From contig NC_092657.1 in NCBI RefSeq assembly GCF_032118995.1, forward strand, positions 14,026,139 through 14,090,138: DNA of 64,000 nt, written 5' to 3'. How positions within the stretch are numbered: position 1 is the first letter of the stretch; every line of letters begins with the position of its first letter. The translations under genes and the position numbers were made by a program. Positions 1 through 64,000 of this stretch are shown here, piece after piece. The notes under the pieces were generated by a model. The model saw only the letters and a list, made by a program, of their open reading frames with translations, was not told where the DNA came from and did no database searches. Origin of the DNA: Asterias amurensis (taxonomy: Eukaryota; Echinodermata; Asteroidea; Forcipulatida; Asteriidae).

Positions 1-1436
1 AACTGGTCCATTGGCCAAATGATTGGACTTCAAAAAGGAACACGCGAGATTATTTCCATCCAAGATGTGCATCCACCATTCAAACTACTTATTATTATAC
101 ACGGCTTTTGTTTTGATTATTTGTTGGTTCTTTGTATAACTTGCGCTTGATGTTTTAACTATTACCAAAATAGGAGCAACCATAAGTAACATACATGTAT
201 AGAGTGTAAGCCCACACAGTTTGATGACATTAGAGGTGGGACGTGTTGCCATCATAGTCTGCCAAAATAAATATTTACCGAGACGCATAACGATAATATA
301 AGTCCCCAAAACGGACTTTCTGCCACAGTATAATAACAAGCAGACACAACTAGTTAGTGCTTGCATTGTCATCAGTCAAGTGGTGTGTTGACATCATCTG
401 GCTTTATTTAAACAACACAATCAACACCAGTAGTGTTGTTAGCACAGGTGTGTACATAATAGGTAATGTGATGATCATGCGTGATGTCCATGGTCATGTG
501 ATGAAGGCTTCTGGACTGTACATGAATGTACGGAGCTCATTATCTACCACGGGTACACAAATAATTGTGAACTGTCATGTGGAGTGTTGTTTGATATAGC
601 TTTGTTGGGGGGGGGGGGGGGGGGCTAACTGCCCAAGAGTCTAAATGCAATTTTAACATTTTACTCGCCGTTCCCTAATCGGTTTTTGTTACACAAAGGT
701 TAGTTTGATATTATTAAACTAATTTGTTCATCAACAGATTGGTCAAGAGTTTCATTTTTTATTTTATAGGAGAGTGATTAGAAACAAGTATTTGTCAAGA
801 TGACGTTGCCTTTTTGTTTTATTTATTTGTAAACTGCCCCTTAATGTTTTTTTTTTGTTGGTTAATAACATCAACATCATAAGGAAAATGTATGAATTAT
901 TTAGTTTAGTAATGTTTGTAGTAACACAATACAACTATAATTCAAAATTGAGTCGCGTTCTGAAAGGAAACATGGGTTTCAACTCGAAGTTTCAATCAGA
1001 ATGCTCTGATCGTCTTCTAATCGAAACGTCTAGTTTCAAATCCTTCAAATTTATTATTAAATCATTAGCTATCAAAATTGATTTTGTTCACCATTATTTG
1101 TAGAATCATATTCGAACAATTGCAATGGTTACAACAGGCCACCTTAGATTGAGAAACGACCCTTGGAGTTTGTACCCTTGAACGCTATTAATACGGATGG
1201 GTTTTTCCAGTTGTGTGAAACTAGTGCAATTTTAATCAGTGATTATTTGGAATTATGGTTATGAAAGAAGTGAATTGTTTGTGAAGACCTACCTGTTAAC
1301 GTTTCTTTTTTGGTCGAGCAGAATTCCTTTTTGGTGCCATCAATCAGCCAATTCCGAAAGTTCAGCAAAGAAATCCAGCTGTACGCAGTAAGTATTGAGT
1401 CAAAAAAACGTCTACAACTTAAGGTAAATCTCTATG
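1..1436. repeat. Duplicated block A, copy 1 (partner at 21284-22747)
   Basis: The block matches 21284-22747 almost base for base over long stretches, starting with the shared aactggtccattggcc and ending with the shared tctacaacttaaggtaa. A more diverged relative is at 28440-29950. It holds no convincing gene; the short open frames are not conserved between copies. Its last 200 bases contain a leader-exon-like stretch ending in a good splice donor (GCA|GTAAGTATT near 1388), which recurs elsewhere in the window. The copy probably continues to the left of the window. Confidence 0.85.
607..624. repeat. G homopolymer
   Basis: A run of about 18 G. The matching place in the second A copy (about 21910) has only tgtggagggg, so the run expanded after duplication or is an assembly artefact. 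Confidence 0.8.
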
Positions 1437-2205
1437 TACACAATGGCCTATATCAGATTTGAGGCATTGTATGGTATTGTTTCAATATATAATTGATTTT
1501 CCGTAAACAGTTTCTGCAAATCGTATAATTTGGATTTCGGGAGACTTCTTAATCGTGCTCGTTTTATATATTATTACACGACCACGAGTAGATTTGGTGG
1601 AGTTCAGGAGACTTTTCTATCGTACTCTTTTGGTAAACTGTCTTGCTCTATATATTACATTACCACGGAGTAGACTGTCTTCGAATTCGATCCAACACGG
1701 AAAGCAGTAGTCGCAGCCGATTCCATACACATTCCGCCTAGCTGTTTGTTAAAGGGACACATCAGCTCACCGTTTACGCAGTTAAGTGGTGTTTAATCAT
1801 AAATCAAATTTGTTTAGATGGTTGCTTATAAAAAAATCATCAACATATCACGTAATTGGCAAAACATGATTAAAAAACGCAAAGCGGTAAAATAGCCAGC
1901 GTAAACGCTTTTCCAGCCGTTGCAACTGCCAAATCTTCGTGACATTGTCGCGCAATGTTGTGAGTAGACTGGTGCTTTGTTTAAATCAACGTTTTACTAT
2001 GACGCAGCATAATGATCCAGCCTACTTATGCATGTGTTATTGTATTATAAACAACCGACATAAGTACACGCATCAGGTCAATCCAAAACAGGGTGGTACA
2101 ATGACAAGTAAATAAAGCATTCATGACACTAATAAACTAGGCATACTACTGAATTGCCATGATGCAGTTTGGAATGCGATCGTGGCTATGCTCCCGACGT
2201 GCAAG
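1437..2205. other. Non-coding stretch; part has an inverted copy at 26430-26745
   Basis: No gene seen. Bases about 1921-2160 read as the reverse complement of about 26520-26745, for example cgacaatgtcacgaagattt on the other strand. The rest has no match that I can see. Confidence 0.6.
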
Positions 2206-2207
2206 GG

Positions 2208-2415
2208 CCCTATTTAATAAAGCCTGTATTAGCACAACAATTTGCTCAGCACAAAATAGTATTGCTTAGCAGAATCTGGTTACCAGCCCAATTTTACTTA
2301 AATTAATTTTAAATGTTGTGGACTTGTGGCTGGTGCCGGACAACTTTTTGCCTAGTAAAGTTGTTTTTTGTTAGTCGGCATTTTCTGCTAAACAGCAGAA
2401 ACTGGTGAGCCCTGG
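2208..2415 (+). mobile_element. Short non-autonomous DNA element, family 'GGGCCC...CTGGTGAGCCC'
   Basis: A roughly 200-bp unit that starts gggccctatttaataaagcc and ends ctggtgagccctgg. It has TGCTNAGCA-type inner palindromes and the marker gacttgtggctggtgcc. A second copy lies inverted at 26215-26405, and a partial one at 22770-22808. No coding capacity. I recall such units as abundant in asteroid sequence, but the superfamily is unknown. Confidence 0.55.
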
Positions 2416-2471
2416 TATTAATATTGTAACGTCGGTTGATTGAAACAACGTTTTAATTCTGAGTTATTTCT

Positions 2472-3420
2472 TTATTGTTCCACTTCTCTGCTATCTTCGG
2501 GAGCATCAGTGACCTTACCGGCATAACCTTTCTCTATTAGTGAGCTCATGAAGGTCACATAGTCTTGATTGAACGTCGGGTTGTGTCTTAGCTTCTTCTT
2601 AAGGGACATCAGACGGTCCATGGCATGAAATCTGTTGTCCTCAAGCTTGCATGCTGGTTCGCGAAAGGGCAAGTCACACTGGTAGTGGTTTCCCACCAAC
2701 TTCAGAGTTGTTCCAATAATTTCTTCAAATTGCTTATCTTCAACGGAAGGTTCCTTCTTACTGTCAACCAGGCGCTCTGGAAAGTCCTTGTCTATGGATG
2801 CTGTCACCATGTTCTCCAACCTCTGAAGTTGTCCTGCTTCTTCTCTGGCTAGTTGCTGGTTGGAAATGTGGCAGGGCTCTTCCCTACCTCTGACCATGCC
2901 CCATATGATCCATCCAAGCACTGATCTGGCTCCATGGGGCTCGTTTTCTTGTCCTGTTCTCAGTTATTGTGGCGTATAGGCAGCTGGGACGTTATTGACA
3001 TATTAGCATCCCCACATCGGCCTGAATTACAGGAAGTTCAATCTCTCTTAGGTGCTCGTACCTATCAATGTCCTCTTGGGTTGGCATAAGATCTCTGGTG
3101 ACAGGCATCTTGGGTTTAGTGTAGACCAAAGGAAGCTCGACGGTTGAACCATTGTCAAGTACACACACCGCCAGTTAGTCCAAGCTGCTGGGCAAGGTTA
3201 TCGGTACAAAAGGTTACGCTGCTGCCGGGGTCAAGGAATGCCTAGGTCTCCACTGTGGTATGGGTGGTTGGGGATCTGACTCTTACTGGTATGACTGCCA
3301 TGGTGCAAAGACCTGCTCCGGCTCCCATTTGGGATTTGGCCCTGTCCGTGCCTCAGGACATGTTAGTGGAACAGGTGATCTCCTGGTCAGTGGTCTTGGG
3401 GTGTCGAGCCGTGGGGAGTC
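2472..3420 (-). mobile_element. Fossil of a BEL/Pao LTR retrotransposon (pol fragment)
   Basis: On the minus strand the conceptual protein carries a BEL/Pao-type stretch between protease and the start of reverse transcriptase: a region like LPLVYTKPKMPV upstream, then a segment like DRLMSLKKKLRHNPTFNQDY followed by MSSLIEKGYAGKV, which in this family sits just before the RT core. The longest open piece is 2472-2921. No LTRs, gag or integrase are visible. It is a broken internal fragment with several breaks, so it looks old. It sits where a TRIM gene would be expected in the first A-B-C unit. Confidence 0.7.
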
Positions 3421-3989
3421 TTATAGTTAATCTTCGTGAATCTCAAAAATTCAAATAATCTGCCACTTGTACAAAACGTTACGATCACAACGTACCACCA
3501 ATCGTTTAGTACAAATCTAGTGTTCTATTTTAAATGCTTCTTCGCTTTGGCGGTTAAATTAATTGGGTTGTTTTTGTTTCATCCCATTTACTTCTTAAAT
3601 ACGTTTTAGTAAAACCATTAACCTACAAAGTACCAATAGTGTCCACTGCCTTTAAATGAATTTTGGAGTTGTATTATTACGGGTATACTTTTGAATGTTT
3701 TTACTCAGTCGATTATCAATGTAAATGGAGCATTCCTTTTGTGTTTAACCTTAACCAAATATTTACCACCATTGTGTTGTTGGCAGATTATGTTGCTGTT
3801 TACCGTTATACAATTATTAATCTTTAATTAACTTGTGTAAATTAAAGCTTTTGTAAATATTGCTTAAAAATGAGGCTTACGAAAAAATTAGCAGGATATA
3901 AGTCTTATATTAAGCAAGTGACATGGTGTTCTGCTTGCCACAGTTTAGTCCGGTAAGCATTTTTCGTTTGGCTTTGCTACTTTAAATAA

Positions 3990-4156
3990 GGGAATAAAAG
4001 GGTAGCGATGAGTTTTTTAAACTGCCGTTCACAACCGGCAGGGTCCTGGCAGTGCGATAAAGGCACAAGCCTAATGTGAGGGCCTTTATCGCACTGCCAT
4101 GACCCTGCAATGTTTTAAACGCCAGTTAAAGAACGAGTCACTACTCTTCCATTCCC
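3990..4156. mobile_element. GGGAATAAAAG hairpin MITE, copy 1
   Basis: Near-palindromic element with ends gggaataaaagggtagcga and, inverted, actcttccattccc. The inner arms contain GTGCGATAAAGGC and GCCTTTATCGCAC. The position is shared with the element at 18203, so the insertion predates duplication of block C. Confidence 0.75.
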
Positions 4157-4479
4157 ATTCATAGATGTCTTTCTGGTTAAAAGGCGTAATAAAGTAGTAG
4201 TATGCATCCTCTTATTCGTGGACCAAAATTGCACGACGAGATCGATCACCACTGAAAACGAAGTTGTGAACTAAACGTATCCAAAAAAACAACGGTTATA
4301 AACAGCTCCAGCTAGTTGTTATCAACCGTTTAAACACACCCACGTGACGCGCTCTCCACCAATCGGAATAGCGAAATTGTCTGAGGTATTTATGAATGGT
4401 TAATAATAACCGCACACATTTACCTTGCTGTATCAGTTGCTGCTTTTTAACTCACCATTACCCATTTATGATATATTAA

Positions 4480-4612
4480 GGGAATAAAAGGGTAGCCACT
4501 CGTTACCGTGTGATAAAGGCCCAAGCCGAAGGCGAGGGCCTTTATCACACGACAACGACCATGCAAGGTTTTAAACGGCCGGTAAAGAACGAGTCACTAG
4601 TCTTGTATTCCC
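4480..4612. mobile_element. GGGAATAAAAG hairpin MITE, copy 2
   Basis: Same family, with arms GTGTGATAAAGGCCC and GGGCCTTTATCACAC around a short GC-rich loop and ends gggaataaaag / cttgtattccc. It is orthologous in position to 18736-18911. Confidence 0.75.
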
Positions 4613-5948
4613 ATGCATAAATGCCTTGGTGGTTAAAAGGCGTACTAAAGTAAGAAACTCTGTAAAACTTATCCGTTACCGACGTGCTTAAGCTATGTAT
4701 GTACATGTACGACGTCCGTGTGTTGCATTGTTATGACTGAGACGCCTACTTCCGACAGTTTCCGGTTCTGTTCGTGCGCGTAAGAGTCTTCGGCAAAACG
4801 TTCTCGTTTTCCTTTCACACACAGCACGGCAAACTCAACAAAGGCGCCCGCATCGCCGTAACAAGAAACGCCTTGCACCAAGACTAACGTGGAGTATCCG
4901 CTCACAACCGGTTATAAACGCTGGTCATTATCAAAAGTTTAAACACCCCCACGTGACGCGCTCTCCACCAACAGGGATAGCGAAACTGTTTGAGGTATTT
5001 ATGAATGTTTATTAATTGAAGTAACTGGTGGTATTATTCCTTAAAAAGTTTAAAACAAGTTTGCGTACAGTTTTAACTTCAGATATTTAATTTAAAACAA
5101 TGAGAACTAAAGGGTTCCACCTTCAGACGTATTTAAATGACTTAAACCACACACTTTCAGCTTCAATTTGTAATAAAAGCAAACATTAATGTATACAAAT
5201 GTAAGCATCAACCCCCCAAAAAAAATTGTAAACTGCTCATTTGAGTAATCTGGGATGTTTTGATTGTTAATACATTGTTTAACCAGAAAGTTAAAAATAA
5301 TGTAAGCTGTTGAGTGACGCTGGCCGAATTTTGATTTTTTTTTTCCCGCGTCAACTTTATATTATTCTTTATGTAATTGTGTAGAAGGTAAACATTAACA
5401 AGATTCAAAAGCTACCGTATTTTGTTTTCTTCTTCTACAGTTGTGTTAAGATTTACCCTTTTACTAAACAAAAACATCCAGATAATTTAGCAAAACTAAA
5501 ATCATTAACTCTCACCGGGGTGGCGGGATTGGGGGGCGAGGCGCTGCTGGAGCTAAAAGTACTGCCGACAATATTGTGAATGTTGTGCTCAGCAGCTCAG
5601 CTACGCTTTGATCAAAAAGTAGCTTTATGCATTTCGGTCCAGATCAATAGAGGGCGCTCGCTTGCGCAGTAACTGAGTTATAGTTTGTATTTACATGCAC
5701 AGCCAGATATGCCTGCCTGTTTAGATCATTGTGATAGAGTAAACCTTTGGTATTTGAAACCGTTGGATTGGATTAAATATTATATAAATATAAATGTATA
5801 CAATTAAACTAACCTGTTGAAATTGCATGGCAAAAGGTATCACAGTTTTGAGAAATCGCCGGAAGTCCGGCGCAATGTCCAAGCAGGAAAAACAAAACTA
5901 ATTTTGTTTATACTTCTCAGATTCAACCATTGGGCCTATAGGGTTTAA

Positions 5949-7623
5949 AGCTATTTTACAATTTCGGTAAACAGTATTGTCCAAGTCCCACACTTCGTGT
6001 ATCACAACTTATATTATAAAAAACAAACCTGTGAAAATGTCACAGTACAAATAATCATGGGAATTATACAACTAATAGACAATTGCACTAAGTGAGAAAG
6101 ATAGCAGATGAAATCAGTATGGAGGCAACATCTTAAAGCCGAGGATTGTAGTGAAGTGTCTTACAAGAACAAACCAAAACAAGAACAAACTCGAACCCTT
6201 GCTTCCCCTTTCCGTATACACCCAATTCCTCATTTTTTTTAAAACCAAATATTGTATGTTACGAAACGCTGAACCGCCATGTTCTGCTGGCTGCCGGGCA
6301 AGATACGGACGAGTTACTATCACATTATGGTTTATATATGGTTTATTTTTTTGTTTTGTTTCCTGGTTTGCTGGCACCAATTGTTGTAGGTTAGTCTTTT
6401 TAAATTGTGGTTTATGGTATTTTTGCTCTTTTACTTTGGTGGTTGGTTTTATAAAGTTGTTTGTATGTTGTCTCCCCGTACTTGTAGGATGATTGTGAGT
6501 ATCGGGTCACTGTGTAATACTTGTCCCGTTTATCTTTGTTAGTCTTTCTTTTCTATTTCACAAAATGTTGATGTTTTATAGTTGATGCACACTGTAAAAC
6601 AATGTTCATGTATTTAAAGGCAGTGGACACTATTGGTAATTACTCAAAATAATTTCTAGCATAAAACCTTTCTTGGTGACAAGTAATGGGGAGAGGTTGG
6701 TGGTATAAAACATTGTTAGAAACAGCTCCCTCTGAAGTGCCATAGTTTTGGAGAAAGAAGTAATTTTCCAGGAATTTGATTTCGAGACCTCAAGTTTAGA
6801 ACTTGAGGTATCGAAATCAACCATCTAAACGCACACAACTTCGTGTGACAAGGGTGTTTTCTTCTTTCTTTATTATCTCGCAACTTTGATGACCGATTGA
6901 GCTCAAATTTGCACAGGTTTGTTAATGTATGCATATGTTGAGATACACGAACTTTGAAGGCTAGTCTTTGACAATTACCAATAGTGTCCACTGCGCCTTT
7001 AACGTGATGTCTGTAATAAAATGAATTGAGTTAGATTTAATTGAATTGAATTTAACTGAATTTAATTTAGTTGAATCGAATTGAAGTACAATTATTTGGA
7101 TCAAATTTAATTGAGGTCAACAGCATACTTGAGATTAGAGTTCATTTATTTGTAGTCCCGTCGCGCGCCTAACGTCATCAAACTTTACCGCAGCTAAAGT
7201 GGCAGGAGATTCCGTCCCCTGGAGATTCGGTCCATCTATAAATATTGCAAACTGTGTCCAAACTACTTCATATAGCGCCCACTTTCGGAACAGACACACA
7301 AATAAAAGTTCACACAGATTTACAAATAAATTACAGGGTTTACAGAGGGTAATGGTGAAAGAGTTCTCTCAAAATATTATTCCATTAACTTATTTACTAT
7401 TTGAGAAAACATTAAAACATTTATCAATTCTCGATATCGAGAATTAAGGATGTATTGACACGGCGAAACGTGCGGAAACAAGGCTGGGTTTTCCCGTCAT
7501 TTTCTCCCGACTCCGTTGACCGATTCAGCCTAAATTTTCACAGGTTTGTTAGTGTATATAAAACTTTTGATACACGAAGTGTGGGCCTTTAGACAATACT
7601 TTTTACCGAAAGTGTCAAATGGC
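5949..7623. mobile_element. 1.7-kb TTAA-flanked element with about 100-bp inverted ends
   Basis: The left end (TTAA at 5945-5948, then AGCTATTTTACAATTTCGG) and the reverse complement of the right end (AGCCATTTGACACTTTCGG, TTAA at 7624-7627) stay similar for about 100 bp, through cacacttcgtgtatca and acaaacctgtgaaaat. Block C0 ends just before it. It has no open frame of transposase size, so it is non-autonomous. The TTAA sites and ends suggest a Kolobok/T2 or piggyBac-like mobiliser; the T2-type call is inference. It contains a nested MITE at 6618-6998. Confidence 0.6.
6618..6998. mobile_element. TTAA MITE (AGGCAGTGGACAC family), full copy 1
   Basis: Flanked by TTAA at 6614-6617 and 6999-7002. 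The ends are AGGCAGTGGACACTATTGG and its inverse. A central palindrome, TTTCGAGACCTCA with its complement, is at 6778-6815. The full length of about 380 bp and both target duplications are kept. Nested inside 5949-7623. Confidence 0.85.
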
Positions 7624-7848
7624 TTAAGCTCCCAAATCGGGGACGGAATCTCATTAGATGTTATTGTAATTACGATATACGTATAATAATGCTCCTCTCG
7701 TACGTGAACGGGCTTGAATGGAGGCTAGAACTCAACGATCAAAATTCCATAAACACATCCGTTGAACCCATCATACAGCGCGATACAATCGCAACGCCGG
7801 GTTGCAATGCATCATTATACGCATTACCAATCATTGCACCTTTCAACT

Positions 7849-9840
7849 AAAGCCCTTTTCACACTACAGAACCATTTCCCGGGAAATAAACTCCCGGGAA
7901 AATCCCGGGAGTTTTTAACCCCACTGCCAACCCAGCAACCGTTCTCACTATCCCAATTTGATAACTCCCGGGAGTACTATTTCCCAGGAATATGCACGGT
8001 CGTTTCACACTTACGATCAAACCCCAGGAAACGTGGTAAACAAGGTCAGCCCATGCGGAAGTTACAATGTTTGTGGACGGAAGTCCGTTCCCACAATGCC
8101 ACGCGCCGGCTGCAAAATCCTTGCCACATGCGACCCAAAATGGCTGCACTTTAATTGTGTATTTACGTGTTGTTATACCAATATATGGTGTGATTACGGC
8201 TGAAAAGAAGTCTTGCAGTTCGGGGAAGACGTCGCTGGCGTCTTTTCAGGAGAAGACGATTGCTGGGACAGTGTTTTAAAGACATGCGGTATAACAATCG
8301 GATGGAATTTGTCGTGCGATTGACGGGTTTCATGGCACTTGCTGGAAGTATTTATTGGTCAAAGGTCAATCTGGTCTACCATGAGCAGCCACTGGTGGGA
8401 GCAAGTTGCTATTAGAAAAAACGAAAGGGAGCTTTCCATCTGCGACAGCTTTTTTTTTCTTTTGAGAACTGTAATTGAATGGACTTTTGTGTCCGTGTTT
8501 TACCCAGAGGTTTTGTGTTGGCGTTCATCTCAATTTTTGCCTGTTCACACTATAGTTATTTCCCGGGAAATTCCCGGGAACTTTCGGTTGATCTGTTCAC
8601 ACTACAAAAATACTCCCGGGAAATGACGTTTTCCCAGGAAATAATTAACCCTGCTCAGGGGCAGGGTTAAGGGAATCAACCATGGGGTAAGGCCTAGAAA
8701 TTTTCTGAATGGCATTTTCGAAGGATTGCATAATAATGTCCATGATGTTAGGGCCAAGATAATTAAAGGTTTTATAGAAAAAATATTAGTCGATTTTGCA
8801 CAATCTGACAATAGCAGTAGAAAGAAAAAGAAGCATTCTTCCCTCCCAACATCAACAGTTTTCCCATCGTGCAAAGAAAGAACACGGAAATAGGCTTTAG
8901 CCCTATATTGGCTAGCATTTTTTCATGGCTTCATAAAGACTTTTAAATGTATGTTTCTTTTAAACAATTTTTTTTGCAGGAGAACACTTAATATTTAGAC
9001 CTTGAAAAACAAAACTATTATCCTACCGACCTATAGTCTTTTCCGCAAGGTTTTCAGTTTTTATCTGCAATGGGCAGGGGTCCGTTAATATCCAGCTTCA
9101 CGCAGGCAGAAAACTTTTCCGTTTCTTGTATGCCCATCTAGCTGTTTTTGGACTGCATCGTCGGCCAAAAATGCAACTAGTTTCAAAATGTTATCATCAC
9201 TCTATCGTTCACTTCTACCCAACGTAAGAAATTGAGCAACAGATTGAACTAAAATATTTACTACCAAGTGGTAGACAGCAATGTTGATCGAAGAACTCAA
9301 ATCTGACTCTGGACAACAAAAGTCCATCAACGGCCAAGTATACATGCATTAAGAAATACCACACACACATGGCGTGTGTACGAGAAGGAAGCTTGTTCAC
9401 GCCAACTATTCTGTTCCTATTCCATTCACGTGGTCAATTTTTTAATTCATATATTTATTTGTAAATTACAGATGTAATTCACTTTTATTTTCGTACTTAA
9501 TATGAACACTTTCAGAAGGAGAAAACAAAAAAGGGCTATTGTTATCACGCGAATTATTTGGCGCGCTATTTTTGACGTCTGTGACCTTTAGAGATTAATT
9601 ACGTCTCAACACAGTAGAAACAAAAGGTGGGGTAAGTGAAACCCGCTTTCGTTCTCACTAGCTGTTTTTCCCGGGAGAAACGTTTTTCCCCGGGGTTAAC
9701 TCCTTTAACCCTACTCCTTAACTGGGTAAATTATTTCCCGGGAAAATGTTACTTCCCGGGAAATGTTTTGTAGTGTGAACAGATCGACTAACATTTCCCG
9801 GGAATTTCCCGGGAAATACCTGTAGTGTGAAAAGGGCTTA
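7849..9840. mobile_element. CCCGGG-rich, probably PIF/Harbinger-like non-autonomous element
   Basis: The inverted ends AGCCCTTTTCACACTACAG (left, near 7851) and CTGTAGTGTGAAAAGGGCT (right, near 9821) are flanked by TAA on both sides, which fits a 3-bp TWA target duplication. About twelve copies of a CCCGGG-centred palindrome (TTTCCCGGGAAA and variants) lie in both sub-terminal regions and at 8560-8620. The internal ttcacactata block at 8536 suggests one element inside another. No transposase frame is seen. The superfamily is inferred from TSD length only. Confidence 0.6.
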
Positions 9841-9889
9841 AGTGTGGGTTTTCCCCGCTGTGTGCAACTGCCAATTTACCGATCATTAA

Positions 9890-10230
9890 AGGCAGTGGAC
9901 ACTATTGGTAATTGTCAAAGACTAACCTTCATAGTTAGTATATCTCAACATATGCATAAAATAACAAACCCGTGAAAATTTGAGCTCAATCGGTCATCGA
10001 ACTTGCGAGATAATAATGAAAGACAAAAACACCATTGTCACATGAAGTTGTGTGCGTTTAGATGGTTGATTTCGAGACATCAAGTTCTAAATCTGAGGTC
10101 TCGAAATGAAATTCGTGGAGAGCTGATTGTCACAATGTTTTATACCATCAACCTCTCCCCATTACTACTCACCAAGTGAGGTTTTGTGCTAATAATTATT
10201 TTGAGTAATTACCAATAGTGTTCACTGCCT
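9890..10230. mobile_element. TTAA MITE (AGGCAGTGGACAC family), full copy 2
   Basis: TTAA at 9886-9889 and 10231-10234, ends AGGCAGTGGACACTATTGG and its inverse, and an imperfect central palindrome at about 10070-10110. It is in the opposite orientation to copy 1, judged by the inner sequence. Confidence 0.85.
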
Positions 10231-10264
10231 TTAAACTTTACCTGCTTAGTATGCGGTAGTTGGT

Positions 10265-10474
10265 TTGTATATGGGTTTTTCCAGTTGTGTGAAACTACCA
10301 TTGGGTATGCAGCTGCAGATACATGTACTGTACTTTCATACGCAGAAGTCGGGTTTGAGGCAGACACGTTTTGTGTGCTATTTCAACGTTGTTTGTCGTT
10401 AAGAATCCAATATTTTTACCGGCTATCAGCCACTTCCAACAGTTCAGCAAAGATCATCAACTCTATGCAGTGAG
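10265..10474 (+). other. Leader-exon-like block (A family), donor at about 10471
   Basis: The stretch gggtttttccagttgtgtga through gccacttccaac and cagcaaagatcatc ends tatgcaGTGAGTAA, a good splice donor. The same order appears at about 1200-1390, 22535-22710 and 29700-29900. It may be a non-coding first exon of the TRIM gene at 15303, but no transcript evidence is available. Confidence 0.35.
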
Positions 10475-10654
10475 TAATTAACATATATAACATATATAAC
10501 ACCAGGTAGGACTTCGTTTTCACTAGGGTCTATGATGCCGTCTTAAATACGAACATGTTCAAGTTTAATACATGACAGCACTGGGAATAACATTAGCGCA
10601 GATTGAACCAAATTGGCCATCTCCTGTGTTAATTTTTGTTAACTAAACCGACAA

Positions 10655-10715
10655 TTGTTGCCGGCTATCAGCCACTTCCTGAAGTTTGCAAATAGGACCA
10701 ACTGTACGCAGTGAG
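10655..10715 (+). other. Second leader-exon-like block, donor at about 10710
   Basis: It repeats ccggctatcagccacttcc, then gtacgcaGTGAGTAA. It lies about 240 bp after the previous block, and gactttgttttcactagggt follows both, so this is a small local duplication. Confidence 0.35.
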
Positions 10716-10945
10716 TAAAGTGTGTACTAGCACTAGGTAAGACTTTGTTTTCACTAGGGTCTTTGCTATCTTATTCGAACATGATCGGGTGTACATGACA
10801 CAACTGGAAATAACATAGGCCTAAGCGCAGATTGAGCCAGAAATGTGCCATCTCCTGTGTTAAAAAAAGGTTAATTCAATTTGTTGGCCAATATTTTAGC
10901 CAGACTATTTGAACGGGTTACTGCCAATTGAGTGTATTCCTTAAA

Positions 10946-11160
10946 GGAACTGTACACCTTTGGTAATTGTCAAAGGTCAGTTTTCTCATTTGGTGTATCT
11001 CAACATGCATAAAAAACCTGTGTAAATTTGAACTCAAATGGGCGTCGAAGTAGTGAGATAATAATGTATAGAAAAAGACCATTGTCCAACAAATGTTGTA
11101 TGCCTTCAGATGCTTGAATTCGAGACCTCAGTTGAGGTCTCGAATTTAATTCAAATAATT
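10946..11160. mobile_element. Truncated TTAA MITE, subfamily 2
   Basis: Starts at ttaaaggaactgtacacctt with the family's inner marker gtgtatctcaacatgcata and a short central palindrome (cgagacctcag/ctgaggtctcg) near 11122. The far end is missing. Closest to the copy at 56344. Confidence 0.65.
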
Positions 11161-12587
11161 TAGTGAGAAATAATTTTTTTTTTTGCTGAATTTAGCCTGT
11201 ATTTATTCATGTGTGGGAGCAGTTAGTTATTTGTTTGTAAAATATTTGATCTATTTCTTATTGCAATTTTATTAAGGCCTAACAATCACGATTTTGGTTT
11301 ATTGATAGTTCATTTTTTTTCCCCCGTTTCCCGTAATTTGCAGTTCTTCTGCTTTTGATTTGGACAATAAATGCAATACATTACAAAACAATGCAATACA
11401 TCAATAACAATAAACTCAGACGAGTATAACAGCTGGTCAGATTTACTCGGAAAATAAACCTTGCTCACTCCGGTTGCCAGTTGCTTTAATGATTGGTGCA
11501 CGCTGTTTACGTTCGGCAGGAAAACTCTCAGTTATTGGCAATACAATTGTAATTGGTAAGAAGTACATCAGCTTGTGACATTGTATAAGAGAAATCCAAA
11601 TCCAAGTTCTGCCGCTAAGGACAAATATCACGTTTAAATGAACACGTTGCCTTGGGTCGGATGAGTTGGTCTATAAAAAGCGTTTGTAACCGTTTAGTAT
11701 AAAATGTATGGTTGGAAAAATGTTTTAAAAGTAGAATACAATGATCCACACAAATTTGCCTCGAGACTGCGTGGTTTTCCTTTTACTTTGCCGAATTAAC
11801 ACGGTAGGCCATTTATGGGAGTCAACAAAATTGACTCCCACAAATGGCCGACGGGGTAAAAAGAAAACTGTGCAATTTCGAAAATAATACCTTTTTCCAA
11901 TAAAACAATTTTCATGAATTAGTGATTGACGGTTCCGTCGTTAAGGATCCTCGTTTGCAATAACATCATCGAGATTCAACGATCGGTTCGGTTACAACGC
12001 ACATAATAATTATTTATCAATGAACTTTGCCCCGCATCGCGCACGCCCTCAATTGGCGAAAGTTATAAATGTTTGAATATGCTTCAAGGCTATACATTGC
12101 ACCATTCTACAGGCGTGCGGCACACTGTGTGGCAATTCTTTCTCAGTTCGTGAATGTGCGTTTTGTGTTGGAGTCGATCAATGGCCAATCACAACGTGCG
12201 AACTGTTTATGAACTTTGCAAGCAGTTGGTATTTTCATGGTGTGGGCGACAGATCGAACCAAGTGGCCGAGTGCATCGTTGTGTTTTAACATTATGTTTA
12301 CCATCGTATTTCCGACGATGTAGTTTTGGTTTTGGCTTGTCAGGTACTTGTTTATTATTATAATGCAGTCTAAAAATATTATGTTTGTCGTATTGTTAGG
12401 CAGGGCGGCCCAAACTTTAGGAGGGCGGCCGGCCCTCCCAATACGTGTGTGTGAAAAACAATATCAGACACTTCATCGTTCATCGTGACAGCACTCGGAA
12501 ATAATATTTCAGCTTCGAATAAAGGGTTTATTGTCGTTTATTGGGCATTCAAAGTTAACAATACTTGTTGTTTAATACCACTGCGAT
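11161..12587. other. No gene recognised; one short perfect hairpin
   Basis: AT-rich single-copy-looking DNA. The only structure I see is a hairpin at about 11807-11850, ggccatttatgggagtcaa with its complement around a short loop. The open frames here (for example 12154-12363) show no recognisable domain. Confidence 0.4.
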
Positions 12588-13812
12588 CTTTAATATGTTA
12601 TCGTGACCTTTGACCCAATTTTTGAAATAACGCATCATTCCAAAAATCAACAAAATGAAAACCACTTGATATAGCATGTCGTCCTCTATCAGAATTTACT
12701 AAGAAACAACTGGGCTCTTCAAAATGTACAACTTTAAGACTATTTTTATATATTTGTTAGGTTACAAATTAGTCAATTTATAAACTTTACTTTATAAATA
12801 AAAAATAATAAAAAACTTTCCAAAGTTACTAAAACTGTAAATGTTTGGGATTTTTTTATGTTGAGGGCTGATGTGGTCTAACCAGAATCATACTTTAAGA
12901 TACCAGCAGTGACGCACCCATGATTTAGTATGGGTTGTGGATTGAGGGGGGGGGGGAGGGGGGGGGCATATTTCCCAAACAAAATTCTTTCCAAGATGCA
13001 ACTCTGACTTCATCGGAAGGTTAACATGCCTGTTCGTGTGCTATACGATTAGCGGCGCTATGAAATGGAAATCGCACAGTTAGCACAAAATCTGCTGCTG
13101 AACAGCTTTACCAAAATGGGCCCTGAAGTCAGAGTTGCAGCATGGTAAACAAATTGTTCTTGAGGATTTCTCAGAAAGTTATTATGCATTAATTTGTTGT
13201 TCAAGATTCATCACAGGGGGTTAAAGCAAGACTGAATAAGTTTGTGAAGAAAGGCAGACAGCTTCTCCATCTCAAATTTGATGTAATCTCTAACTGGGAT
13301 CACTAATAATCACAGTGTTGCACCCAAAGGGGGGGGGGGGGGGGGGATGAGTCCAGGGGATTGATCCCAGCCCTCCAATGTATTCAATTTGTTTGTTTGA
13401 TTTGTTTTGATTTTTTGTTTTACAATCTTCGAAAGAAATATTTGGGGAAAATATGGCCCACCCCAAAACATAATAAATCCTGGGTGCGTCACTGCTGATA
13501 ATTTAAATTCTGATTCTGGTTAAACCACATCAGCCATCAACAAGACAAAAATCGCAAACCATGAAGACTTTAAGTAACTTTAAAAACAGAAGAGTAAGTT
13601 TTGTTGGTGGATTTATTATGTAAGTATATAAATTGACTAATTTGTAACCTAACAACTGTACAAAAATAGTCATAAAATTGTAAATGTTGAAGAGCCCAGT
13701 GTTTCTTGGTTGATTCTGATAGAGGATGACATGCTCTATCAAGTGATTTTTATTTTGTTTATTTTTGGAATGGTGCATTGTTTCAAAAATTGGGTCAAAG
13801 GTCACGACAACA
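12588..13812. repeat. Large palindrome with a C/G-rich element at its centre
   Basis: Bases 12588-12901 read as the reverse complement of 13500-13812: both hold tgacctttgacccaattttt, a tag like cctctatcagaat, and a similar gggctcttcaa. At the centre lies a further element whose inverted ends share cagcagtgacgcaccca (12904 and 13498) and which carries G runs at 12944-12966 and 13330-13346. Arms are about 310-330 bp. The structure fits a hairpin or foldback transposon. No gene seen. Confidence 0.7.
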
Positions 13813-13825
13813 TATTAAAGATCAT

Positions 13826-14012
13826 GGTGACTTGTACAAAAATAGTCATAAAGTTGTAAATTTTGAAGAACCCAACTGTTTCTTAGTGGATTCTGATAGA
13901 GGAAGACATGCTCTATTAAGTGATTTTCATTTCGTTGATTTTTGGAAAGAAACATTATTTTAAAAACTGGGTCAAAGGTCACGATAACATAATAAAGATT
14001 ACAGTGACTTAC
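13826..14012. repeat. Direct third copy of the palindrome arm
   Basis: Matches 13661-13810 in direct orientation: acaaaaatagtcataaa, gattctgatagagga, and the tail gggtcaaaggtcacgata. The right arm was therefore duplicated in tandem. Confidence 0.65.
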
Positions 14013-14320
14013 ATTCCAGAAAATTTATTTTTGACAAAATAATTGATTTCAGCATGCAATTCTCATCATTTTGATACCAAATTTGCATATGTGTGATGAG
14101 AATTGACATGGTTATGACATATTTTTACCAAAAAGGTGGTATTTTACCCTAAAAACGTCAGATTTTAGTGGTTTCTGCCCTGACCACACGGTAAGTCCGA
14201 TCGGGCTAAAAATTGGTGTGCATTAATTGCTCATTAGGGCCTACAAGCACAGCAATTTTGATCAAAATCGGAAGACATGAGGTAAACAAAGTGCGTTGGT
14301 CTGACATGGAATGACCCATA
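14013..14320. other. Unassigned non-coding stretch
   Basis: Nothing recognisable apart from a weak inverted pair (caattctcatcatttt and tgatgagaattg) near 14058-14105. Confidence 0.35.
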
Positions 14321-14324
14321 TATG

Positions 14325-14420
14325 TACTTTGCACATGTGGTTACTCTACTCATTGCAGGCAAAGCCTGCCTCGATTGACGTCACACAAGGGGAAGGTGGA
14401 CTCAGCCCCCAAACGAATTT
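14325..14420 (-). promoter_or_regulatory. Relic of a CRE-containing promoter-like block
   Basis: Matches 31606-31700, where it lies just upstream (on the minus strand) of a THAP-domain start. Both share tatgtactttgcacatgtgg and a TTGACGTCAC CRE-like site. In this copy the THAP coding part is absent. Confidence 0.4.
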
Positions 14421-14655
14421 TTTCTATTTTATCATATCAATCGTGACAAACATTAATGATAAAAAAATGTTTATTGTTCATAAGCATATACTCTTATGTT
14501 TGAAAGTAATTAATATATATTTCCAGGTGACTTTAACTGTATGGTAAGTATATGTACAACTATAAAACAATGAATCAAACACTGGTTTCAATCACAAATC
14601 AACGACTGGCACATTTTAAACAAACCATCCCGAAGCTTTTCAATTATGTTTTTAA

Positions 14656-15031
14656 AGGCAGTGGACAATATTGGTAATTGCTCAAAATAATTATTAGCAT
14701 AAAACCTTACTTGGTAACGCGTAATGGGGAGAGGTTGGTAACATAAAACATTGTGAGAAACGGCTCCCTCTGAAGTGGTTTAGTTTTCGAGAAAGAAGTA
14801 ATTTTCCACGACTTTGATTTCGAGACCTCAGATTTAGAACTAGCTGTCTCAAAATCAAGCATCTGAAAGCACACAAATCCGTATGACAAGGGTGTTTTTT
14901 TTCCATTATTATCCCGCAACTTCGACGACCAATCGAACACAAATTTTAACAGGTTTGTTGTGTTATGCCTATGTTGAGATACACCAAGTGAGAAGACTGG
15001 TCTTTGACAATACCAATAGTGTCCAGTGTCT
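14656..15031. mobile_element. TTAA MITE, full copy, upstream of the TRIM gene
   Basis: TTAA at 14652-14655 and 15032-15035, ends AGGCAGTGGACAATATTGG and inverse. It is orthologous in position to 31951-32322, so it was already upstream of the TRIM gene before that gene was duplicated. Confidence 0.85.
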
Positions 15032-15118
15032 TTAAATATGACATACAAAGGACAACAATCCTTGTCATGTAAAAGGGAAAGTCCATTGTTTTTTTACTGA
15101 GTGCTGGGTAATTTTACT

Positions 15119-15216
15119 CGTTTAGCAGGCACTGTATGAGATACAGTTTGTTGGACCGAAAATCGTTTCTATAAATCACAGGTTATCGCAACTCTCAACA
15201 AAAGGCTTTTAATGCG
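15119..15216 (+). other. Probable 5'-UTR exon of the first TRIM-NHL copy
   Basis: A stretch conserved in the other copy (32401-32505) ends aatgcgGTAAGTCTG, a strong donor. The acceptor ttactttcag lies at 15283-15292, ten bases before the TRIM start codon. The exon start is not defined by the sequence. Confidence 0.5.
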
Positions 15217-15302
15217 GTAAGTCTGTTTCCACCCAATGTATAAAATCACTGACTGAATGAAAACAAAAAAATTATATTCGTTTTACTTTCAGTCTCACCA
15301 CG

Positions 15303-17250
15303 ATGACCGAAGCTGCACTTCACACTGAAACCACTTGCAAGATTAAAAGTGTACACATCGAATGCCCAATCTGCTTGACTCGGTTGATCGATCCGAAAAT
15401 CCTGGACTGTCAGCACAGCTTCTGCTTAACATGTCTTCATGAACTTGTAAGCAAACAGGATCCAAAGACGGGTTTCATCATTTGCCCAGTGTGTAGAAAG
15501 AAAAATTCAATCCCAGATAAGGGACCATCGGCTCTTCTCAACTGCTTTCTCTTGAGCTCGCTTATTGATGACGTCATCAATCCGGATGGTCCCGGAGAGG
15601 ACAATAGGCCTAACTCTCTTGTCTCGATTTGCGAAGGATGCGACGAAGGTCTTGATGCCGTCTCACGGTGTGTTGACTGTGATGCGAATTTTTGCAAGAT
15701 TTGTTTGGAATACCACGCCAAAATAAAATTGAACAGGCATCATCGAGTCGTGAATGCAGCCGGGTCATCAAATGAGGGATCCAGAGACCAGAAAAAAACT
15801 TGCTCTCCAAAATGCCGGAAACACACTGACCAGGAACTGTGCTTTTATTGCGACACGTGTGACTTACTTGTTTGTCTCAAATGTGTGGTATTTGATCACA
15901 GAGCGCAAAACCACAAACTCACTGAAATCAAAGACTCCATTCAATCTTATCGTCAAGCTGTTGAAGAGGCATTGATGAGATTTGATGAATGTCGCAAGCA
16001 ATTTCAAAAAGTAGATGACTCTATCAAACACTCACAGCATAGATTACAGCTTATGGTAGACCAGGCTCTTCGAGATATTGTGGCTAAGGAGGAAGAGGAA
16101 GTTGCCAAAATCAGAAAAGCATCTCGCCTCCTTCAAGACAGAATAACTCAAATCGGTCAAGAAAGAGGTGAGGAATTTGGCATCATACAAATCAGCAATA
16201 GCGATAAGATGGGCCGCGCAGAGCAGATCGTAGCTTCAGTCAACAACTTGATGCAACATGCTGATGACTTTGAGCTGCTGGACCTCAAGCCAAAGGTAAT
16301 GCACAACTTAACATTCCACAAAGAGCTCCAGTTTCAAACAGTGCAGCATAGCAAGTCATTCATCGGGTTCAAAGGTCATGATGTCGTCACTGATGCGGAT
16401 ATCGGTGAAATACTAGAGGAAGAAAAGTGGGAAGTGAAGACAGAGTTTGGTAAAGAAGGGGAAGGTGAGGGGGAGTTCAAGTTGGCATGGGACGTTGCTT
16501 GTTTTAGCAACGGTGACATCATCGTTACTGATTTGAAACGGTTGATATTATCCAAATTTACATCGAGTGAGTGGTAGTTACAAATCTCAAGGTGTGCAAA
16601 GTAGAACAGTAGATGGACAACTACAAGCCCCTGTGGGTGTTGCGGTGTCCTCTGATGACCTGCTTCTGGTTACTGACGGACAAGATGTAAAGGTTTATGA
16701 TAGCGAACTGAGATTTATTCGCAAATTCAGACCCTCACAGAATGAAGTCGAGGGGCAGTCAGAGAGTATGCTTTTTGGTATTGCTGTTGACAAGAAGAAA
16801 GATCGTATTGCAGTGTCTGACTGTCGGAGAAAGGTAATATATCTTCATAACAAAGATGGATCCACCATTTCCAAAATACATCATGATGATATTGACGACG
16901 TCGGCTTTCTATATGTTAGCAGCAAGGAGCGACTGATCTTTACAAACCACGATGAGATGAAACTAGTTTGTGTGGATTTCATGGGAAACGAGGTGTTCAA
17001 TATCAGCACCTCCATTTACGGCAAACCTGTTAATCCTGTTGGTGTGTGTTGTGATGAGGCTGGCGATATATATGTGTCTATTTCTGACGGTACGGTGGGA
17101 AGCGGTGAGACACATCATTACGATGCATCAGGTGAGTACATCGGCTGTGTAGCTCGTGGTTTGTTCTATCCTCAAGGCATGATGTTTACTCCTACCGGTG
17201 ACCTCATCGTGGCTGACTGGAAATCAGTCAAGATATTGCATCGCGTGTGA
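15303..17250 (+). pseudogene. TRIM-NHL E3 ubiquitin ligase, copy 1, disrupted by a 4-base duplication
   Basis: Single coding exon like its partner at 32592. The first open part (424 codons) has a C3HC4 RING (C21, C24, C36, H38, C41, C44, C61, C64), B-box 1 at about 109-150 (CEGCDEGLDAVSRC), B-box 2 at about 167-206 (CSPKCRKH), a coiled coil at about 210-290 and the start of the NHL propeller. The second part (16567-17250) continues the NHL repeats (for example GVAVSSDDLLLVTDG) to the same HRV end. Compared with copy 2, the join shows GAGTGAGT where one GAGT is expected, a 4-base tandem duplication that shifts the frame. RING proteins of this type usually transfer ubiquitin, with NHL binding RNA or protein. 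No filamin repeat is present. The rest is open, so the break looks recent; a sequencing error or an unusual intron (GTGAGT lies there) cannot be excluded. Confidence 0.85.
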
Positions 17251-17649
17251 GTGTCGATGACGTCATGGTCGTGAAATTTACAATATTATTAATGATAAGG
17301 TAATTTGCAACTTATAAAGTTTAACACTTATAGTTAATCTTAATGAATCTCAAAAATGCAAATAATCTGCCACTTGTACAAAACGATACGATCACAACGT
17401 ACCTCCAATCGTTTAGTACAAATCTAGTGTTCTATTTTCGCAGATAAATGCTTCCTTCGCTTTGGCGGTTAAATTAATTGTTTTTTTTTTTGTTTCATCC
17501 CATTTACTTCTTTAATACGTTTTAGTAACAACATTTAACCTACAAAGTACCAGCTTAAATGTGTAATATCCGTACCATAGTGTAGTCTTTTGTGAACTCT
17601 CAGCCTTGTAACTCAACTCTATTTACACGAGCCTTTTAAATACACTTAA

Positions 17650-17873
17650 ACATATGCATAAAATAACGAGCCTGTGACAAATTTAGGTCAATTGGTCGTT
17701 GAAGTTGCGAGATAATAATGAAATAAAAAACAACATTTGTCACACGAAGTTGTGTGCTTTCAGATGCTTGATTTCGAGACCTCAAATTTGAAATCTGAGG
17801 TCTCGAAATCAAATTGGTGGAAAATGTTATGCAAATATTTATTTTGAGTAATTACCAATAGTGTCCACTGCCT
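17650..17873. mobile_element. 5'-truncated TTAA MITE in block C1
   Basis: Begins inside the family at cttaaacatatgcataaaa and ends at the intact terminus accaatagtgtccactgcc plus TTAA (17874-17877). The palindrome TTTCGAGACCTCA/TGAGGTCTCGAAA is at about 17772-17811. Same site as the remnant in C0 and the longer copy in C2. Confidence 0.75.
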
Positions 17874-18202
17874 TTAAATGAATTTTTGAGCTGTATTATT
17901 ACAGGTATACTTTTGAATGTATTTACTCAGTTACTAAATGGAGCATTCCTTTTGTGTTTAACCTTGACCGATTATTTACCATCACTGTGTTGTTGGCAAA
18001 TTATGTTGTTGTTTACCGTTATACAATTATTAATCTTTAATTAACTTGTGTAAATTAAAGCTTTTGTCAATATTGCTTAAAAATGAGGCTCACGAAAAAA
18101 TTAGCAGGATGCAAGTCTTATAATAAGCATGTTACATAGTGTTCGGCTTACCACAGTATAGTCCGGTAAGCATATTTCGTTTGGCTTTGCTACTTTAAAT
18201 AA

Positions 18203-18338
18203 GGGAATAATTCCAAAAGGGTGGCGATGAGTTTTTAAACTGCCGTTTAAAACCGGCAGGTTCGTGGCAGATCGATAAAGGCACGAGCCGAATATTTTAA
18301 ACGGCAGTTAAATCACGAGTCGATACTCTTGTATTCCC
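18203..18338. mobile_element. GGGAATAAAAG hairpin MITE, copy 3
   Basis: Counterpart of 3990-4156, with part of the inner arm lost. Confidence 0.65.
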
Positions 18339-18735
18339 ATTCATAGATGTCTGTTTGGTTAAAAGGCTTAATAAATTTGTAGTATGTATCATCTTATTCA
18401 TGGACCAAAATTGCACTGCGAGATCGATCACCACTGAGAACGAAGTTGTGATCTAAACGTATCCGAAAACCACCGGTTATAAACAGCTCCAGCTGGTTAT
18501 TATCAACCGTTTAAACATACCCACGTGACGCGCTCTGCACCAATCGGAATAGCGAAATTGTCTGAGGTATTTATGAATGGTTAATAATAACCGCACACAT
18601 TTACCTTGCTGTATCAGTTGCTGCTTTTCAACACACCATTACCCATTTAGTATTTAAGGCTGAACATAAAGGTACCCTTTTTATCTGATCGTTATTCGTT
18701 ACAATGAAAATGTCACGTTATATGTGAATTATTAA

Positions 18736-18911
18736 GGGAATAAAAGGGTAGCGACTCGCTCTTTACCGGCCGTTTAAAACAGGCAGTGTGGTTGTCGTGT
18801 GATAACAGGCAGGGTCGTTGCCGTGTGGAAAGTTCGGGCCTTTATCACACGGCAACGACCCTGCAAGGTTTTAAACGTCCGGTAAAAAACGAGTCGCTAT
18901 TCTTTTATTCC
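18736..18911. mobile_element. GGGAATAAAAG hairpin MITE, copy 4
   Basis: Counterpart of 4480-4612, longer and better preserved: ends gggaataaaagggtagcgac, inner arm cacggcaacgaccctgcaa. A small duplicated insert (aggcagggtcgttgccgtgt) is present. Confidence 0.75.
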
Positions 18912-20540
18912 TATTCATGAATGCCTTTTTGGTTAAAAGGCGTAATAAAGTAATAAATCATGTAAAACCTTTTCGCTTCCGACGTGCTTGAGCTCTGAAT
19001 GTACAGGTACGACGACCGGTTGTTGCATTATGACTGAGACGCCTACTTCCGACAGTTTCCGGTTCCGTTCGTGCGTGTATAGTCATGGTGCAACACGTTC
19101 TCGTTTTCCTTTCAAACACAGCGCGGCCAACTCACTGACAGCGCCCGCATCGCCCGTATTAAACAAGAAACGTCTTGCACCAAGGCTAGCGCGTAGTATC
19201 CGCTCAAAACCGGTTATAAACACTGGTCATTATCAAAGAGTTAAACAACCCCACGTGACGCGCTCTCAACGTATTTATGAATGTTTATTAGTTGAAGTAA
19301 TTGGTGGTATTATTCTTTAACATGCTAAAACAAGTTAGCGTATTAACTTCAGAGATGTAATTTAAAACATTGAGAACTCTAGGGTGCCACCTTCAGACGT
19401 ATTTAAAAGACATAAACCACACTTTTTCAGCTTCAATTTGTAAATACACGCAAATATTTGTAAACCAATGTAAGCATTAAAAAATATTGTAAACTGCTCA
19501 CTAGAGTAATCTGGGAGGTTTTGATTGTAAATACAATGTTTAACCAGACAGTTTAAATTACGGTAAACTATTGAGTGACGCTGGCCGAATTTTGATTTTT
19601 TTTTTCCAGCGTCAAACTTATATTATTCTTTATGTAACTGTGAGAAGAGATTAACAAGATTCAAATGCTATACTGTATTTGTTCTTCTATAGTTTTGTTA
19701 ACATTTAGCCTTTACTAAACAAACTTATTCAGTTAAAAGTACTGCCGACAACATTTTGAATGTTGTGCTCAGCAGCTCAGCTACGCTTTGATCAAAAAGT
19801 AGCTTTATGCATTTCGGTCCAAATCAATAGAGGGCGCAGTAACTGGGTTATAGTTCGTATTCCCATGCACAGCCACATATGCTTACCTGTTAAGATCATT
19901 GTGATGAACTAAACCTTGGGCGTTTTAAGCCGTTGGATTGGATTTAATATTTTATAAATATAAATGTGTACAATTAAACTAACCTGTTGAAATTGCATGG
20001 CAAAATGTGTTCACAGTTTTGAGATATCGCCGGAAATCTGGCGTATGTCCAAGCAGGAAAAAAAAAACTAAAATGATTCCACAATCTGAAAAATGCAACT
20101 GAAAGTTTACACTTCTCAGATTCAACCAATGGGCGATGAATGTGATATATTATTACATAACCAGATTACTTCGAAGTGAGATGAATCTCAAAATGCTTTT
20201 TACATTTGAAAGCTATGTTAAGTTCCCTTTGAAAGTATGTTATTTAAAAAGAAAGTCAACGTAAACCATTATTCAGTCACCAAATAGTGATTGGATATAA
20301 CGGATTATTGTTTTTGGGGCAGCTTTTTTGTAAAGATCCTCATTTTTTGTTGATAGCTTTTTGAGATTGAAGCGTTAGAATTAGTTAGAATCATTTTTCT
20401 TAATTATCCCGCGGTCGAATACTGTTGTATGTATATCGATATATGTTCAATATTAAAATTGTTTGATTTCGACTGACTGTGATGTTCATGGCCCAGGTCC
20501 AAGTCACGGACGATGTTGTGTTAGGATCTTTCCAGCTTGA

Positions 20541-20750
20541 TTGGTCAGTTTGAACGGTACTGATACATGATTGGTCAGGTTGAACGGTACTGATACATGA
20601 TTGGTCAGGTTGAACGGTACTGAGACATTATTGGTCAGTTTGAACGGTACTGAGACATGATTGGTCAGGTTGAACGGTACTGAGACATTATTGGTCAGTT
20701 TGAACGGTACTGAGACATTATTGGTCAGTTTGAACGGTACTGAGACGTTA
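20541..20750. repeat. 30-bp minisatellite, seven units
   Basis: The unit begins ttggtcagtttgaacggtac and recurs exactly every 30 bases from 20541 to 20721. Blocks alternate between gatacatga and gagacatta endings. The matching place in block C2 (about 36863) has a single unit, tttgtcagttttaaacggta, so the array arose after duplication. Confidence 0.9.
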
Positions 20751-20968
20751 TGTTTGCGATGTACATATGGAATATTGTTTAACCAAGTGATGTTTGCCAT
20801 ATTACGGTAACTTTTGTACGCTTCTTGGCTTCAGCCTTATCATAAGCGACCAAATACGTGAACGTGAACGTCAGAAAGTTGCGTTTTAAAAATGTCACAT
20901 TTTTAGCATACGTGAGTTTACCATTTTTGTCACATCAGGTAAGGACAGAAGCACAGAATCGTGTTGAT

Positions 20969-20971
20969 AAA

Positions 20972-21012
<41 letters not shown>
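20969..21012. repeat. (AAT)n microsatellite
   Basis: About 14 units of AAT, nearly perfect. Confidence 0.9.
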
Positions 21013-21015
<3 letters not shown>

Positions 21016-21283
21016 TTAAGAGTCGAGGGAGATTATAAGAGCGTAATCATTATTTTCAAAATGATTGTAATCGGTAATTTATGTTAACTATTGAGCATTA
21101 TTAAACGCTTAGAGCGCTGTTTAAGACGGCTGTATGTTAACTATTGAGCATTATGATTGAATAAAGGCATCCGACCACTGCAGCGGCAGCTTAAAGACAG
21201 TCTCCGTCGCCTGTATAACTAAAGTCTCCTTTTTAGGGTTTAATTGTAAAAAAGGTTGACAAATAGAGGGACCGCCTTTATTA

Positions 21284-22747
21284 AAACTGGTCCATTGGCC
21301 AAATTATTGAACTTCAAAAAGGAACACGCGAGATTATTTCCATCCAAGATGTGCATCCACCATTCAATTTACTTATTATTATACACGGCTTTTGTTTTGA
21401 TTATTTGTTGGTTCTGTGTATAACTTGCGCTTGATGTTTTAACTAGTACCAAAATAGGAGCAAACAGAAGTAACATACATGTATAGAGTGTAAGCCCACA
21501 CAGTTTGATGGCATTAGAGGTGGGACGTGTTGCCATCATAGTCTGCCAAAATAAATATTTACCGAGACGCATAACGATAAGTAGTCCCCAAAACGGACTT
21601 CACACCACACTATAAATAAAACGCATAAAAAAAAAACACGCAAACACAACTAGTTAGTGATTGTATTGTTATCAGTCAAGTGGTTTGGTTGACATCGTCG
21701 GGCTTCTGGGAACACAAACAACATCAGTAGTGTTGTTGTCACAAATAAAAATGTCAATTTTAGGAAATGTGATGATCATGCATAGAGTTCATGGTGTTGT
21801 TATGAGTTTTGTTTTAACTGTACAGGAATGTACGGTGCCCAATATCTACCACGGGTACACAATTAAAGGTTGTGAGCTGCCATGTGTAGTATTGTTTGAT
21901 ATAGCTTTGTTGTGGAGGGGACCGTGCAACAAGAAAAAGGGGCTAACTTCCAAAGCGTCTATGCAATTTTGAAGTTTAACTCGCCATGCCCTAATCGTTT
22001 TTGTTTTTCACACAAGTTTGACATTGTCCATCAACGGATTGGTCAAGAGTTTCATTTTATAATTTATAGGAGAGTGTTTGGTAACAAGTATTTGTTAAAA
22101 TGACATTGCCCTATTTTTGATGTATTTGTAAGCTGTCCCTAGCATGATCATGTCCCCTTATTTTGTTTTATTGGTTAATGAAATCTGGATTCAAAGGAAA
22201 ATGTTGTCAAATCCACTTGGAATTATTTAGTCTAGTAAGGTTTACCGTAACACCATGTAATTGAAATCCCTAATTCAGTTGCGGTGATTCTAAAAAGAGC
22301 CATTAAGTTTAACCTCCAAGTTTTTAACAGTATGCTCTGATCGTCGCCTGGAAAATTAGCATACTGATCGAAACGTCGAGTTTCAAATCCGTCTAACTCT
22401 ACATTCATAAGTTATCAAATTAAAATGAGCTTTTCGCAATAATTAAAAGTCCTATTCCACAACAATTACAATGGTTGCAACAGGCCACCTTAGATTGAAA
22501 AACGACCCTTGTATCATTTGAACTCTATTCATACGGATGGGTTTTTCCAGTTGTGTGAAACAGGTGCAGTTTTTTTTCCGATATATAAAACTGATTATTT
22601 GGAATTACGGTTAGTAAAGAAGTGCATTGTTTGTGAAGACCTACTTCTAAAGTTTATGTTTTGGTCAAGTGGAATTCAGCTCAGCAAAGAAATGCAGCTG
22701 TACGTAGTGAGCATTTAGTCACAAACAAGTCTACAACTTAAGGTAAG
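21284..22747. repeat. Duplicated block A, copy 2
   Basis: Near-identical to 1-1436, with small insertions and deletions. It ends with the leader-exon-like part and donor gtaGTGAGCAT near 22708. No gene seen. The sequence that follows block A in copy 1 is not continued here; a partial MITE and a foldback element follow. Confidence 0.85.
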
Positions 22748-23435
22748 CCTACCTAGACTATAGTATATATTTTACTTAAATTTATTTCAAATGTTGTGGA
22801 CTTGTGGCAAAAGCGTATCTTGGAACGTAAGCGTAGCTGTGTATCTTTGAATGTTAGCGTACGGCTTGACTCATTATTGAAAGCGTACCTTTTGATGGAA
22901 TTATAGCGTAACTTGAAGGAACGAAAGCGTATCTTGGAATGTAAGCGTAGCTGCGTATATCTTGGAAAGTAACCATATCTTTTTTGGAACAACTCTTTGG
23001 AAATTGCGACTGCTTTTGAAAGCTTTGTCGAGTCGTATTCAACCCACTCGGTTAATCGTGCTGCTACGACTATGTATTATAAAAGTAGCCACTTTTGTCG
23101 CTCACGACTATTCACAACAACTTTTTACAAAACAGCACCAGACGTCATTGACACAATCCTTCAATCCTTTCAGTACGAGTTTTTATTTTATTGCGCCTTC
23201 TGCAAACATAATGTCGCCATGGATGTTGGACAATGGAAATTAAAGTTTTGCGACTAGTCGAAGTCCCAGCTATTTGAGGCGCGACTATAGCCGAGTAATA
23301 ACTTCCACTTGCCCAGGTAAATCATAACCTCAAAACTGTCAAAATAACTTTTCATTCACATAATTCAAAATTAATATTTTGTTTGACAAAATTATACTTT
23401 GAGGGAATTGGTTGTATCATTATTTGTGTTTATAA

Positions 23436-23745
23436 AGGCAGTGGACACTATTGATTTGGTATAGTATAAAACACTGTGGGAAACGGCTCCCTCTGAAGTA
23501 ACGTAGTGTTCAAGAGAGGGTAAATTTTCCAGGAATTTGATTTCGAGACCTCTGATTTAGAGTTTGAGGTCTCGAAATCAAGCATCTGAACGCACAAAAC
23601 TTCATGTGACAAGGTTGTTTTTGTTATTTCATTATTATCTTGCAACTTTTTCAGATTTTCACAGGTTTGTTATTATATACATAATGTTGAGATACAGCAA
23701 GTGAGAAGACTGATCTTTGACAATTACCAATAGTGTCCAGAGTCT
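23436..23745. mobile_element. TTAA MITE nested in the foldback element
   Basis: Ends AGGCAGTGGACACTATTG and inverse, TTAA at 23746-23749 but TATA-like on the left. Palindrome at about 23540-23582. Slightly shorter than full copies. Confidence 0.75.
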
Positions 23746-24269
23746 TTAACGTTCTATAAAAGGTTCTTATTTACCTGTCCTTTTTACGACTGATGGGCTC
23801 CGTTATTTGTTATTTGTCTCTTTATAAAACATTGTTTATTATGCTACTCTCACAATAACACCGACAAAATAACAAACAGCGGTATTCTTACGTTTTGAAA
23901 ACATCAATCTGTTTTAATTACCTGGAAACTCGTAACAAAAACACGTTTGGAAAATTGCGATTATAATAAAATAATAACGGATTCAACAAGTGTGGTGTAC
24001 CGACTGACAAACCCACAATAACAAACATGTATTTTGATGTATGGCTCCCAACCCCTCCCAAGCTCATGGCTAGACCCGCAAGCTGGGAGTTCATAGCGCC
24101 CGGGTTTACACCTCCAGCCCCCACGAGACACGGCATGGGCGGTACGCTCCAAGGCTTACGTTCCGATTGCTCCAAGCCATGGGGCGATACAATAAGCTTC
24201 CGTTTATTCACGGAGTCTCTGAAATATATAATGTTACGTTCGATTTTTGACAATCTTTGGTGCTTCTGT

Positions 24270-24520
24270 TTAGCAGAGTGTGGGTTCGAAGCCCGTGCGT
24301 GACACTTAACTATAACTACTTCTCTCCACCCAGGGGTAAATGGGTACCTGTGAGGGCAGATATGGTTCTTGTGATTGATTTAGCCGAGTAGCGCATGTTG
24401 CACAGGCTGCTTACTCCCCACCATGTAGCTGAGATGGTTTAAAGGATACACCGGCTTCGTTGGGCTATTTAGGCTACAAAACACACTAAAACATGATTCT
24501 AAAGGTCTTCCAGGAATGGA
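24270..24520 (+). mobile_element. SINE fragment in the centre of the foldback element
   Basis: Contains gtgggttcgaagcccgtgcg (a tRNA-like B-box region), acttctctccacccagggg and gtgattgatttagccgag, then gtagctgagatggttta. A relative is at 51655-51915. The 3' tail is missing. Confidence 0.5.
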
Positions 24521-25204
24521 GAAGAATAGTTGCTAAAAAAAAAACATCCAATTTGGCCGTTTTAACGCATTAAAAAAACAAACAACGAAGGTCACGTGGG
24601 TTATCGGAACAACTTTGTTGGTTCGGATAACCCACGTGATCTTCGGAGATAGTTTTACTTCCAGCCGTAAACAAAAATAATTTAAAAAACAAATTACTTA
24701 ACCAAAACTTTCTAATTAAAAAAACAGTTATTAATAAATATTTGACAAAAGAAACTATGTAAACAGGTTGCGGGTAAAAACTGTAATTAATTATGAAAAA
24801 AGAGACGTAAGATTCTCATTCAGAGATACGTGCAACGGAAGCGTGTTTTACAGCGCCTCGGCATGGTAGCAATCGGAACGTAAGCCTTGGGGCATATCAC
24901 GTACCGCACATGTCGTGTCTCGTGTGGGGCTGGAGGTGTAATCCCGGGCGCTATGAACTCCCAGCTTGCGGGTCTCGCCGTGAGCTTGGGAGGGGTTGGG
25001 AGCAAGACATCAAAGTACATGTTTGTCATCGTGGGTTTGTCAGTCGGTACACCTCGTGTCGATTCCGTTATTTATTATGATCGCAACATTCCATTGTAAT
25101 GCTATGTTGTGTTTCATGGATCCTAATTTCTTTTTTTGTTAGGAATTTTCAGGTAATTAGAAAAATATTGATGATGTCAAAACGTAGGAAATCCGCATTT
25201 TGTT

Positions 25205-25440
25205 ACATTGACGGTGTTATTGTGTGAGTAGCTTAAACAAATATTTATGAAGAAGAAGAAAAAGGATAACAAAAAGCGGAGCCCCCTATCGTAAAAAGAC
25301 AAGTGAATAAGAATTTTGTATAAAAGGTTGAAACAAAAAATAATGATGAAATAAAATTCCCTCAAAACTTAATTTTGTAAACAAATAAATATTTTGTTAA
25401 TTCTGTGAATGGAGTGTTATGTTCGAGATTGTTGAGGTAA
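25205..25440. other. AT-rich spacer inside the foldback element
   Basis: Between the inner and outer right arms. No gene or repeat recognised. Confidence 0.4.
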
Positions 25441-26214
25441 TATTTGGTTACGTTCCAAGCTACGCAGCTACTCAGCTACGCTATAATATCAACGCGTACG
25501 TTCCATACGCACAGCTACGTTTCCGTTCCAAGATACCCAGCTACGCTTACCTTCCAAGATATGCTTATGTTCCAAGCTACGCTTACATTCCAAGTTTTGC
25601 TTACATTCCTTCAAGTTGCGCTATAACATCAAAAGGTACGTTTTCAAGCCCGAGTCAAGTTACGCTTACGTCCCATACGCAGCTACGTTTACGCTACAAT
25701 CTACCCAGCTACGCTAACCTTCCAATAATGCTTAGGTTCCAAGCTACGCTTACATTCCTATTTTTGCTCACGTTCCTTCAATTAACGCTTTAATTACAAA
25801 AGGTATGCTTACAATCCTGAGTCAAGTTACACTTACGTACCAGACGCAGGTACGTTTACATTCTAAGCTACACAGCTACTCAGCTACGCTTACATTCCAA
25901 GTTTTGCTTACGTTCCTTCAAGTTACGCTATACAACTAAAGGTACGCTTTCAATCCTGAGTCAAGTTAAGCTTACGATCCATACGCAGCTATGTTTACGT
26001 TCCAAAATACCCAGCTACGCTTACGTTCCATACGTTATAATCAAAGTGTACGCTTTCAATCCTGAGTCAAGCTAGGCTTACATTTCAAAATTTGCATCTA
26101 TATACGCTTACGTTTCAAAATACATTCCCACAAGGACGCTTTTGAATCCCTCAAGATTCCCTTCCCCGGAGATAAAAAAAAAATATTTCACTGTGAATAA
26201 CAGTGTCCATTGGT

Positions 26215-26405
26215 TAGTTTCATCTGTTTAGCAGAAAATACTGCTTACAAAATGTCTTAACTATTTTAAAATTTAGTTGGGCACCAGCCACAAGTTTTCA
26301 AGTTTAGTTTAAGATTGGCTGCTAATTAGTTTCTGCTATGCAATACTATTTTGTGCTAAGCAAAATGTTTGTGCCACTTTGCAGGCATTATGAAACTGGG
26401 TCCTG
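26215..26405 (-). mobile_element. Inverted copy of the 'GGGCCC...' element (see 2208)
   Basis: On the minus strand: agtttcataatgcctgca, tgcttagcacaaaatag, cttgtggctggtgccc, attttctgctaaacag, in the same order as 2208-2415. Confidence 0.6.
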
Positions 26406-26429
26406 GCACGTCGTGGCACGTAAAAGCCT

Positions 26430-26745
26430 CGATCGCATTTCAAACTGCATCATGGCTATGCGGTAGAAGGCCTAGTTTATTGGGGCCAGGAAAGCTTTAA
26501 TGACTTGTCACTGTCCCTTCGTATTCTGGGTTAATTTCTTTGTGTTCTTCGTGACGATCTTTGAATGTACGTCGAAGCACGAAGGTCTACCTCTATCGTC
26601 GAAGGATTTGGCTGCTCCGTATAGTTATGCTGGTTGTTTATAATACACGGATAGACTGGATCCTTATGCTGTGTCATAGTAAAACGTTGCTGTAAACAAA
26701 ACACCAGTCTACTTGTAACATTGTGCGACAATGTCACGAAGATTT
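26430..26745 (-). repeat. Inverted copy of 1921-2205
   Basis: Reverse complement of the stretch upstream of the element at 2208, for example gcgacaatgtcacgaagatt. Element plus flank are both inverted here, so a segment, not just a transposon, was turned round. Confidence 0.65.
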
Positions 26746-26860
26746 GACAGTTGTCAAATGGTCAGTAGGCCTATGTGCCATAGCCACCGAGATTTATCGG
26801 ACAAATTTTAACATCCCCAAATTGAACTCAGAAACAAAGTTTCATCAAACCATTTGTTAG

Positions 26861-26935
26861 GGTGGCATGGTTGGCTTGTGCGTAAAGCGCTCGCCTCTCA
26901 CCAAGGTGACCCCGGTTCGATTCCCGGCCAGGGCC
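26861..26935 (+). mobile_element. tRNA-derived SINE head
   Basis: A 75-base tRNA-like unit, ggtggcatggttggcttgtg onward, with an A-box-like part, the B-box ggttcgattcc (26914-26924) and a closing gggcc. The middle arm does not give a clean anticodon stem with T33, so it reads as a SINE head rather than a working tRNA. Confidence 0.5.
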
Positions 26936-27009
26936 ATAAGTGAGTTGAGTTGTGCGTTGGGTATCTGTTGTGTCACCAGCATCGGTTTCCCTCCCTCGGG
27001 AAAAATCTA

Positions 27010-27331
27010 GCCTTGCTCAAGGCAGTCGAAATTTTCACTCCTAAAAAAGACCGCCGCTGTATAAAACCGTATACACTGCGCGTAAAATGTGTGTAACCAC
27101 ATCGCACGATGCCCCGTACACTATCCGCATGCACGGCCTCCGCATGCGGGTTAGTGGTACGAGTGCGAATGACTTGTGCACAGTTAGTCGTATGGTGTGT
27201 GCGTTGAGCGATGCGACGGTGTATATGGTTGGGTCGTGCGGTGTGAATACACACAGTTAGCACAGTGTATACGGGTGGGTTTACAGCGGTGTCTTTTTGG
27301 GGTGAATAATGCGACTGCCTTGAGCAAGGCT
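27010..27331. mobile_element. Full-length hairpin MITE
   Basis: Ends TAGCCTTGCTCAAGGCAGTCG-like, inverted at both sides (gccttgctcaaggcagtcg; cgactgccttgagcaaggc). The similarity runs inward along nearly the whole 320 bp (ccgccgctgta/tacagcggtg; cgtatacactg/cagtgtatacg), so the strand can fold as one long hairpin. No coding. Confidence 0.7.
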
Positions 27332-28439
27332 ATGAACAATCTTACAATTTCGATCTTGACTGTGCTACGTGGTCATAATGGGTTGATGTGGCTGGCAGCT
27401 GAAGGCGCCCTTGCATGCCTGCTTCCCAAACACGTTGCAGCCGCGTCCGTCGCAATTCAGCTCTAGCTGCGAGTAAGGATGTTAGCCCCCCCCCCCGCCC
27501 ACCCCAAAAGGTTTTGCTTGGGCTCATTACAATTTTACCCTCACCGTTGCATTCGGTTGTTTTGATTTGATTATATACGGTTCGAACTAAATGTCAAATA
27601 GTTTTCTTGATTTGCATATTCTTTTTTAGTCATCATTTAAGTTATGTATTGTAAAATAAACTAAGAAATCAATCACTGTTGATGCTATTCTAATCGTTTC
27701 GAGATTATTGACGAATATTTTTATCATGACATAATCGGTTGCCCCGAACTAGGAACATGTTCCGATTACTAATTTTTCTAAAGACATGTTTCGGTCACTT
27801 AACAGAAGTTAACAGAAGACAATTTCTTTAATTTATCAGTGGAAATATACATGGTATTAATAAGTATTCGTTATTTTGTAATATATTTAATAATGAATAC
27901 CGGTTAAGTTGTATCTGTATTTATTATTTTTTTTTTGATATTTTACAGGAATTAAATATAATTGTACAAGAAACATAAACTGCTCTAGCCTCTATATCAC
28001 TTTACACATATACAATTAATGAAAGGGTCACAACATTATAACTATGAGGGTTTGTAGCAATGTACTTTGATTTGCGATTTGGTTTGCGTCTGGCAAGACA
28101 CAGTCCGCTAAGTCTTAGGACCAAATGTTGTAGGTTGCAAAATGGCGGTTGTCAAGTGTCGCTGGTTGCAGGGGAAAATACGGCCACGTCATCATTTAAA
28201 AGCTAACCGATTAGCCTATTGGTTCATAGTTAATGATCCATAGCATTTTGAGCAATTTCCATTTAAGTTTACCAATATTATTTGTTTACCTGATACGTAA
28301 CGAGACATTTTTCCTAATAGCCGGACTTTATGCCACTTCTCACAAAGCAAACAAACTGGGTCGTACTTGGATTGTCATTAGTCTAGCGATATGGTTCACA
28401 CTGATACAAAGCAAAAAAAAATGAGGGTAAACATACGAC
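27332..28439. other. No gene recognised
   Basis: AT-rich, with a C-rich run near 27487-27500. Nothing further seen. Confidence 0.4.
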
Positions 28440-29950
28440 CATTAGGGAATATAATGATCATGTAGGCCTATACAGTGTTGGCAAAGTGACAAGGGTATTG
28501 GAGGAACAGTGGAAGGGTGTTCCAATCTACCACGTGCATACATTCAAGTTTATTATTTATTTATTTGTATGAGCTGTGCTGTTTTCCTTTGTTTGTTTAT
28601 GTGTTCCTCTTTTTTTTGCAACAACACAGTCATTCAAAAACAACAACTAGAGGTAACGTCCCCAGTAGTATGCCACAAAGCCAGTAATTACTAAATGTTG
28701 TGCTGGTGATTGCGTCAATATTTACAAGACTGAGTTCCATAAACACATCGGCCAGATTTCATTGAAACTAATATTTCTTCATAGAGCGTGCACCACTTGT
28801 TAAATGAAGTTGAAATTTCAACCAATACTTCAGATTTCAACAAGTTCATCATAGGCCTAAATATAGCGACTGCTTTGGAATGCGAACAACGTAGGCATAT
28901 GTTCCGACACACCTATGTTCCTTCAATTACACATTAGAGGTATTAGGTTCTCGGGAAAATACACTAGGAATGTCGAGACAGTGGATGTTTAAACATCAAG
29001 ATGTCGGACATGGGGGTGTGACTATGCCGGCAAGTACTTTTCCGATTAATTGGTCAATGCATTGTGTTCAGAAGTTGGGCATTTAATTGTTTCAATATGT
29101 TTAACATATTTATTTTGTAAAAGCATCGAAACTAAAATTGGTTTAATGACATTGCCCTTAAAAAAAAAATAATAATACAAATTGTCAATCTAACCTAGTA
29201 AAAGAACAATTTTAGATAATGACTCGTTCAGTTTGTTTCTTTCAAAAACACGTGACACCCATTGAGTTTATCCCCAGACAAGTGCGATTAACATGGCAAT
29301 GACCATTTGGGCAGTATGACTCGTGGACTCGACTGTTAAATAGTTTTCTACATATTCTGACGGTGTACAACAAATACTGCGTGTCCACGGTGTAACAACA
29401 TTTTAAAACATTTAAAATAAAATAAAAAACACTGCAACCTCTGGAAATGTTGCTAATTTTAGCAAACGTAATGAAATTACATGACAAGTTAGGTATACAA
29501 TGTACACGTTTCCCGACGGTCCACTGGCTGCAGTTATCAGTTACATTTGTGTTAATTTGAAAGGGTGGGCATCGTACTGTAGGGTCTGAACAAATTCAAA
29601 CGTAACTAATGACTCGGTTGCAACAAGCCACCTTAGTATACGGTATAATGACCACTTGATACGGTATAATGACCCGATGTAATATTGGACAATATTAACA
29701 CGGTTGGGTTTTCCAGTTATATGAAACTTCCACAACTTTATTCTCGTTTATAAAGTTGATTATTTGGAAGTACGGTTTGGTAAAGAAGTATACTGTTTTG
29801 AACATTAACAATGTTGTTTATCTCACAGAATTCGTCGTTATTGCCGCCAGTTATCCACTTTTGTAAAGTTCAGCATAGATTCAACTGTGCAAAATTAGCA
29901 TTACTAGACACACTTTAACAACAGGTAAGAGTTTACTTTCCCTTGGTCTA
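28440..29950. repeat. Diverged block A, copy 3
   Basis: Weak but ordered similarity to block A: aatgatcatg, aatctaccacg, caacaagccaccttag, gggttttccagtta, gattatttggaagtacgg, gttcagcatagattcaactg. The leader donor seen in other copies is lost here. It lies about 2.7 kb upstream of the intact TRIM gene. Confidence 0.5.
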
Positions 29951-31095
29951 ATGGTATGATCAATAACGCACATGACCAATAAAGTATTTTAACTGACAGA
30001 TCAGACATTTTTCAAGTTGATCATGCCACAGTTTGAACCATTTTTATTTTTGCATTGAACTGCACACGCTCTTTTGACAAAACGCATTATGACTAGTTAT
30101 ACGCAGGCTATTTTGGGTGCGGCTGTTGTATGCGCCGTAGCACCTTGTAAACCCTTATAAGGTGCTACATAATTGGGTCTCTGAATTCATCACCTCAATA
30201 ACCTATCTTTCTGAAAGTTTGTATAACTCAGCGTCTTGAGTACCTTGTTAGGTAGATACGTGCGCTAACGACTATTAAAGAGATATTATATTATTATTTC
30301 ATTTGTGGCTATTGAAACATAACTCTTGAATGTTGTTGACGATTACATGGTTGTAGGAAACCAAAGGTCACAGGTTAAACTTTCCTATACACTGCAAAAA
30401 CTGGGGTGTTCAAACTTACGTCTGGGTTGTTTTCACTTATACGTACCAAAGAGAGAATCAAGACTAACATCACATGGTGATAAAACAACACCAAATGTAG
30501 TTGGTTTGGGTACAAGCCACACTCACTTGGGGTCTCTTTAGAGTGTGGACGTTAAACCGTGTGGTTGCATGTTGCAGTTTAATTTGGTAACAAGTACAGC
30601 AGTTTTGGATAGTGAAATGCATTTAAGAGGTTTTTGTTTTAAGTCGAAGTACCATGGTAGGTTCGGAAAAAAAAATCGTTTTTTATATTTTGACAATGAG
30701 TATTGTTTCTGACAGACAGGTTTCTTAGATTGTGAAAACCTAATTGAAGAGTGCTCTTTATGTGTGGACAACCGCTACATTTGTTAAAACAATCTCACAT
30801 GTCACTTATTGAGATGACACTGTTCAATTATTAAAGTCGCCTAGTGGTATTTGTTTTCAAAAAAAAGCTTTTGTCACTAACATATGTGTTGTAATGAGTG
30901 GAATATGAATAAACAATAGTTAACTTAGGTTCTAAAAAAATAGTTGTCCTTTTATTTACAAATTTAATAGGATGCCCCGACCCGAGAGGGCGCTGTTCGT
31001 GACATCGAGGCGCGATATTTTAAGAGAAAATGTGTAGTCTGGGCCCGTACAATGTACACTACGTCTGGGTAACTGATCGGTATGATGCCTATTTA
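29951..31095. other. No gene recognised
   Basis: Non-coding on inspection; the open frames are short and lack known motifs. Confidence 0.35.
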
Positions 31096-31098
31096 CAG

Positions 31099-31170
31099 AA
31101 CTACGGTCCCGGAACAGACTGCACGCACTACGGCTGCTGTGCGGACGGTCCACTCGGCTTACCCTGCACG
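31099..31170 (+). pseudogene. Orphan cysteine-rich exon-like piece
   Basis: Twenty-four codons between an acceptor (ctatttacag) and a donor (GTGAAA) encode a short Cys-rich unit with DCTHYGCCADG, followed by a later PC. The motif resembles the GCC-x-DG signature in some papilin- or ADAMTS-like extracellular proteins. No neighbouring exons are seen, so it may be a stray or dead exon. Confidence 0.25.
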
Positions 31171-31309
31171 GTGAAACGCAAGATAAAACAAGCCCTCAAA
31201 GTTAAAACCCGAATTTTTCACGTTTGGCATATGCTCCTCTAGGTCTTTCAGGTCTTTCAGGTACCTTCTTTGACTTCCCACTTCGGAAAAGTTGTTGGGA
31301 TGACGTCAT

Positions 31310-31540
31310 GTTTTAGAATAACTTCTCTTCGTGTCAATGTGTGGTGTATTCCGAGAGCACGACGACTCGAAGTTCGCTGCACAGCGCTGAAAAAGACGTC
31401 GGACCGGACGGTCATTGCTTTGTGCGTCTGACTTTCGCGTCCCACAACCGCCTATACTTGGGACCTGCAGGAAACACATGCAACCTGAACCCATCATTAA
31501 CTGTTTTGCTGCATCCAGCAGCAATACACCTGGTCGGCAT
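31310..31540 (-). pseudogene. Broken THAP-domain first exon
   Basis: Minus-strand start MPTRCIAAGCSKTVNDG and then FRLHVFPAGPKYRRLWDAKV match the first half of a THAP zinc finger (C-x4-C, FP, W). The reading frame then hits a stop at 31412. The expected second half (RCAANFESSC, the C-x2-H-F region with H changed to N) is in another frame. A single-frame loss plus missing residues make it a pseudogene. A CRE-like TTGACGTCAC lies about 130 bases upstream. Confidence 0.6.
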
Positions 31541-31605
31541 TGCCGGAAAATGCAACAACAACAAAATAAAACAAATCGAAACGTACAAACTGACGACTTG
31601 GACGG

Positions 31606-31700
31606 TATATGTACTTTGCACATGTGGTTACTCTACGCATTGCAGGCAAAGTCTGCCTCGATTGACGTCACAAAAGGGGAAGGCGGAGTCAGCCCCAAAA
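31606..31700 (-). promoter_or_regulatory. CRE-like promoter block of the THAP relic
   Basis: Contains attgacgtcac and the tag tatgtactttgcacatgtgg, shared with 14325-14420. A looser version is at 39715-39790. Confidence 0.35.
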
Positions 31701-31950
31701 ATAACTTTATCTATTTTGTCAACATATCAATCGTGTCAAGCAATAATAATGAATAAAAACAATGTTATTGTTCAAAAGCATATACTCTTATGTTTGAGAA
31801 AAAAACAATATATATGTACAGGTGACTTTAACTGTTTGGTAAGTATATGAACAACTAGAAAACAATGAATCAAACACTGGTTTCAATCACAAACCAACGA
31901 CTGGCACATTTTAAACAAACCCTCCCAAGGCTTTTCAATTATGTTTTTAA

Positions 31951-32322
31951 CGGCAGTGGACAATATTGGTGATTGCTCAAAATAATTATTAGCATAAAAC
32001 CTTACTTGGTAACGCGTAATGGTTGGTAGTATTCACCGTGTGAGAAACGGCTCCCTCTAAAGTGGAGTAGTTTTCGAGAAAGAAGTAATTGTCCACGAAT
32101 TTGATTTCGAGACCTCAGATTTAGAACTTGATGTCTCAAAATTAAGCATTTGAAAGCACACAACTCCGTATGACAAGGGTTTTGTTTGTTCTTTCATTAT
32201 TATCCCGCAAGTTCGACGACCGATCGAGCACAAATTTTCACAGGTTTGTTGTTTTATGCATATGTTGAGATACACCAAGTGAGAAGACTGGTCTTTGACA
32301 ATGCCAATAGTGTCCAGTGTCT
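31951..32322. mobile_element. TTAA MITE upstream of TRIM copy 2
   Basis: TTAA at 31947-31950 and 32323-32326. Counterpart of 14656-15031 with the same diagnostic GGACAATATTGG end. Confidence 0.85.
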
Positions 32323-32400
32323 TTAATAATGGCATACAAAGGACAACAATCCCTGTCATGTAAAAGGGAAAAGTCCATTTTTTTTTTACCGAGTGCTGGG

Positions 32401-32505
32401 TAATTTTACTCGTTTAGCAGGCACTGTATGAGATACAGTTTGTTGGACCGAAAACTGTTTCTAATCACAAGTTATCGCAACTCTCAACAAAAGGCTCTTA
32501 ATGCA
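32401..32505 (+). other. Probable 5'-UTR exon of TRIM copy 2
   Basis: Conserved with 15119-15216. Donor atgcaGTAAGTCTG; the acceptor tttactttcag ends at 32581, ten bases before the start codon. Confidence 0.5.
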
Positions 32506-32591
32506 GTAAGTCTGCTACGACCCAATGTATAAAATCACTGACTGTATGAACTATTGAAAATGACATTCGTTTTACTTTCAGTCTCACCAAG

Positions 32592-34664
32592 ATGGCCGAA
32601 GCTGCACTTCACACTGAGACCACTTGCAAGATTAGACATGTACACATCGAATGCCCCATCTGCTTGACTCGGTTCATCGATCCGAAAATCCTGGACTGCC
32701 AGCACAGCTTCTGCTTAAAATGTCTTCAGGAACTTGTAGACAAACAGGATCCGAAGACGGATTTCATCATTTGCCCAGTGTGTAGAGAGAAAACTTCAAT
32801 CCCAGATAAGGGACCATCGGCTCTTCTCAACTGCTTTCTCTTGAGCTCGCTTATTGATGACGTCATCAATCCGGATGGTCCCAGAGAAGACAGTAGGCCT
32901 AACCCTCTTGTCTCGATTTGCGAAGGATGCGACGAAGGTCTTGATGCCGTCTCACGGTGTGTTGACTGTGATGCGAATTTTTGCAAGATTTGTTTGGAAT
33001 ACCACGCCAAAATAAAATTGAACAGGCATCATCGAGTCGTTAATGCAGCCGGGTCGTCAAATGAGGGATCCAAAGACCAGAAACAAACTTGCTCTCCAAA
33101 ATGCCGGAAACACACTGACCAGGAACTGTGTTTTTATTGCGACACGTGTGATTTACTTGTTTGTCTCAAATGTGCGGTATTTCAACACAGAGAGCAAAAC
33201 CACAAACTAACTGAAATCAAAGATTCCATTCAATCTTATCGTCAAGCTGTTGAAGAGGCTTTGATGAAATTTGATGAATGTCGCAAGCAATTCCAAGAAG
33301 TGGACGACTCTATCAAACACTCACAGCATAGATTACAGATCATGGTCGACCGGGCTCTTCGAGATATTGTGGCTAAGGAGGAAGAGGAAGTCGAGAAAAT
33401 CAGAAAAGCATCTCGCCTCCTTCAAGAAAGAGTCACTCAAATCAGCATAGAGAGAGGTGGGCAATTCAGCAGCATACAGATCAGCAATAGCGATAAGATG
33501 AGCCGTGCAGAGCAGATCGTAGCTTCAGTCAACGACTTGATGCAACATGCTAATGACTTTGAGCTGCTGGACCTCAAACCAAAGGTTATGCACAACTTGA
33601 CATTCCACAAAGAGCTCAAGTTTCAAACAGTGCAGCATAGCAAGTCATTCATCGGGTTCAAAGGTCATGATGTCGTCACTGATGCGGATATCGGTGAAAT
33701 ACTAGAGGAAGAGAAGTGGGAGGTGAAGACAGAGTTTCGTGAATACGGGCAAGGTGAGGGGGAAATCATAGATCCAGTGGACGTTGCTTGTTTAAGCAAC
33801 GATGACATCGTCGTTACTGATTCGGAACGGCGGATATTATCAAAATTTACATCGAGCGGTAGTTACAAATCTCAAGGTGTGCAAAGTAGAACAGAAGATG
33901 GACAACTAGAAGACCCTCGCTGTGTTGCGGTGACCTCTGATGACCTGCTTCTGGTTACAGACGGAGAGGATGTAAAGGTTTATGATAGCGAACTGCGATA
34001 TATTCGACAGTTCAGACCCTCACAGAATGAAGTCGAGGGGCAGTCAAAGAGTTTACTCGCTGGTATTGCTGTTGACAAGAAAGATCGTATTGCATTGTAT
34101 GACTGTGAGAGAAAGGTAATATCTCTTCATAACAAGGATGGATCCACCATTTCCACAATACATCATGATGCTATTGGCGTCATCGGCAGTCCAAGCTTTC
34201 TATCTGTTAACAGCAAGGAACGACTGATCTTTACAAACCCCTATGAGATGAAACTAGTTTGTCTGGATTTCATGGGAAACGAGGTGTTTAATATAAGCAC
34301 CTCCCTTGACGGCAAAACTGTATTTTCTACTGGTGTGTGTTGTGATGATGCTGGGGATATATATGCGTGTATCGTACGCAAAAATGGTGATGGTGATGTT
34401 GATGGTGATGGTGATGGTGATGGTGATGGTGATGGTGATGGTGATGGTGATGGTGATGGTGATGGTGATGGTGATGGTGATGGTGATGGCGATGGCGATG
34501 GTGATGGTGATTGCTTTTTTGAGTTACATCATTACGATGCATCAGGTGAGCACATCGGCTGTTTAGCTCGTGGTCTGTACGGTGCTCTAGGCATGACGTT
34601 TACTCCGACCGGTGACCTCATCGTGGCTGCTCTGCACTCGGTAAAGATATTGCATCGAGTGTGA
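32592..34664 (+). CDS. TRIM-NHL E3 ubiquitin ligase, copy 2 (690 aa, open)
   Basis: RING finger with C21, C24, C36, H38, C41, C44, C61 and C64; B-box 1 (about 109-150) and B-box 2 (about 167-206, CSPKCRKHTDQELCFYC); a coiled coil (about 210-290) with QAVEEALMKFDECRKQF; a linker; then four to six NHL-type repeats (about 385-690) such as VDVACLSNDDIVVTDSE. TRIM-NHL proteins are usually cytoplasmic ubiquitin ligases; the RING recruits E2 and the propeller binds target RNA or protein. No filamin domain, so it is unlike TRIM2/3/71. An ATG with clean context follows the 3' splice site by ten bases. The last NHL repeats contain about 21 GGTGAT units coding a Gly-Asp tract, absent from copy 1. Copy 1 is otherwise very similar. 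Regulation is unknown. Confidence 0.92.
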   Translation: MAEAALHTETTCKIRHVHIECPICLTRFIDPKILDCQHSFCLKCLQELVDKQDPKTDFIICPVCREKTSIPDKGPSALLNCFLLSSLIDDVINPDGPREDSRPNPLVSICEGCDEGLDAVSRCVDCDANFCKICLEYHAKIKLNRHHRVVNAAGSSNEGSKDQKQTCSPKCRKHTDQELCFYCDTCDLLVCLKCAVFQHREQNHKLTEIKDSIQSYRQAVEEALMKFDECRKQFQEVDDSIKHSQHRLQIMVDRALRDIVAKEEEEVEKIRKASRLLQERVTQISIERGGQFSSIQISNSDKMSRAEQIVASVNDLMQHANDFELLDLKPKVMHNLTFHKELKFQTVQHSKSFIGFKGHDVVTDADIGEILEEEKWEVKTEFREYGQGEGEIIDPVDVACLSNDDIVVTDSERRILSKFTSSGSYKSQGVQSRTEDGQLEDPRCVAVTSDDLLLVTDGEDVKVYDSELRYIRQFRPSQNEVEGQSKSLLAGIAVDKKDRIALYDCERKVISLHNKDGSTISTIHHDAIGVIGSPSFLSVNSKERLIFTNPYEMKLVCLDFMGNEVFNISTSLDGKTVFSTGVCCDDAGDIYACIVRKNGDGDVDGDGDGDGDGDGDGDGDGDGDGDGDGDGDGDGDGDGDCFFELHHYDASGEHIGCLARGLYGALGMTFTPTGDLIVAALHSVKILHRV
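34386..34512 (+). repeat. In-frame GGTGAT hexanucleotide repeat in the NHL domain
   Basis: About 21 units, two with GGC in place of GGT near the 3' end and one GTTGAT near the 5' end. The frame is kept and encodes (Gly-Asp)n between an ICACIVRKNG-like stretch and ELHHYDASGE. In copy 1 the same loop is a short SDGTVGSGET. Confidence 0.92.
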
Positions 34665-34729
34665 GTGTCGATGACGTCATAGTCGTAAAATGTACAATAA
34701 TATTGATGACAATGTAAATTTGCAACTTT

Positions 34730-36970
34730 TAAAGTTGAAAGACACCGGACACTATTATTTGACGTATCTCAACATTATGCATAACATAACAAACCTGTAA
34801 AAAATGAGCTCAATTGGTTGTTGAAGTTGCAATATAACTATGAAAGAAAAAAAACCACCTTGTCACGCGAAGTTGTGTGCTTTTAGATGCTTGATTCGAG
34901 ACCTTTAAACTCTAAATCTGAGGTCTCGAAGTGAAATTCGTGGAAATTTACTTCTTTCTCGAAAAGTACTCCACTTCAGAGGGAGCCGTTTCTCACAATG
35001 TTTTATACTACCAACCTCTCCCCATTACTCGGTACCAAGTAAGATTTTATGCAAATAATTTGTTTGAGTAATTACAAATAAAATAGTGTCCACTGCCTTT
35101 AAATGAAGTTTGGAGCTGTACTATTACGGATATATTTTTGATTGTCGATTAATGTAAATGAAGCTATCCTTTTTTGTTTAACCTCAACCGAATGTATACC
35201 ATCATTGTGTTGTTAGCAGATAAGTTGTTGTTTTAATCCTCTATACAATTATTAAACTTTAATTAACTTGTGTCATTTAAAGCTTTTGTAAAGAAGAGTT
35301 AAGAATGCGGCTCACGAACAAGTTACCAGGAAACAAGTCTTAAAATACGCATGTTACACCGTTATTTGGCTTGGCGCGGTATAGTCTGGTATGGTAAGTT
35401 TTTTTGCTACTTTAAATGGTTAATAATAACCTTGAAAAATTACCTTGCTTTATGAGTTACTGCTTTTCAACTCACCATTACCCTTTTAGTATTTTAAGGC
35501 TGAACATTAAGGTAACCTTTTCATCTGATCATTATTCAGATAAGAACGGCTGATGTCGTTCTATAAAAGATTAATACGAGTTTGCGTACAGTTTTAATTT
35601 CAGAGGTGCCAACTAAACCATCGAGAGCTCTCGGGTGCCACCGTGAGACCTAATTAAAATACTTAACCGACACATTTTTAGCTTAAATTTGTAATACACG
35701 TTGACAATATCAAACACTTGTAAACTGCATTTCCAATGTACTAATTTGAGTAATTTGAGAGGTGTTGATTCTAACATTGTTTAATCAGATAGTTCAAGTT
35801 ACTGTTCATGGTTAAGTGCTGTTGGCCGAATGTGGTATTTGTCTTGTTTCCGCCGTCAAATTTGTATTATTCTGTATGTAAAAGAAAATTTACATAATTC
35901 AAAAGCTTCTGTATTTATTCGCTAAAGTTCTGTTTACCCTTAATAAATACAAATGCATTAATACAAGTTATTTTAACTAAAAATATAAACTCTAACCCAG
36001 AGGGTGGGTGGGTCTAGGCGCTGCCGAAGCTTAAAACGTTGTCGAAATATTTTGAATGTTCTTGTGCTCAGCTAAGACATTCCAAAAGCAGCTTTATGCA
36101 ATTTAGTCCAGATCAACAGATGGCGCTCGCTTTTGCAGTAGCTGGGTTAGAGTCCGTAATTGCATGCACAGCCAGATATGCCTACCAGTTTGGATCATTG
36201 TGATAAAGAAAACCTGTGGTATTTGAAACCGTTGGATTGAATTTAATTGTTTATAAATGAAAATGTATACAATAACACTAACCTGTTGAAAATTTCATGG
36301 CAAAAGATGGTTGCGGTTTTGAGTCATCGCCGATAATCCGGCCCATTGCCACAAGAAAATGTGGCTAACAAATACACAAGATCTGAGTTCAACTTCAAAA
36401 AATCGAGATTCGGGCCATAAATCTTATCAGTTAGTACGTACCAAGAATACTTCGAATTTAAATGTCTCTTAAATGTGTTGAACACTATGAAAGCTACTGT
36501 AATCTTCTAAATCATTTTTTTTTTATTAAATTGATTGTCAGAAATATTAGCAAAGTAAGTGTTCCCTTGGAGTTTTGTTTTATAAAATAAACGTCAACGT
36601 AAAACACTATTTTAGTCACCAACAAGTGACCGGTTATAACGGGTTATTGTTTTTAAAGGCAACTTTTTGTAAAGAACAACAATAAATTGATGGGATATTA
36701 TTGAGAGTATAGCGTTACAAATAGTTAAGAGTTTAAATTAGCCCGATGTCGAATACTATCGTATGTATATTTATAAAATGTCCCGACAACGAAAATGTTT
36801 GATTTCGACTGGCTGGAAGTTATTGGCCCTTTTCCAAATAAGGATCGTTTTAGTTCGTGACATTTGTCAGTTTTAAACGGTACGTTACTCAATGGAACAA
36901 GCGAGCTTTAACTGCGCGTTTTGCGAGCAAACACGTGAACGTAAACGTCAACAAACTTGTGTTGTTTCTA
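34730..36970. repeat. Duplicated block C, copy 2 (3' flank of TRIM copy 2)
   Basis: Looser match to C0 and C1: gagctgtactattacgg, taatctttaattaactt-like, gatcaacagatggcgctcgc, accgttggattga. Both GGGAATAAAAG hairpins are missing here. No gene seen. Confidence 0.7.
34741..35101. mobile_element. TTAA MITE in block C2
   Basis: Degraded left end (agacaccggacactatt), intact right end tagtgtccactgcc plus TTAA, central palindrome at about 34890-34937. Same insertion site as in C0 and C1. Confidence 0.75.
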
Positions 36971-37361
36971 GGTGACGTCATGACGTCACCACTTAGGACT
37001 TATATAGTTGTGAGTCATATTGACTTGCAGTTAATTTACTCGCATACTTTCTTTATTGGGTCAGATTATCACTAGAAATTCAATTTTCCACTGTTAATGA
37101 TAACATAACAAAATTGTTGGCACAAACTGTTTTTGTTATCAAGTTTATATTATAAGCAGAATTTCAATTTAGCTTTTAGATTTGGTGTACGATTTGGTTT
37201 GGTATCGCTCTTTAGAAATCGGCAACACCTTGTAAATAAATTAGTATATTGTGCTATGTAAAATGAGTCGGTTCATAACTACATAAATTGACGGGAAAAC
37301 TAAAATATCGAGGCGCCTTGAGCGTCAATGAGTGGCGGACACAAGCCCGCCCCCCCCCCCC

Positions 37362-37405
<44 letters not shown>

Positions 37406-37555
37406 GGAAATTATACCAAAAAGAAAAAAAATAATAATAATATTAATAAACACGCAACTAACAAGTATATATAAAAAAAAAAGCCAAATTGACGGTCAAA
37501 GATTGTGTTCACCCTAAAGCTCAAGCAAGACAAGAGGGTTTCGGTTTTTAGGTCG
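36971..37555. other. No gene; C13/A37 homopolymer pair at 37350-37399
   Basis: The C run (37350-37362) is followed directly by about 37 A (37363-37399), then A-rich DNA. It could be an insertion tail or an assembly problem. Nothing else seen. Confidence 0.45.
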
Positions 37556-37559
37556 CACC

Positions 37560-38100
37560 GATAGTTACGATTGGGCCGCTATTTGGACCAAACTAAACAT
37601 GAACAATATTATGGACGCCAAATAAGACATTCGTTTCAGACTTTATCACATGATTTTTGCAACCCGAGATAAACTTAATCGAATGAAAATCACAGCTAAA
37701 GTAGAATGTTAATTCTGTAAGTCCGACACCAAAATGGTCGAACATTTGTTTTTAAACTGTAACAAGATGGTTTAACCCTGGTTGTACATAATCTTTATTT
37801 AGAAAACAAACTGGCTGCTGTTTATTTTGTCTAAGCGATTGTACTAGATTTGTTTGTATGAATTTGTCATTTGTATCTAAGATAATTGTCAGCATAATGA
37901 ACAATGTTATTAATTGGAGAACCCGGTGCAATCTAGTCCTCAATGAGGACGAAGTTTTCACGAATAATATTATCAAGATCGATAAAGAAGCCCTCAGATC
38001 ATGTTTACTAAGGGAGACAAATTCCTGTGTGTCCTCAATGAAGACCAGACTCCAAAATTGACGTTTTGATATAAATCGAAATTGTTCATCTTTTCAGTTA
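37560..38100 (+). mobile_element. Degraded 3' end of a LINE (ORF2 C-terminus)
   Basis: A broken frame reads ATRDKLNRMKITAKVEC, then FCKSDTKMVEHLFLNC, which matches the Cys/His motif found after reverse transcriptase in many LINE ORF2 proteins (C-x2-C-x7-H-x4-C). Stops interrupt it, for example between the first Cys and FC. The following MNLSFVSKIIVSIMNN to LRSCLLRETNSC piece fits the family's tail. No full RT core. Clade not assigned. Confidence 0.45.
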
Positions 38101-38348
38101 CTGTCCTTTACGTTCGTTTTAAGTTTAACGTTTCCTTGCATAAATTTGCTTTTTATCATATTTTGTTGTCTTGTTGTTTGATATGTAATATCACTTTTGT
38201 TCATTGTCTATTAATTACCCTAGTGTATCATCAATGAACTTAATGTATTAATCTAACAGTAAATGTATTAATGTTCCATTGAAGATGTTTTCATTTTGTT
38301 TACACTGGTGATGAATAAACGGAGTCTTAGAGCTTTATTCAGAGCTGT

Positions 38349-38983
38349 AATAGGGCGACATCATCAAAAATGCTCTAATAGGGCGATAGTTGTGTATATG
38401 AAAAAACAAATGCTTTATAGACATGTTTTTATGAAATTAATGATTTAATAAATCATTGATTTGGGAAACAACTTTTTGGAGGTCGCCCAATTATTTGTTA
38501 TACAACTTGTGCTGCAATTGGGCGACACTAATATTTGTCGCCCTGTTATAGCTTTGTTTTATGGCGTACGCGAATATTCAAGAACAATTCGTCACTGGAG
38601 GCTGAAGTGGGGTTTCATTTACGTAGAAGGGAAACATGGGTCAAACACCGCTATATCACTATGTTCAAACCTAATGAACATGTAGGTGATTGTTATTAGT
38701 TGCTTTGTAAAACGCCACAATAAGGCGACAGTTATTTTTTGTCATGTAAGACACCACAATAAGGCGACAGTAATTATTTGTCATGTAAATCACTGAAACC
38801 TACATTATGGCATATAGTACTTAACTCAACATGTTGCAAAAGGTTTACATTTCTTGAAACAAAAGAGATCTTGAAGAGATCTAGAAGAGATCTAGAAGAT
38901 GTCCCTCTTTTAATGGGTCAGTTGTGCACATTGAGAAACTTGTTTTGATGGATTGGTCTAATTATTTAATGTCGCCCTATTGT
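38349..38983. mobile_element. Element with GGGCGACA ends and sub-terminal repeats
   Basis: The ends aatagggcgacat (38350) and atgtcgccctatt (38970) are inverted. Six or more further GGCGACA/TGTCGCC copies lie inside (38390, 38521, 38537, 38724, 38762). No coding seen. AGATCT repeats at 38869-38902. Confidence 0.45.
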
Positions 38984-39057
38984 GCCAGAAATATTAATAA
39001 TAATAACAATATTATTAATAACAATAATACTAATAATAAATATATATAAATATATAT
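38984..39057. repeat. AAT/ATA-rich low-complexity stretch
   Basis: Imperfect AATAAT and TATATA runs. Confidence 0.6.
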
Positions 39058-39162
39058 ACCCGGGTGTGATCCCTGGCTACACGGCAGTTTGCGATTGAAT
39101 GGCTTCTGACAGTCACCCCCGAACAAAGTTATTGACAAAATTGGGAGACCACCAACATAGGG

Positions 39163-39235
39163 CTAGATAGCTCAATTGGTAGAGCGCCGGCACTTTAAAC
39201 CGGAGGTCGTTGGTTCAAATCCCGCCCTAGTAAAT
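39163..39235 (+). tRNA. tRNA-like sequence 1 (SINE head or pseudo-tRNA)
   Basis: It has the D-arm tagctcaattggtagagc and T-loop ggttcaaatcc. The anticodon stem (ccggc/accgg) has a C-A mismatch, and the loop acttt puts no T at position 33. The T-stem has a mismatch. More likely a derived copy than a working tRNA. Confidence 0.4.
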
Positions 39236-39462
39236 TTGTCTTTGTTCAATCCAAAATCATTTTAAAAAGTACCCAGTCAGTTTCCCTTGTGGTTTATTAT
39301 TTGATATCTGATATAAAAATTCGCATCCCCTTATAGTGACCCCCTGTCTGCCGCTTCCCGGGTGTGATCCCTGGCTACACGGCAGTTTGCGGTTGAATGG
39401 CTTCTGACAGGCACCCCCCGAACAAAGATATTGACAAAATTGGGAGACCACCAACGTAGCGC

Positions 39463-39535
39463 TAGATAGCTCAGTTGGTAGAGCGCCGGCACGTTAAACC
39501 GGAGGTCGTTGGTTCAAATCCCGCTCTAGTCAATT
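39463..39535 (+). tRNA. tRNA-like sequence 2 (SINE head or pseudo-tRNA)
   Basis: As the first, with D-arm tagctcagttggtagagc. The acceptor arm gctaga/tctagt pairs well, and a T-run (caattttt) that could stop RNA polymerase III follows. Same anticodon-loop problem. Confidence 0.4.
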
Positions 39536-39597
39536 TTTCTTTGTTCAATCCAAAATCATTTAAAAATGTACCCAGTCAGTTTCCCTTCTGCAAACTG

Positions 39598-39800
39598 ACC
39601 CCATCTTTAGTTGTTTTGCTGCATCCAGCAGCAATACACCTGGTCGACATTGCCGGAAAAATACAATATATTTTTTTTTTTCGTAACGTACGAACTCACG
39701 ACTAGGACTTGAATGACTTGCACGTACGTGTGTTCGATGTTCAAACGAGGCAAAGTCTGCAAAGTCACAAAAGTGGTAGGCGGGGTCATCCTCCATACAA
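39598..39800 (-). pseudogene. Second THAP first-exon relic with its promoter-like block
   Basis: Minus strand from 39650: MSTRCIAAGCSKTTKDG, the first 17 residues of a THAP domain, nearly identical to the relic at 31540; nothing further is kept. The upstream part (39715-39790) resembles 31640-31700. It ends just after the tandem tRNA-like unit. Confidence 0.5.
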
Positions 39801-40096
39801 CTTTATTATTTTGATTTTTTTTTTACATATGTGAACAAACACGAAGCTGTTCCGTGTTGTTTTGATTGGATTATGTGCTTCACTGCCCAAGGAATCTAGA
39901 ACTGAAAAAGATTTCAAAAAAGTTGTGTAGCTCTTGATGTATAAAAGGTCACACTTCACGGTTGACCCGTAAGTAAATGTCAACATGGGCCCACATCTAC
40001 CAAAGACTAATCTGCAATGCCAAGGAGTATATCGGTTGACGCGGAAGTAGAGGTCAACTTGGGGTCACGGTTTTTCAAAGTTGATATTATGCTTAA

Positions 40097-40387
40097 AGGC
40101 AGTGGACACTATTGGTAATATTCAAAATAATTATTAGCATAAAACCTTACTTGGTAAATAGTAATGGATATAGGTTGGTAGTATACAACATTGTGAGAAA
40201 CGGCTCCCCCTGAAGTGGAGTAGTTTTCGAAAGCACACAACTTCGTGTGACAAGGGTGTTTTGTCCTTTCATAGTTATCTCACAATCCGACGACCAATCA
40301 AGCTCAAATTTTCACAGGTTTCTTGTTTTATGCCTATGTTGAGATACAGCAAGTGAGAAGCATGGTATTTGACAATTACCAATAGCG
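40097..40387. mobile_element. TTAA MITE, right end lost
   Basis: TTAA at 40093-40096 and AGGCAGTGGACACTATTGG on the left. It breaks off at accaatag|cgcgacga, with about 40 bases missing at the centre. Unrelated sequence starts at 40388. Confidence 0.75.
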
Positions 40388-40964
40388 CGACGACTAGCGC
40401 AGGCCTCCAGTCTTCCTTTATTATTTACGCCCGAAGAATCGATTGATAATACACTTCATACCTCAGTAGACTTTATTGATCAACTAAATTTACAATCTCA
40501 TTAAAGACCATGCCAAATACCCCCTTCAGCTTTCGCTATTTAAAAGATCATGTATTAATAAGTACCCTACAATTTTCCTAGATTTTTACACTCATCTTGT
40601 ATTTGAGAAAAAAAACGAAATTCGCGGCGAAAAATTACCCCGCAACATCAGGGCTTCCCAAACACGAGCGCCTTTCACCGATGGTGGCAGCAAACATTTT
40701 GCCAACAATAGTGACGTAACTGGACGTGTGGATCTGTCTGCCTGTGTAAGCGCCCCCCCGCATAGCAACGGTCTGGTTGCGGACTCACACTTAGCACGGC
40801 TGGCTGAACTTCTAGTTCCCGTCGTGCGTACCATAGTTGTACTGAACTTTTCAATGCACACATACAATACACTTTGTTATTACGTTTTGCTTTGGTTGTG
40901 TGCTAGTGGTTGAAAGTTAGTCGCTCTTTTGTTATTTATTTTAAAGCTTTCTTCCATTATCAAT
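40388..40964 (+). promoter_or_regulatory. Probable 5' region of the THAP-transposase gene
   Basis: Relatively GC-rich stretch (40640-40850) with a CRE-like tagtgacgtaac, followed by AT-rich leader. No other gene is seen. Promoter function is inferred from position. Confidence 0.35.
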
Positions 40965-41733
40965 ATGCCAATATTTTGTGTTGTTGGTGGCTGCAATAGA
41001 AATCAGAGGGATGATTCCGAGTTGGGTTTTTACAGATTTCCCAAAGATAATGTTATCCGCCGTCAATGGGTGAAGTTTGTAGACCTTACAAGATCAGACT
41101 TCACACTTTCTAAATATTCAAGGATTTGCAAAGCCCACTTCTTGGACGATGTATTTGATGATACGTGTATCATGAAAAAGAAATTGGGAATACCTGTTCG
41201 AATGGTTCTCACACCAACTGCCATTCCTACAGAAAAGAACCCATCTATGGCTGCCGTCGATACTGCTAGTAGTAGTAGTAGTAGTATTCCTGCCAAACGT
41301 ATTCGACGAAGCAATACATGGGTACGAAAGCGGGTAAGGACTCCTCGTATTACTTTTAAATGTACTGTAGACACATCACGCTAAAACTATGACAACACCA
41401 TTTACTTTTATCTTTTGACTCAACCGTTTATAATAGAGTAATATTGACTACAGATCAACCTCAACCCAAGACTTTGCACACTCGTCAGCTAATGATACAA
41501 TCTCCTTATCTCCTTTTAGTGCTTGGGTTTCTTTTTTGCCATTAATTCTTACACAACACGGAAACAAACCAAAGTGACCTTGCATTGCTCATCATTATTG
41601 AGGACTGCATCGCCCATTTCCAAGTAGGTGTCCTTGGAAGGGGTGCCCCGGCTTGATGGTCATTTTCAGCATCATGCTTTCACTGGATAATAATAGTCTT
41701 AGGCCACTGTACAGTGCCGGCTTAGTCCTCCGT

Positions 41734-41774
<41 letters not shown>

Positions 41775-42675
41775 GTGTCTTTAATTAGTTCCCGACGTTA
41801 TGCAACGATTGGGGGTGCAGGGTCAATCTATCTAAATCAAAAATTAAAAAGGTAGGCTTACATCCAAAAAATAAACAAATTTGAATTAATGACCCTACAT
41901 TTTGGTTAAGGGTTATGTTATAAATACGTTCCAGACAAAATAATGAAATGTAAGGGGGGGGGGGCTATATATCACCTCCATGATACCATAGACCACAAGA
42001 GAACAAACTTCAAATTCGAAACTAAATCACACGTTTCTGTTCCTGTGTAAAGGAATTGGATGAACTTCTTAGCCCCTCGTCAAGTGATGACCTCCCAAGC
42101 TGATCTAATGCAGGGAGCCATTTACCTGTTTCTAAAGTGCCACATCCGGTCCACACTAAAGGACAACTTCAATTATTATAATAATAATTTACGTGTTCGT
42201 GATCCGATACCAACAGGTAGATGGAGGAATTCAGGTCGACATTAAAACGGCCGACTCAGATAAAAGCTGTCAAACATCCATTGAACGCAGGGTAGTCAAG
42301 AAACGATCCAAGAGTGTGCAAGTTAAGATTCGAAATCCAATAATTAGCAGAGGTTTGTGCATCATGGACAAAATTTAAGCTATACACAGTTGTTTTAACT
42401 ACTATAATTATTTTTATTTTATCTTTGTTGGAAATGAAATTGTTTAATTATTTCTTTCCTTATATTTTTTAAGGTGTTCAGTGGTCCCGTAAACGAAAAG
42501 ACATTTCAATACAATGTGAGTTGATCAGTGCTCCGAAGCTGGAGCTTAGACCCATTTCTATTGCTCCCGATGACCAGATAAAAGCACATGAAGATATGAA
42601 CCATGGTGATTGTGAAATGGACAGTGACACTAGCGACAGTGATTACTGCGAGTATGAGAGTGATGATGACTACCA
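40965..42675 (+). CDS. THAP-domain Kolobok-like transposase gene, 5' part (exons 1-3)
   Basis: Exon 1 (40965-41333) encodes a THAP zinc finger: MPIFCVVGGCNRN, FYRFP, W, then RICKAHF (C-x4-C ... C-x2-H). The start at 40965 is chosen because THAP proteins begin this way; an in-frame ATG at 40929 would add twelve residues. Donor CGG|GTAAGG, phase 0. Exon 2 (42217-42352) carries DKSCQTS and a Lys/Arg-rich stretch; donor GTTTGT, phase 1. Exon 3 (42474-42675) encodes VQWSRKRKDISIQCE and an acidic Ser/Asp tail (SDTSDSDYCEYESDDDY). At 42676 the exon is cut by a 16-kb transposon. THAP binds DNA and is known at the N-terminus of Kolobok, P and ISL2EU transposases. The gene continues at 58621. Whether it is a mobile element or a domesticated gene is open; I saw no inverted ends for it. 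Confidence 0.75.
41735..41771. repeat. T37 homopolymer in intron 1
   Basis: Run of about 37 T inside the first intron. Exact length is unreliable in any assembly. Confidence 0.85.
42674..42675. other. Left target-site duplication (CA)
   Basis: CA precedes CCCAGTAAACA; the same CA follows TGTTTACTGGG at 58619-58620. With one CA removed, codon CAA is formed and the frame continues. Confidence 0.7.
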
Positions 42676-42989
42676 CCCAGTAAACAGACACCAAAAAGTA
42701 ACCAGTTTTGTCGGTGAATTTTACGTGAAAATTAGGTATGAATAATTTCGAACCAAATCGTCACCTTGCAAACACGTGATTTTTGTGAGGATTTCTGGGC
42801 ACCTAATTTTTACGTTATATTTCCCCTTCGACATTACCGCTTAATCACGTGAATAGTCGAAGTTAGTTACAAACGTTTGATTGACAAGTGATTTTAAGGT
42901 AAAAATTTCCTATTTTTCACCTAAACAACTAACGTGAATTCAAACTGTAAATTACTGGTGCCGACAAAGCGTGAATATTTGGTCGTCAG

Positions 42990-45400
42990 AGCATCGGCGA
43001 ATTCCGTTGAAGATTAACTAAATAAAAAGTGGTAAATATAACGTGTTTTTCACCAAATACATACGTAGTCATCTTACCAGTATAAATAACGAGATAATTT
43101 GGTTTTTCAAATGACTGACTATTACGTTTTCATACACACCAATTATTTTGGTTAAAGACTAACCACAAAACAGTGGTCAAAATTACGTGTTTTTCACCAA
43201 ATACAAACGTAGTCATCTTACCAGTTAAAATTACGAGATGATTTGGTTCCTCAAATAACTGACTATTACGTTGTACAAACACTAGTTACTTTGGTTGAAG
43301 ACTAACCACAAAATACTGGTCAATATCACGTCTTTTCCACCAAATACAAACGTAGTCATCTTACCGGTTTAAATAACGAGATAATTTAGTTTTTTCAGAT
43401 GACTAAAAATAACGTTGTCAGAATACTATTCATTTTGGTTGACGACTAACCACAAAACACTGGTCAAAATTACGCGTTTTCCACCAAATACAAACATAGT
43501 TATCTTACCACTTAAAATAACGAGATGATTTGGTTCCTAAAATAACTGACAATTACGTTGTCAATACACGTTTTATTTTGGTTGAAGACTAACCACAAAA
43601 CACTGGTCACAATTACGCGTTTTCCACCAAATACAAAAGTAGTCATCTTACCACTTAAAATAACGAGATGATTTGGTTCCTAAAATAACTGACAATTACG
43701 TTGTCAAAACATCAATTATTTTGGTTAAAGACTAACCACAAAACACTGTTCAAAATCACGTGTTTTTCACCAAATACATACGTAGTCATCTTACCGGTTT
43801 AAATAACTAGATAATTTAGTTTTTTCAAATGACTAAAAATAACATTGTCAAAACACTATTTATTTTGGTTGAAGACTAACCACAAAACACTGGTCAAAAT
43901 TACGCGTTTTTCACCAAATACAAACGTAGTCATCTTACCACTTAAAATAACGAGATGATTTGGTTCCTAAAATAACTGACAACTACGTTGTCAAAACACC
44001 AATTATTTTGGTTGATGACTAACCACAAAACACTGGTCAATATTACTTGTTTTCCACCAAATACCTACGTAGTCATCTTACCGGTTTAAATAACTAGATA
44101 ATTTAGTTTTTTCAAATGACTAAAAATAACGTTGTCAAAACACTATTTATTTTGGTTGAAGACTAACCACAAAACACTGGTCAAAATTACGCGTTTTCCA
44201 CCAAATACAAACGTAGTCATCTTACCACTTAAAATAACGAGATGATTTGGTTCCTAAAATAACTGACAACTACGTTGTCAAAACACCAATTATTTTGGTT
44301 AAAGACTAACCACAAAACACTGGTCAAAATTACGTGTTTTCCTCCAAATACATACGTAGTCATCTTACTAGTTTAAATAACGAGATGATTTAGTTTTTTC
44401 AAATGACTGAAAATAACGTTGTCAATACACTATTTATTTTGGTTGAAGACTAACCACAAAACACTGGTCAATATTACGCGTTTTCCACCAAATACATACG
44501 TAGACATCTTTCCGGTTTAAATAACTAGAAAATTTAGTTTTTTCAAATGACTAAAAATAACGTTGTCAAAACACTATTTATTTTGGTTGAAGACTAACCA
44601 CAAAACACTGGTCAAAATTACGCGTTTTTCACCAAATACAAACGTAGTCATCTTACCACTTAAAATAACGAGATGATTTGGTTCCTAAAATAACTGACAA
44701 TTGCGTTGTCAAAACACCAATTATTTTGGTTAAAGACTAACCACAAAACACTGGTAAAAATCACGTGTTTTTCACCAAATACAAAAGTATTCATCTTACT
44801 GGTTTAAATAACGAGATGATTTGATCCTCAAAAGAACTAAAAATTACGTTGTAGAACATCATTTATTTTGGTTGAAGACTACCCACAAAAACTATGGTCA
44901 TAATCACGTGTTTTTTTTACCAAACAAAAACGTAGTCATCTTACAGGTTTAAATAACGAGATGATTCGGTGTTTCAAACAACTGACTATTACGTTGTCAA
45001 AACATCACCTATTTTGGTTAAAGAATTACCACAAAAACACTGGTCAAAATTACGTGTTTGTGACTAAATACAAACGTAGTCATCTTTCCGGTTTAAAGAA
45101 CGAGATATATATATTTTTTTATAGACTGGCTATTACGTTGTCAAAACACCAATTATTTTGGATGAAGACTAACCACAAAAACTATGGTCAAAATTACGTG
45201 TTTTTCACCAAACACACACGTAGTCAGCTTACCTGTTTGAATAACGAGATGATTTTGGTTCTTCAAATAACTGACTGTTACGTTGTCAGAACACTAATTA
45301 TTTTGGTTGAAAGACTAACCACAAAAACACTGGTTAAACTGACGTGTTTTTGACTAAATACACACGTAGTCATAGTCATCCGACTGGTAAAAATAACTAG
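42990..45400. repeat. Satellite-like array, 143/144-bp units (about 16)
   Basis: The landmark actaaccacaaaacactggt recurs at steps of 143 or 144 bp. Two unit types can be told apart: one with ggttcctaaaataactgac and one with tagttttttcaaatgacta. They largely alternate, giving a dimeric period of about 287 bp. Each unit has several ACGT-core motifs (attacgtgttt, aaacgtagtcatctta, acgttgtcaaaacac). Units near 45000-45400 are more diverged. Probably the left sub-terminal region of the transposon, where transposase-type proteins bind in plant CACTA elements. No coding. Confidence 0.85.
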
Positions 45401-47990
45401 ATGTTTTGTTTCGTAATGAGTTTTCTACTACGTCCAGCAACCGCAAGTTCATTGACTGAAACTGTTTTTTTTTCTTCACCATTATCTGAATATATAAGAC
45501 TACGGAATCTTTGGTTCTGTAAGGACATAGAACAGACGACTTTATTGAGCGTATTATATGAGGTTGCTATAAGAAACAGACGGATACCGTTGTTATCTTA
45601 AAAGTAAGCAACACGTTTGTCATTAAATTAAACTGTGAAGAATTACTGGGTGTGGCAATACGGGTGCTGACTCCGGCAGCGGACGTTTTCAGTTAGTCCA
45701 TTTGGGCAATTTTGCTTATAAAATTAATTGTAACACAAAATTTGAATGATTTTAATTAAAATAAGGGCAAAACAAAAGTGAAACAAGGAATAATCGCCCC
45801 TGACTAGCGGTGACTGCAAAATAGCCAATGGATATGACAGCCTATTAACCTATTATTAGAAAAACAAAACTTGCGAACTTACTAGCTTGGCGAGCTAATT
45901 GCTGTTTAGGACAGAGGGCCTTAATTGTGTGAGAGATAGCCTAATCATTTATTTCTAAGCAGAGCTGGTTTAAGTTTATCCACAGTTAACTTGTTTTCTG
46001 TATCCAGCCGTTCTATCAGAAGCGAACTATTTAGTTATTTAAGTCCGAGGCTGTAAACAAAATAATAAGTAGTTACCTAACCACCTTGTGTTTTACAAAT
46101 AATAGGCGTACCAATGGAAGATTTTAACCCGCACTTTTAATCTGACGCGTGAAACAACGCCAACGGAAATAGAAAACGGCAAAGGGGCAACCTCCACATA
46201 CAGACCAGCTATGGACGAAACTGTTATGCATAGGATGGGTTTGCCAGAATTGATTTGGTTAATAGGCAATGTCCCATCTTCCCCAGTGTACCTGCTATTT
46301 GGAAATAAATTTCGTTTTCGGGGCATTTGCGCAATTTTTTGTAACTATTTTATTTGGTATTGTTTTTTTGTTTTTTTTGTTTTTTTGTGAATTTCGCCCT
46401 ATGCACACTTGATTATGACTTCGTTTTTTTTTTTAATTCATTATTTGTTCGTCATAATAAAATGATCTAATTGTATTATGTAAGTTATAAGTTTGCCTTT
46501 GCCGTTTTGCGCCCTCGTGCGATGCACAGCGAGATGATCGTTTTTTTTTGTTTTTTTATTCTCTCCGTACATGTCATGTTTAAAGTTCATTAAAGCAGTA
46601 ATCTGCTTGTGATCCAACATCTACTACAAGTTCCATTGTTTTAGCTCACTGGTTTCGCGGGGTCCAGTGACCTTTCACCTCACCGACTGCTTTTCGTCCA
46701 ACAGGTAAATTAAACTCTTTCAAACTTTCACTTTTAAATCTGTGATTTTGATATATTCCATATGTATTTATTGCTTTAAAATGTACTTAAATTAGCAGCA
46801 GTTGCCTCCTGATTACTCTGGGTGTATATTTTGTTAATACTATTGAAGTATATAGAGAGATTTTTGTTTTGGAAATTCAAATTGTAGAGGTTCGTAGAGA
46901 ACAACGTGTTTTGTGTATCACGTAAGATTTAACGGTTCAGGTGTGTCGAGTGCCGTGGTTCGTGGGTGGGCAGCGGGCCATGTGGTCATACTGTGTACAT
47001 GTACTTACATGTACATTTACATGTAGCTATGCCGGGTGTGTTGTTAGTGCATGGAGGAAGGGTTGGTGTGATTTTATTGATCGTTTTATGTTCGTTCACG
47101 ATCAACTTTGTAGGCCTAAATAGTGCATATGATCACATTATCTTATTGTCTCAGTTAGATGGGATATATTATCCCTTTCAACTCGCCCCCTACGTAAATT
47201 CTGAAAAAAAGAAGAAATAATAACATCTTCTCCCAATAAATACTGCCCTCTGTTGGCCAAGCTTGGCATCATAAGCTTTCCAATGGTAGTATGGTACCCT
47301 ATGTGCTACTACCTTCAGATTGCAAAGTGGAGAAGAAACCTGACTATTGCTTTTTCTAATGTGTCAGCTGTAAGTGTAATGCTTGTGTGTTGTGTATGGT
47401 TGTGTACGTTATTATACACGTTGTACGGTGACTTTCGTGCAAATCCTGCTCTTTATCTCATACAAAATGCTACATTTCAGCTTCAAAATGCCTCAAAAGA
47501 AGCCTGAAAAAAAAATAAATGTTGTCCGACATTCCAGGAGACATTTCAGAAAAAGAATAAGTCTTGGGTTTTGCTTTGGGGGTTTTGTAGATGAAAACGG
47601 CGATCTTGACGAGGAAGAAATGTTGAATGAACGAAGGCATTGATCCGACCATAGACTGCTGGTAATGCACATGTAAGAGCGAAATTCTGGGAGGTAAAAG
47701 TAATATTTATTTGTATATTTTACCTCTATAGTCATAGAAAGAGCAGTCAGATGATGTAGATTTCAAAAACGGCACCCAAAATAATAATGATAAAATAAGG
47801 ACATGCAGAAAAATACTATATAATTTAATTAATAATTGAATAAAATTTAGACATACATTAGAAGATTACTGTGTTGTTTAACTGTTTTTACAGAGTACCA
47901 GTGTAACTAGCCAGCTAGACACCATTCCGCCGCCCGTTTTGGTCACGATATAGGAGCTACTGGAACTATAACCAGGAAAGTAAGTGTCCT
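45401..47990. other. Spacer of the CACTA element; no confident gene
   Basis: AT-rich. A short basic/acidic frame starts at about 47488 (MPQKKPEKK to LNERRH); it could be an upstream exon of the transposase gene but has no support. Acgtac/acatgta-rich words lie at 46990-47025. Nothing else seen. Confidence 0.3.
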
Positions 47991-47997
47991 ATTTAAA

Positions 47998-48492
47998 TAG
48001 TCTAGACCAGATTTCGAACTAAACAACTTCGAGCAGCATTTTTGAGTAAAAAGTTTGTGCTGATTGCGAAAATGATGGATACCAAGGCTACATTTGAGTC
48101 CTTGTCCCTGAATCCAAAAATCGGGGATACAGGGCTTGAAATTTACGCTGGACCGCAGGGACGAGGCCAGTGATTTTAGCTTTGGTCCAGTAAACTTCAT
48201 GCCGAACAAGTCCGACGGTCTTTTTTTTTTTTTTTTATACATACTAAAACTATTATAAATAATAATATGAAATTTATCTTTCATTAAAAAATGTATTTCA
48301 ATCTCACTTTAAAATTAAAGTTTTTGTTTTACTTGTCGTCAAATCACTCCGAGCACGGAATGTCAATCCGTCCTTGGTATCCATCATTTTCGGAATCAGC
48401 ACCCCCAAATTAGGTAAACTAGGTATGTTACCAACTTCTCAAAAATGCCGCTCACCTCCTTAACTAGAGCCCTTTTTTGAAATCTGGTCTAG
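47998..48492. mobile_element. Hairpin element inside the CACTA transposon
   Basis: Left arm tagaccagatttc, gcatttttgag, gcgaaaatgatggatacca; right arm the reverse complement (tggtatccatcattttcgga, ctcaaaaatgc, gaaatctggtcta). Arms are about 110-140 bp, separated by about 240 bp. No coding. Confidence 0.6.
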
Positions 48493-48674
48493 GGGTAAGG
48501 GTAACATACATGTAGGCCCTAATCTAAAACTGTTGTCAAAACTCGACATTTTGTAGACTTATGACACACTTAAAAATTTATAGATCGCTGTAATTACTGC
48601 TCTAAACAAAATAACAGAATCGTGAAATTAGGCTTTATCCAGTAATATTTTATACAATAAGGAGTATTGTTCTC

Positions 48675-50780
48675 ATGCAAATATATAATTCTTGTTACAG
48701 AGAAATGAATAGGCGTAAGTACCAAAACACCTACATGCAGTCTAGACGTAAACGTCTTTGCACCGTTCGGCAACATGAACAACGTATATCTCTAAGCAAA
48801 ACAAGCACACGTTATGATAGTACAAGCGATGACACTGATGATAACAATGTTTTTAAACCTGACCAACAACACGAGCGTGTTCACTCCTCATCTCACACGG
48901 ACAACACTGCTTTCTCTCTGGACACTGAGAAACGAATCTCAACAGATGAAAATTCAAGTGGTGCATGTTTTCAACTAGACACAAACCAGGACGGGAACTT
49001 TGTACTGGAATCTTCTGACGATTCTCTGTCATCCCCACATCCCAGTCCAGTACAAACAGACACTGAGAGCGAAAACGAACAACTAAAAGGTGACACGTTT
49101 CAGGAAAAGTTACAGGACTGGGTGCAGCTGTGCAGTATACGCCTTAATCATGTCGACAAGTTATTGGGGCTCCTAAGAACAGTGCTTCCTGATTTGAACC
49201 TTCCAAGGACTGCCCGTACACTGCTCAAAACAAAATCAATGATGAGTACCGAGAAGTCCGGAATGGACTATATCTTCTTGGGTGTAAAAACAAAATTAAA
49301 AGAGCATTTGGAAGCTTATCCTTCTAGTACTTTCCATACTGAAACTGCAATAGAAATTTCTCTCAATGTAGATGGTGTTCCTGTATTTAATAGTAAAAAC
49401 ACATCAATGTGGCCCCTTTTGTGTTGTATTCACCTTACACCAGTTACAGTGTTTACTTGCGTTCTTACATATGGCCCCCAAAAACCAAAGGATGACGAGT
49501 TCCTTCGTGAAGCAGTTGAAGAGATGAAAGAAGTGTTGGCCACTGGGTTAGAGATCCATGGCAAGACCATTCATTTTGTCTTGAGAGCTGTTGTTTGCGA
49601 TGCTCCTGCTAGAGCAATGGTTAAGAAAGTTAAACAATTCAATGGTAATTATGGTTGTGATCGCTGTAAACTTAAAGGTGAGCATGTGAGTGGACGCCAT
49701 GTATTTACACAATGCAACAACTTGCCATTACGTACAGACACATCTTTTAGAAAGCAGGAAAACGAGGGACACCACACAGGAGTCTCAATATTTTGCAAAC
49801 TCAAAATCAATATGATTTCTGCTTTCCCACAAGACTACATGCATCTGCTTTGCCTTGGGGTAATGAAGAAGCTACTGAAAGGGTGGACACATGGTACATA
49901 TGAGATGCAAAATCGGAAAAAAACCAGAATGTTAAAGCCCCTTACAGCAACAAAAGTAGCTCTTATATCACAGAAACTAGTGGCATTGCGAACATGCATA
50001 CCTGACCCGTTTGCAAGAAAACCCCGTGGACTTGACGAACTCGCCCACTGGAAGGCTACAGAACTCCGGCAGTTCCTTTTATACACCGGCATCACGGTGT
50101 TGCGAGATGTATTGGATGAGGATTTGTATGAGCACTTTTGTCTCCTATGCGTTGCCTCGAGGATACTCATCTGCCCAAGACTGGCACAGAAATGCTTGCC
50201 ACTTGCACGCCGGCTTCTTATCAATTTTGTTGAAAAAATGAAAATCCTGTATAGAACTACATCGATGGTGTATAATATTCACAGTCTCCTACATCTATGT
50301 GACGATGTCCAGAACAACGGAAGTCTTGACAAAATATCTGCATTCCCATTCGAAAACTACCTCCAGTCGTTAAAGAAAATGGTCCGGAAGAAGAGTGACG
50401 TTGTTATTCAGGTTGCCAGACGGATAAGTGAACAGCGAATCAAGTTGAAGAAAACTGACCCTCGATCCCAGAATGTTAGGTGCGTCAAACCAAATAATGC
50501 CTATCTGTATGGCAATGATGTGCCAGTTGAGGTCATCCAGGTGATTGAGGTTCCAAACAAGGAAAACAAATACGAGTGTTGGGCCTCAAGTACACGACCA
50601 CGACAATTCCTACTAAATGGACAAGATGCCCGGGGTGTGGGGATGTTTGTTGTCGTGTGGAAGAACTTGAAAAAAGTGATAGTTTGTCAGTCACAATTGA
50701 CAAAACGGGGAATGTTCTTACCATTCGACCACGAGTCTGGGTGTCACCGTCTGTTCTCAACAATTCTGCATGGCTATTAA
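48675..50780 (+). CDS. tnp2-like (CACTA/CMC) transposase, up to 701 aa
   Basis: Single open frame; the in-frame ATG at 48705 just after an acceptor-like cttgttacag is an alternative start and perhaps the real one. The N-terminus is basic (MNRRKYQNTYMQSRRKRL) and then Ser/Asp-rich to about residue 145. The core fits the tnp2 transposase pattern of En/Spm-type elements: a first acidic residue in SLNVDGVPVF (D233), SMWPLLC, YGPQKPKDDEFL, a second Asp in VVCDAPARA (D309), a C-x2-C knuckle YGCDRCK (C328, C331), and DYMHLLCLGVMKKLL (D387, H390), like the D-x-MH motif of the family. The third catalytic acid is not assigned. This enzyme should cut and join the transposon ends. It lies 81 bases upstream of the DUF4806 gene, same strand. 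Confidence 0.75.
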   Translation: MQIYNSCYREMNRRKYQNTYMQSRRKRLCTVRQHEQRISLSKTSTRYDSTSDDTDDNNVFKPDQQHERVHSSSHTDNTAFSLDTEKRISTDENSSGACFQLDTNQDGNFVLESSDDSLSSPHPSPVQTDTESENEQLKGDTFQEKLQDWVQLCSIRLNHVDKLLGLLRTVLPDLNLPRTARTLLKTKSMMSTEKSGMDYIFLGVKTKLKEHLEAYPSSTFHTETAIEISLNVDGVPVFNSKNTSMWPLLCCIHLTPVTVFTCVLTYGPQKPKDDEFLREAVEEMKEVLATGLEIHGKTIHFVLRAVVCDAPARAMVKKVKQFNGNYGCDRCKLKGEHVSGRHVFTQCNNLPLRTDTSFRKQENEGHHTGVSIFCKLKINMISAFPQDYMHLLCLGVMKKLLKGWTHGTYEMQNRKKTRMLKPLTATKVALISQKLVALRTCIPDPFARKPRGLDELAHWKATELRQFLLYTGITVLRDVLDEDLYEHFCLLCVASRILICPRLAQKCLPLARRLLINFVEKMKILYRTTSMVYNIHSLLHLCDDVQNNGSLDKISAFPFENYLQSLKKMVRKKSDVVIQVARRISEQRIKLKKTDPRSQNVRCVKPNNAYLYGNDVPVEVIQVIEVPNKENKYECWASSTRPRQFLLNGQDARGVGMFVVVWKNLKKVIVCQSQLTKRGMFLPFDHESGCHRLFSTILHGY

Positions 50781-50861
50781 TTATCAAGTGAGGTTCTTCC
50801 TAATAATGAGCTCTGCAACGCTTACATGTTCTTTACATCATTCATTTTCTAAATATAAAGA

Positions 50862-53800
50862 ATGGCCTCTGAAGACGGCGCAAGACTCTTTTATAAAGTG
50901 GTGGAGTTTATAGACGACCAGAAGTGTGGAGTAGTACCGAACAGCTGGCTGTTTGGAGAAAACGTGAGTATCTATCTGCAACACCAACCAATCTGAAACA
51001 CAAAATCTTGTAATTTTGTGTGGACCATAATTATAACAAAGATAATAAACACAGTGACCAATTTAAAGCACAGTAAAATGTAACAAACATGCACAAAATG
51101 CAATACCGGCTACTGTTAGGTCATATATTGTGTACAAAGCAGTTTTATCCAATTGATTTGTCTATTTTGAAGTGCTGGATGAAGTCATTTTATAAAAGTG
51201 GTTTATAAAAATGGAAATGCATTTTCATTTAATGTGTACAAAACATTTGCACCCGAATGATTTGGCTATAAAGTAGTTGATGAAAGATTTTTTTTTTAAA
51301 TGGTTTATGAAAATGGAGGTGCATTTTAATGAGATATAGTATTACCTTAAACTGTTTTGTTTTTTTCTTCCTTCTTTTCTTTCTCTTTTACTTATTATTC
51401 AAAATTTTTCGCAGCGAAAGGATTTTTGCTGGTGGCCAGAGCAAAATTTCAACATCAAAAGACTCATCATTGACCACAAAAAGCCGAACCCGTCGAAATG
51501 GAAAAAGTTCCATGTCCGTGTGTTCCATGAGCGGTTCCGTAAGTTTGCACTCAAATCATAATGACATTTATTTTGTAATACTTCTGCGTTCAAAGAAAAG
51601 GAACATTTTGTCTTTTAACACATTGAACTGGAATGAACACCAGTACATATCCCGGTTGTGAGAACTGTGTCCCTGAGCAAGACACTTTACTATAATTGCT
51701 TCTCTCTGTCCAGGGGTAAATGGACACCTGTGAGGGCAAAGATGGTTCTTGTGATTGATTTAGCTTAGTGCACTACATATTTGGCAGCACAGGCTGTATA
51801 TTACCCAGGGAGCTGAGATGGTTTATGGAATGAAAAGGCCCAGTGATCAGGGGTATTAATGTTGGAAGCGCTTTGAGACGCGGTGTATAAAGCACTTTAT
51901 AAAAACTGAATATTATTACTATAATTATTTGGGGCACATTTATTGATTGTCTGTTTGTGTTTGAAGCCGACGTTATACAAAGTATTTTCATCACATTTTT
52001 GACAGATACTTACCTGAAGGCTGATAAAGCCGTATCACACTATAACTCTACGTCAGACAAATACGAGTCCGAAGAAGAAAGCAACAAAGATGGGCAGGTT
52101 GGTCGGGGAGCAAAAAGGTCATCAAAGACAACGAATGGTGACAAGCGGGGTAAAGGAATCGATGATGGCGAAGAAGGCCGGGAAGGGGACAATGAGGAGG
52201 AGGAGGAGGAGAACATCGAGACACAAGAATCCGACGAGAGAGCATCCCTTCAGGAAGAGGACACATGTAAGTAGTAAACTCCAGTACATTTCACATGTTT
52301 GCAACCAATTAACATTAAGGGTCACATGAAGGAAGAAAATTAATTTAACATCTAAAAAAAGGATATAAATAATACAAATTTCATGTCCTGTTTAAATAGA
52401 TGAGTAACTCCAGTAATTGTTAAAAATCTGTTTTCGTCCTCGGTCATACAGTTATTAAAACAATTACATGTATGTGTGTGTTTCACACTCGTTGTGACCC
52501 ACGTCATCATTGCCATTCTCGACGAAGTAAGCCATTTGTTTTGTATGTGTATAAAAAACTTCAAATTTCTTAACACTTCATTATTATTTTCTTTGTAGCT
52601 GTCGTACTGGTGACCGATGCTGATATGCACAATGCAGACGTGATGGATTCTTCAATCGATGAAGAGCGTTCACCACGTACAAAACGTAGATGTATTAGTT
52701 TTGGTGAGTCACATTCTCTATATATAACTCAAATATTTGCTCCGGAAAAAAGGTTCTTTTTAGTGAGTTTTACAACCCCTTCCATCCTCCCGACCCTTCC
52801 TCTTTCTCAAACCCAACCCCCCCCCCCCCCACACTTTCTTCCATGTAGATGCATTAAAACATCAAACATTAGGTCTGTTCTAACCATTGCTATGATTATT
52901 TGGAAAACAGGGACCTTTGTCTCCCGCAAAAACAACATTCAAACAGTCAGGGAATGGTTTATTACCAGATACCACACCGATAACATGTGATTTCCTTTTC
53001 AACCCCCCCCCCCCCCCACACACACCTTTCTCTGCCTATCTTTTGCTGTCACGGATTTGGTTTTGAATTTCCCGCTCCAGGGTATTTCCGCTTAAGTTCT
53101 TTCTGGGCAGTGTGTATCTCTTTTCCTCGTACCTTCCCTCAGTTCCAAACCCCACCCCCTACCAACAACTGTTCCGCTTTGCCCCCCCCCCCCACCCCCC
53201 CCCCCTCCATAATTAAGAACTGTACACATATTAACGCCTCATACGCTCTTTAAAGCCTTGGTTTCCATTACATGATTCTCCATGTACAAGGGAAGAATTT
53301 TATAATACTTAACCTCAAGCTTTTTGAACGTTTTGAGTGTGTCCCGGTTTTACTATTTTTCTGTGCTTGTCCTCGAATTTGGTTTATATGATGCACATGG
53401 TTATTACCATCAAAACGTTGTTTGTGGTCACAATGTTCTCATCTCCTGGTCTGTTTGCACAGGCCTACTTGTATGATTTCGCTTTTCCTCTTACACACAT
53501 TATTGATCTAAAAATGCCATCATTACCACTGGAGCTGCCACATGTGAGAAGGGCATTGCACTTTTATAGCAGCAAAGCATTATGGGAAAACGGCATTTTT
53601 CATGTTATGCTAAATTATTTAGCAGCCATATATAAAGACAAAAAACTTAATTGTTGGCAGAAAAGTTGTATTGAACAAACCTAAGAATCCATACAATTAA
53701 TATAAAATAGTTTTAGTAAAAACCTGATCATGTGACCAAACAAAGATGGCAGCCTCCATGGAGAATGTAAACAAAGGTGAATACATACATGGCATGAAGT

Positions 53801-55942
53801 GTGTTACCAAAAGTACTCCTTATGGGCCATCAAAACCTCTCCAATCAATATCACATAGATGGTTTGACTGACTGGAAAAAACAATAACCTTTTCAGTTCT
53901 CCAAAAGGAAGAATGTCTTTAAACTGAGGGGCATTTAGCTACAATATCTGGGTGGAATAAAGCAGACACATTGGAACTATTTATTGTTACGCTTAATTGT
54001 TACGTTTGTATTAATTGTGTAATTGGTGTATAGTTTCAGTGTTTCAGCAATGTTAACACGTCGAAAACAAAAAGTACGTTTCAGGGAATAGCTTTTTATT
54101 ATTTTCTTATCATACTACGGGATATGCTTTTACCACTTTGTTATCATTTGTACAGAGGATGGACAGAGAATCCTGGAAAACCAGGAAAAAATCATCTCCA
54201 TCCTTGAAACGATGGAGTTCAAACATCCCGTTGATGTTGAAGAAGAGATTCGGGACATTCTTCCTTCAAAATGTTCTACAATTCAGGAGCTCCTGGATTT
54301 TGACGAACAGTTAAAGGGGAAAGAGCCCCTCTCTAAGACAGCAAAGGCAACCTTCAAGAAAAGGCGAGAGCTCCTGGTAAGAAATCATCCTTTGATAAGA
54401 TACACTGCTGTCCTGATCACGTTTTTTTCAATACTGAGCGTGAAACTTTAAGTGAATATTTCAACAATGAAGAAGATCTAGATATCAACTACAAAAAATC
54501 CAGGGACGATTTGTTTTGTAACCCTGAGTGAAGGACAAACAGGGTTTTGTCTTTGTTTCAACACCAGCATTGCACTACTACTGCCATATATGTGTTGTAG
54601 TGTTATAAGGCTCGCAACCGCCAATTTTGGCGCTTTTGTAATAATCTAGTCAACAATTAATCAACACCATGAATCAAACAGTAATAAACGTTTTCCTTTC
54701 TCTTATTGCTTGCCTAATTTTCTTTAAGAAACAATACCTAGTGGTGAAGGCTGCTGGAGAAAAGGAGGCAAGGCCAGTACTAAGGAAAATGTTAGAGGCA
54801 GTGGCATCGGTACCAGTACTGGCAATGCTTTCAAAGTGTGGCCAGGAAAGGAAAAATGGTGATGCCAAGACATCCTTGCAGGGTCTCACTCTATATACGA
54901 TCATTATCAGTAAGTAAACACTCGACTTATTAATTTTACTAACTTAAAAAACCGTATTAACGAAAGCTATACTTTCTGCGAGTTAAAAAAATTTGCCCTA
55001 AAATTGTATGCACTCCTGAAAAAAGAAACATGTACGTAGAGTCAGGTAAACACATTCAAACCTGTAACTTATAACACAAGGATCCCCTGCTCAGGAAAGG
55101 TACCTGGTTGGAAAAATTCAAAACCCTAGGGTGTTGTTGACCAAAATGTACAAACAAAAAAGTATGTCCCTGATTGCATGTATTTGTTTATGTATGTGTG
55201 CCCTCATATTTGCTGCCTTGTGGAGTCTATAACAAAGGGACAGTCAAGTACATGTGGTCTGTTATGCAGGTTTTCTTTCTTTTCACCCTTTTTTTAAAGG
55301 GGGGCTCCATTGTTCTTTGATTGTTCTAAAAACTCCAGCCATCCGGCCCCACATTTTTTCGACCCTATTGTTACGCCAAACTTTCGATGGTCCTGTTCAC
55401 CGAAGGACTGCTTCAGGGAGAAAAAATGAAAACTAGTAGCATAATTATTATGTGCTACTTTTTTCAATAGTACTTCAGTGTCCTTATTTGCCAAATAAAT
55501 ATCAACTTTCTTTTTATGTATCTTAATCAAATTCATACACAAGGCCTGCCTCATTTTTTTATTTTTTTTTTCATAATTTTTTTTCCAAGTTCTTGCCATT
55601 TACTTTTTAAATTTTGTGAAGCTTGTTTTTTTAGAACCACCAGTGAAACAAATCAAATCTGGATTTCAGAATGGAAAAAACAATTTATGTTTTGTTTACT
55701 AGTGTGACAAAATGTTTATTGTTAACCAACATGAGATAAATTAACAGGCATAATGATGTTTTGTTTTTTTCTCCATATTTCAAGGGGCATCAAGAGCTAA
55801 TAGAGAAAGACCTATCCAACAGGCAGAGTTAGACTCGAACCTTGTTAATATACTTAAAGCTTATCCTAAGCGAAAAGCTGTCAAACTTCATCCAGTATTG
55901 AGTGTACCAGAAAGAGAGGACACCAGTGAAGAGGAAGCATAA
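50862..55942 (+). CDS. DUF4806-type protein of the CACTA element, 7 exons, 383 aa
   Basis: Exons 50862-50963, 51415-51538, 52006-52266, 52599-52703, 54156-54376, 54729-54909 and 55785-55942; all have GT/AG borders and their phases agree. The N-terminus (MASEDGARLFYKVVEFIDD, then NSWLFGEN, then CWWPEQNFNIKRL) is the usual opening of proteins that end in DUF4806. The middle is acidic (EEEEEENIETQESDE) with a basic KTKRR patch. The C-terminal part from FKHPVDVEEEIRDIL through LLDFDEQLKGK, KATFKKRREL and PVLRKMLEAV is DUF4806-like. Such genes are often beside tnp2-like genes in animal genomes, as far as I recall. I infer a DNA-binding or accessory role, comparable in position to TnpA of En/Spm. 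Intron 2 holds a SINE. Confidence 0.75.
51655..51915 (+). mobile_element. SINE with ATT-type tail, in intron 2 of the DUF4806 gene
   Basis: Reads ctgagcaagacactttacta, cttctctctgtccaggggta, gtgattgatttag, gaatgaaaaggcccagtgat, gcgctttgagacgcggtgta, then a short tattattac tail. Related to 24270-24520. The tRNA-like head is mostly missing. Confidence 0.6.
52820..54100. other. Intron 4 of the DUF4806 gene with C-rich runs
   Basis: Three C runs (52819-52831, 53004-53017, 53180-53205) and pyrimidine-rich DNA. No exon or repeat recognised. Confidence 0.45.
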
Positions 55943-56343
55943 GATGTATATCTTAAGCACTCTCTCCTGCTTCTTAGAAAAAAAAGAATGAAAGAAATTG
56001 ATCATTCCTGAATTAAGGTACTCATTTTGCAAGCTGTCCACGGAACACTTGACAAAACAAATGTCAAGCAAAGCATTTTAGCTGTACAGGGCAAGTCAAA
56101 ATGAAGTTAACTGAGATTTATGATTTAAAATCAAAACAGCAACTGACACTCAAAACCCTTGTGAAGCTCATATTAAACAAGCATTTTTTCCTGCTTATCT
56201 GAAAAAAGAATGAAACAAATAGATAAATTGTAAGAGAAGTTATGCTTAGCTGTTTAATTAAAAAACACTCATGTTTGTAGCTGTACATGGAATATTAACA
56301 CTTGACTCAATCTAAACATCTGGGTAAGTAGGTTTTCTTTTAA

Positions 56344-57017
56344 AGGCACTGGACACCTTTGGTAATTGTCAAAGATCAGTCCTCTCACTTGGTGTATCTC
56401 AACATATGCATAAAATAACAAACCTGTGAAAATTTGAACTCAATTGGTCGTCGAAGTTGCAAGAGAATAATGAAAGAAAATTTGTGTGCTTTCAGATGCT
56501 TGAATTCGAGACCTCAGCTGAGGTCTCGAATTCAATTCAAATATTTTAGTGAGAAATTACTTCTTTCTCAAGAACTACATTACTTCAGAGGGAGCCGTTT
56601 CCCACAATGTTTTATACTATCAACAGCTCTCCATTGCTTGTTACCAAGTAAGTGTTTTATGCTAACAATGATTTTGAGTAATGCCCCAAAATTGGTATAA
56701 GAACTTACCTGGTGTAGAGCAATGGAGAGCTGTTGATAGTACAAGTATAACACATTTTGAGAAACGGCTCCCTCTGAAGTAACGTAGTTTTTGAGAAAAA
56801 AGTAATTTTTCACTGAAATATTATTTTAACTGAGCTGAGGTCTCGAATTCATAAGGCGTCTGAAAGCACACAACTTGTGCGACAAGTGTGTTTTTTCTTC
56901 CATATTTTCTCGCAAGTTCGACGACCAATTGAGTCCAAATTTACACAGATTTGTTATTTTATGCATAAGTGGGAAGACTGGTCTTTGACAATGAATTACC
57001 AAAGATGTCCAGTGCTT
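56344..57017. mobile_element. Double-length TTAA MITE, subfamily 2, inside the CACTA element
   Basis: TTAA at 56340-56343 and 57018-57021; ends AGGCACTGGACACCTTTGG and inverse (ccaaagatgtccagtgct). It holds two head-to-head halves: cggctccctctgaag is near 56770 and its inverse near 56584, and the palindrome cgagacctcagctgaggtct is near 56506. About twice the family's usual length, so a dimer or one copy inside another. Confidence 0.7.
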
Positions 57018-57021
57018 TTAA

Positions 57022-57415
57022 GTGGAAAAATATTCAGGGAAAGTCATCAAGTTTGGCAATGAACATTATGCAGGGAAATGTTGGTGAGGAATGTACAATT
57101 CTGGTAATTATTTTCATTGTTTTGAAGTTTGGATGCTGATGTCATTATCCCTTGGAATGTGTATTGGAATGGATAATTTTATTTTTAATTATTAAACTTG
57201 TTAAAGTTGGTGAGATACTTTGGAATAACTTTTCATTGAGACTGAATAGTTTTGCATCTCGTTACAGTTATGGTTATGTGTTAACTTTTGTTGTTAACAA
57301 TTAAAGTGTGAAACAAATTAAAGGATACGTTTTGTAATGTTGATCTGTAAGCTACTAATGTATATTTATTTTTAAATAATGGTACTCTATAATCTAAACC
57401 CGTATTCTATAACTG
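57022..57415. other. AT-rich spacer before the right array
   Basis: No gene or repeat recognised. Confidence 0.4.
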
Positions 57416-58607
57416 GTGAAGAAAGTGATTACATGTATTAGAGCGCAAACGGGGATTTCTAATGCCGAATAATAACGTTGTTATTAGGTGTGCAACAATT
57501 GGTTTCTTTAACCGATTGAAAACGTAATTATTAGGTTTGCTTAAGGCTGTTTGTAACGGGTCAAGAACGTGATTATTCGGTATGAAAAAAGTGGTTTCTA
57601 GAACCGGTTAAGAACGTGAACACCAAGCGTGCAAAAAGGGGTTTCTGTAAAGGATTAAGAACGTTGTTATCAGGTGTGCAAAAAGGGGTTTCTACAACCA
57701 GCATAGAACGCGATTATTAGGTGTGCAAAAAGGGGTTTGCTGTAAAGGGTTAAACACGTGATTATTAGGTGTGAAAAAGGGGGTTTCTACAACCAGCTTA
57801 GAACGCGATTATTAGGTGTGCAAAAAGGGGTTTCTGTAAAGGGTTAAACACGTGATTATTAGGTGTGCAAAAAGGGGTTTCTACAACCAGTTAAGAACGT
57901 GTTTATGAAAGTGAAATTCACGTGGCATTCACGTGCAGGGTATGACGTGATTATTTAGCAAAAACGCATTAACGCCTCCGAAGAGATTTTCACGTTTTTT
58001 AAGAACGTGATTTACTGGGCGTGCACAAAAGGGGTTTCGACAACCAGTTATGAACGTGATTATTAGGTATGCAAAAAGGGAGTTCATATGTCGGGATATT
58101 GACGTTTTCATTAAATGAGAAAAACAGTTCTTTTATAATAGAATAAGAACGTGATTATCAGGTGTCCAAAACACGTTGATAAACAACCGGCAAATAACGT
58201 TATTATAATAAGGAAATGTCCAGTGTATTCCATTGAGGCCTCCAACGAGATTATCCCGTGCTTTGAAAAACGTTATCTGTATAGCTGATAATAACGTGAC
58301 CTTTAAGTGTAAAACAAACTTGAATCAACAACGGATAAAACACGTGAATATAACGCAGGGTAATCGCGATTCAATAACGGGTATTTTACGTTATTTTCCG
58401 GTTTGGAATGCGCGTTTTTTAGGATTGGACTGGTAACGTTATTATGGAAGTGAAATTCACGTGACATTCACGTTCAGGGTATAACGTGAATATTTAGCAA
58501 AAACGCATTAACGCCTCCGAGGAGATTTTCACGTTTTTAAAGAACGTGATTCACACCAAACCTTTTCTCGAATTTCACGTGTTTTTCACGTGTTTTTAAC
58601 GTTCCTT
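57416..58607. repeat. Right sub-terminal array of the CACTA element (AACGTG-rich)
   Basis: Roughly ten units of about 48 bp: aacgtgattattaggtgtgc, aaaaaggggtttct, acaaccagttaag. Then come two copies, 537 bp apart, of a longer block (57905-58015; 58442-58555) with gtgaaattcacgtg, gcaaaaacgcattaacgcct, gattttcacgtttt. ACGTG/CACGTT cores are shared with the left array, although the units differ. A second ttactgggc word lies at 58012. Confidence 0.8.
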
Positions 58608-58620
58608 TGTTTACTGGGCA
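58608..58620. other. Right terminal inverted repeat and CA target duplication
   Basis: TGTTTACTGGG followed by CA. Exact inverse of 42676-42686 with the same CA outside. Confidence 0.75.
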
Positions 58621-61600
58621 ACCATCAAGCGATGACGGCAGTAACGAATGTGCCCTGTAAGTTCATGCTTGTTGGAGAAATGCCATTGCAGTGTAGTAAA
58701 ACGCCCCTCCCCACAAAACAAAAATAAAGAACTTTTATCGGCTTGCAAACTTATTCATTTTATTTTATTGTCATTGAAATGTCTGACTTTAAATAAAATC
58801 TGAACTCGTAAAGACAATATTGCAGGTATCCAAGGCATGCGTAACCTGATCCTGAGGCAAAGTGACAAATACCCACAATGCAACATGCACTGTGGACGGC
58901 CTGGACAACATGGGAGTAGTGATGAGGCGTTCTGTTTTTTGTTTTGTTTTTTACCCAGAAAACTGGCACCTCTGTTGTTTATGATTTAAAGTTGTAATTA
59001 TGATTTAAATACTTTAAATATGTTCAATAAATAAGTTATTTGTTTTGTTTTTTTTAATAATTAGTATTAATAATAATACTGATAACGAAAACTTGTCAAG
59101 TGCACAAATCCATCAAAGTGCCAATGGCGCTAAATACAATTAATTGTGGTCTCTTTGCAGTGACTCAGGCCCTGATGAGGACGCCCCTTTGCACCTCGAG
59201 CCAAAGTACACCGTATTCAGGTCGAAACTTCTTGTGCTCTTCCGAAGGTGCATGAGTTGTGCCTCCCTTGCTGAAGGGAAAGTTGATCGGACAGTTGGTA
59301 CAATGGTTGTTGTAGTGCAAACATGTACCAACTGCACATCCGTCACCAAGTGGGAGAGCCAGCCCTATGTGCGGGACACACCGGCAGGGAATATTCTGCT
59401 TTCGACGGCAATACTGACTTCTGGGGCATCTGTTAGAAAAGTATTGCGAGTGTTGAACCAGTTTAGATTGGCATGCACGACGGAAAATACCTACTTCAAC
59501 CACCAACGGTACTATATCCAGCCTGCTATTGTGAAGGTACACGTTTCTTCATTGATGTTTGTACACTAAAACAAAGAAAATATTGATTTAATTAAATTAT
59601 TAATTAATATACATTAAATTGACTCTATATTTTTTTTATCAACTTGGTACAATATTCAAGTATTCGATATAATGTTCTCCAGGTGTGGCAAACGGAACAA
59701 ACGAAGCTAGTTAGAAACCAGCAAAGACAGAAAATTATAATTGGCGGAGACGGAAGATGTGATAGTATGGGTCACTGCGTTAAATTTGGATCATATAGTG
59801 TTATGGATCTTGGAGCCAACAAAGTATTGGATGTACAACTTGTACAGGTACACTTTATATTTAACGTATCCCTTTTTTATTTCTAGCACTTGGTTAAAAT
59901 TTTATTTTGTCTACTCGCCTATCTATTTTAGTACCAAAACAAATACTAATAATCGATATTTTGTTATTCACTACTTGAGTTTGCTATACATTGTAAAACG
60001 CTTACTTCACTCAGAAGACCAGCCGCCTTGCGCGGCGCCTTTGTTCTTTGCTGAACTCCCTGGTTTTGTGTGACGGAACATTTTTGGCGTTGGCTTCCAT
60101 AAGTGCTCTCCAAAATTTGGCCTGCATGCTTCAAGGCCAACTTGGACAATTATTGTTCATAACCTGTCACCACTTTTTCATTTGTTCTGGGATAAATGAG
60201 TTTCGAATTTAATCGAATGAATATTCCTTGGTAAAATCATGGTAAAATTTGGTGGAAAGGTGTTGACCCACGTTGTGAAAACGCTACGCTTGTTTTGAGA
60301 AATACGTTTTTGATTGTAGATTAGCCGGCACCTCCTGGCTTAAACCTTGCATCAATTGTAACATTCATGTGCGTTATCGTGTGCTTTTTATATACTCGAT
60401 TTCAGAGCAATGAGGTGAAAAACTCAAACGCCATGGAACTTAAAGGTCTAAAACGTTCCGTCAAATGGATGGCATCAAAGAACGTGGAAATAGACACCAT
60501 CGTGACAGACAGACACCTACAGATTGCCAAGTGGATTCGGGAGAACCTTTGTGAAAATGGGGTGTCACACTACTTCGATGTTTGGCACATCGCTAAAGGT
60601 AATCCTATTACTTCTGTTTATTGGGCTCGTTTGCAGAGATGCCACGTCCAGAGGCCAGCTTTGCGTGAGATTTTTCAAAGCTCACCACCACCCCTCCCCC
60701 CCCCCCCTTCGGAAAAAATCGTCAGATTTAGAGGGCCTTTCGAAAAGGCCGCCCAATTTATTTATTTTTTTTTTTATAAAATAAAAAAAGAAAAAAAAAT
60801 GCAGAAATTTGGGCATCATGGCACAGGTGTTCACTTCTTGTCAGTTCAACAAGTTTCATGAATGTTTCAAGTGTTTCAGGAGACGACAATCATTATAAAG
60901 GATTCACATAATGTTGTTCACAGGAATAAAAAAGAAAATGGTTGCTTGTGGCCGACAGAAGGACTGTGGCATCATTGTGGACTGGATTAAAGCCATTGTG
61001 AGCCAAGTAAGTTAATTATTTGACAACTTGCTCTTTACTAATGAACTTATTAATTTTATTGTGAATGCATAGGGCATGCATGCATCACAAGCTTATATAA
61101 ATAATTAAATAATGTGATTCCTTTGGCAGGTGAGAAATGTTCAGATTTCATGAATTAAGAATTATTTTCCAATGGTATTGTAAATTGCGTTACACTCCTT
61201 TCCCACCCAGTCAGCATGGGGAAAACCACGTGGAGTCTGTTAAAATGGGATTTAATTAAGTTCAATCAAATTTGACTATTTTTAACAGATATACAGGATA
61301 CCTTCATCCAATTCATCCGGGGACGGAGAACTGATGGCAGCTAAATTCAAATCCACAAGCCGTCACATCATAAATGTGCACGAAGGACATGACGAGCCCT
61401 ACCCGGTCTGTGCACATGGGCCACTAACTGGACAACGAAAACAAAATGGTTTCAGCCAGGTAATTTTAGATTTGGTACTCTTGAATTAGTCAGGGGGGTA
61501 GTCATGGGGGGAGTAGGTGATTAAAAACCTCAAACAGCCAGGGATGTAGATGAATGTATAAATGCATTTTGTTTATTTTATGTAAAAAACTTAATTAAAT

Positions 61601-62300
61601 ATTTAGTTTTTTAATACACAGGTTCCAAACCATATGAATTGTTGGTTACCAAAGTATTCGACAATACGAGAATGCAGAAAGCCATCTACAAGCTCTCCCC
61701 CTACATGCAGACGTAAAGGATTCCATTCACTGATAAACCAGTTCGCCCCCAAAATGGTTGCCATTTCATACGAAGGAATGACATGCAGGTAATCATTCAT
61801 GAACAATAGTCTCATTTACTGTATTTCAATTACCTTTTTATAAAATCAGACAATATCTTAGAAGGTTTTCCCCTTATACATTCAAGGTTATATTTGTCTG
61901 CTTTTCACTACAACGAAAACGCTGGGAGGGTTCAGGCAAAGAGCAAAGACGGAAAACTACAGTATGGAATACAATATCCTCGAGCAAAGAGTGGAGGCCA
62001 CACTGTCGTTAAAGTTCTTCAAGGTGAAACATTTAGTAAGTATTTTGTTATGCAAGCTTGTTTCACACTAGAGATAAACAAAAACTGTGTTGGAATGCAT
62101 AAGAGTTAATGCAAAAATACATTATGCAACATTATGTTTAAATATTTTCTTTCTTTTCAGATTATGCCGATCAGGTCACAGTTTTAGCATTAGAAAACTG
62201 TTCAGGCGGTGACAAAACACTACGGCAGAGAACACCAATATTGGCAAAGAAGTTGTACACAGTTTTCAGACAAAGTTGGTGTATAAGATGTACATTATGA
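58621..62300 (+). CDS. THAP-domain Kolobok-like transposase gene, 3' part (rest of exon 3 to exon 11)
   Basis: Exons 58621-58656, 59161-59536, 59683-59847, 60406-60598, 60924-61006, 61289-61459, 61622-61788, 61887-62035 and 62161-62300; every border is GT/AG and all phases fit. With exons 1-3 the total is 2,187 bases, 728 codons and a stop. The protein has paired Cys motifs (CMSC, CTNC), a SQPYVRDTPAGNILLS block, then likely catalytic blocks GGDGRCDSMGHCVKFGSY, IVTDRHLQIAKWI and YFDVWHIAKG, then EGHDEPYPVCAHGPL. I know this order from an abundant animal protein family that I take to be Kolobok-type DDE transposases; the superfamily name is less sure than the family itself. The end, ENCSGGDKTLRQRTPILAKK, is intact. 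All frames are open, so the gene looks intact except for the insertion. Confidence 0.75.
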
Positions 62301-62671
62301 TTATGAAACACGTGTGTGCGCTTTGAGAATCCTATAGAAGGACAGGGAAGCAGGGCTCAGTATCATGGCTCTGTTTAATTCGGCCCATATCACTTCCAAT
62401 AAGCAGAAACTAGTTAATAATTAATAATAAGGCAGTAATAATGAGTGCAAGAGTAATAACCAAGGCCATAAAGAAAACAAAACTTAAAAAACATTACTGG
62501 CCTCATTATGGCAAACTTTGAAATTACAAACAAAAATATTATGAACAGTGCCTCTGACATGGTGAAATTGTTCTAGGAGTGAAGTTTACAGTATTTACAA
62601 GTTTATTTACAAAAGTAAGCATATTTCTAATACAACATTCTGCCATTATATGTTTTCCAGTAAGCAGTATG

Positions 62672-63225
62672 TTACTCTGAATTATAATAATAATCTAAGG
62701 GAGGAAATCTAAAACCTTTATATGTGCTGTTGACATCAGGATGGGTGGCTCTGATTTTCAACATCACACACGATGGTAGCGGTACCCGGTTGTGACGGCC
62801 GAGGAATCCCCAGCACCACCGAACTACTTGGCGATAAGCCACATGGCGATATTTGCTGTAGAGTGTTAAGAAAAATGGAACAAATATTAAGTTAATATGA
62901 CCGGGTTTTGAGGTTAATGATTATTTTAAAATGGGTAGGGGCAAAGCATTTGTCTCCAAAAATGTATTAAATAAATAGCATTGTGTTTTACCTGGCCAAA
63001 TCACCAAGAACTGGGTTATTGTATTGTTGACGATATTGTAAGTATGCTGTCTGTAAAACGGCAGTGTTCAAACAAACAGCATCGAAAAATGGGTGGGTTG
63101 TAAAATACACGCCTGGGTCCAGTGTTTGGTCAATTTCCTGGAACTTCTTTTCCATCTTCTCCTCCTCTCTGCAGCATCGGTGGTTCTGGATGTTGTCCAT
63201 TATTGCGCATTCGCCACGGGTACAC
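62672..63225 (-). CDS. P2RX7 C-terminal-domain protein, last two exons (5' part not found)
   Basis: Minus strand: exon 63225-62992, then exon 62855-62672 with a TAA stop at 62672-62674. The acceptor ttgaag precedes 63225 and the donor AG|GTAAAA follows 62992; phase 2 matches the next acceptor ctctacag. The first exon reads CTRGECAIMDN, RCCREEEKMEKKFQEID, THPFFDAVCLNTAVLQTAY; the second reads SKYRHVAYRQVVRWCWGFLG, then NRVPLPSCVMLKIR and YKGFRF. This is the Cys-rich P2RX7 intracellular domain found in P2X7 receptors and in many short stand-alone proteins of invertebrates. Usual metal-binding Cys and the AYRQ/IPSC-like motifs are present. It faces the THAP-transposase gene tail to tail, 372 bases between stops. 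Earlier exons may lie upstream or may not exist. Confidence 0.75.
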
Positions 63226-64000
63226 CTTCAACGAAAATAACCCATAGAGGAAATTTTGAGTTAAAAAAAGAGTTAAACGCCTCAGGGACAAACCAAATAA
63301 AAACTAATATGTTTTACTGTACTGGATGCCTATTTCAAACTTGTTTTGTCATGTGTATTTATTCTGAAGTGAAAATATTATAAATAAATAACCAAACATT
63401 TAGACCTCAATGAGAAAGACGAACGTGAAAGAAAAGTTCAGTTGTTATAAATTATTAGCTCGAAAAGGTGTGTATAAATAAAGTACAGGGACGAGTAGTA
63501 ATATGTGTCAACTGTTTTTCTTATTGTAAACAATTAAATGAAGATTAACGCATGGCAAGTAATTTGCAATAAGGTCAAAAGATTCAAAAACATTAAACAT
63601 AAAATTCAAGACAGACAACAGGAAACGGGTTTAAATACAAGCCGACTATTTTAAATCACGAATGGCCTTCATGTTAGTGCAAGGTTCTCATACACAGACA
63701 ACGTGTACATAAAGTACATGATGTACATGTATAGTGTACATACACACTGCACGTTGTGCGTGTGGTACATACATGTAGTCTGGTGTCACACACAAGGCGA
63801 AGGTCGCCACAACTGTACTGTTTATGCGAAACAAAAAAACAAAGATATTTTCCTAGACACTACCATGAGAAATTCACTATAGACAAACACTTACACTTCA
63901 TGAAACTTGTGAGTCAAGTTTGCAAATATTCATGATGACCGTTGTGCGTGTTTTGTCGTAAAAATTTCAGAAAAAGACTAGATATAGTGTTTGTAAAAAC
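63226..64000. other. No gene recognised
   Basis: A gtacatgtatagtgtacat-like run of alternating words lies at 63705-63780. No further exons of the P2RX7-domain gene could be identified. Confidence 0.35.

Follow-up and report, generated by a model that had tools for sequence, protein, structure and literature searches.

A TRC-type DNA transposon inserted in the transposase gene of a Kolobok element in Asterias amurensis

Introduction

When a coding exon is interrupted by some 16 kb of other DNA and its two halves still join in phase, is the interruption an insertion or an intron, and does the open reading frame tell us anything about its age? This question is raised by a window of 64,000 nucleotides of the Asterias amurensis genome (C10:14026139-14090138), which we have compared with the whole assembly (491.5 Mb in 23 contigs). 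The original prediction, made from the letters of the window, placed a CACTA/CMC transposon with a 2-bp duplication inside a coding exon of a THAP-transposase gene, and held the event to be recent on the grounds that the interrupted gene otherwise stays open. Our investigations demonstrate that a 15.9-kb cut-and-paste transposon is inserted in the transposase gene of a second DNA transposon, and they also change what can be said about the type of the insert, the state of the gene and the age of the event.

Results

The inserted element and its copies

42676..58618, + strand: inserted TRC-type (CMC clade) DNA transposon, 15,943 bp (ends, duplication, nine further full copies, two empty sites)
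42676..42686, + strand: left terminal inverted repeat CCCAGTAAACA, 11 bp (sequence, other copies)
58608..58618, - strand: right terminal inverted repeat (sequence, other copies)
42674..42675, unstranded: target-site duplication CA, left (flanks, other copies, empty sites)
58619..58620, unstranded: target-site duplication CA, right (flanks, other copies, empty sites)
43006..45373, unstranded: subterminal tandem repeats of ~144 bp, 16.5 units here, a longer array in the five siblings aligned whole (repeat analysis, copy comparison)
57470..57906, unstranded: 47-bp tandem repeats close to the right end (repeat analysis)

The 11-mer CCCAGTAAACA is not enriched in the 491.5-Mb genome, with 278 occurrences against 302 for its reversed control, and it was dropped as stand-alone evidence. 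The ends of the element are certain because of the relatives found with long end queries. A 325-bp left-end query gave 17 matches in the genome (10 over the full query at 98-100% and 7 partial at 72-76%), and a 439-bp right-end query gave 27, of which 11 are full length at 97-100%. Left and right ends pair in ten full copies, the window element included; the eleventh right end, at C10:14577804, has no left partner. All ten carry CCCAGTAAACA on both ends, with the CCC core of TRC, or animal CACTA, elements. Their flanking dinucleotides are identical in nine cases and are of seven kinds (chance 1.4e-10 at 1/16 each), the sole exception being the copy at C18:4898699 (AA/TA). A 17-base form of the left end has 17 exact occurrences, which are the ten full-copy and the seven distant ends, and two more with one mismatch, 19 in total against 5 for the reversed control. 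The ends of the inserted element are of the animal TRC type, with CCC termini and a 2-bp duplication. This type is a CACTA relative within the CMC clade, as had been predicted, but the ends are not a plain CACTA terminus.

Empty sites in two paralogues

The interrupted THAP gene has two close relatives in the genome, at C10:8827942 and C18:12843351 (hereafter the C10 and C18 copies), which are 93-98% identical to it by aligned stretch, short pieces omitted. Both are uninterrupted at the insertion point, where they have a single CA and no insert, and both equal the joined flanks across the 100 bases shown. With two of two paralogues empty, the insertion is derived. The ends, the relatives and the empty paralogues together bear out the claim that one DNA transposon lies within a coding exon of the transposase gene of another type, and the CA duplication is upheld by the flanks, by nine of the ten full copies and by the single CA of both empty sites. 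Lack of an empty allele in any relative, or the same 16-kb intron in homologous genes of other species, had been named as findings that would speak against the prediction; among the paralogues of this one genome, which is what the empty-site comparison covers, both copies are empty.

The host Kolobok copy and its broken gene

40501..40504, unstranded: TTAA, left edge of the Kolobok transposon (homology limit in other copies)
40965..41333, + strand: exon 1, THAP domain, 3 bases longer than in both empty copies (gene model, alignment)
42217..42352, + strand: exon 2 (gene model, alignment)
42474..42675, + strand: exon 3, left part, ending at the insertion (gene model, empty copies)
58621..58656, + strand: exon 3, right part, donor at 58657 (gene model, empty copies)
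59161..59536, + strand: exon 4, identical to that of both empty copies (gene model, alignment)
59683..59847, + strand: exon 5 (gene model, alignment)
60406..60598, + strand: exon 6 (gene model, alignment)
60924..61006, + strand: exon 7 (gene model, alignment)
61289..61459, + strand: exon 8, frameshifted near 61447 by the lack of 1 base relative to the C18 copy (alignment)
61622..61788, + strand: exon 9, lacking 8 bases near 61713 that both empty copies have, frame restored (alignment)
61887..62035, + strand: exon 10 (alignment)
62161..62300, + strand: exon 11 as modelled, 93 bases including the native C-terminus gone near 62249 (alignment)
Window-equivalent 68503-68506, beyond the window, unstranded: TTAA, right edge of the Kolobok transposon (homology with two other copies)

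The element hit by the insertion is a Kolobok DNA transposon copy bounded by TTAA. Three other copies are homologous to it from exactly the TTAA at 40501 onwards, and with two of them the homology extends to a TTAA that in the window copy lies 4.5 kb past the window. The ends form matching inverted repeats (AGACC..GGTCT), and TTAA stands on both ends of the window, C10 and C18 copies. The empty copies cover C10:8825716-8834071 and C18:12837227-12845573, ~8.4 kb in either case; at C1:7926813 a third copy matches in its left part alone, and C10:13990890 is a 95-97% duplicate of window positions 38200-42346, ending ahead of the insertion site. The THAP domain lies in exon 1 (Pfam, E 8.5e-15 for the enclosing frame).

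Rebuilt across the insertion, the predicted gene model was reproduced in its 11 exons, 2,187 nt, 728 codons and phase 2 at the join and at exon 4, and a join moved by a non-multiple of three runs into stops at codons 239-281. The frame is open, however, only through two cancelling losses. By alignment with both empty copies, the window gene has lost 1, 8 and 93 bases in exons 8, 9 and 11. The losses in exons 8 and 9 sum to nine and the frame is regained after ~35 codons, a shifted stretch that would be open by chance about 1 time in 5. The exon 8 loss is absent from the C10 copy also, but that copy has an extra base of its own; it is frameshifted, with a stop at codon 582. The C18 copy is open for 743 codons, and the last codons of the window model in exon 11 are sequence past its stop. 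When the C18-encoded form of the exon 8-9 segment was searched against the genome (23 matches), the window locus was returned as two pieces in different frames, and 17 matches to more distant Kolobok families cross the shifted stretch in one piece (14 of these contain at least one stop, at a position that the search output does not give). On this search we base our view that the C18 frame is the original one. The 728-codon reading owes its openness to chance: two frameshifting losses cancel.

The three further losses mean that the gene is broken independently of the insert and that its openness gives no age; the argument from an otherwise open gene to a recent event therefore fails. The Kolobok copy is dead, being both split by the insert and affected by these losses. 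Between the window gene and either empty copy, exons 2-7 have 7 nonsynonymous and 3 synonymous codon differences, which are too few to judge. Comparison with the C18 copy shows 13 differing sites in exons 1-7 and 82 in ~2,630 aligned bases of intron, which would point to constraint in some period. The insertion is dated neither by the codon differences nor by this contrast between exons and introns.

The transposase and the sibling copies

48615..50780, + strand: 721-codon transposase frame between stops, ATG probably at 48705 by eye (open reading frame, motifs)
47200..51295, unstranded: ~4.1-kb segment with the transposase gene, missing in 5/5 copies read whole, same breakpoints bar single-base variants (alignment, protein search)
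53632..54375, unstranded: 744-bp segment, missing at the same breakpoint in 5/5 copies read whole (alignment, protein search)
54156..54376, + strand: proposed second-gene exon, splice sites placed by eye (full-length match only in the window copy)
54729..54909, + strand: following exon proposed for the second gene, splice sites placed by eye (present in all 10 full copies)

In the transposase, the residues D253, D329, C348/C351, H556/H560 and E580 follow one another in this order (stop-to-stop numbering; D and E assigned by motif). Such a D, D, C(2)C, H(3)H, E order, with C(2)C and H(3-4)H between the second D and the E as the CMCT criterion has it, is that of the EnSpm-Mirage-Chapaev-Transib group (PMC12730594). 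The TRC motifs given in PMC1636069 are matched exactly for motif I and with one mismatch for motif A. Pfam Transposase_21 (PF02992) does not reach the frame, and DUF4218 matches it weakly (E=0.0037, below the cut-off). Elsewhere, Transposase_21 is above cut-off at four of the five places listed in the genome and in 0/14 control genomes; all four overlap matches of the window transposase, the window frame not being among them, and one related frame (L078) both passes Transposase_21 and matches the window transposase at 8.2e-44. A genome search with the window transposase gave 28 matches, namely itself at 100% and 27 at 28-48% identity. For a related transposase family (36% identity) no ends were located, two of its copies being 99.9% alike across the 5.8 kb upstream examined. 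The proposed second-gene exon has no Pfam match over cut-off. It continues in phase into the exon after it, and the siblings have kept that later exon.

By protein search of the genome, no transposase match lies inside the nine other full copies, and all nine also leave the proposed exon in the 744-bp segment unmatched. The window copy seems to be the only transposase-bearing member of its family found, within an assembly in which repeats may have been collapsed, with some stretches withheld from the search and the number of matches a minimum. Breakpoints were read in five of the nine siblings; in the other four, missing protein matches point to the loss. The breakpoints of the 4.1-kb segment have a 5-base microhomology (by eye), and the 744-bp gap takes all but one base of the proposed exon. 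The siblings look like deletion derivatives. We favour loss in the siblings over gain in the window copy because the borders of the 4.1-kb segment are without inverted ends among the 25 longest of 52 pairs and because the 744-bp gap removes a proposed exon; the ancestral state is read here from anatomy within this one genome, and no second transposase-bearing copy was found in the genome.

The five siblings are mutually 98.7-99.9% identical in three internal segments outside the arrays, and 96.1-96.8% identical to the window copy in the same segments. Over the left 330 bp every pair shows 99.4-100% identity, with the window copy 0.3-0.6% different from the siblings. Differences number 1/330 at this end against 59/1568 (Fisher p 2e-4) and 6/440 at the right end (p 0.009), both tests having been picked after the data were seen. 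Greater likeness at the left end than in the internal segments would be expected were the ends maintained for binding by the transposase. Five of the 11 right ends lie on C10 (p 7e-5); local hopping on C10 was considered and not accepted, 19 of the 28 related transposase matches being likewise on C10.

Discussion

Could the 16-kb stretch be an ancestral intron, with no insertion at all? The flanks are in phase and the model of the gene has ten other introns, but the exon is whole, with one CA, in two paralogues, and nine full relatives of the stretch lie elsewhere, of which eight have duplications of their own, which leaves this reading with practically no probability. It is also very unlikely that the interrupted gene works because the insert is spliced out as an intron, with a donor after 42735 and an acceptor after 58629, both in phase 2. 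One of the seven GT dinucleotides in the open entry stretch does have phase 2 (it reads AG/GTATGA), SmTRC1 has been found as an intron of a transcript (PMC1636069), and CACTA ends are recognisable as intron ends (PMC4219821); yet the frame is shifted across ~35 codons downstream, the native C-terminus is missing, and the insert holds a sense-strand transposase frame of its own.

Another possibility would be that 47200-51295, with the transposase gene, is an element in its own right that landed in a non-autonomous copy, in which case the inserted element is not autonomous. The segment is unmatched in the nine siblings by protein search, is missing by breakpoint in the five that were read, and has a 5-base repeat at both borders (by eye). 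We nevertheless consider this unlikely, as the 25 longest of the 52 pairs give no inverted ends at its borders, two weak pairs (76%, 81%) join a site within the segment to one beyond it, and the second missing segment, 53632-54375, removes an in-phase proposed exon, so that loss is already required there.

We hold it highly probable that a transposase-bearing TRC-type element was pasted into exon 3 of the Kolobok THAP-transposase gene, that its siblings, short of two internal segments, were moved in trans, and that the Kolobok copy is dead. In our model, a transposase-bearing member of the animal CACTA-like (TRC) elements was cut and pasted into this exon with duplication of CA, its DDE-type transposase would act on the conserved ends, and one doubly deleted progenitor would have multiplied with transposase provided in trans, such a progenitor being the simplest account of the siblings. 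It is improbable, in our judgement, that the genome's whole TRC family depends on this copy and that the 28-kb nest is movable by either of two unrelated transposases, the host Kolobok keeping both TTAA ends. Nested DNA transposons are commonplace, and the insertion is ordinary nesting. The locus matters for other reasons: a cleanly bounded animal TRC element with a transposase, together with nine siblings in which none was found, is a natural test of movement in trans, and an open spliced frame that can arise from two cancelling losses is a caution for dating by a gene that is still open.

The host resembles the Kolobok superfamily as described for Xenopus XKol (PMC6004289) in its TTAA target, ends starting with two purines (AG), THAP domain and size of several kb, and differs in being split by an insert and in carrying three losses. 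The insert, for its part, has a duplication within the 2-5 bp of the CMCT clade (EnSpm, Mirage, Chapaev, Transib and others; PMC12730594), whereas the CA..TG ends found there in most cases are replaced by CCC..GGG. A close parallel is with the animal TRC elements of Schistosoma mansoni (SmTRC1), Aedes aegypti and Tribolium (PMC1636069), which have 2-bp duplications and CCC-initial ends (Aedes CCCAGTCAAC as compared with CCCAGTAAACA here), the CCC core having been put forward by those authors from three species. They share with our element a tandem-repeat region, truncated siblings and a single long transposase frame with motif I, CXXC and a D-x-M-H-x3-L-G core. There are also differences from the elements of that report: ours is 15.9 kb rather than 4.5-9.2 kb, its inverted ends are of 11 bp as against 54, 27 and 10, its motif A begins with Q instead of L/V/I, and its transposase is not reached directly by Pfam Transposase_21. 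Finally, insertion within other repeats, with paralogous empty sites, had already been described for TRC elements by DeMarco et al. 2006 (PMC1636069), and the insertion into the Kolobok exon is alike in both respects.

Contig C10 of the Asterias amurensis genome holds, at about 8-15 Mb, a block dense in TRC and related transposons. The TRC element is the CMC-clade DNA transposon inserted in exon 3 of the window's Kolobok copy; genome searches found 11 full-length matches to its right end, 5 of them in this block, and 28 matches to its transposase, its own locus included, of which 19 fall in the block. Within the TRC element, nested inverted repeats form a palindromic stretch (window 56333-57028), and this palindrome sits in a region without large gaps in the alignment to the five siblings compared, which are full copies from elsewhere in the genome.

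The host Kolobok copy, whose THAP-transposase gene is split by the insert, is enlarged towards its right end, in L063 past the right end of the window, by additional sequence of about 3.9 kb that is in part duplicated; comparison with the C10 empty copy, a relative without the insert, revealed that this extra sequence is absent there. Window 38200-42346, which takes in the left flank of the Kolobok copy and the beginning of the copy itself, has a duplicate with 95-97% identity at C10:13990890-13994981, and this duplicate stops about 330 bases short of the TRC insertion site.

Elsewhere in the window lie two similar genes (15261-17250 and 32550-34664), which we take to be TRIM-like, with RING, B-box and NHL-like repeats. 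The coding sequence of the former is distributed over two frames, with the break near 16.55 kb, and the latter contains a 6-bp tandem array (34384-34511) encoding a Gly-Asp run.
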